Shown here piece after piece: positions 1 to 64,000 of a DNA stretch of 64,000 bases. Position numbers and translations under genes: made by a program. Source of the stretch: Chryseobacterium sp. BLS98 (GTDB taxonomy: Bacteria > Bacteroidota > Bacteroidia > Flavobacteriales > Weeksellaceae); contig NZ_LFNF01000002.1 in the NCBI RefSeq assembly GCF_001045445.1, positions 124,001 through 188,000 on the forward strand, read 5' to 3'. Below the pieces are notes generated by a model that had not been told where the DNA came from, searched no databases, and worked only from the letters and a program-made list of their open reading frames with translations. Numbering within the stretch: position 1 is the first letter of the stretch; every line of letters starts with the position of its first letter.

Positions 1-1605
1 TATGCTTACTGCCGGGAATACTTTATATCTGTCATCAGAAGAGAAACCTGTTGCTCCATCTCTACGTACCGAAGCATTTAAGAGATATTTACCTGCATAA
101 TCATAATTAAGTCTTCCAAATGTCGATTCTATCCTTTTTTTGTAAGGAGTAACCGCGCGAGGATCATCTGGTGCACTTATGGTAGTTGCATAAATTTCAT
201 TTCCTTTAGAAATATCAAGACTACTATCATCCCCATTAAATACAATATCTCTGGCTTCCAGATAATTTTCACGATAATAATTTTGAGTACGTGAAAAACC
301 GGCAAGTAATTCAATATTATGCTGGCCCAGTTTTTTCTTCCAGGATAATGTGTTATCCCATACATAATCTCTGTTTCTGGAGTCTCTTGTTACCAAAAGA
401 GATCTGTTTGGCAAAGGAATATAGGTTGCTGTAGGGGTAAATTCATACTTGCTGGTATTGGTATTATCAGAAGTATAGCTAACTCTTAATGTAAAGTCTT
501 TAAGGAATTTATATTCAGCCCAAATGTTATTCAGCATACGCTGCTGCCTGGTTTTTGAACGGAATAAATCGAGCATTGCTCTTGGGTTCGTTACACTTAC
601 TAAGGTAATGTAATCATAATTATTAGTAGTTGGATCAATCGGATAGAATACCGGCGGAGCATTATAAGCAGTCAATAATGGATTATTTGCATTATTGTTA
701 TGAATATCTGCCCAGGTAAAATTATCCCCGATGGTTAAATTATCCGTGATCTTATAGGAAAGGTTAATTCTTGTATTTAATCTTCCAAAATCATTTCCTG
801 AGTTTATACCACGTCCCGCTTCTAAAGTTCCTTCATCTTTCAAATAACCTAAACTTAAGAAATAATTCAATTTGCCCAGATTACCCGAAGCAGAAATATC
901 GGATGAGCTGATAATTGCCGGTGATAGAACTTCATTGAACCAGTTCGTATCCGCTGGAAATTGAGACCTTGATATAAATTTTGTAGGATCTGTTACTCCT
1001 TCATTACGAAGCTTTTCATTATATAACTCAACATACTGGTCACCATTAACCATTTTCGGAACGTTGGTTACCTTTTTCACTCCAAGATAAGAGTTGAAAT
1101 TAAAGGTTGGTTTTTTACCTTTACCTGTTTTTGTTTTAATGATAACTGCTCCATTGGATGCCTTGGCCCCGAAGATGGCTAAACTGGACGGATCCTTCAG
1201 GATACTCATGGATTCTATGTCCTGTGGATTCAGGAAGGAAATATCATCTGTGATCATTCCGTCCACAATAAATACTGTTTTCCCGGTTATGGATCCAATA
1301 CCTCGGATATCTACTCTTGGTGATGCTCCAGGTGCTCCGGAATTAAGAATCTGAACACCGGATACTTTACCTTGGATAGAACTGATAGGGTTTGAATTAG
1401 GTCTGTCTGATATGTCCTTGGCGCTAATTGTAGCAATACTTCCGGTCACATTCTCTTTTTTCTGAGATCCATATCCTATCAGAACTACTTCCTCAATTTT
1501 CTGTTCTTTCGGAACAGTGTCTTTCGGTGTAGTCTGCGCATTGACGTTCATACCGAAGTATAAAACTGCAATGAGACATGAATACTTTAAATCACGTTGT
1601 TTCAT
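1..1605 (-). CDS. SusC/RagA-family TonB-dependent outer-membrane receptor (C-terminus cut by window edge)
   Basis: The frame is open from an ATG at 1605 to the window edge, so only about 535 N-terminal residues are visible. After a short signal peptide ending near NVNAQ comes the TonB-box-like IEEVVLIGYGSQKK, then a plug domain with the SusC hallmarks IRGIGSITGKTVFIVDGM and IESMSILKDPSSLAIFGAKAS. Beta-barrel sequence follows. The family imports oligosaccharides, peptides or other large ligands across the outer membrane with TonB energy and usually a SusD lipoprotein; any SusD would lie outside the window. The carboxypeptidase-regulatory-like domain usual between signal and plug is missing, so this is the short SusC form. 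Substrate unknown. Confidence 0.93.
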   Translation of the reverse strand, partial: MKQRDLKYSCLIAVLYFGMNVNAQTTPKDTVPKEQKIEEVVLIGYGSQKKENVTGSIATISAKDISDRPNSNPISSIQGKVSGVQILNSGAPGASPRVDIRGIGSITGKTVFIVDGMITDDISFLNPQDIESMSILKDPSSLAIFGAKASNGAVIIKTKTGKGKKPTFNFNSYLGVKKVTNVPKMVNGDQYVELYNEKLRNEGVTDPTKFISRSQFPADTNWFNEVLSPAIISSSDISASGNLGKLNYFLSLGYLKDEGTLEAGRGINSGNDFGRLNTRINLSYKITDNLTIGDNFTWADIHNNNANNPLLTAYNAPPVFYPIDPTTNNYDYITLVSVTNPRAMLDLFRSKTRQQRMLNNIWAEYKFLKDFTLRVSYTSDNTNTSKYEFTPTATYIPLPNRSLLVTRDSRNRDYVWDNTLSWKKKLGQHNIELLAGFSRTQNYYRENYLEARDIVFNGDDSSLDISKGNEIYATTISAPDDPRAVTPYKKRIESTFGRLNYDYAGKYLLNASVRRDGATGFSSDDRYKVFPAVSI

Positions 1606-1949
1606 ATAGTTTCAATTTTATTCGTACAATCTAATTTTATAATGCCTTTAGTGGAGTTATTTAAAATCTCAAAAAAAGACATTAGGTAAAAATAGAAAAA
1701 AAATCGAACAATGTTAAGATATCATAAAAATTTAAAAAAACTAAATAAATATTAAATAAAAAACTGAATAATACAATTTCAGGTAATTAAATTATATTAT
1801 AAATATTAATTTATGATAAAATATCCAATCCATCACCCTGCTCTTTTTGCAAAAAAATCACCAAATAGGCATGGAGAATTTAATATTTTGTTAATACAGT
1901 TATAGTATTTACCTTTGGCTCAATATTTGAGAAATTAAGAAAAAGATCA
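1606..1949. other. AT-rich divergent intergenic region
   Basis: A 344-bp gap between the divergent TonB receptor and DUF4197 genes. It is very AT-rich with many A-runs. A good promoter for the right-hand gene lies at its right end (1888-1917). No clear TAnnTTTG element was found for the receptor, and no ORF or RNA gene was recognised. Confidence 0.6.
1888..1917 (+). promoter_or_regulatory. Bacteroidetes-type promoter for the DUF4197 gene
   Basis: TTG at 1888-1890 is followed after 19 nt by TACCTTTG at 1910-1917, matching the TTG / TAnnTTTG consensus of Bacteroidetes primary sigma factor promoters. Transcription would start near 1923, about 27 nt before the ATG at 1950. Confidence 0.6.
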
Positions 1950-2621
1950 ATGAAAAAATACATTATAGCAGCAGCATTATTAATTGGAACCGGTACATTT
2001 ATTTTTACCAGCGTTCAATCCTGCACTACAGTAGCTACTTCGGACCTGGGTTTGTCTATTATTAAAAGGATTCTAACGAACGGGATCGATAAAGGGATGG
2101 GGATCTATAGCAATAAGGAGGCTTTCCTTCAGAATAACATGGTAGATAAGGCCCTTCCAAAGGAACTTAGAGATATCAACTCAACCCTGGAAAAAATCGC
2201 CCCTTCTCTGGTAGCTAAAGAACGTGATTTTATTGCCCAGGCAGCGGCCTATACTGTTAACACTTCAAAACCTATACTTCAGGGGGCAGTCAACAGCTTA
2301 AATGCTCAGGATGTTACCAGAATTATTCAGGGGACTACAGCCACTCAGATCCTGAAAGAAAAAACTTCCCAGCAGCTTGTAGCAGCAATAGCTCCTAAAG
2401 TGGACGAGAAACTGAATGAATATGGAATTGCAAAAACAATCAACACGGCTCTTTCAGGAAACAACCTTCTTGGCAGTCTTCTGGGAGGGAGCAACAGTAA
2501 CGTGAATGCCGGCGGACTAAGCAGACTTGCTTCTGAGCAGCTGGTAAACGGACTGTTCTACATCATTGAAGATTATGAACATCAGAATTCCAAAGCCCTG
2601 CTGGGACCTCTTGGAAAGTAG
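1950..2621 (+). CDS. DUF4197 family exported protein
   Basis: A 223-aa protein with an N-terminal hydrophobic signal (residues about 5-25, ending in SVQSC, possibly a lipobox). The helical body (ATSDLGLSIIKRILTNGIDKG, then ALPKELRDINSTLEKI) is typical of DUF4197, a periplasmic family of unknown function common in Bacteroidetes and Proteobacteria. It is full length for the family. The next gene starts 41 nt downstream and may be co-transcribed. Family assignment is by recognition of conserved patterns; no function is known. Confidence 0.8.
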   Translation: MKKYIIAAALLIGTGTFIFTSVQSCTTVATSDLGLSIIKRILTNGIDKGMGIYSNKEAFLQNNMVDKALPKELRDINSTLEKIAPSLVAKERDFIAQAAAYTVNTSKPILQGAVNSLNAQDVTRIIQGTTATQILKEKTSQQLVAAIAPKVDEKLNEYGIAKTINTALSGNNLLGSLLGGSNSNVNAGGLSRLASEQLVNGLFYIIEDYEHQNSKALLGPLGK

Positions 2622-2662
2622 AAAAATTTTCGCTATATTTATATATAATTTAACAAGGGCAG

Positions 2663-2968
2663 ATGGATATATTACAAGGAAACCAACACGCAAATCCGGA
2701 GGAATTTTATGTTTCTCTGAAGGAAAAACTGGAAGGTCACCACGACTTTCCTGAAGATTATTTATTTAAATTTATCATTCCCACAGATGATGCGAAACTT
2801 ACAGAAATTTATAAGGTTTTTGACGGCATCAAATTCACATTGGGGAACCGGGAAAGCAAAAACGGAAAATACACTGCATGCAACATTAATGCATTTGTTC
2901 TGGATGCAGATCAGGTAGTGAATATTTATAAGGAAGTAGCCAAAATAGAAGGCGTTATTCTGTTGTAA
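2663..2968 (+). CDS. DUF493 (YbeD-like) family protein
   Basis: A 101-aa cytoplasmic protein with the DUF493/UPF0250 pattern: an N-terminal FYVSLKEKLEGHHDFPEDY segment, a core with FKFIIP and a closing beta strand. E. coli YbeD has an ACT-like ferredoxin fold and no firm function. It follows the DUF4197 gene on the same strand and ends at a strong hairpin terminator, so the two probably form one short transcription unit. Confidence 0.75.
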   Translation: MDILQGNQHANPEEFYVSLKEKLEGHHDFPEDYLFKFIIPTDDAKLTEIYKVFDGIKFTLGNRESKNGKYTACNINAFVLDADQVVNIYKEVAKIEGVILL

Positions 2969-2975
2969 GAAAAAA

Positions 2976-3004
2976 AGAAAGTCAGCTTCGGCTGACTTTT
3001 TTTA
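2976..3004. terminator. Bidirectional terminator between DUF493 and ArsC-like genes
   Basis: The arms AAAGTCAGC and GCTGACTTT enclose a TTCG tetraloop, with A-rich sequence on the left and a T-run on the right. It lies between the ends of two convergent genes and can serve both. Confidence 0.85.
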
Positions 3005-3006
3005 AT

Positions 3007-3357
3007 TTATTTTTCAATAAAAAATTTCACATTCTCAATAGGTCTTCCCAGCATGGCAACCGATCCTTTAATCAGGATAGGCCTTTGTATCAGAGAAGGG
3101 TTCTCAGAAAGGATCTTAATCCATTCTTCTTCAGAATAGTTTTTATCAGCATAATTTTCCGTGTACAGCTTATCTGTTTTACGGATCATATGAAATACGC
3201 TCTGATTCAGCTTTTTCAGTACTGTTTTAATCTCCAGAATGCTTAACGGATCTTCGATGATATTGATGATCTCGAAAGGAACACCGTTCTCATCAAGATA
3301 CTCAAGTACAGCATTTGATTTAGAGCAGTTTCCGTTATGTAAAACCTTAACCATCAT
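3007..3357 (-). CDS. ArsC/Spx-family thioredoxin-fold protein (arsenate reductase-like)
   Basis: A 116-aa protein with the ArsC-type fold: an N-terminal HNGNCSKS loop in which the redox Cys is followed by Ser, a middle helical segment, and the C-terminal NPSLIQRPILIKG and GRP pattern of the family. E. coli ArsC reduces arsenate with glutaredoxin; short homologues such as YfgD are often of unknown substrate. There is no ars operon here, so arsenate reduction is only a family inference. Two Met codons occur in a row at the start; the second (MVKVLHN) is equally possible. Confidence 0.8.
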   Translation of the reverse strand: MMVKVLHNGNCSKSNAVLEYLDENGVPFEIINIIEDPLSILEIKTVLKKLNQSVFHMIRKTDKLYTENYADKNYSEEEWIKILSENPSLIQRPILIKGSVAMLGRPIENVKFFIEK

Positions 3358-3444
3358 AATATAATCATTTATAAAATTAAACTCCTCCCATCAAATTTAG
3401 GAAGAAATGAATTCAAAGCTGTCTTAAATTCTGATAAAAATTTG

Positions 3445-4059
3445 TTAAAAGAGACCGTTCAGCTCTGCTTCGATCTTTTCGAGGATAAATCCGAAATCTT
3501 CAGGCTTTTCTACAAAATCAAGATCGTCTACCTCAATCACAAGAAGTTTACCTTCGGTATAGTTGGAGATCCATTTTTCGTATTTCTGGTTCAGCTTTGA
3601 AAGATATTCAATGCTGATAGATGCTTCGTATTCCCTTCCTCTTTTATAAATCTTTTTGACAAGATTCGGAACATCAGATTTCAGGTAAATCAACAGATCC
3701 GGTGCGGAAACAAAAGATTTCATCAGTCCGAAAACAGAAACATAATTATTGAAATCCCTGTCTGAAAGAAGTTTCATATCGTTCAGATTTTCTGCAAAAA
3801 TGTGGGCATCTTCATAGATGGTACGGTCCTGGATAATATTTTTGCCGCTTTCCCTGATCTCTTTTACCTGGCGGAATCTACTTCCTAAAAAATAAATCTG
3901 CAGCGCAAAGCTCCACTTGCTCATGTCCGCATAAAAATCTTCAAGGTAAGGATTGTGGTCTACATCTTCAAACTGTGCATCCCATCCGTAATGCTTGGCA
4001 AGCATCGTGGTCAAAGTGGTTTTTCCGGCTCCAATATTTCCTGTAACTGCAATATGCAT
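3445..4059 (-). CDS. Deoxynucleoside kinase
   Basis: A 204-aa soluble kinase of the dNK/dGK family that phosphorylates deoxynucleosides for salvage. The P-loop GNIGAGKTT is at the extreme N-terminus, followed by the family's ED-x-NPYLEDFY substrate loop and a DRTIYED segment equivalent to the DRS/ERS motif. The ATG at 4059 is chosen because it puts MHIAVTGNIGAGKT at the usual position; a GTG at 4095 would add 12 residues and overlap the upstream gene. Last gene of a three-gene run with the secreted protein and the serine hydrolase upstream. Confidence 0.88.
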   Translation of the reverse strand: MHIAVTGNIGAGKTTLTTMLAKHYGWDAQFEDVDHNPYLEDFYADMSKWSFALQIYFLGSRFRQVKEIRESGKNIIQDRTIYEDAHIFAENLNDMKLLSDRDFNNYVSVFGLMKSFVSAPDLLIYLKSDVPNLVKKIYKRGREYEASISIEYLSKLNQKYEKWISNYTEGKLLVIEVDDLDFVEKPEDFGFILEKIEAELNGLF

Positions 4060-4087
4060 TCTCCTAAGTATTTTTTTATTAATTGAA

Positions 4088-5056
4088 CTAAACACCTGTG
4101 GACTGAACCGCTGAAGTATCTTCTAACAGCTTCTGTATCGTAGTTTCAGGAGCTTTTTCATCAGATTCTTTCTTTTCTCCGTCAGTTTTTTTCACCTCTT
4201 CACCAACGGTTTGTTCGGATGGCGGTTTTGTGTCAGACGGCGCAGTTTCCTGCTTGGTTTCAGGTTCTTGCTGCTGTTTAGTTTCCTTTATTTTTTCCAG
4301 GTTGTAAAGATAGAGTTTGTTGGCTTTGATTTCAAAATAAGAAAGGATGTTTTTATCCACAATTTGTGCGTCTTTATCTTCAAAAATCTTTACCATTCCT
4401 TTTTCAGGATCATATTTCTGGATCGAATTGTCTGCAACCACCAAAATAACATCATTTTCCCTTCTGAACCTTTTCCCGTTTTCAAGTGGGGCCTCAAAAA
4501 GTTTTTCAAATTTCAGCGAGTATACCCTGATATGCTTTCTGGTTAAAATATAGACTTTATTTTCAAATACCAGCAGGTCCATCAGATCATCAAAGCTGAT
4601 ATCAAACGGATAAGAATTTATGGTGGTATCGTTCCTGAAATTGTACTGAATAAGACGCTTTGTACTGTCGTCCAGAAGCCAAAGCTGCTGCAGGTCTTCA
4701 GCATAAGCCATTTTAATAAACCCGAACTTCTGCTTGAAATCTATCCTCTGGATTTCATTCATATTCTGGTCCACAAATTTCATTTCCTGGGCATTTTCAG
4801 AGAACAAAGGTACGCTTAGGGGATTCTGCACCGACTGTACTTTGTAGGGAACCGTCAGCATCATTTTTCCAAGCTGTTTCCCAAGAGAATCATATTTGGT
4901 AAAACTGAAGTCTTTATTTTTATAGATGTACAGATTCCCGTAATCGTCCGCAAGCATGTCTTTAGCTTCCTTCAGTTTCAAAGTATCTAAAGGGAGGGAT
5001 TTCTGTGCGGAAACGGTACAGAAAAGGAAAAAGAATAATATGTTTAAAAACTTCAC
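4088..5056 (-). CDS. Secreted protein of unknown function, propeller-like body and acidic tail
   Basis: A 322-aa protein with a signal peptide (residues 1-17, ending VSAQ). The body has repeated short beta units (DDYGNLYIYKN, DDSTKRLIQYNF, NSIQKYDPEKG) suggesting a partial beta-propeller. The last 70 residues are low-complexity and rich in Lys, Glu, Thr and Pro. The start is GTG at 5056, overlapping the stop of the upstream serine hydrolase as GTGA, which implies translational coupling. Homologues are common beside the deoxynucleoside kinase in Chryseobacterium-like genomes, from memory; no function is known. Confidence 0.75.
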   Translation of the reverse strand: MKFLNILFFFLFCTVSAQKSLPLDTLKLKEAKDMLADDYGNLYIYKNKDFSFTKYDSLGKQLGKMMLTVPYKVQSVQNPLSVPLFSENAQEMKFVDQNMNEIQRIDFKQKFGFIKMAYAEDLQQLWLLDDSTKRLIQYNFRNDTTINSYPFDISFDDLMDLLVFENKVYILTRKHIRVYSLKFEKLFEAPLENGKRFRRENDVILVVADNSIQKYDPEKGMVKIFEDKDAQIVDKNILSYFEIKANKLYLYNLEKIKETKQQQEPETKQETAPSDTKPPSEQTVGEEVKKTDGEKKESDEKAPETTIQKLLEDTSAVQSTGV

Positions 5057-6180
5057 TCTGATTTTTTAATGAGGTCAAGATACTGAAAAATAATTTCATC
5101 CAAAAGAGCATCAAAGTTAATCGAATTATCTTTAATATTAATTAGAATTGAAATCACCAGCCGATCTTTTGGATATATCTTTAAATTAGACATTCCCCCA
5201 TAGTAGGCTCCGTTATGGCCGAAAAAATAGTTCCCGTAGTAATCTTTTCTGGTAATAAATCCCAAGCCGTAAGTTTTGTCATAATTTCTTGGGGTCAGTA
5301 ACTCTTTAAAAGATTCTTTCGATATTATCCTATCTGCATACAGGTAGGAATTGCCTAGCTTTACAAGATCTTCTGATGTGGAAAGATAGCAGCCCGGAGC
5401 ATAATTAAAACTGCAATCTGTACACGGTACAATTCCTAATTTATCTTTATACCTATAATAAAACCTGGAAGTATCTTCATCAAAATTACCATCATCGGGT
5501 ACCGTATGATTTAATCCTGCTTTATCTATAACCAGCTCTTTTTTAGTTTTTGTAAGGGGTTCACCGGTCAGTTTTTCGATTAAAACACCCAATAACATAT
5601 ATCCGTAATTACTGTAACTGAAATCCACTCCGGGTTTGGATATAAAATCAGTTTTTTGAAAGGAACTGTAAAAATTACTTCTATGAAGGTCATTTTCCCC
5701 GCACATAAAACTCTTCTGATAATCCCTCACCAACCCTGCCCTATGGCTTAGCAGCTGTTCAACTGTTATATCATAATCTTTTACAGGAAGACTGTCCAGA
5801 TATTTATAAATACTCTCATTGATTTTTAATTTATTTTCCTCCTGAAGCTTTGCCAGAGTAACAGCCGTAATAGTTTTTGAAATACTCCCAATTCTGAATT
5901 TTGTTTTGGAAGGAATTACTTCCAGCTTCTTTTCCACATCTGAGTATCCGAATCCTTTTGAATATACCAGCTGATTTTTATGGGAAACAGAAATAGCCAA
6001 ACCCGGGATATCGTATTTTTTCCTGAATTTTTCAATCAGCTTGTCATTTTTATTATCTAAAACGGAAAAGTCGATTTTTTTCTGTCCAGATGCTGCACTG
6101 AAAAAGACAATGACGAGACATGATATTATTTTCAGAATTATCCTTTTAATACCTAAAATATTTTGACTGAATAAGATCAT
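5053..6180 (-). CDS. Serine hydrolase, beta-lactamase/penicillin-binding-protein (class C, S12) family
   Basis: A 375-aa exported enzyme. A hydrophobic N-terminus (residues about 12-32) leads to a catalytic core with SISK (Ser-x-x-Lys nucleophile motif, within RIGSISKTITAV), YSNYG (Tyr-x-Asn) and the late HNGAYYGG that takes the place of the KTG motif. The family includes DD-peptidases, esterases and class C beta-lactamases; the HNG variant favours an esterase or peptidase over a resistance enzyme. First gene of the run leading to the kinase. Confidence 0.85.
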   Translation of the reverse strand: MILFSQNILGIKRIILKIISCLVIVFFSAASGQKKIDFSVLDNKNDKLIEKFRKKYDIPGLAISVSHKNQLVYSKGFGYSDVEKKLEVIPSKTKFRIGSISKTITAVTLAKLQEENKLKINESIYKYLDSLPVKDYDITVEQLLSHRAGLVRDYQKSFMCGENDLHRSNFYSSFQKTDFISKPGVDFSYSNYGYMLLGVLIEKLTGEPLTKTKKELVIDKAGLNHTVPDDGNFDEDTSRFYYRYKDKLGIVPCTDCSFNYAPGCYLSTSEDLVKLGNSYLYADRIISKESFKELLTPRNYDKTYGLGFITRKDYYGNYFFGHNGAYYGGMSNLKIYPKDRLVISILINIKDNSINFDALLDEIIFQYLDLIKKSE

Positions 6181-6242
6181 TTAATGATAATAAATTGCTT
6201 AATTCTTGCTCTCAGAAAATTGAGGTTATTTTTTGAAATGAA

Positions 6243-6270
6243 AAATAGCGTCCCTGAAGAACGCTATATA
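6243..6270 (-). terminator. Terminator of the glutaminyl cyclase gene
   Basis: The arms ATAGCGT and ACGCTAT enclose a short loop and, read on the minus strand, are followed by TTTTTC. It lies about 20 nt past the stop codon of the gene at 6290. Confidence 0.7.
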
Positions 6271-6289
6271 TTTTAAATCAATTACTGGA

Positions 6290-7312
6290 TTATTTAATCT
6301 GAACTTCATAGATCTTCGACCAGTTTTTACCTGTTACAAGCATGTTTTCGCCCTTAAAAGCAATTCCGTTCAGTACATCATCACTTCCTTTGGTATTCTG
6401 TTTGGCAATATCGGTAAAATCGAATGTTCCCACTACTTCTCCTGTTGCCGGGTTGATCTTTAAGACCACTGGTTTCTGCCATACATTGGCATAGATGAAT
6501 CCGTTGTGATATTCAAGCTCGTTCAGCTGGTCATAGATCTGCGCGCTTCCTGCCACTGCTACATACTTGATCAGCTTTGAAGGATCATTGGCATCAAGGA
6601 AATACAAAAGTTTGCTTCCGTCTGATGCAATCAGGTTTTTCCCATCGTAGGTAAGCCCCCATCCTTCGCCCAGTACATTCGGGTAAGGGAATTCTGAAAG
6701 AAGTTTCAGCGAGCTTTTATCATAAATATAACCTTTTTTGCTTTGCCATGTCAGCTGATACACTTTATCTCCTACAATGGTGCTGCCCTCAGAAAAGTCT
6801 TCCTGAGCCTGTTTTGTAGAAGCCAGAGGGGTTGTGGTTCCCAATGTATATTTCAGGATCTGCGAAGAGCCGTTCTGCCCATCACTTTCATAGATGGTAT
6901 TGCCTTCGATCTGGAATCCCTGTACAAAATTTTTCGGATCATGAGGATATTCCGCTACGATCTGGTAAGTAAGGTTTTTTTCAGGGTTTTTTGCAAATAC
7001 ATTGATGGTTGCATCCTGATTCAATACTTTCCCTCCTTTTGTTTTGATATTGAAGGTAACGGTATTATCCCCTAATGTAAAGAATTTAGGGTCAACAGTT
7101 AAGCTTGAAGTTTCTTTGTCTCCGAAGCTGATGCTGATACTTTCTGCATTCTCCGTCACCTCTTTCGGAAGCTCCAGTTTATCACCGAAGTGATATCCTT
7201 TCTCAGTCATTGAATTATTATACTCATTCAGAGTGCTCAGGATTTTTTCATCTTTATTACAAGACGCCAACATCAAAACCACCGCTAAACCTACTATGAT
7301 ATTTTTTTTCAT
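6290..7312 (-). CDS. Glutaminyl-peptide cyclotransferase (plant/bacterial beta-propeller type), lipoprotein
   Basis: A 340-aa lipoprotein (LASC lipobox, Cys18). The C-terminal 240 residues match the glutamine cyclotransferase family: YPHDPKNFVQGFQIEGNTIYES, the GSS turn, LTWQSKKGYIYD, GEGWGLTYDGK and LNGIAFKGE. These enzymes convert N-terminal Gln to pyroglutamate. In Bacteroidetes many periplasmic proteins expose N-terminal Gln after signal cleavage, so the enzyme probably modifies exported proteins. An extra N-terminal domain of about 90 residues precedes the propeller. Confidence 0.88.
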   Translation of the reverse strand: MKKNIIVGLAVVLMLASCNKDEKILSTLNEYNNSMTEKGYHFGDKLELPKEVTENAESISISFGDKETSSLTVDPKFFTLGDNTVTFNIKTKGGKVLNQDATINVFAKNPEKNLTYQIVAEYPHDPKNFVQGFQIEGNTIYESDGQNGSSQILKYTLGTTTPLASTKQAQEDFSEGSTIVGDKVYQLTWQSKKGYIYDKSSLKLLSEFPYPNVLGEGWGLTYDGKNLIASDGSKLLYFLDANDPSKLIKYVAVAGSAQIYDQLNELEYHNGFIYANVWQKPVVLKINPATGEVVGTFDFTDIAKQNTKGSDDVLNGIAFKGENMLVTGKNWSKIYEVQIK

Positions 7313-7347
7313 TGAATTTCTAAATATTTCCCCAAAAATAGCAAATT

Positions 7348-7731
7348 TTATTCCGTATTGCCAATATTATCAACAGGCTGTCCAAATTGAAGTATATAAC
7401 CGTTGTTATCGTATACTGCAAATTCCCTCATATCCCAGTCAAAAGTCTCAATTTCATAACAGATTTTGGCTTTTGTTTTCAAGTCTTCCCAAAGATCATC
7501 AACATCATCAACATTGAAATAAAATGAGCCCGTAAAGCCTATTCCCTCTTTTTTTTCATGGGCATTCGGCTGGGAAAGCATGATCTGTATGTCATCTTTG
7601 CGAATTGAGGCCCACTGCCAGTCATCATTTCTTCCCATTAAGGTAAATCCCAGAATCCGGGTATAAAATCCTATGGTCTCGTCTATATTTTCAGTCCAGA
7701 GTACGGGACGAAGCGCTGTAAATGTTGTCAT
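7348..7731 (-). CDS. VOC-superfamily protein (glyoxalase/bleomycin-resistance fold)
   Basis: A 127-aa protein with two beta-alpha-beta-beta-beta modules, starting ALRPVLWTENIDETIGFY and ending DNNGYILQFGQP, typical of the VOC fold. Such proteins bind or isomerise small substrates with a metal, or sequester drugs; the substrate here is unknown. Its start overlaps the stop of the upstream acetyltransferase by 4 nt, so it is the last gene of an SRPBCC-GNAT-VOC unit. Confidence 0.85.
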   Translation of the reverse strand: MTTFTALRPVLWTENIDETIGFYTRILGFTLMGRNDDWQWASIRKDDIQIMLSQPNAHEKKEGIGFTGSFYFNVDDVDDLWEDLKTKAKICYEIETFDWDMREFAVYDNNGYILQFGQPVDNIGNTE

Positions 7732-8237
7732 CGCTGAAGGGATTGAAATGTATTTTTATTAATTTTCATATTAATGGAAAGCCATAATTCGTTGTCGATG
7801 CTGACTTCACTCAGGACATCCGGATCAATTTCAAAACCTACTTTTTTATAGCATTCAATAGCTCCGGTATTCCAGTCGTAGACATTCAGCTCGGCTGTTT
7901 CTCTGTCAAACTGGCTGAAACCATATTGCAGAAGATTCTGTACAATTTTTTTTCCGTAACCTTTTCCCCGGTTATTTTCGTCCCAGATCAGGATTCTTCC
8001 CAGCAGAAAAGTATTATCTTTCAAAAAAATCTGGGCATGGCCAATCACTTTTTGTTCCGTCTCATCAAAAACCCTGAACATGAATCTGTTTTCGTTTTCC
8101 AGATCAATTTCCAGCTGTTCTTTTGTCAGGGGAAAATGATAGGCAGGACCGGCAAACTGAAGAAGCATTCTTTTGTCCTTTATTGTAGAGATCAATTCAA
8201 AACTATCTTCTATGGTAAAAGGCAGCAGCTGTATCAT
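7728..8237 (-). CDS. GNAT-family N-acetyltransferase
   Basis: A 169-aa acetyltransferase. The acetyl-CoA pyrophosphate loop is RGKGYGKKIV, in the usual motif A position, and is followed by motif B (ELNVYDWNTGAIECYKKVGF). This arrangement resembles RimJ/RimL-type enzymes acting on amino groups of proteins or small molecules. The substrate is not evident. It lies between the SRPBCC and VOC genes, with 5 nt and a 4-nt overlap respectively. Confidence 0.88.
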   Translation of the reverse strand: MIQLLPFTIEDSFELISTIKDKRMLLQFAGPAYHFPLTKEQLEIDLENENRFMFRVFDETEQKVIGHAQIFLKDNTFLLGRILIWDENNRGKGYGKKIVQNLLQYGFSQFDRETAELNVYDWNTGAIECYKKVGFEIDPDVLSEVSIDNELWLSINMKINKNTFQSLQR

Positions 8238-8242
8238 ATGAT

Positions 8243-8668
8243 TTATTTTTCCAGATAGTTTTTCAAGCTTTGTCCGATAATTCCATTCCAGCCTTCGGTA
8301 AAGCTTTTCCTTGAAAAGTTTTCGCCCAAGCTATCAAATCCTTCAATATGATCATGAGTCAATGTTACCAGCGTTCCGGTGTCCTCTTTCTGAAGCTCCC
8401 AAGTGACGGTAGTTACAGCATCCGAAAATTCGGGATACGACCAGGTATGTTTTAATTTTTTGTTAGGAACAATTTCCAGAATATGGCACTGGTGATGGTA
8501 TTTCTTAGCTTCACCCGGCTCATAGAAATTAAATTCTTTTCCAGTTTCCAACACAAAATCCCGGATATCAAAATACCAGGATTTCATTTCGCTTTTATCG
8601 GTCAATGCGCTCCAGACTTTTTCTACCTGAGCATTTATTTTGTACTGAACGGTGATTGGTGTATTCAT
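8243..8668 (-). CDS. SRPBCC (AHSA1-type) domain protein
   Basis: A 141-aa START/AHA1-like protein. It opens with a YKINAQVEKVWSALTDKSEMKSWYF segment typical of SRPBCC proteins and ends with EGWNGIIGQSLKNYL, the family's last helix. Such proteins form a hydrophobic cavity for small ligands; the function is unknown. First gene of a likely operon with the acetyltransferase and VOC protein. Confidence 0.85.
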   Translation of the reverse strand: MNTPITVQYKINAQVEKVWSALTDKSEMKSWYFDIRDFVLETGKEFNFYEPGEAKKYHHQCHILEIVPNKKLKHTWSYPEFSDAVTTVTWELQKEDTGTLVTLTHDHIEGFDSLGENFSRKSFTEGWNGIIGQSLKNYLEK

Positions 8669-8695
8669 GTTTTCAATTTTTTTAATTAAAAATAT

Positions 8696-9310
8696 TTAAA
8701 TACTTAAATTCAATTTTTCTAATACATCCTTTTTTTCCATTTTCAAACGTTCAGATAATTCTGAAATCAATTCATCTGAAAATTCTACTTTAACATCGCC
8801 TCCACCAAACCTTTCCTGATGCAATTTAAAACTCTTAACAGCTTCTTCCAAAGGCTCAGTATCTATATCAACGATACAACTTTTTATTCCTAAAAAATCT
8901 TTCACAAATAAGCTTACTCCTGTTTCAATTGTTTTAAGATCAATTTCTTCGTCAGGATGCCAGATGTCTATGAAACGAGGTTTTACCCCTTTCCCGTTTT
9001 TCGGAGCATCATAATTCACTTCCTGAAAATCTTCATCATCTGACTCATCATAGTAGAACCAATAATGGCAAATATGATCAGATATATATTTCTGAACTGC
9101 ATCAGAAAATTCTTTTTCATCCTCTTTATCCAGCAAATCATTTAAAGCATTTCTCAAATAACATTTTGTATTTAAGCAAACTGCCCCAATTCTCTCACCA
9201 GATTCATAAAACAGTTCCAGATCTTCCCATCCCGCTTTATCACAAAGCCCATAAATACCCCACCATAAGTTGGAAGATTCTGTTTTTACAATAATTTTCT
9301 TTGCATCCAT
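8696..9310 (-). CDS. Hypothetical acidic cytoplasmic protein
   Basis: A 204-aa protein with no signal peptide or membrane segment. It is acidic, with a DESDDEDF cluster near the middle, and ends in a short helical, Lys/Glu-rich region. No family was recognised. It sits 17 nt after the start codon of the divergent-looking but co-directional antiporter gene's 3' end and may follow it in a transcript. A single-copy, expressed-looking gene with normal codon use for the region. Confidence 0.55.
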   Translation of the reverse strand: MDAKKIIVKTESSNLWWGIYGLCDKAGWEDLELFYESGERIGAVCLNTKCYLRNALNDLLDKEDEKEFSDAVQKYISDHICHYWFYYDESDDEDFQEVNYDAPKNGKGVKPRFIDIWHPDEEIDLKTIETGVSLFVKDFLGIKSCIVDIDTEPLEEAVKSFKLHQERFGGGDVKVEFSDELISELSERLKMEKKDVLEKLNLSI

Positions 9311-9327
9311 TTGTTTTAAATTACAAC

Positions 9328-10941
9328 CTATCCATGGGAGAATCCGGTGATCTTCGCTTCATCAAAATCCAGCTGCATTTCAATGGTTCTCATAACATGG
9401 TCGTCAAAAATTTTCTCCCTTTTCATCCGATGCAGCTCATTTCTCTGGGCCTGGATGATCTGACGGAGCACATCTTTATTTTCATTGATCGCATTGACGT
9501 AATCTCCTGTGGAAGCCATACATTGGGCTTTATCGGCCATCAGCATCATTTCTGTTTCCAGTTTATGCTTCTGATGACGTACTAAAGTATTCTTCTCTGC
9601 CAGATCCGAAAAGTCATTTTCCATTTTATGCAGAGCTGTTTCTTTAAGTTTGCGCATCAGGATCACTTCCTGTTTTTCTTCAGGCAATTCACTTCCGGCA
9701 TCGTCTATTTTCAGCCATTTTAAGATCGGAGTCAGAAGAAGTCCCTGTCCTACCAAGGTGATCAATATGATGACGAAAGTTACGAATAAAATGATATTAC
9801 GGTGCGGAAAAGCTTCTCCATTGGGTAAAAAAGCAGGAATTGAAAGTGCTGCAGCCAATGAAACCACTCCTCTCATTGCTGCAAAACTGATAATGAAAGG
9901 TTCCCGCCAGTCGGGTTTTGGAACTTTTAACCTTAATTCTTTTGAGCAAAGTCTTGGGAAATACATCACTGCATAGCTGTACAATATTCTTGTAAAAATA
10001 ATAGCACCACCAATCACAACACTATAAAAGATACCTTCTGAAATGGTGTAATCTTTCATCGCAGCAACCACTACAGGAAGCTCCAGTCCGATAAGGATAA
10101 ATATGATCGTATTCATCAGGAATATCAGGACACTCCATACATTTCCGGACTGTATCCTTGAGGTATGGCTCAGGTAGCAGTGGGAATTATATGACATCAA
10201 AAGTCCTCCGGCAACTACCGCCAGCACTCCTGAAAAATGGAAGTGCTCTGCTCCTACATACATGATATACGGAACAATGAGTGTAATGACAGTATCAATA
10301 TTGGAATTGGAAGGGATAATTCTTAAAAGAGCACCAAACAGAAGCCCTACAGCCACCCCTATAGCTACTCCGCCTACAGCCATCATAAAGAAATCCTGAA
10401 CAGCATCCCTCCATATAAACTGACCTGAAATAACAGCTGCCAAAGCGAATTTAAATACAATTAAACTGGAAGCATCATTGATGAGACTTTCGCCTTCCAG
10501 GATACTGGTAATCTTTTTAGGGATTTTCATATGTTTCAATACGGAAGTAGCTGCTACTGCATCAGGCGGAGAATTCACCCCTCCAAGCAGAAAACCCATA
10601 GCAACGGTAAGCCCCGGAATAATAGAAGACGACAGGTAAGCTACTACCACTGAGGTTAAAAATACAAGCCCGAAAGCCATCGAAAAGATCTGCTTTCTCC
10701 ATTTGTGAAAATCCTGCCATGAAGTGAACCAGGCGGCTTCAAAAAGGATCGGGGGAAGGAAGATCAGGAATACAAGATCCGGTTCTATTTCAATATGCGG
10801 CATTCCCGGGATCAGGCTGATCAGAAGACCGGCAATCACAAGGAAGATAGGGTAAGCTACTTTCAGCTTCTGTCCTATCATCACCAATATCATTACAGAT
10901 AAAAGAACTGCAATGGATATGATAACATAACTGTGAATCAT
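9328..10941 (-). CDS. CPA1-family Na+/H+ antiporter (NhaP/YjcE-like)
   Basis: A 537-aa membrane protein with about 12 hydrophobic helices in the first 420 residues and a charged cytoplasmic helical tail of about 110 residues. The ion-site signature GESLINDASSLIVFKFAL (Asn-Asp) and the GGVNSPPDAVAATSVL segment identify the CPA1 group, which exchanges cytoplasmic Na+ or K+ for H+ in pH and salt balance. The bestrophin channel gene lies just upstream on the same strand with a 77-bp gap. Confidence 0.9.
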   Translation of the reverse strand: MIHSYVIISIAVLLSVMILVMIGQKLKVAYPIFLVIAGLLISLIPGMPHIEIEPDLVFLIFLPPILFEAAWFTSWQDFHKWRKQIFSMAFGLVFLTSVVVAYLSSSIIPGLTVAMGFLLGGVNSPPDAVAATSVLKHMKIPKKITSILEGESLINDASSLIVFKFALAAVISGQFIWRDAVQDFFMMAVGGVAIGVAVGLLFGALLRIIPSNSNIDTVITLIVPYIMYVGAEHFHFSGVLAVVAGGLLMSYNSHCYLSHTSRIQSGNVWSVLIFLMNTIIFILIGLELPVVVAAMKDYTISEGIFYSVVIGGAIIFTRILYSYAVMYFPRLCSKELRLKVPKPDWREPFIISFAAMRGVVSLAAALSIPAFLPNGEAFPHRNIILFVTFVIILITLVGQGLLLTPILKWLKIDDAGSELPEEKQEVILMRKLKETALHKMENDFSDLAEKNTLVRHQKHKLETEMMLMADKAQCMASTGDYVNAINENKDVLRQIIQAQRNELHRMKREKIFDDHVMRTIEMQLDFDEAKITGFSHG

Positions 10942-11018
10942 TTTGATTTGTTTTTTAGTTGTTGGGTTGGGTTAAACTTAAAAGGTGTTAACATTCAGAT
11001 GAACTGAACCTTTTACTT

Positions 11019-12023
11019 TTAAAGTACAATATTGTTCTTTGGAGTAATGGCTGGCGGAAGATCGGCTTCATCCAGCATATCTCTCATATCAATCTCTATG
11101 GTACGGCTGATCTGGGTGATCGGCACATCGTTCGGACTTCCTTCAAAAGGGTTTACCGAAGCTTCACCCACACTGTCCAGGGTATGAAAACACCAGGTCA
11201 CCATCAGTGAAAACGGAATATTGAACCAGATGGTCCAGCCTTCCAGAATAGTTCCTTCACCTAATTTATCCAGCTCTTTCAATAATCCAAAGGGCACGAA
11301 AAGGATAAACAGCAGTAAAAGATAGGTGGTAATCGATGAAAAATTTCTCGGGTAAGGAAAGTTTTTGATCCTTTCTGCCTTTCCCTGATCGTCTGTAAAT
11401 TTTACCAGCTGCTGATTGATCTGCGTCCACTGAAAATCATTGATATCGCCTCTGGCATAGGCTTCGGACAGCTCTTTACTCTGGCTGGCCATTAACTGTG
11501 TTGCCCTGTTTTTTTTACTTAAAATATAATGAAGCTCAGTCTCTGAAAGATACTTTTTAAGCTCATCATCCAATTTGGTCAATCTTTCCGGGATATCATA
11601 TTTTTCAGCATACTCATCATACTGGGCGGTTCCCATGTTTTCCCAGGCTCTTGGCTCTCTCAGCTGAAAACGAAGTGCGGTAAGCCATGCATAATGACGG
11701 AGAAACATTTCTTTTACTTTTCCCGGATCTTTTGCAGAAAGAGAATCTCTCAGCACATACCCGAAACTGCGGCTGTCGTTGATGATAGCTCCATAGATCT
11801 GCCTGGCTTCCCAAAGCCTGCTGTAGCTGGCATTGTTTTTAAAACCAACAATAAAAGCAACTGCAGTTCCTAAAATGGCAATGGGCTGCCAGGGAACGGA
11901 AAGAAATTTCCAGCCTAAAAAGTACAATACAGTGGGTATTGCCGACAATATGGTTAGAACATAGATACTTCGTCTTGTCCAGGTGGCGAACTCAAGCGCC
12001 CCAAATCTTTTCCCTGAATGCAT
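11019..12023 (-). CDS. Bestrophin-family (UPF0187) ion channel
   Basis: A 334-aa membrane protein with the bacterial bestrophin layout: a first helical hairpin, the conserved GFKNNASYSRLWEARQIYGA segment and a second pair of helices (TTYLLLLFILFVPFGLL and WFNIPFSLMVTWCFHTLDSVGE), then an EGSPNDVP-type C-terminal motif. Bacterial homologues form pentameric cation or anion channels. Its position before the Na+/H+ antiporter suggests joint ion-balance work, which is inference. Confidence 0.88.
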   Translation of the reverse strand: MHSGKRFGALEFATWTRRSIYVLTILSAIPTVLYFLGWKFLSVPWQPIAILGTAVAFIVGFKNNASYSRLWEARQIYGAIINDSRSFGYVLRDSLSAKDPGKVKEMFLRHYAWLTALRFQLREPRAWENMGTAQYDEYAEKYDIPERLTKLDDELKKYLSETELHYILSKKNRATQLMASQSKELSEAYARGDINDFQWTQINQQLVKFTDDQGKAERIKNFPYPRNFSSITTYLLLLFILFVPFGLLKELDKLGEGTILEGWTIWFNIPFSLMVTWCFHTLDSVGEASVNPFEGSPNDVPITQISRTIEIDMRDMLDEADLPPAITPKNNIVL

Positions 12024-12112
12024 AAGTGTTATTATTTTTGGTCTGTTGATTCTATTATCTAAATTAACAGTTTTTCTTCATCAAGGCATCCATCCGGCAA
12101 GGACTGTCAATA

Positions 12113-12790
12113 TTAATTTTTATTAAAAGGGATGTTATTATAAAAGCCTATCTGGATCTGCCCCCGGTTTCTGTTTTCCTGGATCTGGTTCATATAACCG
12201 GCTTCCATCCTCATGTTTTTATTGATGACATATCCTAAGGCTCCATATACCCTATTCCTGTCGAAAACCGGGCTGTCAAAATGCAGGAAAATCTCATTAT
12301 ACACTGAAGCATAAAATGATTTCGGAAGCATTTTTTTTGGGGTAATCGGGATATTCAGTCCGATCATATAACGGAATCTCATCCTGAAATCGTCCTGAAG
12401 AAAACGTTCTTCCAGGCGGTATCTGTGCTGCAGATTAAAACGTCCGAACTTTTGTTTGGTAATAAACTGCTGGAAAATCCTGTGTTCAATATTCTCCTTT
12501 TTTTCACCGTTTACATAAGGTCTGCTTAAAATAAAACCATATCCCAGCAAGACATTATTGTTATTTTCAGTCAGGTCATAACCGATTCCTGTACGGAGCA
12601 ATAGCTGTTCGAGGTCTCCAATGGCATCAAAATTCCGGTACTGGATTTCGTTGTGCCAGTTCAGCTTTTTACTGATTTTGTTGTTTCCGAAATACATATA
12701 CCACGCTCCCAGATCGTTTTTCTGCGCTAATGCCGTCACGGAACCCAGAATTAATACTGTAAATGCCAGCTTCGTTAAAATCTTTTTCAT
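12113..12790 (-). CDS. DUF2490 outer-membrane-like protein
   Basis: A 225-aa exported protein with a signal peptide ending ALAQ at about residue 22. Alternating polar/hydrophobic strands follow (DLGAWYMYFGNNKISKKL, LQHRYRLEERF, RFRYMIGLNIPI), as in DUF2490, a predicted small outer-membrane beta-barrel family. Length is normal for the family. Function unknown. Upstream sequence is AT-rich with no clear promoter. Confidence 0.8.
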   Translation of the reverse strand: MKKILTKLAFTVLILGSVTALAQKNDLGAWYMYFGNNKISKKLNWHNEIQYRNFDAIGDLEQLLLRTGIGYDLTENNNNVLLGYGFILSRPYVNGEKKENIEHRIFQQFITKQKFGRFNLQHRYRLEERFLQDDFRMRFRYMIGLNIPITPKKMLPKSFYASVYNEIFLHFDSPVFDRNRVYGALGYVINKNMRMEAGYMNQIQENRNRGQIQIGFYNNIPFNKN

Positions 12791-12899
12791 CTTATTTCAA
12801 TTACTATTATCTATCGCACACAACAAAATTAATAATTTAAATCAATAATAGCAAGCAATATTAAATGAGTATTGTTGAAGATTTTTGCTGAATATTTAA

Positions 12900-13292
12900 C
12901 TAGCCTGGAATCTGCTCTACCAGAATATCATTTCCTTTTGTGTCGAAATAGGTACAGGTCATGGCATTCAAATCCATCTTCCAGCCATTCACCCCACTGT
13001 CTGCACAGTCACTGCAGAATGTAGGGTAATCTGTTCCGCCTTGCTGATGAAGCTTTAGTCTTGTCTTAAACTGTTCAAGGTTCAGGTCTTCTGTAACACT
13101 AAGGTTATCATATTTTTTTCCTGAAATTATAGACTGATGATCTGCATCAAAATACTGCGTATTTCCGTCAGCGACATATACTGTATATTTTGATACTCCT
13201 AAATTCTTTATCCCCTGGATGTATTCAGGAAAATCTGCCCCGCTTTTCACTTTCTGATGCTCTGCTTTGATTTGTTCGATTGTAAATTTCAT
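12900..13292 (-). CDS. DUF1398 family protein
   Basis: A 130-aa protein with the DUF1398 (YbcV-like) pattern: an opening FTIEQIKAEHQKVKSGADFP helix, a GVSKYTVYVADGNTQYFD strand pair and a closing NAMTCTYFDTKGNDIL segment. It is a cytoplasmic family of unknown function, also found on prophages of enterobacteria. It stands alone, with its stop codon 109 nt past the start of the DUF2490 gene. Confidence 0.75.
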   Translation of the reverse strand: MKFTIEQIKAEHQKVKSGADFPEYIQGIKNLGVSKYTVYVADGNTQYFDADHQSIISGKKYDNLSVTEDLNLEQFKTRLKLHQQGGTDYPTFCSDCADSGVNGWKMDLNAMTCTYFDTKGNDILVEQIPG

Positions 13293-13376
13293 CTTTGTTT
13301 ATTTTTTATAAAAATTCAAGTTTATACCTGAATTCAAATTAAATTTTTTTAGAGTACAAATGAGTCATAAAATAAA

Positions 13377-13400
13377 AACCGGCAGACATTCCCACCGGTT
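13377..13400 (-). terminator. Terminator of the PhnB-like VOC gene
   Basis: The arms AACCGG and CCGGTT enclose 12 nt. On the minus strand the right arm runs into TTTTTATTTT, as expected for an intrinsic terminator of the gene ending at 13430. Confidence 0.65.
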
Positions 13401-13429
13401 AATTGTAACTATTTACTGAAATATAAATT

Positions 13430-13879
13430 CTAAGGATGTTGCTGCATTTTCGCAGGATCGTCATAATTTACCATCCAGTTGATCCCGAATTTATCGGTAA
13501 ACATTCCGAAATAAGCACCCCAGAAAGTATCTGCCATAGGCATGGTTACCTGTCCGCCGGCAGAAAGACCATTGAATAATTTTTCCGCCTCTTCTTTAGA
13601 TTCCGCATTTACAGAAATAGAGAAATTGTTTCCTGCCTTGTAGTTGGAAGCCCATTCTCCGCCTGTATCGCTTCCCATTAAAACGGTTTCTTTTGAAATA
13701 GGAAGAGAAACATGCATAATCTTGTCTTTATCTTCTTCAGAGATTTCTTTGCCGTCCATTGGAGGCATTTCCCCAAAAGTTCCGATGTAAGGATATTCTC
13801 CTCCGAAAACTGATTTATAAAAGTCGAATGCTTCTTTGCAGTTTCCATTAAATGTTAAATAAACGTTTACTGATGCCAT
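13430..13879 (-). CDS. PhnB-like VOC family protein
   Basis: A 149-aa protein of the PhnB/3-demethylubiquinone methyltransferase-like VOC group: NVYLTFNGNCKEAFDFYKSV at the N-terminus, GTFGEMPP, MGSDTGGEW and the C-terminal FGINWMVNYD signature. The reaction is unknown; homologues bind divalent metals at a conserved site. It lies at the 3' end of a cluster of small stress-type proteins (SRPBCC, VOC, membrane protein). Confidence 0.86.
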   Translation of the reverse strand: MASVNVYLTFNGNCKEAFDFYKSVFGGEYPYIGTFGEMPPMDGKEISEEDKDKIMHVSLPISKETVLMGSDTGGEWASNYKAGNNFSISVNAESKEEAEKLFNGLSAGGQVTMPMADTFWGAYFGMFTDKFGINWMVNYDDPAKMQQHP

Positions 13880-13919
13880 GATTGTTTTTTTAATATTAGT
13901 TAAGTTTTAATGAGTTTGT

Positions 13920-14462
13920 TTAAGGTTTTTCAGACAGTTCTTTTAGTCTGGAAAGTCCTTTCTGGTAATCTTTTCCAATAGCATCTTCCATATTCATAAA
14001 CAGTTTCATTACCGTGAAGGGATAAGGTATCTTTGATGTGAATCCCCAGGTTGCCTTACTTCCGCTGCCTTCGGGAACAATTTTCACATAAGCATTGGCC
14101 TCGCTTTCATAGGGTGTTAAAAATTTAATTTCCGTATCGATTCTTTTACCGGCAGCATCTATTTTTTTTACCTGCTGACAGCCTTTTCCGGCTGCATCTT
14201 TCTGACTGTCCCAGCAAACTCTTTCACCAGGCTGTCCGGTTGTTCCGGACCAGTCTTTTTTCATTCCGGGATCCAGGTCGTTCCATGGGCTCCACTGGTC
14301 CATAGCTTTTAGTGTATTGGTCTGCTGCCATACTTTTTCCACCGGTGCATTGATTGTTATTGATTTTTCGTAGGCGCAATCTCCTGAGACAAAAGCAGCG
14401 ATAACCATCCATAAAATGAGGATAGAAGCCAGGACAAGGATAATTCTTTTTAAAATTTTCAT
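13920..14462 (-). CDS. SRPBCC (polyketide cyclase/START-like) family protein with N-terminal anchor
   Basis: A 180-aa protein. One transmembrane helix (residues about 6-24) anchors a SRPBCC domain beginning SITINAPVEKVWQQTNTLKAMDQW and ending with FMNMEDAIGKDYQKGL. The ATG at 14462 is chosen because the longer start at 14489 would overlap the VOC gene's end by 17 nt and precede the membrane helix with no benefit. The ligand is unknown. Gap to the upstream VOC gene is 10 nt, so it is in the same operon. Confidence 0.82.
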   Translation of the reverse strand: MKILKRIILVLASILILWMVIAAFVSGDCAYEKSITINAPVEKVWQQTNTLKAMDQWSPWNDLDPGMKKDWSGTTGQPGERVCWDSQKDAAGKGCQQVKKIDAAGKRIDTEIKFLTPYESEANAYVKIVPEGSGSKATWGFTSKIPYPFTVMKLFMNMEDAIGKDYQKGLSRLKELSEKP

Positions 14463-14472
14463 AATTTGGGTT

Positions 14473-14844
14473 TTATCTGTGTTGATCAATTAATATCATA
14501 TTTCCATCCGGGTCTTTCAGGAAAATGTGTTCCGGTCCTGAAGTGGTTTCATCTGCTGTTTTATCAAGCTCCACTCCGTTTTCCTTTAAATGCTTCTGAA
14601 TATCGCGTACATCATCAAAAGATTCAAGATTCTGGGCATTTTCATCCCATCCCGGATTGAAGGTAAGCATGTTTCCATCGAACATAGCCTGAAACAGACC
14701 GATCAGAGTACTACCATTCTTCATGATCAGATAGTTCTGTTCTATATTTCCGCCCATAGCGGAAAACCCGAGTTTCTCGTAAAAACCCTTAGATTTCTGA
14801 AGATCTTTTACACTTAAACTGATTGAGAATACTCCTAATTTCAT
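14473..14844 (-). CDS. VOC family protein (glyoxalase-like)
   Basis: A 123-aa protein with the single VOC module repeated: VFSISLSVKDLQKSKGFYEKLGF at the start and HIFLKDPDGNMILIDQH at the end, the latter with the Glu/His metal-binding region of the family partly replaced (ILIDQH). The substrate is unknown. It is followed by the SRPBCC gene and preceded, after 6 nt, by a small membrane protein gene. Confidence 0.86.
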   Translation of the reverse strand: MKLGVFSISLSVKDLQKSKGFYEKLGFSAMGGNIEQNYLIMKNGSTLIGLFQAMFDGNMLTFNPGWDENAQNLESFDDVRDIQKHLKENGVELDKTADETTSGPEHIFLKDPDGNMILIDQHR

Positions 14845-14850
14845 ATGTGT

Positions 14851-15246
14851 TTATTTTTTAAAGGCTAATGTACTTCCTGCAAACACTAATCCCCACACCA
14901 AAATCCCTAAGATCCAGAACCAAACCGGAGTAGGCAGAGAAAACATCATATAGATCGTTATAAGCAGGAAAATAACTCCACAAACTGCTGCAGAGGCATG
15001 CTTTCCGTTGTTGGCAACTTTTGATGCTATAAATCCTGAAACGAAAGCAGCTAGTGCATATCCGATGATGACAAAGAAAAGTGCCATAAACGGAGCCTGG
15101 GCAACATATTCTTTCATTGCCGCCATATCCCCGCTTCCAACTGCTGCAGGAGGTGGATACAGTTGATGCCCTATTTTCTCAACGAGGGTAATGCAGATGA
15201 TCCCTGCAATGAGCCCCGCAGGAACAGCCAATATACGTCTTAACAT
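14851..15246 (-). CDS. Small four-helix membrane protein of unknown function
   Basis: A 131-aa protein with four predicted membrane segments: LAVPAGLIAGIICITLVEKI, FMALFFVIIGYALAAFVSGF, ASAAVCGVIFLLITIYMMF and WFWILGILVWGLVFAGSTL. It has no signal cleavage site. No domain was recognised. It is packed between the secreted protein (2 nt away) and the VOC gene (6 nt), so it belongs to their operon. Confidence 0.7.
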   Translation of the reverse strand: MLRRILAVPAGLIAGIICITLVEKIGHQLYPPPAAVGSGDMAAMKEYVAQAPFMALFFVIIGYALAAFVSGFIASKVANNGKHASAAVCGVIFLLITIYMMFSLPTPVWFWILGILVWGLVFAGSTLAFKK

Positions 15247-15248
15247 GG

Positions 15249-15719
15249 TTACTGATTTTTTAAACGGGTCTTGAAGTCCAGCGTTCCGTCATAACTTTTC
15301 CAGTCACCAATAAACTCTATGTACTGGCCTTCTATTTTTTCAGTTTTCTTATTCCATCGGAAGGTATAGACAAATTTACCTTTAAAAATACCGGAATGTT
15401 TTCCTTTGGGTTCTTCCGCCAGTTCATAATCCCCGAATACGATCCCTTTTCTTTTGGCATCTTTGTATTTCGTGATTGTTATTTTACCTTCGTATTTTGC
15501 ATAGTTGTCATCTACAAGAGAATAGCCGGAAATAAAGTATTCCTGGTCATTTTTTTTATTCTGTTCGGAGATATTGACTTTCAGCTTAAGCTGTTGTCCC
15601 TTATCACCTATTGTCCCGGTGTAAGGTTTGCTGTTATTCAGCCAGACATTGGAAATATCCGGCATTTGCCCCCATGCAAAATTGCATGTAAGAATGAGGA
15701 TCCATAAAAGTTTTTTCAT
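15249..15719 (-). CDS. Small secreted protein of unknown function
   Basis: A 156-aa protein with a signal peptide (residues 1-17, ending FAWG). The mature part alternates beta strands with Lys- and Tyr-rich loops and contains three Gly-rich turns (YTGTIGDKGQQ, HSGIFKGKF, SYDGTLDF), suggesting a small beta-barrel or sandwich. No family recognised. It starts 11 nt after the DUF1569 stop, as part of the same gene run. Confidence 0.65.
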   Translation of the reverse strand: MKKLLWILILTCNFAWGQMPDISNVWLNNSKPYTGTIGDKGQQLKLKVNISEQNKKNDQEYFISGYSLVDDNYAKYEGKITITKYKDAKRKGIVFGDYELAEEPKGKHSGIFKGKFVYTFRWNKKTEKIEGQYIEFIGDWKSYDGTLDFKTRLKNQ

Positions 15720-15730
15720 AGTGTGTGATT

Positions 15731-16186
15731 TTAAACGCCAAATTGGGAAAGGTGATGGTTCAGATGTTTTGCAAACATATTATTCCATTCCTGGGAATTC
15801 AGTTTACCAAAAGAAAATGATTCTTTACCATCAAAAGCCTCAGGACCCAACTGTTGTGTTTTCTGGATAAAACCGATCAGCCTTTTCTTTTCTTCCTCAA
15901 AGTTTTTTCTTCCGGAAATCAGAAACTGCGGAGCTGTAGGGGAATCTCTCGGATATGCTTTTTCACCAACCACTTTGGGTTTTACAAATGTTTTTAAAAT
16001 AAATTTTGCAATGGCTCCCGGTTTTTTATGCTTTTCAGGTTCATATACCATTTCATAGGACACGCTGCAATGCGCAAGCATCTGGTCAACCGTCATCTTG
16101 CCCCATAAACCGTGGGTATCTTCCACTAATTTATTGATCCTGTCAATATAGTTTTGGGCATCTTTTGCATCAAATACATTTTCCAT
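15731..16186 (-). CDS. DUF1569 (DinB-superfamily) protein
   Basis: A 151-aa protein of the four-helix DinB/YfiT superfamily. The pattern WGKMTVDQMLAHCSVSYEMV near residue 35 and a C-terminal MFAKHLNHHLSQFGV place His residues where DinB proteins bind a divalent metal. The substrate is unknown, but many relatives are thiol transferases. First gene of the run extending to the PhnB-like gene at 13430. Confidence 0.84.
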   Translation of the reverse strand: MENVFDAKDAQNYIDRINKLVEDTHGLWGKMTVDQMLAHCSVSYEMVYEPEKHKKPGAIAKFILKTFVKPKVVGEKAYPRDSPTAPQFLISGRKNFEEEKKRLIGFIQKTQQLGPEAFDGKESFSFGKLNSQEWNNMFAKHLNHHLSQFGV

Positions 16187-16373
16187 AATATGTCTAATTA
16201 TCTGAAAGCAAATATATCAGTTTTTTCTTTTGAATTAAACAGGGCAATGAAAAAAGTGATGACGTGTTTGGAGTGGCGGGTTACGTGTACGAACTGCGAG
16301 TTTTGAGTTGTGGGATGCAATTTCAGGATACGCGTTGAACGATCAGTAAAATTTGTTGTTTAAACTGTCCTCA

Positions 16374-16445
16374 ACTCTAATACTCTAATACTCTAATACT
16401 CTAATACTCTAATACTCTAATACTCTAATACTCTAATACTCTAAT
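16374..16445. repeat. Nine perfect tandem copies of the 8-mer ACTCTAAT
   Basis: Positions 16374-16445 are nine uninterrupted copies of ACTCTAAT, ending 5 nt before the stop codon of the ABC permease gene on the other strand. It is a microsatellite with a unit of 8, not a CRISPR array: there are no spacers. Nearby imperfect variants (CTACTCTACAAC) suggest slippage. Confidence 0.95.
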
Positions 16446-16450
16446 CCCTT

Positions 16451-17641
16451 CTACTCTACAACTTTCTCTCCTACTTCAGAGGCTTTATTTCTAAAAATAA
16501 ACCAGAGTTTAATCTTTAAAGCAATCCACCCAATAACAGCATATAGGATAAGCAAGATGCTTAAGTGTCTTAAGTAAGGATAGGTAAGTTCAACAGAGCC
16601 TTTCTGGATCAGTAGAATTTTAAAGGCCTGCAGAAAAGGAGTCAGGGGAATAATATTGGCAATAAACTGGACGAAAGCAGGCATGGCGCTTAACGGCCAG
16701 GTAAACCCGCTGATAATAAATGCCGGTGACGCAATAACCATTAAAATCTGGGTAGCCTTCAACGCATCCGGGATGAGAATACTGACAAACACACCCAAAA
16801 ATGATGCAGAACCCACAAATACTGCTGTAAGCAAAATAAAATTGAATACACCTTCCGGCATCGGAACCCTGAAGATCATATGCATAAAGTAATACACACT
16901 GACGATAAGTATGGAAAATACCCAGATCGGAATCACCTTGATGAGCATAGTCGGGAAGGCCCATTTTTTCATCTTCGCATATTCTTTCACAAAAGACCCT
17001 CTTTCGAATTCGGCGGCAAAACTCACTGCCATTGCAAGGAGAATCACCTGCTGCAGAACTACGGCCAGCATTGCAGGCCACATGAAGATAAGATAGTTTC
17101 CTGTAGTGTTGAAAAGGGTGATATAATTTGCTTTAAAGGGTTCATACTGTGTAGCGGCCTTTGTTGCAGGCATCCCAGCTTTCTGTAAGGCTTTGATGGA
17201 CGCTCCGGCTGAGAATGTTCCTATGGTAAGTTGTAGTGCTTTGGAGGCAAAATTGGCAGTAAGGACGTTTCCGGTATTGATGTACACATTGAGTTCGGGA
17301 TATTTTTTCTGAAGCATTTCCGCTTCAAACCTGGACGGAATAATAACTACCGCGGCAGCTTCGTGCCGGATAACCTCATCTTTTATACTTAACGGTTCCT
17401 GAGCATATTTAATAATGCTGATGCTTTTATTGTCATCCAGCATATCCGTCAGCTGGCTTGACAAAGGGGTATTATCCCTGTCGATTACCAAAACAGGAGT
17501 GTTTTCTACTTTTCCGCTTTTATATACAAAACCTAGCAAGGTGGCATAGAATACCGGGGCCAGAAAAAAAACGGTCCTTAAGGTAGAATTGCCGATAAAA
17601 AGCTTGAATTCTCGTTTTAAAAGGCGGAAAAATTCTTTCAT
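16451..17641 (-). CDS. ABC-2 type transporter permease
   Basis: A 396-aa inner-membrane protein of the ABC2_membrane_3 (YhhJ/YbhR-like) group: one N-terminal helix (TVFFLAPVFYATLLGFV), a periplasmic loop of about 150 residues with VLVIDRDNTPLSSQLTDML, then five C-terminal helices including SPAFIISGFTWPLSAMPAFV. Such permeases pair with an ATPase to export drugs or lipids. It follows a HlyD adaptor and a TolC protein with gaps of 2 and 14 nt, forming a tripartite export operon. No ATPase gene is present in the operon. Confidence 0.88.
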   Translation of the reverse strand: MKEFFRLLKREFKLFIGNSTLRTVFFLAPVFYATLLGFVYKSGKVENTPVLVIDRDNTPLSSQLTDMLDDNKSISIIKYAQEPLSIKDEVIRHEAAAVVIIPSRFEAEMLQKKYPELNVYINTGNVLTANFASKALQLTIGTFSAGASIKALQKAGMPATKAATQYEPFKANYITLFNTTGNYLIFMWPAMLAVVLQQVILLAMAVSFAAEFERGSFVKEYAKMKKWAFPTMLIKVIPIWVFSILIVSVYYFMHMIFRVPMPEGVFNFILLTAVFVGSASFLGVFVSILIPDALKATQILMVIASPAFIISGFTWPLSAMPAFVQFIANIIPLTPFLQAFKILLIQKGSVELTYPYLRHLSILLILYAVIGWIALKIKLWFIFRNKASEVGEKVVE

Positions 17642-17643
17642 AA

Positions 17644-18603
17644 TTATTTCAGGATAACATTAGCGTTGACCAATATATTTTTAGCCTTATTCATGTCTGA
17701 CGGTTTTACTTTGATCTCATAAACCGCATCCTGCAGCTGATAATCAGGGTAGGCAGTGGTAATATCCGCATATCTTGTAAGCTGTTTGATATAAACGATC
17801 GTTCCGGTTAGCGTTTCTTTATTGTAAACTACCTGCATATTGACTTCCTGTCCTTTTTTATATTTTGAAATGGCACTTTCGGGAACCGTAAATCTGAAAT
17901 AGGTACTTTCGGGAATATAACCGTTGAATAAGGCAAAACCAGCCGTAGCCAGCTCACCTGTATTCAGGCTGATGGTTTCTATTTCCATGTCATTGGTGGC
18001 AATAATATATCTTTCGGAATAGGCTACATTGGCTTCCTGAAGAGCGCCTTTAGCCTGAGAAGCTTGCCCTGCCGCCATTTCCACTTTTTCGAAGCGCGTT
18101 CCTCTTTTTACATCATCCAGTTCAGCCACTACCGCATCATACTGTGCTTTTGCTCCCTGAAGCTTGGCATAAACCTCATCATAGGCCTGCGGGGACATTA
18201 AACTGTCGCGGTACATATTGTTGGCTCTTTTAAAAGATTTCTGCGCAAATTCATACTGCTCTTTCAGACCTTTATATTTGGCATTAAGCTGCCTCAGCTG
18301 ATCTGCCGTAGCTCCGTTCTTAGCCATCTGTTCCTGGGCCGTTGCAGCACTCACTGCGCCCTGGGCCTGTGCAATCTTTGCCGAAACTTCAGGTACATCC
18401 AGTAATGCCAGCGTATCTCCTTTTTTCACGGTCTGGCCTTCGGTTACGTATATTTTTAAGATCCTTCCGGTTACCTTGGGTGCAAAAGAAATCACCTCTT
18501 TTTTGGTTTTGCCTTCGGAATCATTAAGGTTTTCTTTTTTTTCACTGCAGCTCCCTACTAGAAAAAGAACAGCAAAGACTATGAATATATTTTTATGCAT
18601 CAT
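17644..18603 (-). CDS. HlyD/membrane-fusion periplasmic adaptor lipoprotein
   Basis: A 319-aa lipoprotein (LVGSC lipobox, Cys19). A biotinyl-lipoyl-like half motif (RILKIYVTEGQTVKKGDTLALLDVPE) is followed by a long coiled-coil hairpin (residues about 80-190, many Ala/Gln) and a return beta-barrel with AYSERYIIATNDMEIETI. This is the architecture of membrane fusion proteins that join an inner-membrane pump to a TolC channel. It lies between the TolC and ABC-2 permease genes. Confidence 0.88.
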   Translation of the reverse strand: MMHKNIFIVFAVLFLVGSCSEKKENLNDSEGKTKKEVISFAPKVTGRILKIYVTEGQTVKKGDTLALLDVPEVSAKIAQAQGAVSAATAQEQMAKNGATADQLRQLNAKYKGLKEQYEFAQKSFKRANNMYRDSLMSPQAYDEVYAKLQGAKAQYDAVVAELDDVKRGTRFEKVEMAAGQASQAKGALQEANVAYSERYIIATNDMEIETISLNTGELATAGFALFNGYIPESTYFRFTVPESAISKYKKGQEVNMQVVYNKETLTGTIVYIKQLTRYADITTAYPDYQLQDAVYEIKVKPSDMNKAKNILVNANVILK

Positions 18604-18617
18604 TTTAATGGTAAGGA

Positions 18618-20027
18618 TTAGTAAAGTTTAGTAATGTCAAGTTCCTGAGTCGATCTCATGAGCTCTATTCCAGCTCTTCTCTGGTTAAAAAGAGCGTTCT
18701 GGTATTCCAGCTCAGCTAATTCCAGGTCGTTTTCAGCATCAATGAGCTGTGAGGATTTGCTCATGCCATATCTGAATTCTTTTTCAGCCTGAACCAGGGC
18801 ATTTTTAGCAAGCTCTTTTTCTTTGGCTTTTAAAGCAATCTGAGCAGTGGCTATATCATAATTGGTCTGGTTATTTGCCAGATTTAAAGTTAATTTTTTA
18901 AGGGCATCTTCTTTTTTGTTCTGAAGGACTTCCTTTCCTACTTTTGCAGTTTCTTCCGCATGTTTTCCTTCTTTTCCGTCAAAGATCTCCCATTTAAAAC
19001 CAACACCGGCCGTCAATAAGGGAAGAATGTTAATGTTGGTCGGTTTCCAGTCTAGTTTTGCGCCTTCATAGCCCAACGCCGGCACTGCGGGGATTACATT
19101 TTCCGAAGTTTTGACACGGCTTCCGTAAAGCCCGATATAATAGGCCGATGCCATCAGCTGTACTTTGGGAATCATCCAGGTTCTCTCAGCTTTAATTTTG
19201 TAATCTGCAGCTGTTATTCCATGTTCTAATGCCCGCACCTCAGCTCTTTCTTCTATTCCTTTTTGTGAGGATAAAAGTTCTACCGGCGAAAGTACGGGAT
19301 CGATCATTCTGAGCCGTTCCTTACTGATTCCTGTCAGGATATAAAGCTGGGTGAGGAGAAGTTCTTTTTTTCCTTCATATTCTACCATTTTAGCATCAAG
19401 AGTAGCCTGTGCGAGTTCTATTTTTTTATGGTCATATGGAGTAATCAGGCCGTAACCTAAAGCTTTGTCTGCCGTTTTCCTGTTGATATCGAGTCTTTTT
19501 TTGCTTTCATCAAGTACTTTTTTAGACTGATGGATAAGAGCCAGCTGATCATATGCTTTGGAAATATTGGCTACTACGTCATCTTTTGTTTTTTCAAGGA
19601 GAATATCTTCGGAGATTTTCTTTTCCTCATTGGCTTTTTTCAGGTACTTTACTTTACCACCAGAATAGAGAAGCATTTTGGCATCTGCTTTGGCAATTCC
19701 TGAAAACCCGGAAACATTAAGATTGTTGTTAAAACTTCCCTGGGGAATATTGATAAAAGGGGCCAGATTAATTTCCGGTGACGTCAGCCTTGCGGTTGCA
19801 TTCAGATATCCAACCTGTCCGCTTACTTCCAGCGTGGGAAGAAAGATGTCTTTCAGCTTATGTTCATCGAGGTCTGTAAGTTTGTTTTGGGTCACCTGCA
19901 TTTTGAGATCGGAATCCCGGACCATAGCACTGTCTAAAAGTTCTTTAAAGTCCGGCGCAGACTGTGCCCGGCAGAAAGCAGGGAAAGCCAAAAAACTAAA
20001 CGCAAAAATCAATAAATTGTTTTTCAT
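18618..20027 (-). CDS. TolC-family outer-membrane efflux protein
   Basis: A 469-aa exported protein (signal peptide ending FCRAQ). It has two internally homologous helical halves: ISKAYDQLALIHQSKKVLDESKKRL and LANNQTNYDIATAQIALKAKEKELAKNALVQ. The second ends in the ENDLELAELEYQNALFNQRRAGIELMRS repeat typical of outer-membrane efflux proteins. It forms the outer-membrane tunnel of the three-gene export system and is the first gene of that operon. Confidence 0.9.
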   Translation of the reverse strand: MKNNLLIFAFSFLAFPAFCRAQSAPDFKELLDSAMVRDSDLKMQVTQNKLTDLDEHKLKDIFLPTLEVSGQVGYLNATARLTSPEINLAPFINIPQGSFNNNLNVSGFSGIAKADAKMLLYSGGKVKYLKKANEEKKISEDILLEKTKDDVVANISKAYDQLALIHQSKKVLDESKKRLDINRKTADKALGYGLITPYDHKKIELAQATLDAKMVEYEGKKELLLTQLYILTGISKERLRMIDPVLSPVELLSSQKGIEERAEVRALEHGITAADYKIKAERTWMIPKVQLMASAYYIGLYGSRVKTSENVIPAVPALGYEGAKLDWKPTNINILPLLTAGVGFKWEIFDGKEGKHAEETAKVGKEVLQNKKEDALKKLTLNLANNQTNYDIATAQIALKAKEKELAKNALVQAEKEFRYGMSKSSQLIDAENDLELAELEYQNALFNQRRAGIELMRSTQELDITKLY

Positions 20028-20483
20028 GGTTTATGTTTATAACAAATATAATGCAAAAATCTGTTAAATCCACGAAGATAATTCATCAATATGGTGAATT
20101 TAAATTAAGTTTAAAAAGTGTTTAGTTTTAATCCTCTATTTGTGACAAGGATAACCCATCTGTTTAAGGTTAATTTGAGTATCGTTTTAAATGAAAAAAA
20201 ATTAAATTATTGTGTATTCATCATTGTTTACGAAATGTATTATACCATAATTTAAACCATTAAGAGTGGTGACGTTTTTAAGGTTAATCAATGATTTTTA
20301 AGTAGGACAATGATTAATTATGTTTCCAAAAAGGTCTGCGTCATCTTAATGCTTTAAAGAGAGAGATGAGATTTGATGGCTTAATAGTTAAATACTTTCA
20401 TATCTTAATGATTTCAATGCTTTATAAAACAACAACTCCCCACAAAATGTGAGGAGTTGTTATTCAAAATTGTATCGTTCCGG
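20028..20483. other. AT-rich intergenic region between tolC-like and ecotin genes
   Basis: 456 bp without a convincing ORF. A minus-strand TATATTTG lies at 20043-20050, close to the TolC-like start, as a possible -7 element, without a well-spaced -33 TTG. The ecotin terminator is at 20430-20462. Nothing else was recognised. Confidence 0.5.
20430..20462 (-). terminator. Terminator of the ecotin gene
   Basis: A near-perfect hairpin with arms ACAACTCC-CAC and GTG-GGAGTTGT around an AAAAT loop (one unpaired base in each arm). On the minus strand it is followed by TGTTTTAT. It lies 21 nt past the ecotin stop codon. Confidence 0.75.
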
Positions 20484-20972
20484 TTATCTCTGAACCGCTG
20501 ATTTCATTTTAGCATCAGGACGTAAAACTCTGTAACGTACTTCAAGATCTTTCGGTACATAGAATACCAAAGGAAGTTTGCTGTTGTATCTTACGATCTC
20601 CGGCTTAAGGGTTACAAATTTTTTGGTCTTCTTCTGATCCGGGCACGCCATCAATGTACCTCCCGCTTCACCATTGGATTCTACTTCATAATAATTGTAG
20701 CCCCAACCCTGAAGATCCTGGGTTTTTATGTCTCCCATCAGGAAATATTTGTTGCAATCCAGCATTTTTTCAGCCCCTACAAAAAACTCAACTTTTAAAT
20801 CGTTTTCATTTTTTGCAACAGGCAGCTGAATGTATACCTGCTTGAATCCTTCTTTTGCTTTAGGGAACATTTCAATCTGTAATTTTTCAAATTTTTCTGC
20901 TTTCTTTTGAGCGAAAGCATTTACTCCTGCCAACATTACCAATCCTGTAATTAACGTCTTTGAAAATTTCAT
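20484..20972 (-). CDS. eco: Ecotin, serine-protease inhibitor
   Basis: A 162-aa periplasmic inhibitor with a signal peptide ending AFAQ. It matches E. coli ecotin along its length: FPKAKEGFKQVYIQLP, the GWGYNYYEVES segment, MACPDQKKTKKFVT and RYNSKLPLVFYVP. Cys73 and Cys110 should form the disulfide of the 80s loop, and Met108 is the P1 residue that fits trypsin-like and elastase-like proteases. Ecotin protects periplasmic proteins from host or phagocyte proteases. The downstream neighbour on the same strand is a macroglobulin, another protease inhibitor. Confidence 0.95.
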   Translation of the reverse strand: MKFSKTLITGLVMLAGVNAFAQKKAEKFEKLQIEMFPKAKEGFKQVYIQLPVAKNENDLKVEFFVGAEKMLDCNKYFLMGDIKTQDLQGWGYNYYEVESNGEAGGTLMACPDQKKTKKFVTLKPEIVRYNSKLPLVFYVPKDLEVRYRVLRPDAKMKSAVQR

Positions 20973-21139
20973 TTTGTTTTTTTTAAAATTTCTGTTGTAC
21001 TTTCAAAAACTGTTCCAAAATTAAACAAATGTTTAGTTTCATGAATAATAATTCTCCATCCGGATACTAATCTTCCTCTGAAATCTGTAAATAACAGAAA
21101 ATTATACAGACCCCATTTAACTGAAAACAGAGCAAAAAA

Positions 21140-21168
21140 AACTGCAGTAACCTCTTACTGTAGTTTTT
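21140..21168. terminator. Bidirectional terminator after the macroglobulin gene
   Basis: The arms ACTGCAGTAA and TTACTGTAGT enclose CCTC (one G-T pair), with a T-run on the right of the plus strand and an A-run on the left. It ends the macroglobulin transcript on the minus strand. Confidence 0.75.
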
Positions 21169-21185
21169 TTGTTTTACTTTATAAA

Positions 21186-24100
21186 TTACTCTGAAATCGT
21201 CACATTGGTGCCTTTTGTATGCGCATTCATCTGTGGTGCATAGTAATTCTGCATCGTTGTGATACCGTTGGAGAACTTACCGGCCGCATTGGAAACAAGA
21301 TCATATTCAAAGACATATTTTCCTTTCGGCATGTACTGAATATAGAAATTAGTCGATGCATCCTTAGTAGACTGGTAATAGCCAAGGCTGTTTTTCCACT
21401 GGTAGCCGGATAATGCATCCAGCGGTTCAAAACCTGCGGCACGCATATCTTTGAGGTGAATGAATTCCATAGCCCTGTCTGTATTCAGGATCATTCTTAC
21501 GGTTACTTTATCTCCTACTTTCAACGGTGTGTCGGACGAGATTTTCTGAAGCTCTTCGCCATTTACCGTTTTCACTTTTTTGTAAAGCTCTTTGGTGATG
21601 GAGATGTAGTTTTCGGAAGATTTTATTTTATCAAGATCTTCATAATACTGCCAGAACAATCCTCCCTGAACAATTCCCGGGCCTGGTTTGGTAACGGTAA
21701 CTGTTCCCAGGTTCTTGTCTATAACATCTGTTTTAACTGCTGATTTCACATAGCCGGTAGCCTGAGTTTGCGGTGCCAGTTCTTTTCCGCCCCAAACAAT
21801 CGTTGCTGTATCGCTTTCAGCACTTGTCCATGATTTCCCTGAATTTAAAATCGTAAAGATTACTTCGGAAGTTCCTCTTGAGCTTCCCCACGAGTTGACT
21901 TCTTTCTGGGTAATTAACCAGATCTTCATCTCTTCAATCATTTTCTGGTCATTAGGTTTCAACTTGTTGAATGCTTCCAAAGCACCTGCATGATTCACTA
22001 CTTTAGATCCGAACCAACCCCAGTCGTTCAGGTTCTGTTTCCAGTAAACGCCCTGAGTTTTTGTATCCGTAGATGTTTCTTTCAGGTAGTTCATTAATTT
22101 ATCTGAAACATCTTTTAATCCATAATCATTCATCAGTAAAGCAGCACGGTGAAGTCCGAAGAACGTGAAATCTGTGATTTTTGCTGTTTTGGCTTTTTGT
22201 TTTACCATGGATTTCAATGATGCTCCTTTTCCTTTTAACGGATATTGGTTTTCCCAGTAGTTTCGGGTATCCAGATAATCTATTGCCCAGTTGGTCCAGA
22301 CATTTTCTTTCTTCACATCCCAATATTTGTCAATTTCATTATCCACATACTGAACTAATTTTGCTACCAGCTCTTTTTGCTCAGCACTTTGGTAATCTTT
22401 TGCACCGTCTTTTAACCACACATTGATTTTTCCTAAGTTTTTAAGAATGTACAATGAGGTTCCGTAAGAACTTGGATAACCCGGGTACCATGAGAATCCT
22501 CCGTCAGGGTTCTGAAGCTTTTTAAGATCGTCCCAATCCTGGTTAATTGAATTTTTCATAGTATTGGCATCGAATAACAGAGCCAGTTTCTGCATCTGCT
22601 CGCCTTCGTTTTTACTTTCCAATACCCAAGGGGTTTCTTCCAGCAGAAGCTGTTTCAGCTCCTGATTTTTTTCAAGATTTGAATTCAGCAGTCCTTTGTT
22701 CTGATACTCTTCAAAAACGGTCTTCATTTTCGGATTAGCCTTGAATACTTCGGAAGCTAAAACATCTGCAAACCATTTGTTGAAGATCACATCAGCAGAA
22801 CTGTTCTGATCATTTTTCAGACTTGGTAATGCGAACATAATTTCCCAGATCGGATTCGTAGTAAGTTCCAGCGTATTGGAAACATTGGTAATCGTATTGG
22901 AATTTGCATTTTTAAGGTTATCCAGAACAAAGGTTTTGGTTTCGCCTTCTTTTACAAATACCGGTACCGCATCTGTCACCAGCATTCTGTTCGGAAGTAC
23001 GGCAACCGCCTGCTGCTCACCATCGGAATAGGCTCCCGCTTTCGCTACCACCTTTAAAATAATGGAAGAAACGTTATTCGGAACTTTCAGCTTCCAGGTT
23101 AATGCGCTGTTTCCTTTTTCATCTATATTAAAATTCTGCGATCCTGCGTTGATCCCAAACTGGGAAGAAATATTTTCATTTGTAAAGGCATCCAGGATCT
23201 GAAGCTCTGCGGTACCGCTTAGTTTTTTATCTGTAAGGTTAGATAATTTAGACTGAAGGTTTAGTTCATCCCCTTCTCTCAAGAATCTCGGATAGTTTGG
23301 TGTTACAGAGAATTCTTTTTGAGTTACCACCTGTTTTTCCAACACTGCAGCTCTGGCATCTTTGGTGTGGGCCAGGAACATCAGTTTCCATTTCGTTAAT
23401 GCTTCCGGAGAAGTGAATTCGAAGTTTACATTTCCTTCTGCATCGGTTTTCAGATCGGGATAGAAGAATGCTGTTTCGTTAAGGTTTTGACGTACGGGAA
23501 CTTTTTCCAGACCTTCTTTTGAAACATCAATTGCAGCTGAGTCAGCTTCTTCGTCCTGAATTCCAGCAGCAACTGCATTTACTTTTTTTGCTTTGTATCC
23601 TACTACTGCAACCTCTTCAATATTTGCTTCTCTTGCAACTGCAGAAGGAGCAGGCATTGCTGCATTGCTAACCTGTATTCCCGAAACTCTTCCTCTTAAT
23701 CCATAACTGTCAAAATCACCATCAAACCAATTAAAATTTGGCAACTCTACATATTTTCCGTTGTAGTACTTTAATCTCTTCTGATAATATTGCTGCTGCA
23801 GGTATTGTCTCATATCATAAGACGTCACGATGGAATACGGAATATATAAATTCTGCCAGGCGAAAGTGTTTGCAGCAAACTGATCCAGTGACATATCATA
23901 CATATTGGCCAGTACTTCTGCGTTTACTTTTTCCTTATCATTTCCTGATACTTTTACCGTCCATTTTTCTTTTGAATTCGGTTCCAGTTTATCTCTGAAG
24001 GTAACGGTTTCTATTTTTAAAGGCTGTTCACTGTTTTTTATTTTCAAAGTAACAGATTGAGTCTGCACATCATTGAATGCCGCAATCTGGAATTGGATAT

Positions 24101-27062
24101 TCAATGATGATACACTTTTATCCTTCGGGATATCTACAGTGTATTCAAGAACTCCTTTTTTAAGCTGATGGACTTCCGAAACTGTTTTTCCTGAACCATC
24201 CTGAACAAATACATTCACGAGGGCATCCGGAACTGCCGAATATACATATACCTTGGCCTTCTCTCCTCTTGAGAACTCATTTTTCGGTTCAACAACCGTT
24301 AGAAAGGTTTTTTGGGAAGGTTTTAAAGATCCTTTATCCCAGATACTGAAATTCTGGGAAGTTTTGATAGTATCTTTTCCTTCAATATTATACAGCTCAA
24401 GCTGATAATCACCAGCTTCAAGCTTTCCTAAATCCAGTTCTGCAGATGGTTGCTGAATCTTTTCAGAAACTACTTTTTCTGCTTTCCAGTTTTTGGTTTC
24501 ATCATTTTTATCGAAAAGGTCATGAGGGAATTTGCTGATAAATTCTTCTTTGGAATATTTGGGAAGGTCCTGAATTTCCTGAGCGAAATTATCCCTGAAA
24601 ATCCTGTTTGGGGAATTCAGTTTTGACAGTTTAACGCTATATGACTTTTTAAGATCCTGTTCATTATAATTCAGGGTTTCCACTTTCAGCTTCACGTTCT
24701 CATCACTGAAGGTATTTTTGATTCCGTCCGCTTTAATATAATGAGAAACGGAAGCTACTTTCAATTGGGTATCTGCAGACTGCGTTTCGCCATTGATATC
24801 GGTTACGGAAGCGTTGATTTCATAATTATCAATCTGGATTCCCTCCAGCTTTTCATCTTTTTTAAGATCAAGACGGATGATGAATTCTCCTTTTTCATTG
24901 GTTTTAGCTTCGCCAAGGATGGAATTTTCATTGTCGTTATCACGCGGATACCACCAGAAATATCTCCACCTGATGTTGTGCTTTTTAATCTCGTAATTAA
25001 CGGTCGTATTGCTTAAAGCCACCCCGGAGAACATCATTGCCTTTCCTTTCAGTTCAATGGTCTGTCCGTATTTGTATTCTTCTTTTACAGGGTCGAAGGT
25101 GACTTCAAACTTGGGTCTTTTATATTCTTCAACCCTGATGTCTTTCATTCCCTGTGATTCTTCATCGGTTCTTAAGTAAAAAACACCGTTCAGCTGACCT
25201 TTCGGAAGAATAAAACTCCCGTGATAGGAACCGAACTCATTCGTTGAAAAGCTCTGAGAAGACACTTCCTGACTGTTAGCATCCAGCAGGGTGATCTTCT
25301 GCTTTAAGCCTGAGGTGACAGCTTCGGTTTCTTTATCAATTTTCGTATTGATAACTTTGAAATAAACGGTCTGTCCAGGCCTGTAAATGGCTCTGTCCGT
25401 AAAGATCTGAGCTAGGGTACGGGTTTGTTTATTGGGATTGTAGTCTTCTGCATTTCCGCTGTTTCCGTAAACCTGCATAATCTGGAAATCATTGGTTTTC
25501 GGCTGGCGGATCAGGAAAGTTCTGTAGTATTCTTTACTGTCTGTGGAAGGGAATTTAAAAACGCCGTTCGCATCCGTTTTACCGTCAATTTTATTTAATG
25601 TCTTATTGGTGACAAATTCGTAGAAAGTAAGATTTTCGTCGGATGCAGGCTTCCCGTTTTCACTATTTACAAGCTTCATTACATTGGAAAGCTGGTTTCT
25701 ATCTGTTTTAGTCTGGTAGATGATTCTGTTCCCTGAAACCAAAAAGTAGAAATTCTGTCTTGTATTGCCATCATTAGCTTCTTCTCCCGTAACGGAATAT
25801 TCAGCTATATATACGCCCGAGGGAAGAGGTTTAACTTCCAGTGAAGTTTTATGAACCTGATAATCTTTGGAATCTCCAAGCTGGAATGTTTCTTTTCTTA
25901 CAAGATTTTTCTTAACCTTTCCAAAGGTATTGCTGTAAGAATTCTGTATGTATTGCATTAATGTTGTAAAATCTTCTTTTACTTCATAAATGTTCAGGGA
26001 AAATTCCGTCACATTCTTATGGTCTGCTACCAAATGAATGGGGAGATTATTCTGGGTTTGCTGCTCATATTTAATAGTAAGAAACGGATTGGTAATCTGG
26101 TTTTCTTTATTTTTTATATTCTCGATGAAGGGAGATTTTGGATATTGTTTTTTTGCCTGATCAGCAATAGCCAAAGCTTCATTTTCTTTCTTTTTAGCTA
26201 AAAGCTCACTCATGATATCTTCCATGATGATCACTTTATAATCGCCTTCAGTATTGGTCTTTAAAAGATTTTGCAGTTGTTCGAGCCTGTCTTTGCATTG
26301 GTTGTAATTACAGTTTTCCGTCAGCTTTTCTTTCATGAAATAAAGCTTGGGATTTCCACTGTTTTGGGCAATCAGTTCATCAAAAATGGCATTGACCTGT
26401 GTTCTGTTCTCAGTTAATTCATTTTTTGTAAAGAGTCCGTTTTCAGAAAGAAAGCTTATCTTTTTTATCGAATACCAGTCATATACAGTCGGGAAATAAG
26501 TAATATCCTTTACTTCGGTAAAAATATCTTTATACTTTGCAAGGGAAATTTTCTTCATCGCTTCCTTCTGCTGGTCAAGTTCCTGGTAGTTTTTCTTCAG
26601 ATAATTTTTAAAATCCAGCTTGCTCCAGGTTTCTATCTGGGAAATATCCTGTGAATTGATATTGGTCCTGCTTTGTATTTCCCATGAATTCTGGTTATAA
26701 TAATCCATGAAAAACCCATTCAGGAGAACAGCATATATCAGCTTTTCTTCTCCTTTCAGCTGGGCATCCGCCTGCTGGAGCTTTTTAAAAAATTTTGAGA
26801 CAGAATCATTCTTATCATCATCCTGCGTCTGGTTTACAATACTGAATTCTGCTTTCAGAGAACGGATGAGCTGAATCGCATTATTTTCTTTCATGGCATG
26901 GTTTTGTATGTCTAAAATGATGGGAAGATTAGATTTAAAAGCACCTTTCGTACTGTTTTCGGTTACTTTTTTCCACTGGTCGTCGTAGTATTTCTGCGCC
27001 GAAACAGCTGAAAAGCTCAGCATTAAAAGCAAAAGCATAAAAATCTTGGAAAATCTTTTCAT
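21186..27062 (-). CDS. Alpha-2-macroglobulin family protein (BcA2M type), thioester-less
   Basis: A 1958-aa exported protein (signal peptide residues 1-22, ending VSAQ). An N-terminal helical region of about 330 residues is followed by MG domains, with the MG2 hallmark TDRAIYRPGQTVYFKVI near residue 555, the bait-flanking FFYPDLKTDAEGNVNFEFTS near 1195, and a helical thioester-type domain including NPDGGFSWYPGYPSS near 1515. The place where thioester macroglobulins have CLEQ (about residues 1410-1425, ALPSLKNDQNSSADVIFNK) has no Cys. An EEVAVVGYKAKK stretch near 1150 resembles a SusC TonB box. It probably traps or binds proteases non-covalently at the periplasm or surface. Confidence 0.9.
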   Translation of the reverse strand: MKRFSKIFMLLLLMLSFSAVSAQKYYDDQWKKVTENSTKGAFKSNLPIILDIQNHAMKENNAIQLIRSLKAEFSIVNQTQDDDKNDSVSKFFKKLQQADAQLKGEEKLIYAVLLNGFFMDYYNQNSWEIQSRTNINSQDISQIETWSKLDFKNYLKKNYQELDQQKEAMKKISLAKYKDIFTEVKDITYFPTVYDWYSIKKISFLSENGLFTKNELTENRTQVNAIFDELIAQNSGNPKLYFMKEKLTENCNYNQCKDRLEQLQNLLKTNTEGDYKVIIMEDIMSELLAKKKENEALAIADQAKKQYPKSPFIENIKNKENQITNPFLTIKYEQQTQNNLPIHLVADHKNVTEFSLNIYEVKEDFTTLMQYIQNSYSNTFGKVKKNLVRKETFQLGDSKDYQVHKTSLEVKPLPSGVYIAEYSVTGEEANDGNTRQNFYFLVSGNRIIYQTKTDRNQLSNVMKLVNSENGKPASDENLTFYEFVTNKTLNKIDGKTDANGVFKFPSTDSKEYYRTFLIRQPKTNDFQIMQVYGNSGNAEDYNPNKQTRTLAQIFTDRAIYRPGQTVYFKVINTKIDKETEAVTSGLKQKITLLDANSQEVSSQSFSTNEFGSYHGSFILPKGQLNGVFYLRTDEESQGMKDIRVEEYKRPKFEVTFDPVKEEYKYGQTIELKGKAMMFSGVALSNTTVNYEIKKHNIRWRYFWWYPRDNDNENSILGEAKTNEKGEFIIRLDLKKDEKLEGIQIDNYEINASVTDINGETQSADTQLKVASVSHYIKADGIKNTFSDENVKLKVETLNYNEQDLKKSYSVKLSKLNSPNRIFRDNFAQEIQDLPKYSKEEFISKFPHDLFDKNDETKNWKAEKVVSEKIQQPSAELDLGKLEAGDYQLELYNIEGKDTIKTSQNFSIWDKGSLKPSQKTFLTVVEPKNEFSRGEKAKVYVYSAVPDALVNVFVQDGSGKTVSEVHQLKKGVLEYTVDIPKDKSVSSLNIQFQIAAFNDVQTQSVTLKIKNSEQPLKIETVTFRDKLEPNSKEKWTVKVSGNDKEKVNAEVLANMYDMSLDQFAANTFAWQNLYIPYSIVTSYDMRQYLQQQYYQKRLKYYNGKYVELPNFNWFDGDFDSYGLRGRVSGIQVSNAAMPAPSAVAREANIEEVAVVGYKAKKVNAVAAGIQDEEADSAAIDVSKEGLEKVPVRQNLNETAFFYPDLKTDAEGNVNFEFTSPEALTKWKLMFLAHTKDARAAVLEKQVVTQKEFSVTPNYPRFLREGDELNLQSKLSNLTDKKLSGTAELQILDAFTNENISSQFGINAGSQNFNIDEKGNSALTWKLKVPNNVSSIILKVVAKAGAYSDGEQQAVAVLPNRMLVTDAVPVFVKEGETKTFVLDNLKNANSNTITNVSNTLELTTNPIWEIMFALPSLKNDQNSSADVIFNKWFADVLASEVFKANPKMKTVFEEYQNKGLLNSNLEKNQELKQLLLEETPWVLESKNEGEQMQKLALLFDANTMKNSINQDWDDLKKLQNPDGGFSWYPGYPSSYGTSLYILKNLGKINVWLKDGAKDYQSAEQKELVAKLVQYVDNEIDKYWDVKKENVWTNWAIDYLDTRNYWENQYPLKGKGASLKSMVKQKAKTAKITDFTFFGLHRAALLMNDYGLKDVSDKLMNYLKETSTDTKTQGVYWKQNLNDWGWFGSKVVNHAGALEAFNKLKPNDQKMIEEMKIWLITQKEVNSWGSSRGTSEVIFTILNSGKSWTSAESDTATIVWGGKELAPQTQATGYVKSAVKTDVIDKNLGTVTVTKPGPGIVQGGLFWQYYEDLDKIKSSENYISITKELYKKVKTVNGEELQKISSDTPLKVGDKVTVRMILNTDRAMEFIHLKDMRAAGFEPLDALSGYQWKNSLGYYQSTKDASTNFYIQYMPKGKYVFEYDLVSNAAGKFSNGITTMQNYYAPQMNAHTKGTNVTISE

Positions 27063-27080
27063 ATATGTTATTTTTGATAA

Positions 27081-27836
27081 ATGAATTTCTTAAAAATACT
27101 GAAAAAAACTGTCATTGACAGTCAAATTTATGTCTCAGTTATGGGAACTTTATTTGCAGTATTTTTCATGAAAGAGCAAAACACATTCCGTTTCCCTACC
27201 GTACTGCTTATTTTCATCACTTATTTCAGCGGCTACCTTTACACTAAATACCAATATACCAGGCATTTTCTGAAAATACTGGTCCTGAATGCAGTGGCAG
27301 GGATTATCTGTGCTTTTCTGATCATTCACAACCATAATGAGATCAGACTTTTGAAATGGTTCATTATTGTAGTTCTGGGACTGCTTTATAACAGTTTTTT
27401 CCTGGATGTTTATATCCGGAAGATTCCATTGCTGAAAGTATTTTATGTTGGATTGGTCTGGGCGCTGGTCAACTGCTGGCTTACGCTTCCGGAATTTAGC
27501 CTTCCGATATTCATGATCAGTTTCTTCTTTATAACAGCACTGGTCCTGCCTTTCGATATCCGGGATATGGAAAGTGATACGGTACAGACTTTTCCAAAAC
27601 TGATTGGAGTACAGAATACAAAATACGCTGCCTACCTACTTGTTTTTGTCAGTATGCTCATTGCTGTATTTTATCTTAAACCTGTTTATGATACAGCCTT
27701 TTTTTTATCGGGAATCATCACTTTTATTCTGATTTATTTCTCTGAAAATAAAAGAGATGACACTTATTTTTCCTTCTGGGTAGAAACCTGTTCTGCACTT
27801 CCTTTTTTATTTTTACTAATAATGGAGTATTTTTGA
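27081..27836 (+). CDS. UbiA-like prenyltransferase-family membrane protein
   Basis: A 251-aa protein with about seven to eight membrane helices. The loop VLPFDIRDMESDTVQTFPKLIG (Asp159, Asp162, Asp166) corresponds to the second Asp-rich motif of UbiA prenyltransferases, but the first NDxxD motif is absent, so an altered activity is likely. It begins 18 bp from the divergent macroglobulin start. It ends 3 nt before recF and heads a four-gene operon with recF, a secreted protein and dciA. Confidence 0.65.
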   Translation: MNFLKILKKTVIDSQIYVSVMGTLFAVFFMKEQNTFRFPTVLLIFITYFSGYLYTKYQYTRHFLKILVLNAVAGIICAFLIIHNHNEIRLLKWFIIVVLGLLYNSFFLDVYIRKIPLLKVFYVGLVWALVNCWLTLPEFSLPIFMISFFFITALVLPFDIRDMESDTVQTFPKLIGVQNTKYAAYLLVFVSMLIAVFYLKPVYDTAFFLSGIITFILIYFSENKRDDTYFSFWVETCSALPFLFLLIMEYF

Positions 27837-27839
27837 CGA

Positions 27840-28943
27840 ATGATTATCAAAAAGCTTTCCCTTTACAATTTCAAAAACCATTCGGAGAAGAAATTTGAAT
27901 TCTCCCCGCAGATCAACTGTTTTGTGGGAAACAATGGTGCCGGAAAGACCAATATCCTGGATGCACTGCATTATTTATCCGTAGGAAAAAGCTTTTTAGG
28001 CAATACGGATTTTAACAATATCAAAAGAGAAGAAGATTTTTTTACAATTGATGCCGAGATTCTGAACGAAGACAGCGAAGATTTCATTAAAATTTCCCAG
28101 CCTAAAGAGGCTAAAAAGATCATTAAAAAGAATGATAAGAGCTATGACAGACTTGCAGACCACATTGGGTATCTGCCAAGCGTGATGATCTCCCCCTATG
28201 ATTCAAACCTGATCTCGGATTCCGGGGAGAGCAGGAGGAAGTTTCTGGATTCTATGATTTCCCAGACAGATTCAGAATATCTTTTTGACCTGATCCAATA
28301 TCAGAAAACGGTACAGCAAAGAAATGCACTGTTAAAATATTTCGCTAAAAACAGAACCTGGGATAGAGATTCTCTGGAAATATATGACGCTCCTATAACA
28401 AAATTCGGGACCAGTATTTTTGAGAAAAGAAGAAATTTTGTTGAGAAACTGGGACCAATTGTTCAGAATTTTTACAGAATTATTTCCGGAGGAAAAGAGA
28501 CGGTTTCGGTTTATTATCAGTCTGATTTAAGAGAAGGTTTCGACTCCAATCAGCCTGACAAAGCTTTTCAACAGCTTTTAAAAGAAAGTCTTGAAAGGGA
28601 CAGAATGCTGACGTATACTTCAAAAGGTATTCACAAAGATGACCTGATTTTTGAAATGGATCATGTGCTGATTAAGAAAATCGGTTCACAGGGACAGCAG
28701 AAGTCTTTCCTGATCTCTTTAAAATTAGCACAGATGAGTCTGGTAAAGGAATTAACAAAAAAGACTCCTATTCTTTTGCTGGATGATATTTTTGATAAAT
28801 TAGACGATATAAGGGTTTCGCAACTGATCGAACTGGTTAACCAGGAAAGTTTCGGACAGATTTTTATTACGGATACGCACCGGGAGCGCACGGAAAGTGT
28901 GGTGAAGAAGATTAACGAGGAAAGTATAATTTTTGAATTATGA
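27840..28943 (+). CDS. recF: DNA replication/repair protein RecF
   Basis: A 367-aa SMC-like ATPase that helps load RecA at gaps in DNA. Walker A GNNGAGKTN is at residues 30-38, with the N-terminal LYNFKNH typical of RecF, a middle region with VSVYYQSDLREGFD, the ABC signature LKLAQMSLVKEL region with GQQKSFLISLKL, and the Walker B LLLDDIFDKLDD. It is full length. Its stop codon overlaps the next gene by 4 nt. Confidence 0.95.
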   Translation: MIIKKLSLYNFKNHSEKKFEFSPQINCFVGNNGAGKTNILDALHYLSVGKSFLGNTDFNNIKREEDFFTIDAEILNEDSEDFIKISQPKEAKKIIKKNDKSYDRLADHIGYLPSVMISPYDSNLISDSGESRRKFLDSMISQTDSEYLFDLIQYQKTVQQRNALLKYFAKNRTWDRDSLEIYDAPITKFGTSIFEKRRNFVEKLGPIVQNFYRIISGGKETVSVYYQSDLREGFDSNQPDKAFQQLLKESLERDRMLTYTSKGIHKDDLIFEMDHVLIKKIGSQGQQKSFLISLKLAQMSLVKELTKKTPILLLDDIFDKLDDIRVSQLIELVNQESFGQIFITDTHRERTESVVKKINEESIIFEL

Positions 28944-29581
28944 TTAAAAATATCACTTGCCTTATGATTTTGCTGTTATTTTCTTTATCATTCGGACAGA
29001 AAAGAAAAGCACCGCCTCCTCCAAATGAGACAGGGAACAGTTTCATTAAAAAAGATTTCAAACCCAAACCGTTTACTCAAAGCATCAAAAACTATCCTTT
29101 TAAAAAGACTTCAAAAATAAAATTGATATCTTACAATCTGGATTTTAAGAGAGAACCTGTAGATACACCTCCGCCCCCTGGTGACTCTTTGGCAATATGG
29201 AAATACAAAAACAGAAAGAAACCTGTTCGTTTAGAAACTATTCTTGCGACCGAAAATCTGAATGGCATTCAACAGCAAAAGAGTCTAAGTCTTCTGGAGA
29301 TCCAGCAATTAGTTAATATTATGCATAATACATGCAGCAAATATTTTGCAGGACTGTTTTCAGAATCAGGATGTTATTTTCCCAGAAATGCTGTATTGTT
29401 TTATGATGAAAATGATAAAATCTTCGCTTATCTTGAACTATGCTTTGAATGCGACGGAAATAAGCAGGAACCTAAGACTCTGTTCGAGGAAGATTTTTAT
29501 TGTGAGGATATATACAGACAGCTGGAAATTTTTTTTAATACAGCAGGAATCAAAACCCAATATTTAGAGGAAAAGAAATGA
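28940..29581 (+). CDS. Exported protein of unknown function
   Basis: A 213-aa protein with a signal peptide (residues 1-20, ending LSFGQ) and a Pro-rich segment (KAPPPPNE and DTPPPPGDS) before a compact C-terminal domain with three Cys (SGCYF, LCFEC, DFYC). No family recognised. It overlaps recF by 4 nt at its start and dciA by 4 nt at its end, so it is translated in a coupled string, odd for a secreted protein between two DNA-maintenance genes. Confidence 0.75.
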   Translation: MIKNITCLMILLLFSLSFGQKRKAPPPPNETGNSFIKKDFKPKPFTQSIKNYPFKKTSKIKLISYNLDFKREPVDTPPPPGDSLAIWKYKNRKKPVRLETILATENLNGIQQQKSLSLLEIQQLVNIMHNTCSKYFAGLFSESGCYFPRNAVLFYDENDKIFAYLELCFECDGNKQEPKTLFEEDFYCEDIYRQLEIFFNTAGIKTQYLEEKK

Positions 29582-29874
29582 AAAGGAATAAAAAACGTGA
29601 ATTCCAATCCTCAGAACTTGTAAAATCTTTTGCAAGGATTTATGGTTTTGAGGATAAACTGATTGCTTTTGAAATCAAGGATTTTCTTGAAGACTATTTG
29701 GATGAAAGTCTTTTCAGTGAGATCAGAAGCGTCAATATTGAAAACAAATGTATAATCATTAAGATTGATTCTCCTTTACTTAAGCATGATTTTCAGATGC
29801 GGAAAAGTTTTTATCTTAAAAAATTTCAGGATCAGTTTGGTGAGGATCAGTTTAATGATATTCGTATTGTATAG
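29578..29874 (+). CDS. dciA: DUF721/DciA-family replication protein
   Basis: A 98-aa protein of the DUF721 family, starting with SSELVKSFARIYGFEDKL and ending with the conserved SPLLKHDFQMRKSFYLKKFQDQFG. DciA proteins help load the replicative helicase DnaB. In Bacteroidetes this gene often lies next to recF, which supports the assignment. It is the last gene of the UbiA-like/recF operon. Confidence 0.88.
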   Translation: MKRNKKREFQSSELVKSFARIYGFEDKLIAFEIKDFLEDYLDESLFSEIRSVNIENKCIIIKIDSPLLKHDFQMRKSFYLKKFQDQFGEDQFNDIRIV

Positions 29875-29920
29875 ATTATTAAAAAATCAACAGAAATACA
29901 GAACTTTCAGATTAAATTAA

Positions 29921-29928
29921 TACATTTG
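29921..29928 (+). promoter_or_regulatory. Possible -7 element of the leader-peptide gene
   Basis: TACATTTG matches the Bacteroidetes TAnnTTTG -7 consensus. A start near 29935 would give a leader of about 20 nt before the ATG at 29956. No TTG at a proper distance was found upstream, so only half of the promoter is visible. Confidence 0.4.
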
Positions 29929-29955
29929 GATACTAAACAAATAAATCACGTTACT

Positions 29956-30111
29956 ATGAAAAAGTCAATCAAGAAATTAAACAGAGAGAACCTAAAACAA
30001 ATTATGGGTTCCGGAGTAAGAATATGCTGTCAAACAGTTTGTGCCACCGGCGAATGTAATTATTACACCACACTTCCGGCTACTTGTCCCATACTGGAGC
30101 CTTGTATATAG
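29956..30111 (+). CDS. Bacteriocin-like Cys-rich peptide with double-Gly-type leader
   Basis: A 51-aa peptide. Residues 1-20 (MKKSIKKLNRENLKQIMGSG) form a Lys-rich amphipathic leader ending in Gly-Ser-Gly, like the leaders of Bacteroidetes bacteriocin-like peptides. The remaining 31 residues hold six Cys (RICCQTVC, GECN, TCP, PCI). The ATG at 29956 is preferred over a TTG at 29926 because it gives the canonical leader. No transporter or modification gene is beside it, so processing would use distant genes. A typical hidden small gene. Confidence 0.6.
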   Translation: MKKSIKKLNRENLKQIMGSGVRICCQTVCATGECNYYTTLPATCPILEPCI

Positions 30112-30167
30112 GCTAATTTAAATTATAACATTGTTAGATAGCTTGAAAACAGGCAGTAAATAATTGA

Positions 30168-30194
30168 AACGTTCCTTTTAGGAGCGTTTTTTTA
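30168..30194 (+). terminator. Terminator after the leader-peptide gene
   Basis: The arms AACGTTCC and GGAGCGTT (one G-T pair) enclose TTTTA and are followed by TTTTTTTAT. It lies 57 nt past the peptide gene's stop codon and also just past the end of the convergent gene at 30213. Confidence 0.8.
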
Positions 30195-30212
30195 TACAGA
30201 TGAAGCTATCTA

Positions 30213-32243
30213 TTAATGTTCCTCAGATTTACCGGAAATCGTACTGCTCATCAGATCATCCGCTTTTTTATCCAACCCTGAACGCAGCGGAAGGAAAAAT
30301 TTGAACGGATGCTTTACAAAATATTTGAAAATCTCCCTGTAGATTTCGCTCACCTGCCCGAAATTCATTTTTCTTGACCTGAATGCCAAAAACATGGATA
30401 AGGTGAAGCTTACCAGGAAATTGAAGAAACCTATCAGGAAAACAGTGAAAAACGAGATCCAGAAAGTATAGGAATCCACTGAAAAATCTTTTCCGTAAAG
30501 TCCTAAAGCAAAGTTTCCGGCCGCAAAAGTAATGTGCCTGATATCAAGATCTAATCCGAAAAACAGACCTACCGGAGCCGTTGCCCCTAAAAATACTCCA
30601 AACCAGAAGTTGGAAACAATTCCGGGCCAGTTTTTAGCATAATATTTGGATAAACTTTTCGCAAATTTTTTACCAAAAAAACTTCTGATAGAAAGGTTTT
30701 TCGCAATCCTTTCCGGAATCTGGTAGAACACGGAGTTGTTCCCGATGTTTCCTGAAATAATTCCTGAAATAAACAGGTAAAATCCTGCAATACTCGCATG
30801 CAGTATAGCTTTTGACTTGAACGGATCCAGGTCTTTTAACAGTTTATCTGATCTTTCTACCGCCAAATTTTGAGAGAAAAATACATCCAGCCCATAAATG
30901 ATCGCCAATGCAATTGGAAAGGAAAGAAGCACATTTCCTACGAATGCAATAAACTGGCTTCTGAAGAGCTTGGATACAAGGTGGGCAAATTCGGTATTGT
31001 TACGTTTGCTGTTGCCTTCTTCAGACAAAACTTTAGTCATCGTAGCCGCGGTCATGGCGGGCTGCTTGGTCGCAAGGGTAAAACCCATGAGATAGATCAT
31101 AACGAACCCCATCGCATAGTTCATTGAATATAAAAATGCATGGGAAAAATCACTTCCGGGAATGTACCCATAAAGCATTTTCAGGACGCAGAGTGCCCCT
31201 ACAATAATTCCTCCTCCACTCGCTTTATAAAACATGGTCATATATTCCTTCCGGGTAGAAGTAATATAATGGGTACCGGTTTCTGCGGTATGGTTGGTAA
31301 TAAGATGCGAAAGCAGACGGGTACTGTCGTTGATCAGGTCTGCAATATTGTTTTTATGAGATTTGTAATTGAGTATATTAAAAATCAGCTGCTTGGATTT
31401 TATGATAACATCCTCTTCACTATCGATCACCAGAAGTTGTACAATCTCATAGATTCTTTCGGTCTGCTGACGGATTTTAAGCAGTGACTGATTGATTTTA
31501 CCGGAAATTCCGTATTTGGCAGAGTTTTTAAAAGCAATATTGACAAATTCGTGACAGTGCTCCGTATAAATTTTGATCTGTTTGTAACGGCTGTCTTTGG
31601 AATGCAACTGTAGTCCGGGATCTTTTTTAAGATCTTCAGTCAGCGCCTCCAGCTCATTCTGAAGGGCAAGAAACGGGTTATCCAGATTTCTGTACTGAGG
31701 GGCCATTCTTACCACCTCTACTTCCATCGCCATCCCTGTTACCCTCCATGAAAGAATATTCATTGAAAAGATCAGCTCTTTTTTGACGTTGGGTTTGGTA
31801 ATGAAATCCGAAGCACCGAGAATCTTTAAAAACTCGTCAATTTCATTTTCAGGAAGATTGTGCAGGTATTTCAGGTCGGATTTGGGTCTGAAACTCACAT
31901 TATCAATCATATACCACACCGTTTTTTCATTTTCCACGGGTGGCAGTATTTTGTTAAGGATTCTTTTTTTCAGTTCCGGAAAGAAAGCGTTTTCTGAAAG
32001 AATATTAGCCTCGGTAAGGGAAAGGTTGAATGGCCTTTCTTTGAAGATATTATGAATGTAATGTTTAAAATTCTCAGCAAAATCCGGATTATTTCTCAGG
32101 AAATTAAGAACGGTTGTAAAATCTGCCCTCTTAATGCTCTCTAAAAACTCGGCAAATGGTTCTAAAGAAATAGTTTCGTTCTTAAAAGAGAAGTATTTTT
32201 TAAGAACTGATTCAAAATTTGTGCTGGAATTAAAAAATTTCAT
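30213..32243 (-). CDS. SpecificRecomb-family membrane protein (annotated site-specific recombinase)
   Basis: A 676-aa protein. The N-terminal half is soluble and helical. The C-terminal half has about seven hydrophobic helices (ASGGGIIVGALCVLKMLYGYIPG, YAMGFVMIYLMGFTLATKQPAM, FGLDLDIRHITFAAGNFALGLYG). It belongs to the COG4389/SpecificRecomb family, whose recombinase name is probably wrong since the protein is a membrane protein without catalytic Ser or Tyr motifs. The function is unknown. It starts 13 nt downstream of the mtgA stop codon. Confidence 0.75.
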   Translation of the reverse strand: MKFFNSSTNFESVLKKYFSFKNETISLEPFAEFLESIKRADFTTVLNFLRNNPDFAENFKHYIHNIFKERPFNLSLTEANILSENAFFPELKKRILNKILPPVENEKTVWYMIDNVSFRPKSDLKYLHNLPENEIDEFLKILGASDFITKPNVKKELIFSMNILSWRVTGMAMEVEVVRMAPQYRNLDNPFLALQNELEALTEDLKKDPGLQLHSKDSRYKQIKIYTEHCHEFVNIAFKNSAKYGISGKINQSLLKIRQQTERIYEIVQLLVIDSEEDVIIKSKQLIFNILNYKSHKNNIADLINDSTRLLSHLITNHTAETGTHYITSTRKEYMTMFYKASGGGIIVGALCVLKMLYGYIPGSDFSHAFLYSMNYAMGFVMIYLMGFTLATKQPAMTAATMTKVLSEEGNSKRNNTEFAHLVSKLFRSQFIAFVGNVLLSFPIALAIIYGLDVFFSQNLAVERSDKLLKDLDPFKSKAILHASIAGFYLFISGIISGNIGNNSVFYQIPERIAKNLSIRSFFGKKFAKSLSKYYAKNWPGIVSNFWFGVFLGATAPVGLFFGLDLDIRHITFAAGNFALGLYGKDFSVDSYTFWISFFTVFLIGFFNFLVSFTLSMFLAFRSRKMNFGQVSEIYREIFKYFVKHPFKFFLPLRSGLDKKADDLMSSTISGKSEEH

Positions 32244-32256
32244 TGGGACAAAGATA

Positions 32257-32901
32257 CTATTTCAAACTCACATTCCTCATCTGTCTCATGATCCAATTGT
32301 GCTTCTTTCTCAGGTAAGGGGATGGATTTTTAGGATCGTATTTCTTGGGGTTAGGTAATACAGCTGCAATCCAGGCTGCATCCGAAGCACTTAAATCTTT
32401 GGAAGATTTTCCAAAATAATACTGTGCCGCCGCTTCTACCCCGAACACGCCCTGCCCCATTTCAATAGAGTTCAGGTATCTTTCCAAAATGATATCCTTA
32501 CTCCATACTTTTTCAATGATGAAGGTGTACACAGCTTCCAGACCTTTTCTGAACCAGCTTCTTCCCTGCCAAAGGAAAACATTCTTTGCTGTCTGCTGGG
32601 AAATGGTACTTCCCCCACGGACCCTTTTCCCTTTTTCGTTATTCTTCATGGCCTTTTCAATAGCTGTATAATCGAACCCGTTATGGTTGAAGAATTTCTG
32701 ATCTTCAGAGGCAATCACCGCTTTTTTTACATTATTTCCCATTTCATCATAGGAAATATAATCTCTGTGCAGCTTTCCAAATTCAAAAAGTCCCCCGATC
32801 TGCGTAATGGTAATAGGCGGATTAAAAAACCTGCCCCAAATAATAAAGAATACATTCAGAACAAGAACAATAAAAATGGCCTGCTTAATTTTTTTCCACA
32901 T
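32257..32901 (-). CDS. mtgA: Monofunctional biosynthetic peptidoglycan transglycosylase
   Basis: A 214-aa GT51 glycosyltransferase with one N-terminal membrane helix (residues 8-24). Motifs follow in order: IASEDQKFFNHNGFD (catalytic Glu66), RGGSTISQQTAKN (96-108), WSKDIILERYLNSIEMGQG and GVEAAAQYYFGKS. It polymerises lipid II glycan strands at the outer face of the inner membrane without a transpeptidase domain. Confidence 0.93.
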   Translation of the reverse strand: MWKKIKQAIFIVLVLNVFFIIWGRFFNPPITITQIGGLFEFGKLHRDYISYDEMGNNVKKAVIASEDQKFFNHNGFDYTAIEKAMKNNEKGKRVRGGSTISQQTAKNVFLWQGRSWFRKGLEAVYTFIIEKVWSKDIILERYLNSIEMGQGVFGVEAAAQYYFGKSSKDLSASDAAWIAAVLPNPKKYDPKNPSPYLRKKHNWIMRQMRNVSLK

Positions 32902-32942
32902 AATTTCTAAAAAGGACTACAAAAATAAACAATTCGCCTGAG

Positions 32943-33989
32943 TTATTGAAGTTCTTTCATGTAGGTCAGCTGATATTCCGGTAAAAGTTCAGGGTGAAAA
33001 ATCTTAATGTAGTCTTTCAGGATAAGGTCAGCTCTTACAGCTCCACTTTCGAAGAAATCATTGGCTTTCTGTTTTTCTTTTCCGGCAATGGTATAGATCT
33101 TTCCTTTATTGAATACATCCAGTTTTCCATAGAAAGGATTGGTGCCCAGCATTTCCTTTTTTGAAGTGTGATTTCCGGCATTCACCCAATATTGTACTCC
33201 CCCTGATTTGGCATATATTTCTTCAAAACTCATCGTAAGAGATTTTTCTTCTTTATTGTCTTTCATGATGTAAGAAGCGTTGGCATCTGCAATATAGTTA
33301 GCTACAGAAGTTTTTCCGCCAGGCAGGTACCAGACATCTCCATACATTTCATTGGCCAGCACCACAGGTTTATCTTTTGCCTTTGAAGCCAGCTGTTTAA
33401 GGTCATTATAATTTTTCTCAATTTCGGTATATTTTGCTTCAGCTTCCTTTTCTTTACCGAAAAATTCACCAAAAAGTTTGATGTATGCTGTTTTTTCCAG
33501 AGGAAGCTGCTCCATATATTCATCCAGGAAAATCACCTGGATCCCATTATTTTTCAGAAGCTGATAAGCATTGTCGAAACTTGCAATATAATTGGTAAAA
33601 ACAGCATCAGGTTTCATAGAAATAATTTTTTCTATATCGTATTTCTGTTCGCTTCCTACATTCTGAATTTTTCCTTCTTTTAAAAGGTTCTGAATTTTCT
33701 CTGAGTAAATATATTCCGGGCTCGAAACCCCGATCACCAGATTTTCTGCTCCCAATTCAGAAATATATCCTGCCATGCTGGCATTTAAAAGGATGATTTT
33801 TTTTAAAGGGGTCTGATCAGATTTAAAATTATAAGTGAAATTTCCGGATTTAAGTTCCAAAGTCCCGTCATGTTCTTTGAATTGGGTACGATTTGAAATT
33901 TGGGTCCAGTCTGAGGATGAAATTTTTTGTTCTCTTTTACAGGAGATTAGCGCTATAACTGTAAATAAAAGTAAAATTCTCTGTTTCAT
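32943..33989 (-). CDS. ABC-type Fe3+-siderophore/cobalamin substrate-binding lipoprotein
   Basis: A 348-aa lipoprotein (ALISC lipobox, Cys17) with a FepB/BtuF-type fold: LNASMAGYISELGAENLVIGV, the KYDIEKIISMKPDAVFTNY helix and a long connecting helix (EAEAKYTEIEKNYNDLKQLASKAK) between lobes. Such proteins deliver siderophores, heme or cobalamin to an inner-membrane permease; none is next to it. It lies before tRNA-Arg and is the last core gene before the island. Confidence 0.85.
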   Translation of the reverse strand: MKQRILLLFTVIALISCKREQKISSSDWTQISNRTQFKEHDGTLELKSGNFTYNFKSDQTPLKKIILLNASMAGYISELGAENLVIGVSSPEYIYSEKIQNLLKEGKIQNVGSEQKYDIEKIISMKPDAVFTNYIASFDNAYQLLKNNGIQVIFLDEYMEQLPLEKTAYIKLFGEFFGKEKEAEAKYTEIEKNYNDLKQLASKAKDKPVVLANEMYGDVWYLPGGKTSVANYIADANASYIMKDNKEEKSLTMSFEEIYAKSGGVQYWVNAGNHTSKKEMLGTNPFYGKLDVFNKGKIYTIAGKEKQKANDFFESGAVRADLILKDYIKIFHPELLPEYQLTYMKELQ

Positions 33990-33991
33990 CT

Positions 33992-34021
33992 TTCAAAGAA
34001 CGGAAAAAAGTGCTATATTTG
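33992..34021 (+). promoter_or_regulatory. Promoter of the tRNA-Arg gene
   Basis: TTC at 33992-33994 (within TTTC, a common -33 variant) is followed after 19 nt by TATATTTG at 34014-34021, a perfect -7 element. Transcription would start about 34028, some 20 nt before the tRNA. Confidence 0.6.
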
Positions 34022-34048
34022 CAAACCCTTAAACAATAAGGAAACAAC

Positions 34049-34122
34049 GGCCTCGTGGCGCAACTGAATAGCGCATCTGATTACGGCTCAGAAGGTTACA
34101 GGTTTGAATCCTGTCGAGGTCA
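34049..34122 (+). tRNA. tRNA-Arg (anticodon ACG)
   Basis: A full cloverleaf of 74 nt can be folded: acceptor GGCCTCG / CGAGGTC (one G-T pair), D-stem GCGC / GCGC, anticodon stem TCTGA / TCAGA with loop TTACGGC (anticodon ACG, reading CGT), variable AGGTT, and T-arm ACAGG / CCTGT with loop TTTGAAT. The discriminator A is at 34122 and CCA is not encoded. Its 3' end borders a recombinase-bearing island and a related sequence recurs near 63155. Confidence 0.95.
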
Positions 34123-34127
34123 CTTAA

Positions 34128-34162
34128 GGAGACAACTATTTGATAGTTGTCTCTCTTTTTTT
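34128..34162 (+). terminator. Terminator downstream of tRNA-Arg
   Basis: A perfect 10-bp stem (GAGACAACTA / TAGTTGTCTC) with loop TTTGA is followed by a T-rich run. It ends the tRNA transcript and is conserved in the right repeat copy. Confidence 0.88.
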
Positions 34163-34312
34163 ACACATAAAAATCTCTCTATCAGGCTTTTACAGCCTGA
34201 CATTTTATAGTTTGAATTTTTTGACGTGAAATCCTTAGTCCACCTGAAACAGACAGTCTAAAAGTGCTCTATCAGAGATTTCATCGGTATTGAAGCGTAG
34301 TTTGAAATCCCA

Positions 34313-34477
34313 TTAAGGTTCTAGTATTTTTTCCTCTTTTGGCTTATTGTAACTTTTTGATACTAAATATAGTAATTCTAATATAATTTTAGCTTCTTTC
34401 TCATTTACCTGAACTCCATTCTTAGCTAAAAGAATAATCGCTTGTTCAACTGAAACATTCTTATCAATAAAATTCAT
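34313..34477 (-). CDS. Small 54-aa protein coupled to the recombinase
   Basis: A 54-aa reading frame too short for many gene finders. It starts at an ATG (34475-34477) that overlaps the recombinase stop region by 14 nt and reads MNFIDKNVSVEQAI, then LLAKNGVQVNEKEAKIILE and LLYLVSKSYNKPK. It is a helical, charged protein with no recognised domain. Selection on it is supported by the right repeat copy, where the central AKNGVQVNEKEAKIILELLYLV is nearly kept despite much DNA divergence. A role with the recombinase, such as a directionality factor, is an inference. Confidence 0.65.
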   Translation of the reverse strand: MNFIDKNVSVEQAIILLAKNGVQVNEKEAKIILELLYLVSKSYNKPKEEKILEP

Positions 34478-35954
34478 TTTTCTTATTAGTTTTTCGGTTA
34501 CTTTTTTTTGATAATATTTTTAAAAATGCTTGCTCCAAGTCCAAAGAAAGATCTCCTGTTTTATAATCAATATCAACTGGTGGAATAAGACTCACAAGAC
34601 TTTTTTTATCTGAGGTGTCAAACTCGGAAAATTTTCGAAAAACTTCGACTATTTCTTTATCTTCTATTTGATCCTTTTTATCAATAGCTTTTAATTTAAG
34701 AAAAATATCACGCGCTTCCTTCTTAAGATGCCTAATGTTAACTTGATTCTCTTTTTTTAATTCATTGTAGTCATCAATTTTTAATACTCCTGCTAAAAAC
34801 AACTTTCTGCCTCTAGAAAGAACTTGCCCCTCTTCTTTTATTTTTCTCTCAATTAAATTTTGATTGTACAAATAACTTGCTTTCAGTGTCTTTATATTCT
34901 GGTCTTGTAAAATACATTTAAATAAGTCAATTGTATTATTTGATAGTATTAATTGCTGAAGCTTATTTTGATAGCAATCATTCAGTAAAATTGCGTTTAT
35001 CCTTGTTCTACAGCGATCATGACAATGATAATATGGGTATTTTTTTGAGCTTCCTTGTGCAATACTTCCACTGAGTTTTCGATCGCAAACAGGACAAGTC
35101 AAAAAACCTCTAAGAAAAAACAGCTCTTTTAAATCATCTTTTTTTGAAGTAGTTTTTCTTTTTGTATTAATAACAGACTGAACTTGATAAAATAACGATT
35201 CAGATATTAAAGGTTCATGCAAACCTTTTATCATTTGTTCTTCATTAGATTTAAGTTTGACTGATATAAGCCCACAATAAATTGGATTCCGTAAAATTCT
35301 AAAGAAGTGTGACCGTGAACATATCAATCCTTTTTCATTAGCCATTTTCATTATTTCGGAAATCTTATGATCGTTCTGAGCAGCTTGATGAAAAGACCAC
35401 TTTATAATATCAGCTTCAGGCTCTTTAGGAGCAATAGTTTTTTTACCATCCATTAATGTCAAATTAATAAATCCAATAGGTGCTTTATTAGGATATCTAC
35501 CCATCAGCTTCGCTCGACGAATACCATTTGCTGTATTTTGAGCCCTTCTGGTATTTTCCGCCTCTGGAACAGCTAAGTATACAGCCAACATAACCGTGCT
35601 TTCCGGCACAGAGAAATCAATTGGTTGATCAATAGCCATTGCTGTCGTTTTATATTTTCGCAGCTTTCCAATCATTTCGTAAGCATATTCAACATTACGA
35701 CTGAATCTGTCCCATTTTATAAATAGTATGTTTTTATCTTCTCCTGATGATTTCTTTTTAATTTCTGAAAACAATTCTTTCCACTCAGGTCGGTTGAAAT
35801 TTTTGGCAGAATAGTCTTCCCGATAAATTCCTTTGACTTCTATATTGTTATATTTACAATATTTCAATAATCTATCCTCTTGCTCAGGCAGAGAGTAACC
35901 TTTTCTTTTTTGTTCATCTGTACTTACGCGGACATATAAATAAGCTGACTTCAT
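34464..35954 (-). CDS. Large serine recombinase/integrase
   Basis: A 496-aa recombinase. The resolvase domain begins MKSAYLYVRVSTDEQ with catalytic Ser11, and continues with KNILFIKWDRFSRN; a recombinase domain (residues about 160-270) and a zinc ribbon (CPVCDRKLSGS, YHCHDRCRTR) follow, then a coiled-coil region. The ATG at 35954 gives the normal N-terminus; a longer start would add 28 unrelated residues. It is the mobility gene of the island and sits beside tRNA-Arg, though serine integrases more often use protein genes. Confidence 0.93.
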   Translation of the reverse strand: MKSAYLYVRVSTDEQKRKGYSLPEQEDRLLKYCKYNNIEVKGIYREDYSAKNFNRPEWKELFSEIKKKSSGEDKNILFIKWDRFSRNVEYAYEMIGKLRKYKTTAMAIDQPIDFSVPESTVMLAVYLAVPEAENTRRAQNTANGIRRAKLMGRYPNKAPIGFINLTLMDGKKTIAPKEPEADIIKWSFHQAAQNDHKISEIMKMANEKGLICSRSHFFRILRNPIYCGLISVKLKSNEEQMIKGLHEPLISESLFYQVQSVINTKRKTTSKKDDLKELFFLRGFLTCPVCDRKLSGSIAQGSSKKYPYYHCHDRCRTRINAILLNDCYQNKLQQLILSNNTIDLFKCILQDQNIKTLKASYLYNQNLIERKIKEEGQVLSRGRKLFLAGVLKIDDYNELKKENQVNIRHLKKEARDIFLKLKAIDKKDQIEDKEIVEVFRKFSEFDTSDKKSLVSLIPPVDIDYKTGDLSLDLEQAFLKILSKKSNRKTNKKNEFY

Positions 35955-36297
35955 ATAATTAATGCATTTATTTGATTTACAAATTAATATTTTTAAGTAT
36001 ATGAAATGATAAACAAAAAACAATTTATGCTGTATCAATTAAAAAGGGAAATTCAGTAGAAAAATTGGTATAATTTGGAATTTGGTTACACATTAACAGT
36101 AAATCCTAATCATGCAAAGCTAGATCCTAAAGTGAGACAGGTAATATTTCACTTTTTTATAATCTCTGAAACTGTCAACCGTATATTATTCAGCTCTTCA
36201 TGCAATTCTCAAGATCCGTTCTCCATTAAGGTTTTCGTTATTTAAATGGTAATGAGCATTAATTAGTATTGATTTTAATTGACATTAAACTATCTTT
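35955..36297. other. Intergenic region between recombinase and hamB
   Basis: 343 bp, AT-rich. No start-to-stop ORF of useful size was found. A plus-strand reading frame near 36080-36160 (EFGYTLTVNPNHAKLDPK) could be a remnant of an unknown gene, with no start codon. No terminator or promoter was recognised. Confidence 0.4.
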
Positions 36298-38850
36298 TTA
36301 TAGTGTTCTTTTAATTTCTTCAAATTCTAGAGATGTTGATCTAAATTCATTTAGTAAAAGTGCTTTATTTACACCAACTAGTTTATTATCTTTCAATATC
36401 AAGGACTTTCTATGGTGTCTAAAAATTTTAATTGCAGTATTCCTAGACAACCCGATATTCTGCAAAGCTATCACCTGTGGTATTTGTGTTCCATATTCCA
36501 AGAGTGTTGCCCAATTATCTCCGGCTTTGCTCTCTCCTATAATAGCCACCAAAATTTGATAGTAATGATTGAAATACTTTTCTAGAATATAGCGAAGAAC
36601 ATATTCAATGTCATCGATAAGCTTCTCAATTAGAGCATTTATATGCCTTCTATTTGTCTTATCAAATACTTCATACACTCTAAAATCAACTTCTACCTGA
36701 TATCCATTATCATGATTGTAGTCGATAGATTGACTTATTATCTGGCTTAAAGAAAACCCCTGGACCCATTGGTTCATCAGCACCGCGTAGTATTTTAAAC
36801 TGTTTACATTTGCCAGCTTCTTTTCTGTTTTATCCCACGAATATAATCTGTGAAAATCGATCAATACTTTAAGGATACTCTCATATTTTATAGCTCCACT
36901 GTTAGGTAATATACTTTTTTTTGATTTTGATACAGCTTTGTAAATTCTTTCCTGAATATCAAAATTGATAGTTTGATTGAACTTCAAGATCGACTTTGGA
37001 ATCTCAAAATTAATAATCCCTTGCTTCGCCAAATCGATGAGCTTTTGCTTATTATCTTCAATTAACTTATCAATTATTGGACTTTTATAATTAGCTGTAG
37101 TTTCTAAAGTGTCAACTTTAATTATATTCGCAATATATTTTAATATTTCTTTCTCTACTTCAGAACCAGATTTTATCTCTTCATTTTTAAGTGCCTTTTC
37201 GATTTTTTTAAGATTATGATCAATCTTAGTCAGAATGGTAGGCTGCAGTTTAATATCCTTTCTTATCAAAACATCCTTGTCAACCCATTTAAAATCCTCA
37301 TACTGAACACAGAAAATATTTCCCACTAACTCTCTTGTCAATCTTCCTGCCCTTCCAGAAAGATTCCAAAAATCAATTGGTGACAAAGTTGTTTTCGAAC
37401 CACTTCTATTATCTATAATAAAAATATTCTGTGTAGGCATATTAACTCCTTCCAGTAATGTTGAAGTACAAAATACATAACGGATCTCTTCCTTTTGGTA
37501 TAAATCTTCGATCAAATTTCTTATCAACTGGGGCAATTTTCCATAGTGATATGCCACTCCTTTTTCTATAAAATCAACTAAATAATATTCCGGATGGATG
37601 TATTCTTTAATATTTTTTATTGCCTGCTCAACAAGTTCACTCTGCTCAATTCTTGGAAGTAACTTTGAAAGCTCAATTGCTTTATTCACCGTATTCCTCT
37701 TGGAATAACAATAGATGAGATTATTTTTATCAGCTCCAATAAACTTGATAAATTTTGTAATTGAATAATCCTTGCTATCATCAAGTATGTCCTGCAACTT
37801 TAAAACTGAATTATTGGAATAAGACTCAACCTCTTTAGTCTCAAGGTTAACAAAATAAATATTTTGAGATACGGGAGACTCTCCTGTTCTAAATGAATTT
37901 TGTATATCCCTATTGAACAGTCTCAAAAATATTTCAGGGTTGGAAACATTTGGGGAAGAAAAATACAATTTAACATTCCCATACTTTTTCTGAACTTTTT
38001 CAATAGCCGAATAAGTCGTAACACTACGGGCATCTTTATCATTTGCTAATTTGTGTGCTTCATCAATAAATAAAAAGCCTATTGGAGGATTTGTATCTTG
38101 TGACAAATAGCTAAGAAGCCGTTCTGGGGTTAAAACAAAAATATAATTGTATTTTTCTTCAGTTAAAATATCAGATACATTTGAATTAATAAAGATTTTA
38201 TATTTATAAGTGTCCAGAAGCTCATGAAGTTCATTTTTTAAATCAGAAAAAAATTGATTGATAAGAGCTCTGGTGGGTACAATGATTACGATATTTTCTG
38301 GTGGACTGTTCTTTATCACCTTTTTGATAAAAGATTTGATGATAAAAGACTTGCCCATGGAAGTCGGTCCGGAAAAACTAAACTCGGTACTTTTGGACAG
38401 CTTATTAAATAACTCAAATTGCGTGTCTGTAAAAATCATTCCGTTTCCATCCGGAGCCTGCTGTATCAATCGTTTAGATTCGGTTTCAATTTCCCTAAAA
38501 ATTGGGAGAAGTGCAATATTTTTGTTTTTATTTTCCAAATAATTAATCGCCGGAAAATTACCTAGTTTACTAAATATAGCTTTTGATACTGTTCTGTACA
38601 CTTCGTTATCTTTGTAATCTTGATTCAGAGAGGCAACAATTTGATAAGATCTATTTCTCGCATCAGAATTTTTAGAGTTGGATAAAATGTCTGCAAAACG
38701 CAAAGTGTCCCTCAACTCTTTTGTTGTAAATTGAACCCTGTTTGATTTTTTGAACAGGTTTTGCGCAGTTATCAAAGAACATTTATTAAACAAAGCATTG
38801 AAGTATTCATCTCGCAAAATATCCTCAGTCAGTTTATCGATAATTTTCAT
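36298..38850 (-). CDS. hamB: Hachiman defence helicase HamB
   Basis: An 850-aa superfamily-2 helicase. Walker A is FSGPTSMGKSF (about residues 158-169), the DEAH box is FIDEAHKL (about 262-269), SAT-like SSPNVSNPEI follows, and motif VI is NLSGRAGRLTRE. A long C-terminal helical part follows. The partner gene hamA (DUF1837) lies directly upstream. The ATG at 38850 overlaps its stop codon as TGATG, so ATG is preferred over a GTG at 38853. In Hachiman, HamB surveys DNA and releases the HamA nuclease on phage damage. Confidence 0.88.
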   Translation of the reverse strand: MKIIDKLTEDILRDEYFNALFNKCSLITAQNLFKKSNRVQFTTKELRDTLRFADILSNSKNSDARNRSYQIVASLNQDYKDNEVYRTVSKAIFSKLGNFPAINYLENKNKNIALLPIFREIETESKRLIQQAPDGNGMIFTDTQFELFNKLSKSTEFSFSGPTSMGKSFIIKSFIKKVIKNSPPENIVIIVPTRALINQFFSDLKNELHELLDTYKYKIFINSNVSDILTEEKYNYIFVLTPERLLSYLSQDTNPPIGFLFIDEAHKLANDKDARSVTTYSAIEKVQKKYGNVKLYFSSPNVSNPEIFLRLFNRDIQNSFRTGESPVSQNIYFVNLETKEVESYSNNSVLKLQDILDDSKDYSITKFIKFIGADKNNLIYCYSKRNTVNKAIELSKLLPRIEQSELVEQAIKNIKEYIHPEYYLVDFIEKGVAYHYGKLPQLIRNLIEDLYQKEEIRYVFCTSTLLEGVNMPTQNIFIIDNRSGSKTTLSPIDFWNLSGRAGRLTRELVGNIFCVQYEDFKWVDKDVLIRKDIKLQPTILTKIDHNLKKIEKALKNEEIKSGSEVEKEILKYIANIIKVDTLETTANYKSPIIDKLIEDNKQKLIDLAKQGIINFEIPKSILKFNQTINFDIQERIYKAVSKSKKSILPNSGAIKYESILKVLIDFHRLYSWDKTEKKLANVNSLKYYAVLMNQWVQGFSLSQIISQSIDYNHDNGYQVEVDFRVYEVFDKTNRRHINALIEKLIDDIEYVLRYILEKYFNHYYQILVAIIGESKAGDNWATLLEYGTQIPQVIALQNIGLSRNTAIKIFRHHRKSLILKDNKLVGVNKALLLNEFRSTSLEFEEIKRTL

Positions 38851-39743
38851 CACTCAACTATTTTTTCAATGATATGTTTTCTTTTATTTTGAAGGTCTGA
38901 GAAAGGAATGACATAGATATAAAACTGATACCCTGTATAGTCGCTTTTCTTTAGCTGATGATTTAACGAATTCTTCGCTTTAAGTACTTCTTTCTTGATC
39001 TTCTCTCTTATATTTTTGCGGAAGTCTGAATTACTAAGTTTGCTTTCGTCATCTGTAATGGGAATATCAAAGCCCAAAAATATTCCGAAGGAATAATCCA
39101 GATATGTATCATCCTCCTTTGCACTCGGAATTATGATCCTTTTTAGCATTTCATAAGTTGTCTGATCATAAGCCTCTTTAACGAGTTCACTATTGATTAG
39201 GTCAATTTCAAACTCCAACTTTGATGTGGATTTTAGAAATTTGCTAATTGACCCAAAAGCCTCGTATACACCTTTACTGATATCAGAGTTAAGTTTTGAT
39301 TCACCAAGAACGATTTGATAGTCTGTATCTGAGAGCTTTAAAAGGTGTACACCATCAGCTCCCTTGACATAATCATTGGAATTGGTTTTTAATTCCAATT
39401 TGGTAAGGATTTTTGGAGCATTTAAATGAGATTCAAGTAAACAGTATAATAAAATTTCGCCAAGTTCACCCTCGTTATCAGCATGATGTTTCAGTTTAGC
39501 TTTTGCCTTTTTTACAAGATCATTGAATTTATCTGCTTGTTTTAACTCATCAACTTGCTTACGAGAGAGAGCAAAATAACAAAGTTTGTTTCCAAGTTCA
39601 TTTATAAGCTCGTCATAGCTAAATGCGTTATTTTTGACCTTTAAAGTAAAAAGATTTAATGTATTATTATTTTCAAGCGCTTCATTGCACAAGTCATTAT
39701 AAAATAAATCTAAAAAATCATCTTTAATATTCTTCTCAATCAT
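38850..39743 (-). CDS. hamA: Hachiman defence nuclease HamA (DUF1837)
   Basis: A 297-aa protein with the DUF1837/HamA core: EGELGEILLYCLLESHL (Glu96), YVKGADGVHLL (Asp130) and IVLGESKLNSD (Glu148, Lys150). This D-(x)n-ExK arrangement is a PD-(D/E)xK nuclease active site, intact here. HamA is held inactive by HamB until phage-related DNA structures are met, then degrades DNA. The hamA-hamB order with a 1-nt overlap is the usual Hachiman layout. Confidence 0.9.
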   Translation of the reverse strand: MIEKNIKDDFLDLFYNDLCNEALENNNTLNLFTLKVKNNAFSYDELINELGNKLCYFALSRKQVDELKQADKFNDLVKKAKAKLKHHADNEGELGEILLYCLLESHLNAPKILTKLELKTNSNDYVKGADGVHLLKLSDTDYQIVLGESKLNSDISKGVYEAFGSISKFLKSTSKLEFEIDLINSELVKEAYDQTTYEMLKRIIIPSAKEDDTYLDYSFGIFLGFDIPITDDESKLSNSDFRKNIREKIKKEVLKAKNSLNHQLKKSDYTGYQFYIYVIPFSDLQNKRKHIIEKIVE

Positions 39744-40123
39744 TAACAGTTATATGGTATTAGTATGCACTAAGTTAATAAATTAGTACTTACAGTTGAT
39801 CCTTTATTTAATTTTCGTGCTAAAAATAAACTAAATTTCTATCGAATAACTACTGTTTCCCGTAATAGAATCCATAAAGCTTCACTCAAATCTATAATAC
39901 AACAGAAAGAAGTAACTAAACATAAGTTATAAGAGAAAACAATTTTAAAAACTTAGATTCTCAAAATAAAAAAATAAAGTAATCACTACCCGAATACTTA
40001 CAACAACTTTATAAAGCCCGTAATGAAATCTTACGGATTCCCTTTTCTGACATTTAGATTAAATTCTTACCTTGGATAATTCGAAACATAAAATTCCAAT
40101 TTAAAAAAGTCAATTCCCTAGTA
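39744..40123. other. Divergent intergenic region between hamA and the STAND gene
   Basis: 380 bp of very AT-rich sequence between divergent defence genes. A near-match to the -7 element (TACCTTGG, 40069-40076) lies about 50 nt before the STAND start. No repeat, terminator or hidden gene was recognised. Confidence 0.45.
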
Positions 40124-43100
40124 ATGAAAATAAATCCCAACAGCTCTATAAGAAGTGGATATAAATATGAAGATTTATTTACCTTAAAATTATGTGTAGA
40201 TTGGTTATTAGACCCAAAACTATACGAAAGTATTCGGATTCAGTATAAGCCGGAAGATATTGAAATTACGCATTTTGCGATTGATGACATTGTTGCACAA
40301 AGGAAAGACGGAGGAATCGAATACTACCAAATCAAGCATAAACAGAACCCAGAAACTGATTTGTGGGATTTTAACCAATTATTTAATAAAGGGCTATCCA
40401 AATGGATGAAATCATACTTCGCACTAAAAGAACCAAATATTTTTTGTAGTCTTATAACTAATGGAAATATTGCCCCTGAAATTGAACAATGCCTGCAAAA
40501 TGGATATTTGAATCCTTATAAAATTTTAGATGTCAATCCAGAATTTCTTGACAATCTGAAATCAATTTATACAGATCTAAACTTAATTAATATATTCTTT
40601 AGAGAGTTTTGCTTTCAATTTAATCAACCAAATAAAAAAGATCTGGAAGAAACTCTTCGAGAAATTTTATACAAACAATTAAAGGTTACTAAAGCCGGAG
40701 TTGATAGTCTTCTGCTTTTTATAGCGAATGAAGGAGCTGAAAAGCATCCGAAAACATTTACTTTAAGTGATATAAGATTACATCTATCGTGGGATAATCC
40801 CAGACCTTTAAATCAAAACTTTGAAATTCCTACAGACTTTGAGTTCTTCAACAAAAATACTCATCAAGATATTCTAAAGGACCTAACCAGTATAGACGGT
40901 GGGATTAAGGTATTTATAGGAAAACCTGGTAGTGGAAAAAGCACTTACTTATCTAAATTATATACATTACTTAAGAAAGAGAATACACTTGTATTTCGTC
41001 ACCATTATCACTTAAACCCGAAGGACAATTCATATGCTGATCGATTAAACTCGGAACGTGTAATTGAAGGCTTAAAAGCTGAATTTAAAAAACAGAAAAA
41101 TACCGTAATTAAATCGTTAGGTGAACAAAATACTGCGTTTACTCAATTAAAGGAGTTTATAGACCAAATTGCAGATTACTGCAGAAATGAAAATAAATCA
41201 TTTATTCTAATTATTGATGGATTAGATCATGTAATTCGAGAAGGAAATAGCCAAAGTCAACTTATAGAATTTCTAAATGAAGTTCTATATCCTCAAAAGG
41301 GGTATTGGTTAATTTTAGGAACACAAGAAATGGCGACAAACTGTTTTCCTAATATTATTAATCAATATGCACCTCGTAAGCAATGGATTGAAATTAAAGG
41401 ATTAAAAAGAGATAGTATAAAAAAGATAGCTATTAAAGCTTTTCCTAAAGACCACAAAGCATATGGTACTCATTTTGAGACAATCGTTTCAAAATTATCA
41501 CAGATTACTAAAGGTAACCCTCTACACTTAAGGTATGTTTTGACTGAAATAAAAAATTTAAAGAAAGGTATTTCGGAATTCGATTTAGACCGTATCCCTC
41601 ATTATAATACTGAAATTGAAGATTATTATAAGAGCCTATGGCAACAACTTTCTTCGTTAGCAAAGACTATTTCATTTGCGTTAACAAGCCTAGATTTTAA
41701 GTTGCAAGAAGAACAACTAATTTCTCTAGCATCTAATTTTTGTCAATACCCTTATGAGATTACAGACAGTTTTGCCCAAATTCGTCATTTATTCCGATTT
41801 GAGCTATCTGGCATATCAGTTTATCACAATAGTTTCCTTGTATTCATTCATAAGCAACCAGAGCTCAATGAACAAAAAATATTATTATATAGAATTCTAC
41901 AAAATTGGTTAAAAGAAAAGTCTCAATATCCACTTTGCTGGTCTGAACTGCCAAAAGTCGAATACTATTTAGGAAATCCAGATATGTTATTGTCTATTGA
42001 TAACTCTTGGATTGTCAACCAATATCTTGACTGTCATAGTGAAACTATTATTGAAAATATTTTGTATTTAGCAACAAAAGCTGCTTTTGAAACAAATCAA
42101 TTGGATAAACTTATATACTTCTCAATTGTTGAAAATCTATTTAGTAATAGATACTATAACTTGGATAAAACACTTGGTAATATATGGGCCATATCTTTTA
42201 AAACAAATAAAACCATCAATCTACAATATCCCGATTTTAGTGTTTTAACACATTACCAACTTGCTGAGATCGTCATTGCTCTCAAGAAAAAAGGAATAAC
42301 AAGCGTTATTCCCGAAGAAGCTATAGATCGAATTAATGAATTATTTACTGAAGCTAATCACGAAATTAATGAAATCGCAAAGTCTTGGCTTCAAATAGTT
42401 ATACATTATGATATTCCAACTAAAAGAATTTTCAAATTTATCAAACAATTCCGAGGCGATAAGCATGCAGCGCACTTTTTTAAATTTTACTTAGAAAAGC
42501 TATTTGAACAACTTCAACAACCAATTCGTCATGTTGAGGAAATTTTGAAAACTCAATTACTTGAAGAAGAAAAGGAGGCATTATCTGAGGTACTAATAGC
42601 TTATGATTTACAGAATGTAACTGCAACATGGGCACATCATATTGATACTCTGCTTCCAAAAGAAACACTCTTACAATTATTCTACAAGAGCCTTTTTGGT
42701 TACACAAATGGTAATATAGTTGAACTAATACCTTTAGACTCTTTTCCCATAAAAGTGCAATATCACTCTAGTGAATCAGAACCAATATTAGACTTACTCA
42801 AACATAATTTATTAGGAGCTTTTATTAATGCCTATATCGATTTAGGTGAGTTGCCCAATATAGAAATTATGGATAATGATCCAAACAAAATCTGGGTATC
42901 TGAAATGTATATTGCTATTTTAAGTGTTGCAAAATTATTATCTGATAAGACAAAGAATAAGAGCATTATAGATATTCAACATATTTTAAGTCCTATTGAA
43001 GATTTAGATATATTGAAATTTCCCAAAAATTATGATATCTACGAATATGGAAGAATTGGGATACCGTATATCATAGATTTTGTACTTTGGATGTCTTATA

Positions 43101-45967
43101 TAATTAATAAAAAGAATAACCATAATCATGAATTACAATATCAAGAATTAAATTACTTGAAAAATAATAAATGGTACAATAAAGCATCCCTGTTTACCCT
43201 TATTAATTCTAAACGGATAAAACCGAACAAAATTGCAGTTCAGCAATTTATAACAACTGAATTACAACAAATACAAAATGAGATTATTCCATTTACTGAA
43301 AAATGCGACTATATAACAGATTTAGCAATTTTAGCAACTACATCTGACAATAACGAATTAATAAGACCACTTCTTGAGAGAGCCACAGCTAATATTCTGG
43401 CCTATTCACACCATAAATATATGCTTCTTCATGATATTTTGGAAAGTATCGAAGTTTGTATTAATGCAGCATCAAATAAAAGTAAAGACTTTTTATTAAA
43501 AATTTTTCCGTACATACACAACATCGAAAAGTTAACAGACGGAGATGAAACCAGGCATTTCATAACTGTATTTTGTAAACTCTTAGCCAAAGTGGATCCT
43601 AAAATGCTTTACAACATTTATATGTACAATCTGTCTATCAGAGAATATGATAGAGTAGAAAGTACTTTTGATGATATATTACATACGTTGAATTTTGATG
43701 ATCCCATTTCAAAAGCCATTGGTAAGACCGCAGTCAATAACTTGGAAACCTTGAATGAATTGCAGAAAAGTGATACATCAATAAAAGACATAATAAATAA
43801 TTTGACAAGTAAGTTTGGAATAAATACAGCTACTCATAAACAATTAAAACAAGAGAAACTTGTAAGTAAAACAAACAAGGACCACAGTCATATTAAGCCA
43901 GAGGAGCTTAAAGAATATCTTGTAGTAAAAATGAATTTCATCAATGGTCATATTACATATTCTGAGTTATCATTTCTGAATAGTTGGCTTAACACTAGAT
44001 TAACAGCCTTTCCACAGGAAGAATATCAAATAATAAAAGTATTAAAGGAAATATTTAACAATAGATTTTCAAATATATCTGCCGAATTATTGGACGCTAT
44101 CTATCCTATTGCTTACAAATATGATAAAGAATTTGCATTCAACTGTATATGTTGGGCACAGTCTAATGGCAGTGGATGGTCTCCTACCTATATGCGTCGT
44201 ATGAAAGAATCTCAAAAAAGATGGAAAAATGTATTAAAAGACTATCCGGGGCGAGAACAGGAGTTTTATTCCGAAAGTGTAAAAAATACAGGCTTACATT
44301 ATGGCCAAGAAAAAAATTATAATGTTCCCATTCCCAAAAGTACACAATTTTATGTTGACTGTGGGGATATTTCAAAAGCTGAGAATATAACAAATTCTTA
44401 CCTCAATCTTTTACCTGAAATATTTCCAAACGTAGAATTACCCGTCCCAGACTTTTTCCTCAGTCCAGCAGAGATAACGCCTTTTGAAATTTTGTTATCT
44501 CGCCTAATGTGGATTAATCCAGTTACCAAGGCTAGCGCAGCTGAAGCAATAGCAGATATATTGGAAAATGATTTTGATGGGCAATATCATGAGCTATTTT
44601 TCGACTATCTTTTAGTACAATCTCTTGAAAATAGAGCTTGTGAAGGATTATTAATCCTAATTAAGTCCTTACAAAACATAAACTCTCTCACATTTAAATT
44701 TTTAAATCAAAATATATTAAACAATTTACTTTCTGTGCGATGTCTAGCAACTGATTTACTCATGCAAAACATCGCTGAAACCCTAAAATTAAAACTAAAT
44801 ATTACTAATCCATTATATTTTTACACTACTTCAGCAAAAACAGAACTAAATAGAGAAGACTTCCAGCACCTTGTAGGGCGAAATCTTCCTTTATGTTATA
44901 TAGATTATCTAGATTCTCTTCAACAAAAGGCTGGAAATTTTATTGATGTATGGAACGTTTGGTGTACTTCCTATGAAGAATATTGCCAAGACTTTGATTT
45001 AACATATGATAAAAGCATAGATGAAGATTACTCGAACAGTCAGTATAATATCATTACTGGTAGAACAACTGTGTTTGGAGACATTTTAAAATCGACATTT
45101 ATGAAATTGGTTGATTTTCTCTATAATTATAACTTGATTGATTCCAATGATCTATGGCATTACACTATCAAAAATTTACCAATTGATTATTCCTTGTGGA
45201 AAATAAAATTTACGCACTGTCCATCTTGGTGGCCTCAATTAAATATTAAAGATTCTAGAACAATTGAAGAGATTGATGATTATAAAACAGTATTAATAGA
45301 ATTTCTACAGAAAGATAATGATTCTATTGCGCTTTTTTTTAATGGTAATTTTTCACATGGTGACAATCATTATGATTCAAATGTATATTGCCAACTAAAA
45401 GCCTTTGCCTTTGCAACTCCTAAAACCAGTTCATTGCAAATGGAGGCAAAGCAATTATACAAACATATAGCAATGAGTGGTTTTTGGTATCCTGCTAATG
45501 CACATTTTCACAATTATGGAAGCTTAGATGGAAAATTGAGATTTCATCAAAATAACCAATCAAATCAGTATATACCACTGATTAGCGAAATAAGGACATT
45601 AGCTAATAATATGTGGCAATACTATCGAATGAAAGATAATATAGTATTGCTATCTCCTATTTTCGATCAAGAAACACGGCTTGATTACAGCTCAGGTATA
45701 CTTACATTTACAAAGGACCAAAATGAGATAGCATCATTTAACGATTTTCTATTAAATTTTAAAGATACTAGCCACTATGGTACACCAACCCCTTATAATA
45801 GTTATTTAATTATAGATCGAAAATATTTAAGGAGTTTCTTGAAAAAGAAAAACTTAACTCTATCATTTGTTATAAAACAAAAAATTAGTGTTAAAGACCG
45901 CATGAACAGGGATGATTTATATAATTCAACAAACTCTTATAAAATTATACATTTGAATGATTTTTAA
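40124..45967 (+). CDS. Avs-like STAND NTPase with N-terminal Cap4-like nuclease (1947 aa)
   Basis: A single 1947-aa gene. Residues 1-200 resemble the Cap4/DUF4297 dsDNA endonuclease: a GYKYEDLFTLKLCVDWLL helix, IDDIVAQRKDGG (Asp54, Asp55) and EYYQIKHKQ (Gln69, Lys71). A STAND/NACHT P-loop follows, with Walker A FIGKPGSGKST (266-273 core) and Walker B FILIIDGLDHV (about 360-369), then GTQEMATN and KGLKR segments. About 1300 helical residues, likely a repeat-type sensor, make the C-terminus. This matches the AVAST (Avs2/Avs3-like) plan but the length is greater and the C-terminus is not a family I recognise. Confidence 0.8.
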   Translation: MKINPNSSIRSGYKYEDLFTLKLCVDWLLDPKLYESIRIQYKPEDIEITHFAIDDIVAQRKDGGIEYYQIKHKQNPETDLWDFNQLFNKGLSKWMKSYFALKEPNIFCSLITNGNIAPEIEQCLQNGYLNPYKILDVNPEFLDNLKSIYTDLNLINIFFREFCFQFNQPNKKDLEETLREILYKQLKVTKAGVDSLLLFIANEGAEKHPKTFTLSDIRLHLSWDNPRPLNQNFEIPTDFEFFNKNTHQDILKDLTSIDGGIKVFIGKPGSGKSTYLSKLYTLLKKENTLVFRHHYHLNPKDNSYADRLNSERVIEGLKAEFKKQKNTVIKSLGEQNTAFTQLKEFIDQIADYCRNENKSFILIIDGLDHVIREGNSQSQLIEFLNEVLYPQKGYWLILGTQEMATNCFPNIINQYAPRKQWIEIKGLKRDSIKKIAIKAFPKDHKAYGTHFETIVSKLSQITKGNPLHLRYVLTEIKNLKKGISEFDLDRIPHYNTEIEDYYKSLWQQLSSLAKTISFALTSLDFKLQEEQLISLASNFCQYPYEITDSFAQIRHLFRFELSGISVYHNSFLVFIHKQPELNEQKILLYRILQNWLKEKSQYPLCWSELPKVEYYLGNPDMLLSIDNSWIVNQYLDCHSETIIENILYLATKAAFETNQLDKLIYFSIVENLFSNRYYNLDKTLGNIWAISFKTNKTINLQYPDFSVLTHYQLAEIVIALKKKGITSVIPEEAIDRINELFTEANHEINEIAKSWLQIVIHYDIPTKRIFKFIKQFRGDKHAAHFFKFYLEKLFEQLQQPIRHVEEILKTQLLEEEKEALSEVLIAYDLQNVTATWAHHIDTLLPKETLLQLFYKSLFGYTNGNIVELIPLDSFPIKVQYHSSESEPILDLLKHNLLGAFINAYIDLGELPNIEIMDNDPNKIWVSEMYIAILSVAKLLSDKTKNKSIIDIQHILSPIEDLDILKFPKNYDIYEYGRIGIPYIIDFVLWMSYIINKKNNHNHELQYQELNYLKNNKWYNKASLFTLINSKRIKPNKIAVQQFITTELQQIQNEIIPFTEKCDYITDLAILATTSDNNELIRPLLERATANILAYSHHKYMLLHDILESIEVCINAASNKSKDFLLKIFPYIHNIEKLTDGDETRHFITVFCKLLAKVDPKMLYNIYMYNLSIREYDRVESTFDDILHTLNFDDPISKAIGKTAVNNLETLNELQKSDTSIKDIINNLTSKFGINTATHKQLKQEKLVSKTNKDHSHIKPEELKEYLVVKMNFINGHITYSELSFLNSWLNTRLTAFPQEEYQIIKVLKEIFNNRFSNISAELLDAIYPIAYKYDKEFAFNCICWAQSNGSGWSPTYMRRMKESQKRWKNVLKDYPGREQEFYSESVKNTGLHYGQEKNYNVPIPKSTQFYVDCGDISKAENITNSYLNLLPEIFPNVELPVPDFFLSPAEITPFEILLSRLMWINPVTKASAAEAIADILENDFDGQYHELFFDYLLVQSLENRACEGLLILIKSLQNINSLTFKFLNQNILNNLLSVRCLATDLLMQNIAETLKLKLNITNPLYFYTTSAKTELNREDFQHLVGRNLPLCYIDYLDSLQQKAGNFIDVWNVWCTSYEEYCQDFDLTYDKSIDEDYSNSQYNIITGRTTVFGDILKSTFMKLVDFLYNYNLIDSNDLWHYTIKNLPIDYSLWKIKFTHCPSWWPQLNIKDSRTIEEIDDYKTVLIEFLQKDNDSIALFFNGNFSHGDNHYDSNVYCQLKAFAFATPKTSSLQMEAKQLYKHIAMSGFWYPANAHFHNYGSLDGKLRFHQNNQSNQYIPLISEIRTLANNMWQYYRMKDNIVLLSPIFDQETRLDYSSGILTFTKDQNEIASFNDFLLNFKDTSHYGTPTPYNSYLIIDRKYLRSFLKKKNLTLSFVIKQKISVKDRMNRDDLYNSTNSYKIIHLNDF

Positions 45968-46293
45968 AATTTGATAAATCTCTTGGAAGAAACAATACTA
46001 TTAACTACTAGTAATATCCAAAAACAAGCGGAGTAGCCCGATTTATGTGACCAGGAGATTCAGCTAATAATTGTAAAAATATATAATAATTTTATGCTGG
46101 CAAAAACATCAGGACAGTAACAATATGAGAAAGGTTACCCATAAATGCTTTAGGATGAATTTCAAAGCATTGAAAAACTATTTCTATTTTACCTAACAGT
46201 ATCCAAACCGAGACAATATTTTATAAAATTATAATTATCAAATACATACACCTAAAATACATTCAAGATCTTTTAAATTAAAACTAGTTTTAT
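45968..46293. other. Intergenic region between the STAND gene and abiH
   Basis: 326 bp, AT-rich, without a convincing ORF. It holds an inverted repeat AATGCTTT / AAAGCATT (46144-46171, loop 12 nt), without a T-run. No clear promoter for abiH. Confidence 0.45.
46144..46171. repeat. Small inverted repeat before abiH
   Basis: Perfect 8-bp arms AATGCTTT and AAAGCATT around a 12-nt loop. There is no T-tract, so it may be an operator or a weak terminator. Confidence 0.5.
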
Positions 46294-47196
46294 ATGAATA
46301 GACTTTATATAATTGGGAATGGATTCGATAGATATCACAATCTTCCCACAGGATATAGTGATTTTCACCAATTTGTTATCAAAAATCATCCAAGTTTAGA
46401 GAATACTTTCGAAGAATATTTTAAATTAAGCACGAAATTAAGTGCTGATAATAAAAACCTTTGGGCAGACTTTGAAAACGATTTAAGCACATTTAATTGG
46501 AAAGCTTTCTTTGACGACAAAAATCAAATTGATGTACTTGACGATAGTTTTAGACCAAGTTTAATCTATAGTCTTGAAGATGATTTAGAACAAGAAACTG
46601 AGATTTTAATCAGCAGTATTAGAGAAGCATTTGAAGATTGGCTAACTGATTTAAGTTTAGAATCAACCAAAAAAAAACTTCATTTTGAAGAAGATTCAAT
46701 TTTCTTGAACTTCAATTATACATTAACCCTAGAAGAAGTTTATCAAATTCCAAGTGAAAAGATATTACATATACATGGAGATGTTGAGAATAATCAAGGA
46801 TATTTAATTTTTGGACATAATAAAAACCTAAAAGCAAAACCAAAATTTGATAAATATGGAGAAACGACGCGAACTCCATTTTCTGATTCTGAAGCCAATG
46901 CGCAGCAGCCTTTTTACAGATTCCAAAAACCTGTAAGAGATATTATTCGTGACAATGAATGCTTCTTTAAAAATCTACATGACATCAATGAAATAATAAT
47001 TTTAGGACATTCACTTAATATAATCGATCTCCCATATTTTAAAAAAATTAAAAAATATGTTGCTGACTTATCAAGATGGAAAGCCAGCTTTTATAGTGAT
47101 GGAGAAAAGGAAAGCCATTTAAAAAGTCTCCAAAAAATCGGAATAGATGAATCTAAAATAGAGTTTTTTAAAATATCTGATTACGATTTACTTTAG
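46294..47196 (+). CDS. abiH: AbiH-family abortive-infection protein
   Basis: A 300-aa protein with the AbiH family pattern: LYIIGNGFDRYHNLPTGYSDF at the N-terminus (a nucleotide-binding-like GNGFD), LNFNYTLTLEEVY (138-150), ILHIHGDVENNQGYLIFGHN (157-176) and IIILGHSLNIIDLPYF near 235. AbiH stops phage growth by an unknown mechanism; its motif spacing resembles SIR2-like proteins. Length is normal. It starts a three-gene run; the next gene begins 24 nt downstream. Confidence 0.9.
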   Translation: MNRLYIIGNGFDRYHNLPTGYSDFHQFVIKNHPSLENTFEEYFKLSTKLSADNKNLWADFENDLSTFNWKAFFDDKNQIDVLDDSFRPSLIYSLEDDLEQETEILISSIREAFEDWLTDLSLESTKKKLHFEEDSIFLNFNYTLTLEEVYQIPSEKILHIHGDVENNQGYLIFGHNKNLKAKPKFDKYGETTRTPFSDSEANAQQPFYRFQKPVRDIIRDNECFFKNLHDINEIIILGHSLNIIDLPYFKKIKKYVADLSRWKASFYSDGEKESHLKSLQKIGIDESKIEFFKISDYDLL

Positions 47197-47220
47197 CAAA
47201 CATTCAATTTATCAATTATT

Positions 47221-48159
47221 ATGGAATATAGTTTTAGAGAAAAAAATTACAAGGTTTCCAGATTTAAAACCTTCCTGACAAATCAATTAAAAACGCAACC
47301 AATTGAAACAGTTTTTAATCTTCTAATCGAGTTCATAGAGCAAAATGATTTTAAATTTAATGACCTCTTAGCAATTCTAGACAGATACATTGATTATTCA
47401 AAAAAAATAGGCCTTGGAAATGAAAACGTGTTTGCTTTTGTTGATAGTAAAATCAAAAAACTATCTGAGCCTAACAACACCGAAATCCTGTTACCTGTAT
47501 TCACTTTACATCACAAAATTGAATCTAAATATGCATTGAATTCCATTGAAGAAAATCTCGGAAAAATATTTAATAACACAAAAGAGAAAGTGTCAGTATT
47601 ATTATTAAAGACAGACATACTCTTAGAAAATAAAGAATTTGACAATGCTTTTTCAGTACTTAGAGATTGCTCTAATCAATCTTATAATTTGAACATTTTC
47701 GATTCTTTAGAATTGAAAAGAACAATCTACGAAAAGATGGCAATCATCGGTGAATTGGAGAATAAGAGTAATGTTGCAATTAACTATTTTATCTACTATA
47801 GTGCTTTCCAAGCAAGTGTAGAATTCTTGCATTTCCCCTATTTAGACACCTATCGGAATTTTAGAATTCCTTATTCGATACTTGAAAATCCTGAACAGGA
47901 AATTATTCAAATAAATAAACATTTGAAAGCAAAAAATTTGGACATCCGTTCGTTTAATTCTTTTTTACAAGAACTGTATCACAATGAAATTCCAAAAGCA
48001 TTTAATCTCGAAAAAATTGATATTGATACTTTTACTATCTCAAATTTATCAATAAAAGATTTGACTTACTACTCTAGTTATCTTTCGACACTTTCCGTTA
48101 GAGAATTAGTTTCAACAATAGAAGTATTAATCTTACAGAAGATGAAAGACATTCTGTAG
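47221..48159 (+). CDS. Unknown helical protein in the abiH operon
   Basis: A 312-aa cytoplasmic protein with no signal or membrane segment. It is largely helical with pairs of amphipathic helices (IETVFNLLIEFIEQNDFKF, LLLKTDILLENKEFDNAFSVL) that look like degenerate TPR repeats in the first 170 residues, then a distinct C-terminal part with YRNFRIPYSILENPEQEI. No catalytic motif was found. The gene lies between abiH (24 nt upstream) and the next gene (21 nt downstream), the same codon style, so an adaptor or sensor for AbiH is possible. Confidence 0.65.
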   Translation: MEYSFREKNYKVSRFKTFLTNQLKTQPIETVFNLLIEFIEQNDFKFNDLLAILDRYIDYSKKIGLGNENVFAFVDSKIKKLSEPNNTEILLPVFTLHHKIESKYALNSIEENLGKIFNNTKEKVSVLLLKTDILLENKEFDNAFSVLRDCSNQSYNLNIFDSLELKRTIYEKMAIIGELENKSNVAINYFIYYSAFQASVEFLHFPYLDTYRNFRIPYSILENPEQEIIQINKHLKAKNLDIRSFNSFLQELYHNEIPKAFNLEKIDIDTFTISNLSIKDLTYYSSYLSTLSVRELVSTIEVLILQKMKDIL

Positions 48160-48180
48160 ATATACTATAAAATACAATCT

Positions 48181-48876
48181 ATGACAAAAGAAGAATTAAA
48201 TAATGAGCTTGGCTCGGAAGACTACAAAATTGAACTAGACAGACTCTACATACTGCGAAGTTCAATGATACAATGTTTAATGTTCTGCTATCTCAATTCT
48301 GTCAGAGACGGAATAAGTCAGGAAAAAAATTTTTTCTTAAGAATGATTGATGATATCTCTCAAAGTATTGTTTCTATCAATTCTTTGGCGAAGGATGGGA
48401 TCTCAAATACTTGTTTAAGAGAGTTAAGATACTTAATTGAAGTTGCTATTAAAAGTTGTTTTATTGTGAGAAACTCTAATAAAGATACATTTGTTGAGCA
48501 AATTAAAGAATATGAAAAACTATTAAACTCCTCCAATATTAATCAAATAAATACATTAGAGTTTTACTATCTTGATGATTTCAATGAAGATTTTAAAACG
48601 GAAGCTAAAAAGCTTTACGGATTTTTATCAAAATACACTCATGCCAGTTCGTACCAGTTAATGGAAAGACTGAACAGAAATATTATTGGCAGAACTATTG
48701 GATTTGAAGGTACTAAGGAGCTTAAAGAATTAAACAACACTATAGAAAAAGTTTATTCAGTAGTTATTGTATTAATCTTTCATTCGGTAGCGCAATATGT
48801 TCCTGGAGATTTTTTGGTAGAACAAACGGGAAAACGATTGATTGGTATTTTACAAAATCTAAATATATTTCCTTAA
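48181..48876 (+). CDS. Unknown HEPN-like (DUF5677-like?) protein in the abiH operon
   Basis: A 231-aa helical protein. The conserved-looking elements CLRELRYLIEVAIKSCFIV and KLYGFLSKYTHASSY recall DUF5677-type and HEPN-like helical proteins, in which a late Arg/His pair sits near the dimer interface; here YTHAS has the His but I do not see a clear R-x4-6-H. It is the third gene of the abiH run. The function is unknown; toxin-like or sensor-like roles are only suggestions. Confidence 0.6.
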   Translation: MTKEELNNELGSEDYKIELDRLYILRSSMIQCLMFCYLNSVRDGISQEKNFFLRMIDDISQSIVSINSLAKDGISNTCLRELRYLIEVAIKSCFIVRNSNKDTFVEQIKEYEKLLNSSNINQINTLEFYYLDDFNEDFKTEAKKLYGFLSKYTHASSYQLMERLNRNIIGRTIGFEGTKELKELNNTIEKVYSVVIVLIFHSVAQYVPGDFLVEQTGKRLIGILQNLNIFP

Positions 48877-49019
48877 TTGATGAAAAATTCGATTATAAAT
48901 TTGAAAGACAATCAATTCTTAAAGAGTTGGCTGATGAGCGGAAGAGAAGAGTTTTATTTTAAGATACTACCCATTTGAATAATTTTGCAAAATATTTTTG
49001 TAGCCACCAAAAAATGTAT

Positions 49020-49946
49020 TTACAAAATACCTAATTCATTTAAAATGTCTTTTTTAACTTTACTAAATGGCCTTTTGCTAAAGTCAGCTTCTTTAGAATA
49101 CGTACCGAATACAATTCGATAAATGTCGTCATAATCAAAATCTAATTTTTCATATTTTTCCACCAATTCAATAAGATATCTTTGCGAGAAACGATGACGG
49201 ATATCGAATATATCTTTTAATTCTTCTGAGTGCGCACTGAAGATTTCGTTCAACCTAAATACTTCGGAAGAGTTTTCTATCCTTTGATTTAAAACTGCAT
49301 CAGAACTGGTCGGCATTAATTTAACTCCAAGATGAGCAGAACCACCCAGTATTGCACTTACTGTATATGGCAAATATTGATATTTATAGTCAGAAATAAC
49401 ATCATCAACATAGGGATGAATATTTTCTGATAGTAAAAACTTTTTGGTATGCTTCAAGGTACTGTTACACGTTTTACAGCTTGGAATTAGATTATAAACA
49501 GACAAAGCAAGCAGCGGATAATCATCTTGATCAAAAAAATGATCGAATTCGGGTCTTATGAATTTATCATCCTTTCCCGAACCCTTATCTACTGTCAGCG
49601 TATAATTTCTATTGCAATAAAGGCAGGTACGAATTTGAAGTTTAGCAGCTAAAGCATAAGCATCATATCTATTATTTCCTTTAGCCGTAAAATATTTATA
49701 GTTAAAGATTTTTTTTATTTTAGGCTTCAGCGAATTTTTATATGCTCTGTGCCCTAAAAGCAAATCATTTATATTTTTTAGATCTTCTGGCTTAGAGACA
49801 AGTATATCTTCAAGTTTGCTTTCAATAAAATCTTTCAACAATCTGTTCAAATTACTTTCTCTTATCTTACGTAATAAATAAGGTTTTAAACTATCACGAT
49901 GCTCTTGGATAATGTCGGCTCTTGAAGACAAATCAAAATATATCAT
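49020..49946 (-). CDS. Septu-like HNH endonuclease (PtuB-type)
   Basis: A 308-aa nuclease. Zinc Cys pairs are at 108/111 (CLYCNRNYT) and 157/160 (SCKTCNS). The HNH core is RPEFDHFFDQDDYPLLALS (Asp135, His136) followed by YNLIPSC (Asn152). This compact Cys-flanked HNH with an adjacent ATPase is the PtuB pattern of Septu systems and of some retron effectors. It lies 4 nt downstream of the ATPase gene, so the pair is one operon. No reverse transcriptase is nearby, which favours Septu. Confidence 0.8.
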   Translation of the reverse strand: MIYFDLSSRADIIQEHRDSLKPYLLRKIRESNLNRLLKDFIESKLEDILVSKPEDLKNINDLLLGHRAYKNSLKPKIKKIFNYKYFTAKGNNRYDAYALAAKLQIRTCLYCNRNYTLTVDKGSGKDDKFIRPEFDHFFDQDDYPLLALSVYNLIPSCKTCNSTLKHTKKFLLSENIHPYVDDVISDYKYQYLPYTVSAILGGSAHLGVKLMPTSSDAVLNQRIENSSEVFRLNEIFSAHSEELKDIFDIRHRFSQRYLIELVEKYEKLDFDYDDIYRIVFGTYSKEADFSKRPFSKVKKDILNELGIL

Positions 49947-49950
49947 ACAC

Positions 49951-52032
49951 TTACATTTTATTCAACCTATTTTGGATTTCTTCCAACTCAATTTGTAATA
50001 GTTTTTTTGCTAGATCAGTTTTCATTTTTTCAGAATACATCTGAGCAAGCTTACGTTGAATAATTGGCTCATCTATTTTCTCAATAAGAATTCTATGAAG
50101 CTCTTGGTCAGCCTTATCATTCTCATCTCTAAGCCAATCGATGGTTTTATTTATTTTACTGTCTGAAAATTCACCAATCAGACCATCACTAATAAAGAAT
50201 GAATCCGCAAATAAATCAGAAACATTAGCCCCAAACGTTCTCTTTTTACTTGTAGATATTATTGTTTTCTGATCTTCTGCTTTATCCAAAAAAATCACAT
50301 TTTCAAATAATACATCCGAAAGTGTTAAGGGATCGTGAGTTGAAAAAATTATTTGTAAAGATGGAGCATCCTTTCCCGTACTTTCCCAATTTTTCAGTGC
50401 TGCATTATATTTTAATGGTTTTAATTCTGAAAATAAAATGGGTAACACAGTTGTGATAGCTAGAACAAATTTTTTCTTCCACAATGGATGATATCCTAAT
50501 TCAGGCTCATCTAAAAGTAGCACTAAATGTTCTTTACAAATTTGCTTATGTCGTTTATTTTCTATCACATAAGAATAAAATGAAGAAAATAGGTCTAAAA
50601 GTACTTTTTCGCCGTTTGATAATTTTTTATCCGGACTAAAATCAAACAAAACAGCCTCATTCCCACGATTATAACGGCTAAGAATAGTGATTATTTCTTT
50701 ATAAAGCTCATTAAAATCGGAAAATGTCTTATATTCTTTTTCAAAATCAAATGATATTGATTCCCCTTCTGTGTATAGAGCAGTCATAAAAGAATAAAAC
50801 TTTTTTATTTTCGTAAAATCTTCTACATTTTTGATAATCCCCCTTTTTACTGGTGCAAATTCAACACTTCCAAAACTATGAAACTTATCCTCCTTAATAA
50901 TTTTGATTATTTCATCACTATTTTGTAAAGAGACTCTACCAAAGTTACTTATGAAAATATCATGTAGTAAATCACTCTTTTGAATAATATACTGCGTCAA
51001 AAGCTGATCTAAACGTTGTTCGAAATTCTCTGCTTTTAAAAAATCATCAAAATTGTAGGGTGCTCCCAAACCATTTTGTACAAAAACAGCCCCCGCCTGC
51101 AAATAGCTCAAGATAAGGACTTCAACATCTTTAATTATATTCTTCTGATCATGGATTTTATTGGATTGATCCTGTGGTAGATACTCTGGGATGTCCCAAA
51201 TCTGTTTTAGTTTTTCTGTAAAGCTATCTGCTTTTAGATATCTTAAATAGTCTTTATACTCATTAATAACATCTTCTTTTCTTCTTGTAATAGTTTCCTC
51301 CGGAATGGTTTCAAGCGTTTGTATTGTACGGTTTAACTCATGAACCAGAGTATCTCCTCTATTAGGATTTCCAAAATTTGATAAAACATAAGTTTCCATA
51401 AAGTAATCTTTAGTAAAATTATGTGCGCTCAGCGTTAGAACTTTATAATTAGGAAAATCTGGATAAGACTCAATAATTTTTGGTATCAGGCTACTTCCCA
51501 TCAATAACCCTTGCTGGTGTAAGGATTTCAAGTAATATTGCTGAAGTGAAGAATCAAATTTAGATGATGGATTCACTGGAGATCTTGCTGATTTCAGTTC
51601 AAAATCTATTATAGGAGAATAATATAGTATATTTAAAAAGTCCCAATTTGTTACAACTTCAATATTTTCTGGTGCAACGATTTCTTTTTTTGTCTGATTA
51701 ATAATTTTTGTGATTACTCTACCATTGATAATTTCCTCCCATACAAACAATGATCCTTGCGACAATTGATCAATTGGATAATTGAATTGTCTCATAATCG
51801 AACTTTTCCCAGCTCCGTTTTTTCCAACAATTGCTGATACTAAATCAATGTCTTTGCCATAAAAATTTTGAATAAAACTTACATTTTGTCGTATTTCTGA
51901 TAAAATAATTGAATTCTCATCCTCTAAAAAAATGTAGTCATTATAACCACCTAGCTGCAATAAGGTGCCTATTTCAGTATGGTCGAAAAGGTGTTCGAGA
52001 GATTTTTTCGGAATATAAACTGTTGTAATCAT
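49951..52032 (-). CDS. Septu-like SMC/OLD-type ATPase (PtuA-type)
   Basis: A 693-aa ATPase: Walker A AIVGKNGAGKSSI (residues 68-79), a long coiled or helical insertion, the ABC signature LSNGEKVLLDLFSSF, Walker B LVLLLDEPELGYHPLWKKKF and the H-loop QIIFSTHDPLTLSDVLF. In Septu, PtuA forms a ring or dimer that holds the PtuB nuclease and releases it on infection. The 4-nt gap to the HNH gene supports this pairing. It is longer than classical PtuA, closer to the second (Septu-like) group. Confidence 0.8.
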   Translation of the reverse strand: MITTVYIPKKSLEHLFDHTEIGTLLQLGGYNDYIFLEDENSIILSEIRQNVSFIQNFYGKDIDLVSAIVGKNGAGKSSIMRQFNYPIDQLSQGSLFVWEEIINGRVITKIINQTKKEIVAPENIEVVTNWDFLNILYYSPIIDFELKSARSPVNPSSKFDSSLQQYYLKSLHQQGLLMGSSLIPKIIESYPDFPNYKVLTLSAHNFTKDYFMETYVLSNFGNPNRGDTLVHELNRTIQTLETIPEETITRRKEDVINEYKDYLRYLKADSFTEKLKQIWDIPEYLPQDQSNKIHDQKNIIKDVEVLILSYLQAGAVFVQNGLGAPYNFDDFLKAENFEQRLDQLLTQYIIQKSDLLHDIFISNFGRVSLQNSDEIIKIIKEDKFHSFGSVEFAPVKRGIIKNVEDFTKIKKFYSFMTALYTEGESISFDFEKEYKTFSDFNELYKEIITILSRYNRGNEAVLFDFSPDKKLSNGEKVLLDLFSSFYSYVIENKRHKQICKEHLVLLLDEPELGYHPLWKKKFVLAITTVLPILFSELKPLKYNAALKNWESTGKDAPSLQIIFSTHDPLTLSDVLFENVIFLDKAEDQKTIISTSKKRTFGANVSDLFADSFFISDGLIGEFSDSKINKTIDWLRDENDKADQELHRILIEKIDEPIIQRKLAQMYSEKMKTDLAKKLLQIELEEIQNRLNKM

Positions 52033-52094
52033 AGAGTATTTATAACCTTAAAAAAAGATATGAGAGACTATTTGAAGGTTGGTTATCTTTTTTT

Positions 52095-52102
52095 CAAATT
52101 TA
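52095..52102 (-). promoter_or_regulatory. Possible -7 element of the Septu-like operon
   Basis: On the minus strand CAAATTTA reads TAAATTTG, a match to TAnnTTTG. It lies about 63 nt before the ATPase start. The -33 TTG is at a loose spacing (26 nt), so confidence is low. Confidence 0.35.
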
Positions 52103-52235
52103 CAAATATTCCACTCATTTCGAATAGCCAAATTTGAAATCAAGATACAATTTAGGGTAAATATTGATAAAAAAACTTAATATGTATTTTATTTGCCTTT
52201 ACGGTTTTCCTTACAATAGAGAAAAGACCGTTTTG

Positions 52236-52243
52236 TATATTTG
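52236..52243 (+). promoter_or_regulatory. Possible -7 element of the split-gene transcript
   Basis: TATATTTG, perfect for the TAnnTTTG element, lies 35 nt before the ATG at 52279. No well-spaced TTG was found upstream. Confidence 0.4.
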
Positions 52244-52278
52244 AATTCTCACATAAAAATTAATTAAACACACAAGAT

Positions 52279-54047
52279 ATGGATCATACATGGTTTGAAA
52301 TGAAGGATCTAAGAAAAAGAAAATTGGATAATTCCGTATGGGTATCATTAAGATCCCAAAAATCTGTTCAAAATGATATAGCCTTTGGAAAAAATGGCTA
52401 CAAAGAAGACTTTACGGGTCATGGAACTTTAATGATTTCTGTGGATCAAAGAGAAAGTGCTGAACAATTATCATGGAGTGATGTGGGAATAGGTCATTCA
52501 GTAGGGTTAAATTTTGTATATGAAAATTATTCACAGTCTGATTTATATGAAGGTGAGAATGTAAAGGGCATTCATTTAGTATTAGACCAGACTTTCGACA
52601 ATAATTACGATAATCATGAGTGGCATTTGCATCAGGACCTAGTAATAAATTTGGGTTTAAAGAGAGAGGTGATGTTTGGGTCTGCCCTAGACAGGGTTAT
52701 ACCGAAGTAGCAAAACTGGAAAGAAATGAAGAGAGTGAACCTGTCAATCTGCAAATAAAAAATCAATTTTTAAAAGATTACTTAGCTGCAAGGAATTCTG
52801 GCTTGTATGTCACCTCCTTTTTCAGCAGGGATGCAATATTGGAAACTAAGCCCCCACTGCCTTGGGATAAAGATTCCGCACAATCTAAAAATGGTAAAGA
52901 CATCTGGGAATTTAACATCTTAGAAATACATGAAGGAGGGTTTGCATTTGGAGAAAAAATTGCCATATCCCATGCTAGTAGAACAGATGTTGATGAAAAT
53001 GATGATGTACCTGATATGACAGCATTTCCTACGAACGAAAATGTGAAATCGGAATATTATGAAAAAAACTTTGCAGGAAAAAAATTATACCGTTTAATAG
53101 CGGAACTATGGAAATATGAATGGATCAATCCAGCTGCCAACAGCCCAATTACTTTAGGACATGAGGACAATATAGATTTTTACTATATAGTTGACGTTAT
53201 CGGTAATAAAGAGACGGGTAATCAATTAAAACAAGGCGGAAAGTGGTTATGGTTCAAACCTGAATTAGCCTCACATATATTATCGATACGTGGGAGTTCT
53301 TTAGATTGGTATACAAGGGACACAGGAAAACTTTCCTGTTCACCGTCTTGGAATATACACTTTGGTGTCAATGAGATAGGTTTAATTACTGTTTATGCAA
53401 AAGACATCGGGAGGCTACCGTCTTGGCAGCAACAGATTTGGTCATCGCACAACGTTGCTCCTGAAGGTGGAATTGGCAAAGAGTTGTACGCCTCGCAAGT
53501 GAAAGCAGAGCCCGCAAGCACACATGCACCAGAACGATTTCTAAAAAGAGTAATTAATGAAATAAATGAAGCATTTGAAAAACAGTTTAATTTAAAGTTT
53601 TTTAGAGGACATCACTCTGTCGAAGAAATTATAGCTACAATAAATAGATTCCGAGCAGTTGACGACAAAGGGCTGTTTTCTCTGGCTAAGGATATTGCTA
53701 GAATTATAATCGATGATATTGATATAGAATCCCTTCAAAAAATAGCTATTCCCCCAAAGGGTACTAAATGGGGTTCATTAAAAACTCTTGAAAATCTGCT
53801 AGCAGTAAAAATTCCAAAAGAAAAAGCAAGAGAAATTACCGCGCCTCTTGTTGGAGTCTATGAACTGAGACATGGAGATGCTCATTTACCAAGTAGTGAG
53901 ATCAATAATGCCTTTGATTTAATTTCAGTTGATAGGACTTCGCCTTCTGTGATCCAGGGTTATCAAATACTCTTCGCTTGTGTAAATAATTTACATATTA
54001 TCTTAAACATAATCCAAAACTGGATAGATATTGAAGTTGAAAAATAA
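52279..54047 (+). CDS. Split gene of unknown function with HEPN-like C-terminus, two frames joined at a slippery site
   Basis: Two overlapping frames form one protein of about 589 aa. Frame 1 (52279-52710) ends after HEWHLHQDLVINLGLK. The -1 frame, open from about 52620 to 54047, continues ERGDVWVCPRQGYTEV. The sequence T TTA AAG at 52656-52662 lies exactly in the zero frame at the join, so a -1 slip there gives LGLKERGDVWV. A one-base deletion (GAGAGGTG for GAGAGGGTG) is the alternative. The C-terminal 150 residues are helical and contain ELRHGDAHL (53862-53888), an R-x4-H motif as in HEPN RNases. N-terminal family unknown. If not programmed, it is a pseudogene. Confidence 0.6.
52656..52662 (+). 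promoter_or_regulatory. Possible -1 ribosomal frameshift site (T TTA AAG)
   Basis: The heptamer fits X XXY YYZ and is in phase with the first frame; the -1 frame after it is the long downstream frame. A weak hairpin (CCCT AGAC AGGG) follows at 52685-52696, further away than usual. No internal Shine-Dalgarno-like sequence was examined in detail. Confidence 0.4.
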
Positions 54048-54586
54048 TAGAGTTAACAATATTTTAATGTACCACTTAAGTAGCTTCGAAACATAGCAGA
54101 GATCAAACCAAAACCAAAACAAAAAAAACATAACAATCAATCACATACATTCAAAACCTTTTCTAAATACTCAAAAAATTGGTTCGATTTTCCTACCAGC
54201 AAGTCATATTATCCATTTTATGTATTATTTAAGCTCTTTAACCGGAGCTGAAAATATAGATATTAATTTCCCGGCACTCCCACAGGTAGCATTTAAAAAG
54301 AGAGAAGAAAAATATGGCTTTACCAAGTCTTAATTTCATGTTATAAAACTGTTATCCATTCATATTCAACGACATTTTAAAAGCTAATTCAGTGATTTAA
54401 GAATATACAAATCCTGCAAATTGACTATTTGCAGGATTTGTATACCGATTTCGTAATGACTTATTCTGGAAATCACTAATGCGTAAGAAGGTTCAACAAT
54501 ACTTTTTCTTACTTAGCAAGACAAAAAAACTGAAAATAATAACCGAATCGAACCACTAAAATTTTAAACTTAAATATTTTTATATT
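54048..54586. other. Intergenic region after the split gene
   Basis: 539 bp, AT-rich. It holds a perfect 17-bp inverted repeat at 54404-54444 and A-rich stretches. No ORF with a good start was found, and no promoter was identified for the membrane protein at 54587. Confidence 0.45.
54404..54444. repeat. Perfect 17-bp inverted repeat (terminator-like)
   Basis: The arms TATACAAATCCTGCAAA and TTTGCAGGATTTGTATA enclose a 7-nt loop TTGACTA. It has no T-tract on either side, so it may be a processing or protein-binding hairpin, or a weak terminator of the upstream gene. Confidence 0.75.
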
Positions 54587-55219
54587 ATGGACATTAACAC
54601 TATTGTGACAGCCGCAGGAACACTAGTAACAGTAATTCTTACATCTTTGGCAGCACCCTACATTTTAAATTTTCATCTGAAAAGGAAGTTCCAAAAACTA
54701 CAGTACATGATCGATGCTTACCCCTTGTTACAAAATCTCCAAACTGACTTTAAGGATAAATTTATCGAGCCAGCCATACAAGAAAATATATTCTTTATAA
54801 TTTCAGGATTCAGGACAAATTACAAAAGTATTCCTGCCTATAACGAGCTTAAAGATAAACTCGGAAACAATTTCGACTGGCCAATTATAAAAAGTGCAAA
54901 AGCACATCTGTCATTTAATGAATTAGGCAAACTCCATGTTAATCTTACTAAGACAACAATATATTTCAAAAAATTTTCGCTCTGTTTTGCAGTACTTTTA
55001 GCATTGCTTGGTTTTGCGATCTTGGTTTTCTGTAATTATGCCGAACTGAATATGTTTTCAAAATATCTAGTTCTCTATATTTTGGCCGGTATGGCTTTCC
55101 TTCTTGCCTATTTCGTGCTAGGAAGCATAACTTCAATCTTAGATGCAGGCATTATCTCAAAAAGATTGCAAAATTTTGAGAATGCCAACAACAACAACAA
55201 CAACAACAACAACATGTAA
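54587..55219 (+). CDS. Small membrane protein with Asn9 tail
   Basis: A 210-aa protein with one membrane segment at the N-terminus (ITIVTAAGTLVTVILTSLAAPYI region) and two near the C-terminus (FSLCFAVLLALLGFAILVFC, YLVLYILAGMAFLLAYFVLG), with a 100-residue soluble loop. It ends in nine Asn encoded by (AAC)9 at 55187-55213. Unknown family; small membrane proteins are common effectors in defence loci, but nothing shows that here. Its terminator is the GGCGCC hairpin at 55534. Confidence 0.65.
   Translation: MDINTIVTAAGTLVTVILTSLAAPYILNFHLKRKFQKLQYMIDAYPLLQNLQTDFKDKFIEPAIQENIFFIISGFRTNYKSIPAYNELKDKLGNNFDWPIIKSAKAHLSFNELGKLHVNLTKTTIYFKKFSLCFAVLLALLGFAILVFCNYAELNMFSKYLVLYILAGMAFLLAYFVLGSITSILDAGIISKRLQNFENANNNNNNNNNM
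55187..55213 (+). repeat. (AAC)9 trinucleotide repeat coding for Asn9
   Basis: Nine perfect AAC units at the end of the membrane-protein gene, read as Asn9 before the final Met. The unit is 3 nt, so length changes would not shift the frame. Confidence 0.95.
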
Positions 55220-55648
55220 ATTCAAAAACCAAAATTGATCTAGATTTTATCATCCTGAAAGTGAATCACAATATTCCAACTCTTTTCTCATCTAATATTT
55301 TGATCACCAACCGATATTTTATCAATCGTTAAGATGTAAAACAATTATTCCAGCAAATCAAACTGACTTATAAGACAAAATCTTCCTGAAATGTGTTTGA
55401 AGAGCATCTTTTTAAATTTATACGTAAAGACAATATTTATATACTACTTATTTTCAACCACATAACTCTAAAACATTTTCTATATCAGCAAAAAAAGAGT
55501 TTGGATAGCGTCCTGCCAAGTTCACCAAAAGCCAAATGGCGCCACTTTAAGACAAGTGGCGCCGTTTTTTTATTCCATTGGATAGTACATTATTTCTAAA
55601 TAAAAGAGATAAAAATTTCTTAAAATTTAACAATCTTTTCCATCTCCA
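55220..55648. other. Intergenic region with strong hairpin terminator
   Basis: 429 bp between convergent genes, AT-rich except for the GGCGCC hairpin. A 68-codon frame at 55393-55599 reads through the terminator and was not accepted as a gene. It marks the change from defence genes to metabolic genes. Confidence 0.55.
55534..55571 (+). terminator. Strong GC-rich hairpin terminator
   Basis: The arms GGCGCCACTT and AAGTGGCGCC, extended by A/T and wobble pairs to 14 bp, enclose TAAGAC and are followed by seven T. It is unusually GC-rich for the island. It probably ends the transcript of the membrane protein at 54587. Confidence 0.88.
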
Positions 55649-56110
55649 TTACTTATGATACTCTTCTTCTCTCACAGGTTGTAACCATTCTACCGAACCC
55701 TTCTTATTATCAGTGACTGCAATCTGAACGAAATATGAATTTTCACTTGCACCGTGCCAATGCTCAACATTTGCAGGACATTTGATAACATCTCCTTTAT
55801 GTAAAATCTTTTTCGGCTGCCCTTTTTCCTGATAGTATCCTACCCCATCAGTTACAAGGATAATTTGTCCACCGGGATGAAGATGCCATTTAGTTCTCGC
55901 TCCGGGTTCAAAAGTTACATTACCCACACCCATATTAAGTGTCTGTTCGTCCTGTCCCAGCATTTGCAGCCAAACGTTGCCTGTAAAATTGTTATTGGTT
56001 ACTTTTTCCCCTTTAGGAAAAATATTAGTCCTTGCTCTTTCCAATGTGGATTTACTGCAACAGCTTGATACAATTAATATTGATAAAAGTAATGTAACTA
56101 TTTGTTTCAT
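55649..56110 (-). CDS. Cupin-domain lipoprotein
   Basis: A 153-aa lipoprotein (LIVSSCC lipobox). The mature part is a cupin fold: TFEPGARTKWHLHPGGQIILV (metal-binding His cluster) and HKGDVIKCPANVEHWHGAS (second motif). Such small cupins are often next to carboxymuconolactone decarboxylase-like proteins, as here, and may be isomerases, oxygenases or sensors. It is the last gene of the operon beginning with the flavodoxin. Confidence 0.85.
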   Translation of the reverse strand: MKQIVTLLLSILIVSSCCSKSTLERARTNIFPKGEKVTNNNFTGNVWLQMLGQDEQTLNMGVGNVTFEPGARTKWHLHPGGQIILVTDGVGYYQEKGQPKKILHKGDVIKCPANVEHWHGASENSYFVQIAVTDNKKGSVEWLQPVREEEYHK

Positions 56111-56197
56111 ATTTAAATATTTGATCTTAATTCTTTAATAAGAAGAAGGCTTGTTATAATTTGCCTTGCCACACCTAATATTAAAACTTTCAGCTTT

Positions 56198-57298
56198 TTA
56201 TAGATTTTTTTCGAAAAATTCAGTCAGTTTTGTCACTGCTTTTTGAACATATTCAGGTCTCCAATACGTTTGGATATGTGTCGCACCATCAATGATAAAT
56301 AGTTCCTTACCTTTTGCATTTACTGCTTTTGGAAATGCTTCATCTGTCATATATTTAGTATCTGCTTTGCTGCCTGTCATCATTAATAGAGGCTGATTGA
56401 TCAGATCCATATTTTCGGCAGCATCCCAGGTCATTAAATCCAATAAATTACTGGTCGGATATAAAAATGTTGAATTGGGATGTGCATTGGTTCTGTAATA
56501 ATAAATGTATCCTTCGCGATAAAGATCAGTCGTGATTTTTTCAATTTCTTCATCGGTAATGCTTGCCACACCGGAATAAAGAACTTCACCACCCACAGCT
56601 TCCTGTGCTCTTGCATCAGAAGCTTGTTTTAAACGTTCCTGAATTGTATTTAATCCTACATTCTGAAATCCGTTTTTTCGTACTTCACCAGAGTTAAACA
56701 TACTTAAAGTAGCAACCGCTTTAAATCTTTTGTCAGATTGAGTGGCTTTCAAAGTATACCCTCCGCCACCGCAGATACCGAATGCACCGATTCGACTGGT
56801 ATCAACTCCGGGATATTGGGAAATAAAATCTGCCATTCCGTGAATGTCTTCTGTTCTGTAAACAGGTTTATCGGTGTGACGAGGTTCTCCTCCACTTGCA
56901 CCCTGATAAGATGCATCCGCAGCAATTGTAATATAACCAGCTTCCGCCAAACGCTGTGCATAAAGACCTGCTGTCTGTTCCTTAACACCTCCATTTGGAT
57001 GTGCAACAGTGATTGCTGCATATTTTTTTGAAGGATCATAATTGGCAGGGGTGTAAACATTGGCTGCAATATCAATTCCATTCAATTTATATTTTACCGT
57101 ATGGATATTCACTTTTCCTGATACATTTTCTGTGATCGCATCATCATAAACCAGTCCGAAAGGATTATTATGTTGGATTACTTCAATTTTTCCCATTTTT
57201 GGTTTTTTGGTTTGAGTATTATTTTTTGTTTGTGCATTAATATTAAAGCTTGTTGCCATAATTATTAATGCCGTTATTGACATTGTTATCTTTTCCAT
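56198..57298 (-). CDS. Alpha/beta hydrolase, dienelactone-hydrolase-like
   Basis: A 366-aa exported enzyme (signal peptide ending INAQ). The nucleophile elbow is IGAFGICGGGGYT with Cys in place of Ser, as in dienelactone hydrolases. The oxyanion region is VAHPNGGVKEQ, the acid lies in TGSKADTKY, and His is in GATHIQTYW. The ATG at 57298 gives a good signal peptide; an earlier TTG at 57316 would add six residues. It probably hydrolyses ester or lactone substrates in the periplasm. Confidence 0.85.
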   Translation of the reverse strand: MEKITMSITALIIMATSFNINAQTKNNTQTKKPKMGKIEVIQHNNPFGLVYDDAITENVSGKVNIHTVKYKLNGIDIAANVYTPANYDPSKKYAAITVAHPNGGVKEQTAGLYAQRLAEAGYITIAADASYQGASGGEPRHTDKPVYRTEDIHGMADFISQYPGVDTSRIGAFGICGGGGYTLKATQSDKRFKAVATLSMFNSGEVRKNGFQNVGLNTIQERLKQASDARAQEAVGGEVLYSGVASITDEEIEKITTDLYREGYIYYYRTNAHPNSTFLYPTSNLLDLMTWDAAENMDLINQPLLMMTGSKADTKYMTDEAFPKAVNAKGKELFIIDGATHIQTYWRPEYVQKAVTKLTEFFEKNL

Positions 57299-57317
57299 TT
57301 TTTTAATATTTAGCAAC

Positions 57318-58058
57318 TTATTTTGATCTGTTTTTTAAAACCTGATCCAAAACCACTTTTGCTGCATTTGATTTTTCTTTATTAATAGTAGGGCTGATAA
57401 CAGTAACAAATTCATTCAACTGCTGTGGTGACCATCCAACGTTTAATGAGATGCCTAAATGAGATTGCAACATTGGCTCAGCATCACCAATAGCACTGAT
57501 TACAGAAATTGTCACCAATTCTCTTTGTGCATAAGTCAAAACATCCCTATCAAAAATATCAGCAAACAGATGTTCCTTTAGAAATGTATCTATTGTCGGT
57601 GCAAATGCTGAATAGCCCGAAAGTTTGTCTGGTTGCTTTGCTTGGGTAAGTTGACCAAGAATTTCCTTTCCTCGCTCATACTTATTGTTTTCATTATCAA
57701 CAATAGAAGCTTCTTTTCCAACAACATCATTAATACCTTTTGCCTTTCTTTCATCAAGAACTTCCATAAAAGTCTGTAAACCTCTTATGCTTCTCGGAAA
57801 ACCACAATAAGCATAAGTATGTACCAAAATTTCTTTTATTTCATTAATAGTCAGACCGGAATTAAGACCGGAATTTAAGCTCCCTTTTAATTCCTTTAAT
57901 TTACCTTGTGCTGTAAATGAGGAAATGGCAATGGTACTTTTATCTTTTTCACTTAAATGATTACTTTGTGTTGTCAATTGTTGTGCTTTCATATCGGTTG
58001 TAAAAAGTGAAACACCTATTATTTGGATGATTAGAATGAAATACTTCAATTGTTTCAT
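57318..58058 (-). CDS. Carboxymuconolactone decarboxylase (AhpD-like) family protein
   Basis: A 246-aa exported protein (signal ending DMKAQ) with two CMD-like halves: LTINEIKEILVHTYAYCGFPRSIRGLQTFMEVL and LTYAQRELVTISVISAIGDAEPMLQSHLGISLNVG. The first half has one Cys (YCGFPR) but no CxxC pair, so peroxidase-type redox activity is doubtful. Such proteins often occur in aldehyde or aromatic stress clusters with cupins and hydrolases. It begins 31 nt downstream of the flavodoxin stop codon. Confidence 0.85.
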   Translation of the reverse strand: MKQLKYFILIIQIIGVSLFTTDMKAQQLTTQSNHLSEKDKSTIAISSFTAQGKLKELKGSLNSGLNSGLTINEIKEILVHTYAYCGFPRSIRGLQTFMEVLDERKAKGINDVVGKEASIVDNENNKYERGKEILGQLTQAKQPDKLSGYSAFAPTIDTFLKEHLFADIFDRDVLTYAQRELVTISVISAIGDAEPMLQSHLGISLNVGWSPQQLNEFVTVISPTINKEKSNAAKVVLDQVLKNRSK

Positions 58059-58089
58059 TATTTTACTTTTAAAGATTAATTCAACTGCT

Positions 58090-58719
58090 TTATTTAGACA
58101 TTCCGATTCTTGTAAGCCATTCTTTCACTTTCTTTTCTGCCTCAACTTTTTTCTTTCCTTCCATTACGAATAAAATTCCATCACGTTCAATTCCTCCTTT
58201 TATGGTAAATCCTTCTAATATTTTACTATTTGGAACTAATTTTTTCACGGTTTCAAAACTGCTTCCGATTCCGTAACCTGCATTGGTATTGAATGGAATA
58301 ATTGTTTTTCCTTTAAAACTATTCTGGCTCAAAAAACTTTTCATAGGAGGTGGCAACTGCATTCCCCAGGTTGGAAACCCTAAGAAGATCACGTCATATT
58401 TTTCAATATCTCTAATCTTTGTTTTAAGCGGAGGTAAAAAATTAGTTTCATTTTCTTTCGCCACCTGATCTACTATTGCTTTGTAATCTTCGGGATAAGA
58501 ATTCTCTAATTCCAACTCAACTAAGGTTCCACTGACATTTTGATGAATGATGCCGGCAATTGTTTTTGTATTTTTTGTTCGTGATACATAGACAATCAAT
58601 ATATTTTTGTCTTTAGGCATTTCCTTTTTTTCAGCCATTGATATCTGAGCTCTTGAGCAAGATGATAATAGTAGAAGTACCGCACAAAACCATACACTAT
58701 AATTTTTCAACTTTTCCAT
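58090..58719 (-). CDS. Flavodoxin-family lipoprotein
   Basis: A 209-aa exported flavodoxin (signal/lipobox LLLSSCS, Cys21). The FMN phosphate loop is VYVSRTKNTKTIA (in place of the classical T/SxTGxT), followed by YDVIFLGFPTWGMQLPPPMKSFL and NTNAGYGIGSSFETVKKL. It is likely a secreted electron carrier or quinone-reductase-like protein. It is the first gene of a four-gene operon with the CMD, hydrolase and cupin genes. A 36-bp element lies 47 bp before its start. Confidence 0.87.
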   Translation of the reverse strand: MEKLKNYSVWFCAVLLLLSSCSRAQISMAEKKEMPKDKNILIVYVSRTKNTKTIAGIIHQNVSGTLVELELENSYPEDYKAIVDQVAKENETNFLPPLKTKIRDIEKYDVIFLGFPTWGMQLPPPMKSFLSQNSFKGKTIIPFNTNAGYGIGSSFETVKKLVPNSKILEGFTIKGGIERDGILFVMEGKKKVEAEKKVKEWLTRIGMSK

Positions 58720-58737
58720 ATATCAATTATTATTTAA

Positions 58738-58745
58738 CAAAGTTC
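58738..58745 (-). promoter_or_regulatory. Possible -7 element of the flavodoxin operon
   Basis: On the minus strand the sequence reads GAACTTTG, one mismatch from TAnnTTTG. It lies between the 36-bp element and the start codon. Confidence 0.3.
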
Positions 58746-58766
58746 AGAAAATAGCAGTTTAAAATC

Positions 58767-58802
58767 GGTAGACAGATTACGGATAATGCAACCAATATTA
58801 CT
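58767..58802 (-). promoter_or_regulatory. Regulator-binding element, copy 1 (upstream of flavodoxin)
   Basis: The 36-bp element starts GGTAGACAGATTACGGA and ends AACCAATATTACT with a variable 6-bp core. The same 17-bp and 13-bp blocks recur at 62114-62149 in the AraC/aldo-keto reductase intergenic region, in the same orientation to the regulated gene. It is a probable operator of the AraC regulator at 62218. It overlaps the 3' end of the neighbouring hydrolase gene by 5 nt. Confidence 0.75.
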
Positions 58803-59868
58803 TATCCAAACCTTTCTCTTTCAACCATTTTGATAATAATCCTGCAACTTCTACATTATTCAGATCAGACATTAGAAAATGGGTATTTCCTTTGATGCCC
58901 AATTCAGGAAGATGGACAATAGTAACATCACCACCGTGACTATTGACAACTTTTGCCCATTGTCTTGCAGTTGCTAAAACATTTCTCCAAAAATTTAGTG
59001 ATGCTGCATTAGTTTCTTCAGTGGGAATATAATCCCCATAATAAACAACAATTGGGATTTTGGTCAGTTTCATAAATTCGTTCATCGGAACACCCTTTCC
59101 TCCTCTGTTCCCTTCAGGCTCTTCTCCTTCCGGAAAGGTGAATCCTCCGGGTTCATAGGCAACGACAGCTTTAATTTTTTCATTCTTAATGGCTGTTTTC
59201 CATCCAGGTGAACCTCCTGCCGAATGTGTGAAAAGAATCCCATTTCCGGATTTATCCATAACCGAAGACATTGCATTAACAATCGCTGCTTCATCTACAT
59301 TTCCTGTATTAGGTGTCATCATACGGAAAAATTGATCCATAGAAATGCTGTCTTTTGGAAACTGAACGCCTTCATTGAATTTGGGGTAAAGACCAATTCG
59401 AAATTGGGTAAACCAAGTCTGGTCATCTGGCGTACCGCTAATCTGTCCGGGTTTTGTAGTCTGCCCGGACTCTCCACGACCTGGCTGATCGACAAGATAA
59501 ACACTATAACCGTTTCTTAAAAATAGATTGGCAAAACCCTCTCTTCCGTCTGCTGTGGTCTGCCAGCTTCGTCTAGACTGTCCATAACCGTGCAGGAAAA
59601 CCATCGAAAGTTTTTTAGGGTTTACAGGAATTTGGTAAAAAACATCCGCGTGATCTCCGTGCCTTGTTTGCCCTCCTTGAGGCACATTCCATGGTTTTAA
59701 TGGATCGAAAACGCCTTCACTTTTGATCACCGAACCTCCGGCTGAGAAATTGCCTTGTGATGCAATAGTAATTGGTTTTTGTGCCACCTTATTTTGTGCC
59801 CTAACAAAAAAACTGGAGACTAAAATTAAGGTGATTAAGCTTAAATATTTTATTGTTTTATTTATCAT
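58798..59868 (-). CDS. Alpha/beta hydrolase (esterase-like), exported
   Basis: A 356-aa exported hydrolase (signal ending VRAQ). HGYGQSRRSW holds the oxyanion turn, the nucleophile Ser is in FTHSAGGSPGW, and His is in the late IKGNTHFLMSDLNN. The family includes esterases, lipases and dehalogenase-like enzymes. It ends 79 nt before the flavodoxin start on the same strand; the second gene of the reductase run. Confidence 0.85.
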   Translation of the reverse strand: MINKTIKYLSLITLILVSSFFVRAQNKVAQKPITIASQGNFSAGGSVIKSEGVFDPLKPWNVPQGGQTRHGDHADVFYQIPVNPKKLSMVFLHGYGQSRRSWQTTADGREGFANLFLRNGYSVYLVDQPGRGESGQTTKPGQISGTPDDQTWFTQFRIGLYPKFNEGVQFPKDSISMDQFFRMMTPNTGNVDEAAIVNAMSSVMDKSGNGILFTHSAGGSPGWKTAIKNEKIKAVVAYEPGGFTFPEGEEPEGNRGGKGVPMNEFMKLTKIPIVVYYGDYIPTEETNAASLNFWRNVLATARQWAKVVNSHGGDVTIVHLPELGIKGNTHFLMSDLNNVEVAGLLSKWLKEKGLDK

Positions 59869-59973
59869 TGCTCATTCTTTTAAAGTTAATTATCAATAAT
59901 TTAGAAAAGAAAATCAATACACTTTTCTTTTGGTAAGAATAAAATATTACACTTGATTGATTTTAGTATATTC

Positions 59974-60969
<996 letters not shown>

Positions 60970-61140
60970 TTATTTTGTTTTTAAAGGCGCTTCCACATCG
61001 GAAAATTGCTGTACAAAAGGTGATATTCCTTCTGACAATTTATGATCAATTGTATTTGCTTTAAGTATGGAATTGAAAGTTTGCAATGTACTTCCAACGG
61101 CTGCTAAACCAGCTGTCTTTATTATATCTCTTCTATTCAT
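60970..61140 (-). CDS. 56-aa Tat-signal peptide gene or truncated gene remnant
   Basis: A 56-aa frame with a Tat signal (MNRRDIIKTAGLAAVGS) and then 35 residues ending VEAPLKTK. Nothing follows, so it is either a very small exported protein or a gene shortened to its signal. It lies 12 nt before the aldo/keto reductase on the same strand and 29 nt after the next. No homologue recognised. Confidence 0.45.
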   Translation of the reverse strand: MNRRDIIKTAGLAAVGSTLQTFNSILKANTIDHKLSEGISPFVQQFSDVEAPLKTK

Positions 61141-61169
61141 TTGATCATATTTTTACTGATGAAATTTGA

Positions 61170-62033
<864 letters not shown>

Positions 62034-62103
62034 TTAAATTATTGCTTCATAAAGAAGTTAATATTCTTTATTAACTTGTTATTGCAAATTTCCAACCTAT
62101 TGA

Positions 62104-62111
62104 CAAACATA
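62104..62111 (-). promoter_or_regulatory. -7 element of the reductase promoter
   Basis: On the minus strand TATGTTTG is a perfect TAnnTTTG, directly beside the 36-bp operator (2 bp gap). The operator covers the -33 position, as expected for an activator-dependent promoter. Confidence 0.5.
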
Positions 62112-62113
62112 TT

Positions 62114-62149
62114 GGTAGACAGATTACGGAATTGATAACCAATATTACT
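62114..62149 (-). promoter_or_regulatory. Regulator-binding element, copy 2 (AraC/reductase intergenic)
   Basis: This is identical to copy 1 at 58767-58802 in its first 17 and last 13 bp; only the central 6 bp differ. ATTGGT and ACCAAT at its ends are inverted, consistent with a dimer site. It lies immediately upstream of the reductase -7 element. Confidence 0.75.
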
Positions 62150-62189
62150 GTTCTGACTCTGATTGTAAAAAAGAGGTTATTTTTATCTT

Positions 62190-62197
62190 TAGATTTG
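62190..62197 (+). promoter_or_regulatory. -7 element of the AraC gene
   Basis: TAGATTTG is a perfect TAnnTTTG, 21 nt before the ATG at 62218. A TTG lies 24 nt upstream, slightly long. Confidence 0.45.
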
Positions 62198-62217
62198 CAT
62201 TAGAAAATGATACAGCA

Positions 62218-63114
62218 ATGAGCAATTCCATCAATTTTGAGACAGTGGATGATTATAATCAATTTAATAATCACGAAACTTTACATCCTTTGGTAAGTGT
62301 GATAGATTTTTCAAAAGCGCATAAAAGGACCGGGTCTAAAATGTACTTTAATCTGTACTGTATTTTTTTAAAAGATGTGAAATGCGGTGACCTCAAGTAC
62401 GGTCGGGCAACTTATGATTACCAGGAAGGAACGTTGGTTTTTGTTTCTCCGGGACAAATTGTTGATGTAGAAAATAAAATTGACATCTATCAGCCTTTGG
62501 GACACGGATTAGTTTTTCATCCGGATTTAATCAAGGGAACTTCTTTAGCTAAAAGTATTTCTGAATACGGTTTCTTCGGATATCAAACCAATGAAGCATT
62601 ACACCTCTCTAAAAAAGAGCAGCAAATGGTTTTGGAAATGTTCGCTGATATTCAATCTGAATTGAGCCGACCAGTAGATAAACACAGTAAAAAAGTCATC
62701 ACATCAAATATTGAGCTTTTTCTTAATCATTGTGACCGTTTTTATGACCGTCAGTTTATTACGCGAGAAAATGTGAATAAAGGTATTTTAGAAAAATTTG
62801 AAGAATTATTAAACACCTACTTTTCATCTGAGAAACCTAATACCGTAGGGCTTCCATCTGTGGCTTATTGTGCAGATGAATTACATTTTTCAGCCAACTA
62901 TTTTGGAGATCTGATTAAGAAAGAAACAGGAAAAACTGCACAGGAATATATTCAGAATAAAATTATTGATGTTGCCAAGGAAAGAGTTTTCAACATTGAT
63001 AAATCTATTGCTCAGATTGCTTACGAATTAGGATTTAAATATCCACAGCATTTTATCAGACTTTTCAAGCAGAGAACGGGTGTCACTCCTAATGAATATA
63101 GAAGTTTGAATTAA
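62218..63114 (+). CDS. AraC-family transcriptional regulator
   Basis: A 298-aa regulator. The N-terminal 180 residues are a cupin-like sensing domain (TLVFVSPGQIVDVENK), and the C-terminus has two helix-turn-helix motifs: VAYCADELHFSANYFGDLIKKETG and IAQIAYELGFKYPQHFIRLFKQRTGVTPNEY. It is divergent from the DkgA-type reductase and, with the two matching operators, most probably controls it and the flavodoxin operon. Confidence 0.92.
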   Translation: MSNSINFETVDDYNQFNNHETLHPLVSVIDFSKAHKRTGSKMYFNLYCIFLKDVKCGDLKYGRATYDYQEGTLVFVSPGQIVDVENKIDIYQPLGHGLVFHPDLIKGTSLAKSISEYGFFGYQTNEALHLSKKEQQMVLEMFADIQSELSRPVDKHSKKVITSNIELFLNHCDRFYDRQFITRENVNKGILEKFEELLNTYFSSEKPNTVGLPSVAYCADELHFSANYFGDLIKKETGKTAQEYIQNKIIDVAKERVFNIDKSIAQIAYELGFKYPQHFIRLFKQRTGVTPNEYRSLN

Positions 63115-63192
63115 ATATGAGCTCCTATCCTTAAAATTCTATCAAGATCTTCTAGAAATTGGTTCGAGGTTAATACTGTCAAGTACTTAAAA

Positions 63193-63222
63193 GAGACAAC
63201 TATTTTAGTTGTCTTTTTTTTT
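63193..63222 (+). terminator. Right-copy terminator hairpin
   Basis: The stem GACAACTA / TAGTTGTC with a short T loop is followed by a long T-run. It is the homologue of the tRNA-Arg terminator at 34128-34162. Confidence 0.75.
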
Positions 63223-63353
63223 ATTTACAAATATCTTCTTATCAAATTTTTACAATCTAATTTTTTGTGTTCGACATTTTTAAACGTAAAATGCTTATTC
63301 TGTTTGAAATAAACAGTCTGAAATTGCCACAATAGGTTTATAATCTACAATTA

Positions 63354-63526
63354 TTAAGTGTTCGAAATCTCCTTACGGTTAGATCTTTTTCTCTCTTTTG
63401 ACTTATTGAAGTTTTTTGCTACTAAGTATAGTAGTTCTAATATAATTTTAGCTTCGTTATCATTTACCTGAACTCCATTTTTGGACAAAATAATAATTGC
63501 TTGTTACACTTAGAAATTCTTCAATG
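63354..63526 (-). pseudogene. Broken copy of the 54-aa recombinase-linked gene
   Basis: The minus-strand frame from 63503 reads QAIIILSKNGVQVNDNE, then AKIILELLYLVAKNFN, and ends at TAA (63354). It is clearly homologous to the 54-aa gene at 34313. In this frame a TAA (63504-63506) replaces the Glu codon, and a one-base shift breaks the upstream part. The start codon is gone. No recombinase follows. Confidence 0.75.
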
Positions 63527-63737
63527 TACTATGTACTAGATATAGCTTTATGTAAGACATCGCTTTTACTATTAGATATAAGCAACATAGATCAAATTTA
63601 GACATATATTTTGATATGGTACATTGAAAAATATATAGTTTTCTAATTTAAAATAAAAACAGCGTACCATATAAATGTGCACGCTGAATTTTTTCAATTT
63701 TAGTAAATCTACTTTAGTAGAAATTAATTTATATTAT

Positions 63738-64000
63738 CTATTTCTTAATAAATTTAACTGATTTCACTATATTGCCAGCCCCAACAACTTTAATTATGTA
63801 AACTCCTGATTGTAAGTCAGAAAAATTCAAAACCCCTTTAAAATCATTGATTTCCTTAGTTAGTATAAGCTGACCTGAAATAGTAAAAACCGTAACAGAG
63901 ATAATTTTTTCATCTGATGAAACAGTCAAGTAATCTTGTACAGGATTGGGGTATACCTTCAGATTACTTGAGATTGATGATATTTCCTGAGATTGTAAAT
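63738..64000 (-). CDS. Type IX secretion C-terminal sorting domain protein (N-terminus beyond window)
   Basis: The minus-strand frame is open from the window edge to the stop at 63738, about 87 residues. It has the type A sorting pattern NLKVYPNPVQDYLTV, then ISGQLILTKEI, SGVYIIKVVG and a basic end (SVKFIKK). Such tails send proteins through the type IX secretion system to the cell surface. The passenger domain is outside the window. Confidence 0.85.
   Translation of the reverse strand, partial: LQSQEISSISSNLKVYPNPVQDYLTVSSDEKIISVTVFTISGQLILTKEINDFKGVLNFSDLQSGVYIIKVVGAGNIVKSVKFIKK

Follow-up and report, generated by a model that had tools for sequence, protein, structure and literature searches.

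A 1947-aa protein encoded in the window (the whole 64,000-nt stretch of Chryseobacterium sp. BLS98 DNA analysed, to which all coordinates refer) is probably a one-gene anti-phage system in which a STAND sensor belonging to the Avs1 lineage carries a fused Cap4-type nuclease in place of the Avs1b protease. The protein has the corresponding domain order, conserved active sites and kinship to Avs1b; no Avs1a or Avs1c accompanies it, and its gene moves as a one-gene unit within a defence island. The gene and its parts are as follows:

40124..45967, + strand: whole gene for the 1947-aa Cap4–STAND–sensor protein (ATG start, ORF intact)
40124..40708, + strand: Cap4-type nuclease domain, residues 1–195 (Pfam Cap4_nuclease); the region shared with Avs1b begins only downstream
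40283..40336, + strand: catalytic residues of the nuclease, D54-D55 ... Q69-x-K71, unchanged in all 17 aligned rows, that of the window protein included
40811..41923, + strand: residues 230–600, comprising the NACHT/STAND ATPase core and a winged helix (NACHT in 17 of 17 members, NCBIfam Avs1b in 16 of 17; tree)
40919..40942, + strand: Walker A GKPGSGKS, residues 266–273 (motif reading, alignment)
41210..41227, + strand: Walker B IIDGLD, residues 363–368 (motif reading, alignment)
41513..41530, + strand: GNPLHL, residues 464–469, which we take to be the STAND-type GxP motif (G464, P466 and L467 the same in all 17 members)
41948..43630, + strand: sensor part homologous to the Avs1b sensor at profile level, residues 609–1169
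43403..43558, + strand: sensor signature Y-x-x-H-K ... TDGDETRH, residues 1094–1145, aligned with GPSWYKEDQ ... SGEMTFQRY of Avs1b
44459..45964, + strand: C-terminal module, residues about 1446–1947, which corresponds to a gene of its own on several plasmids
39933..46132, no strand assigned: self-contained unit made up of the gene and its flanks (∼190 bp on the upstream side, 165 bp on the downstream side), shared with C. endalhagicum at 97.0% identity

A sequence-only reading of this DNA had described a nuclease, a P-loop and a Walker B motif in the order found in Avs proteins, and both the intact ORF and an alignment of 17 members ranging from Chryseobacterium to Klebsiella bear this out. 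Besides the four nuclease residues, the alignment showed P268, G269, G271, K272 and S273 of the P-loop, D365-G366-L367-D368 of Walker B, G464-x-P466 and H568-x-S570 to be invariant. Pfam placed NACHT and ATPase_2 at residues 260–470 of the window protein, which, with its Walker A, Walker B and GxP motifs, has the attributes of a STAND/NACHT NTPase. The Cap4-type nuclease proposed by the same reading (PF14130) is supported by its invariant motif, with a borderline Pfam score: a single-protein scan matched residues 10–81 (E 8e-4) at 20.0 bits against a cut-off of 26.2, while the search of the whole genome gave the stretch 24.9 bits, or 26.7 with its frame neighbours, which was counted as reaching the gathering score. 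At E<=0.01, NACHT was matched by all 17 members and Cap4 by seven.

The STAND gene is present in one copy in its own genome. Comparison with the C. endalhagicum gene gave a dN/dS of 0.18 (0.176) overall and 0.09 (0.086) for the STAND core; the gene is therefore kept by selection. The value was 0.23 for the nuclease (four changes only), 0.19 for residues 601–1190, 0.33 for 1191–1440 and 0.22 for 1441–1947. Between the copies of genomes G010 and G290 it was 0.13 overall, and between those of a Klebsiella plasmid and E. coli it was 0.44, from few changes.

Library searches returned one strong NCBIfam match, to Avs1b (E 6.6e-19), which covered residues 339–580 only, its 66.6 bits falling short of the curated cut-off of 1500; the full-length match to a described Avs subtype that had been looked for was thus absent. 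This Avs1b model was matched by 16 of the 17 members at E<=0.01, and Avs2, Avs4 or other Avs models of NCBIfam by none of them. The library used includes the Avs2 (NF041813) and Avs4 (NF041815) models, and the window's own genome yielded no match to the former at E<=0.001 or to the latter at E<=1e-10; membership in Avs2 or Avs4 was accordingly rejected. No Avs3 or Avs5 name appeared among the NCBIfam or PADLOC matches, models of both being possibly absent from these libraries. With PADLOC, the best match of the window protein had an E of 0.093; its Avs1b model, PDLC02159, was unmatched by the window protein at E<=0.1 and was matched by an intermediate E. coli plasmid protein at 3.4e-24. No Pfam, PADLOC or NCBIfam model matched residues 600–1947 at E<=0.05. 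The claim that the C-terminal 1300 residues match no family therefore holds for single-sequence library searches, but not for profile–profile comparison, which links residues 609–1169 to the Avs1b sensor.

These comparisons (percentages below are theirs unless identity is stated) involved five Avs1b-type proteins, four of them beside annotated avs1a and avs1c and the fifth from genome G201; six members, G347 included, of an unnamed family of Cap4-like STAND proteins of 2021–2065 aa; and the nuclease-STAND family to which the window protein belongs, represented by a 16-row profile that omits a truncated Moraxella copy and the interrupted copy of G155. The sequence-only reading had remarked that the protein is long, but the Avs1b-type proteins measure 1910–1942 aa and its length is not exceptional within the group. 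When sensors alone were compared, the nuclease-STAND family matched the unnamed family at 95.9% (E 5e-9) over 544 columns, the two sensors being collinear from their beginning, and Avs1b matched the unnamed family at 96.3% (E 1.9e-9, 897 columns). The nuclease-STAND family compared directly with Avs1b gave no significant match (0.6%, E 0.1), no better than shuffles. A merged profile of the nuclease-STAND family, the unnamed family and G550 matched the Avs1b sensor at 95.6% (E 1.2e-8, 547 columns, residues 609–1169 of the window protein, 9% identity); its reversed control reached 0.1% and the best of 30 block shuffles 2.3%. Across all four sensor-only comparisons, reversed controls stayed at or below 1.3% and the sets of 30 block shuffles at or below 4.4%. 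At full length, the merged profile matched Avs1b at 100% (E 1.4e-46); the 924 aligned columns span both the STAND core and the sensor. Residues ∼609–1169 are thus, as shown by way of the intermediate family, distantly homologous to the Avs1b sensor. The label 'unrecognised sensor half' falls for this part and stands for the last ∼500 residues, for which Avs1b offers no counterpart (0.5%).

Avs2 was represented by four proteins matching its model, three of them over the curated cut-off. The merged profile matched them at 42% (42.1%; E 3e-4) over 199 columns of the ATPase core, and the nuclease-STAND family profile at 23.7% over part of that core; the merged sensor gave no match to the Avs2 sensor (0.4%). 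The ATPase core is akin to that of Avs1b rather than that of Avs2.

The best-conserved stretch of the sensor, Y-x-x-H-K ... TDGDETRH, lies in its Avs1-like half. Its counterpart contains KD in the unnamed family and reads RGYGYRKD ... FTDGTETKW in G550. In the signature region the merged sensor profile also matched a Pseudanabaena protein (96.7%) and one of the archaeon Halobaculum (94.2%). Matches to a Moraxella (79.6%) and a Pseudoalteromonas translucida (78.5%) protein were weaker; all four, like the weaker profile matches in general outside the four sensor-only comparisons, come without shuffle controls. A Leptospira protein, at 23.8% and likewise without such a control, was considered unconvincing. 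None of these five proteins matched the Avs1b sensor profile directly.

A single-sequence search of the PDB returned nothing at E<=1, and a profile search returned 10 chance-level matches at E<=10, the best at 0.034. The structure prediction recommended by the sequence-only reading was run with AlphaFold2 on two sensor parts, from three input sequences, and both models were poor (pLDDT 52.7 and 41.8). In the first, low-confidence model (pLDDT 52.7), the part spanning residues 609–1169 is predicted to be almost all-helical. Foldseek found for it no PDB fold at E<=0.001 among the 50 matches listed, which comprised helical-repeat and other large proteins, mostly eukaryotic. Since the models are poor and no Foldseek match reached that threshold, no sensor fold is claimed.

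The C-terminal module (residues ∼1446–1947) has its counterpart in a separate gene of 458–481 aa that follows a first gene of 1450–1494 aa on plasmids of Roseibium, Cupriavidus, P. aeruginosa, Klebsiella and Azonexus. The two genes overlap by 1–10 bases in four of these five cases; in P. aeruginosa, with the start as annotated, a gap separates them. Profiles of all fused and all split forms matched at 99.8% (E 1e-29, 465 columns), and the Bacteroidetes rows alone matched the split form at 82.4% over residues 1446–1705 only. A link of the module to Avs1c or to the C-terminus of Avs1b was looked for by profile comparison and not found (0.5% for Avs1b, as above); with the unnamed family there was a weak collinear match, at 61.8% without a shuffle control. 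The module probably helps in target recognition or holds the resting state. The fused and two-gene forms offer a natural dissection of a giant immune receptor, and the sensor motif a target for mutation. The second gene of the two-gene form (L040 13452-14828; L041 13386-14828) is annotated as a 'multidrug DMT transporter permease', a label that its homology to the module does not support. Behind the genes for related STAND proteins of ∼1580 aa lies, with an overlap, a gene of ∼290 aa (L057 9851-10723; L059 9836-10699), which is another split arrangement; that gene showed no match to the C-terminal module (0.4%).

Inspection of the host family identified matches at E<=1e-10 in eight of 296 genomes. 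Seven of these, the window's own included, hold members of the nuclease-STAND family, one of them interrupted, and the eighth (G201) holds an Avs1b-type protein. The other six members are 97 to 47% identical to the window protein; C. endalhagicum carries a 97% copy of the gene, and a Myroides relative stands at 47%. Further, residues 1–329 matched at 100% the end of contig NZ_QNVT01000012.1, which places the window's genome in C. pennae or very close to it. The G155 copy is split by an insert of ∼1.3 kb, and an ORF within this insert is apparently present again further along (equal length, first 25 residues alike). In a sample of the phylum, three of 395 genomes matched at E<=1e-20, namely the window's own, G550 and G347. 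Out of 72,556 plasmid records, 38 also gave a match; at no single site did a match extend over 80% of the query, and many were confined to the nuclease-STAND part or belonged to neighbouring families. Fused forms of 1922 aa were found in Klebsiella and Serratia, and one of 1907 aa in Pseudoalteromonas; the Klebsiella-type gene was present, on the chromosome, in four of 5426 E. coli genomes, and NZ_CP054388.1 carries an E. coli chromosomal relative of it. No relative was detected among 50,697 phage records, nor among viral contigs in two scans. Profiles of the Bacteroidetes and the fused proteobacterial proteins matched at 100% (E 3e-76) over columns 1–1705, the last ∼240 columns having no confident alignment.

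HamA lies upstream of the STAND gene on the other strand, and AbiH downstream. The neighbouring features are:

36298-39743, − strand: Hachiman pair adjoining the STAND gene, HamB (851 aa) and HamA (297 aa)
46294-47196: AbiH, in the AbiH-side block
47221-48159 and 48181-48876: two unnamed ORFs, in the AbiH-side block
49020-52032, − strand: HNH and AAA ATPase pair (PADLOC candidates PDC-M62A/B; weaker PtuA/PtuB matches)

In the two gaps flanking the STAND gene, no ORF longer than 38 aa offers itself as a candidate avs1c. Relative to C. endalhagicum, positions 39933-46132 are kept between exchanged neighbours: the Hachiman side is replaced there, and the AbiH-side block (46133-48792) is absent, its flanks abutting at L010 14006/14007. 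Similarly, the copies on a Klebsiella plasmid and on an E. coli chromosome have in common a 6023-bp block, at 99%, comprising the gene and little else. The STAND gene is a self-contained one-gene mobile unit in a shuffled defence island.

Several further observations concern these loci. HamA contains GESK, in line with the D-GEXK motif described in PMC12799240. Other HamB-like helicase pairs adjoin the STAND copies of C. endalhagicum and G262, and one adjoins the Avs1b-type gene of G201. Another very large ORF, of 1958 aa, lies at 21186-27062 (− strand) of the window. A repeat of ∼370 bp (76%) occurs at 34094-34462, between a tRNA-Arg gene (34049-34123) and a large serine recombinase (34464-36038), and again at 63161-63521; the two copies are perhaps ends of mobile elements. 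A flank of 3.7 kb (95.5%), common to L038 15223-18984 and L049 19571-23318, adjoins the 2021-aa STAND gene of an E. coli plasmid (L038) and the Klebsiella-type STAND gene on an E. coli chromosome (L049); this site is perhaps one hotspot holding alternative STAND sensors.

From the biology of Avs systems, we infer phage-protein binding, ATP-driven assembly and DNA cutting. A protein produced by the infecting phage, most likely a target of Avs1-type sensors such as the large terminase, would bind the helical sensor; ATP-bound STAND domains would then oligomerise, and the N-terminal nucleases would come together and cut the double-stranded DNA of phage and host, stopping the infection with or without cell death. 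Avs1-4 are described in PMC12931631 as acting via nuclease effectors upon sensing terminase, portal or Ksap1, and EpiAvs1 in PMC12799240 as activated by phage terminase. Because EpiAvs1 responds to terminase, residues 609–1169 are distantly homologous to the Avs1b sensor and this shared half holds the best-conserved stretch, a terminase-like target is plausible; terminase is our best guess for the trigger, with about an even chance of being right. The protein may nevertheless have a new target, as suggested by the sequence-only reading, since the last ∼500 residues could carry a different specificity. If they recognised another phage protein, the nuclease-STAND alarm itself would be unchanged. 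The lack of a detectable Avs1b counterpart for this module, its existence as a separate gene in several lineages, the low conservation between Bacteroidetes relatives of segments that include residues 801–900, 1201–1300 and 1701–1800, and the sensing of an early-expressed jumbo-phage protein by Avs5 (PMC12931631) all agree with such a trigger, but the best-conserved part of the sensor, with TDGDETRH, is in the Avs1-like half, and we regard a trigger other than terminase as possible but rather doubtful.

Two other readings depart further from an anti-phage nuclease. The presence of relatives on plasmid records, many of them with the nuclease-STAND part only or in neighbouring families, and their absence from phage records would suit a defence against plasmids or other mobile elements; the window neighbours, however, belong to anti-phage families (HamA, HamB, AbiH, PDC-M62A/B), and Avs1, the closest known relative, is anti-phage according to PMC12799240, which makes this use unlikely. 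That the protein is a non-defence STAND regulator of its host appears very improbable given the conserved nuclease motif, the mobility as a one-gene unit and the patchy presence, both in the host family and, for the Klebsiella type, in E. coli; NACHT domains are nevertheless present in regulators too.

The anti-phage reading, with a fused nuclease, bears on how Avs1 receptors acquired their effectors. The part shared with Avs1b begins at about residue 194 in the window protein and about residue 156 in Avs1b. The latter is a trypsin-like protease that activates a separate MBL nuclease, Avs1a, and in AVAST, Hachiman and other systems a protease together with its pro-nuclease is reported to have been gained time and again (Tuck et al. 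2025, PMC12799240). The main text of that paper does not mention 'Cap4', and the sections consulted contain no statement on the effector of an Avs1 receptor in the absence of the protease–nuclease pair. In a midpoint-rooted STAND tree of 31 rows (near-duplicates G208, Kmi, PaA and X_Agr omitted), the nuclease-STAND family formed the starred clade, of 15 rows, and Avs1b grouped with the unnamed 2021–2065-aa family and one long-branched Leptospira protein (support 88/87). Visual inspection of the remaining lineages (excluding the detached G155 piece) showed Cap4-like D-D and QxK motifs at their N-termini; the protease-type Avs1b is therefore the exception in the sampled tree. A protease–nuclease pair replacing a fused nuclease would be consistent with the tree and the N-termini, the order of exchange being unproven because of the midpoint root and the 88/87 support of the Avs1b fork. 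A wider proposal, offered tentatively and rated a little short of even, is that the Avs1 sensor lineage consists of old, widespread single-chain nuclease-STAND receptors of bacteria and archaea with a K-D/E ... DGxxT-like core; the protease-type Avs1b would derive from them through a mobile nuclease–protease pair that displaced the fused Cap4-type nuclease, while the present family and its two-gene form would keep the older state, with a separable C-terminal recognition subunit. A sensor akin to that of Avs1 but bearing its own nuclease gives a hint of how Avs1 could have exchanged its effector, and the family suggests a state of Avs1 receptors without the protease pair, in which a similar sensor is wired directly to a nuclease.

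Avs2 (NF041813) follows the plan of an N-terminal effector, a STAND core and a helical sensor, an order seen in the window protein as well, but the profile alignment is confined to part of the ATPase core and does not extend to the sensor. The unnamed 2021–2065-aa family (E. coli plasmid WP_072643907, Sinorhizobium, Nitrosococcus and others) is the bridge from the nuclease-STAND family to Avs1b: nuclease N-terminus, STAND and sensor align with it (100%, E 4e-40, 1094 columns), while identity in the STAND region is ∼22% and the C-terminal modules are weakly alignable. The two-gene form of Cupriavidus pMOL28 (WP_011514896 and WP_011514895) is a member of the nuclease-STAND family, WP_011514896 sharing 31–33% identity with the fused proteins of Klebsiella and Pseudoalteromonas; it differs in having the C-terminal 458–481 residues on the second gene. 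Avs1 (AVAST type 1) comprises the MBL nuclease Avs1a, the trypsin-STAND protein Avs1b, and Avs1c. The window protein has a Cap4-type nuclease where Avs1b has its N-terminal trypsin-like protease, a C-terminal module without detectable relation, no Avs1a upstream or Avs1c downstream, and no match at the curated 1500 bits. It shares with Avs1b a similar total length and, at profile level only and via the intermediate family, a STAND core and first ∼560 sensor residues that are homologous and collinear. Judged by its sequence, it is a nuclease-armed relative of Avs1 rather than a full member of that system.
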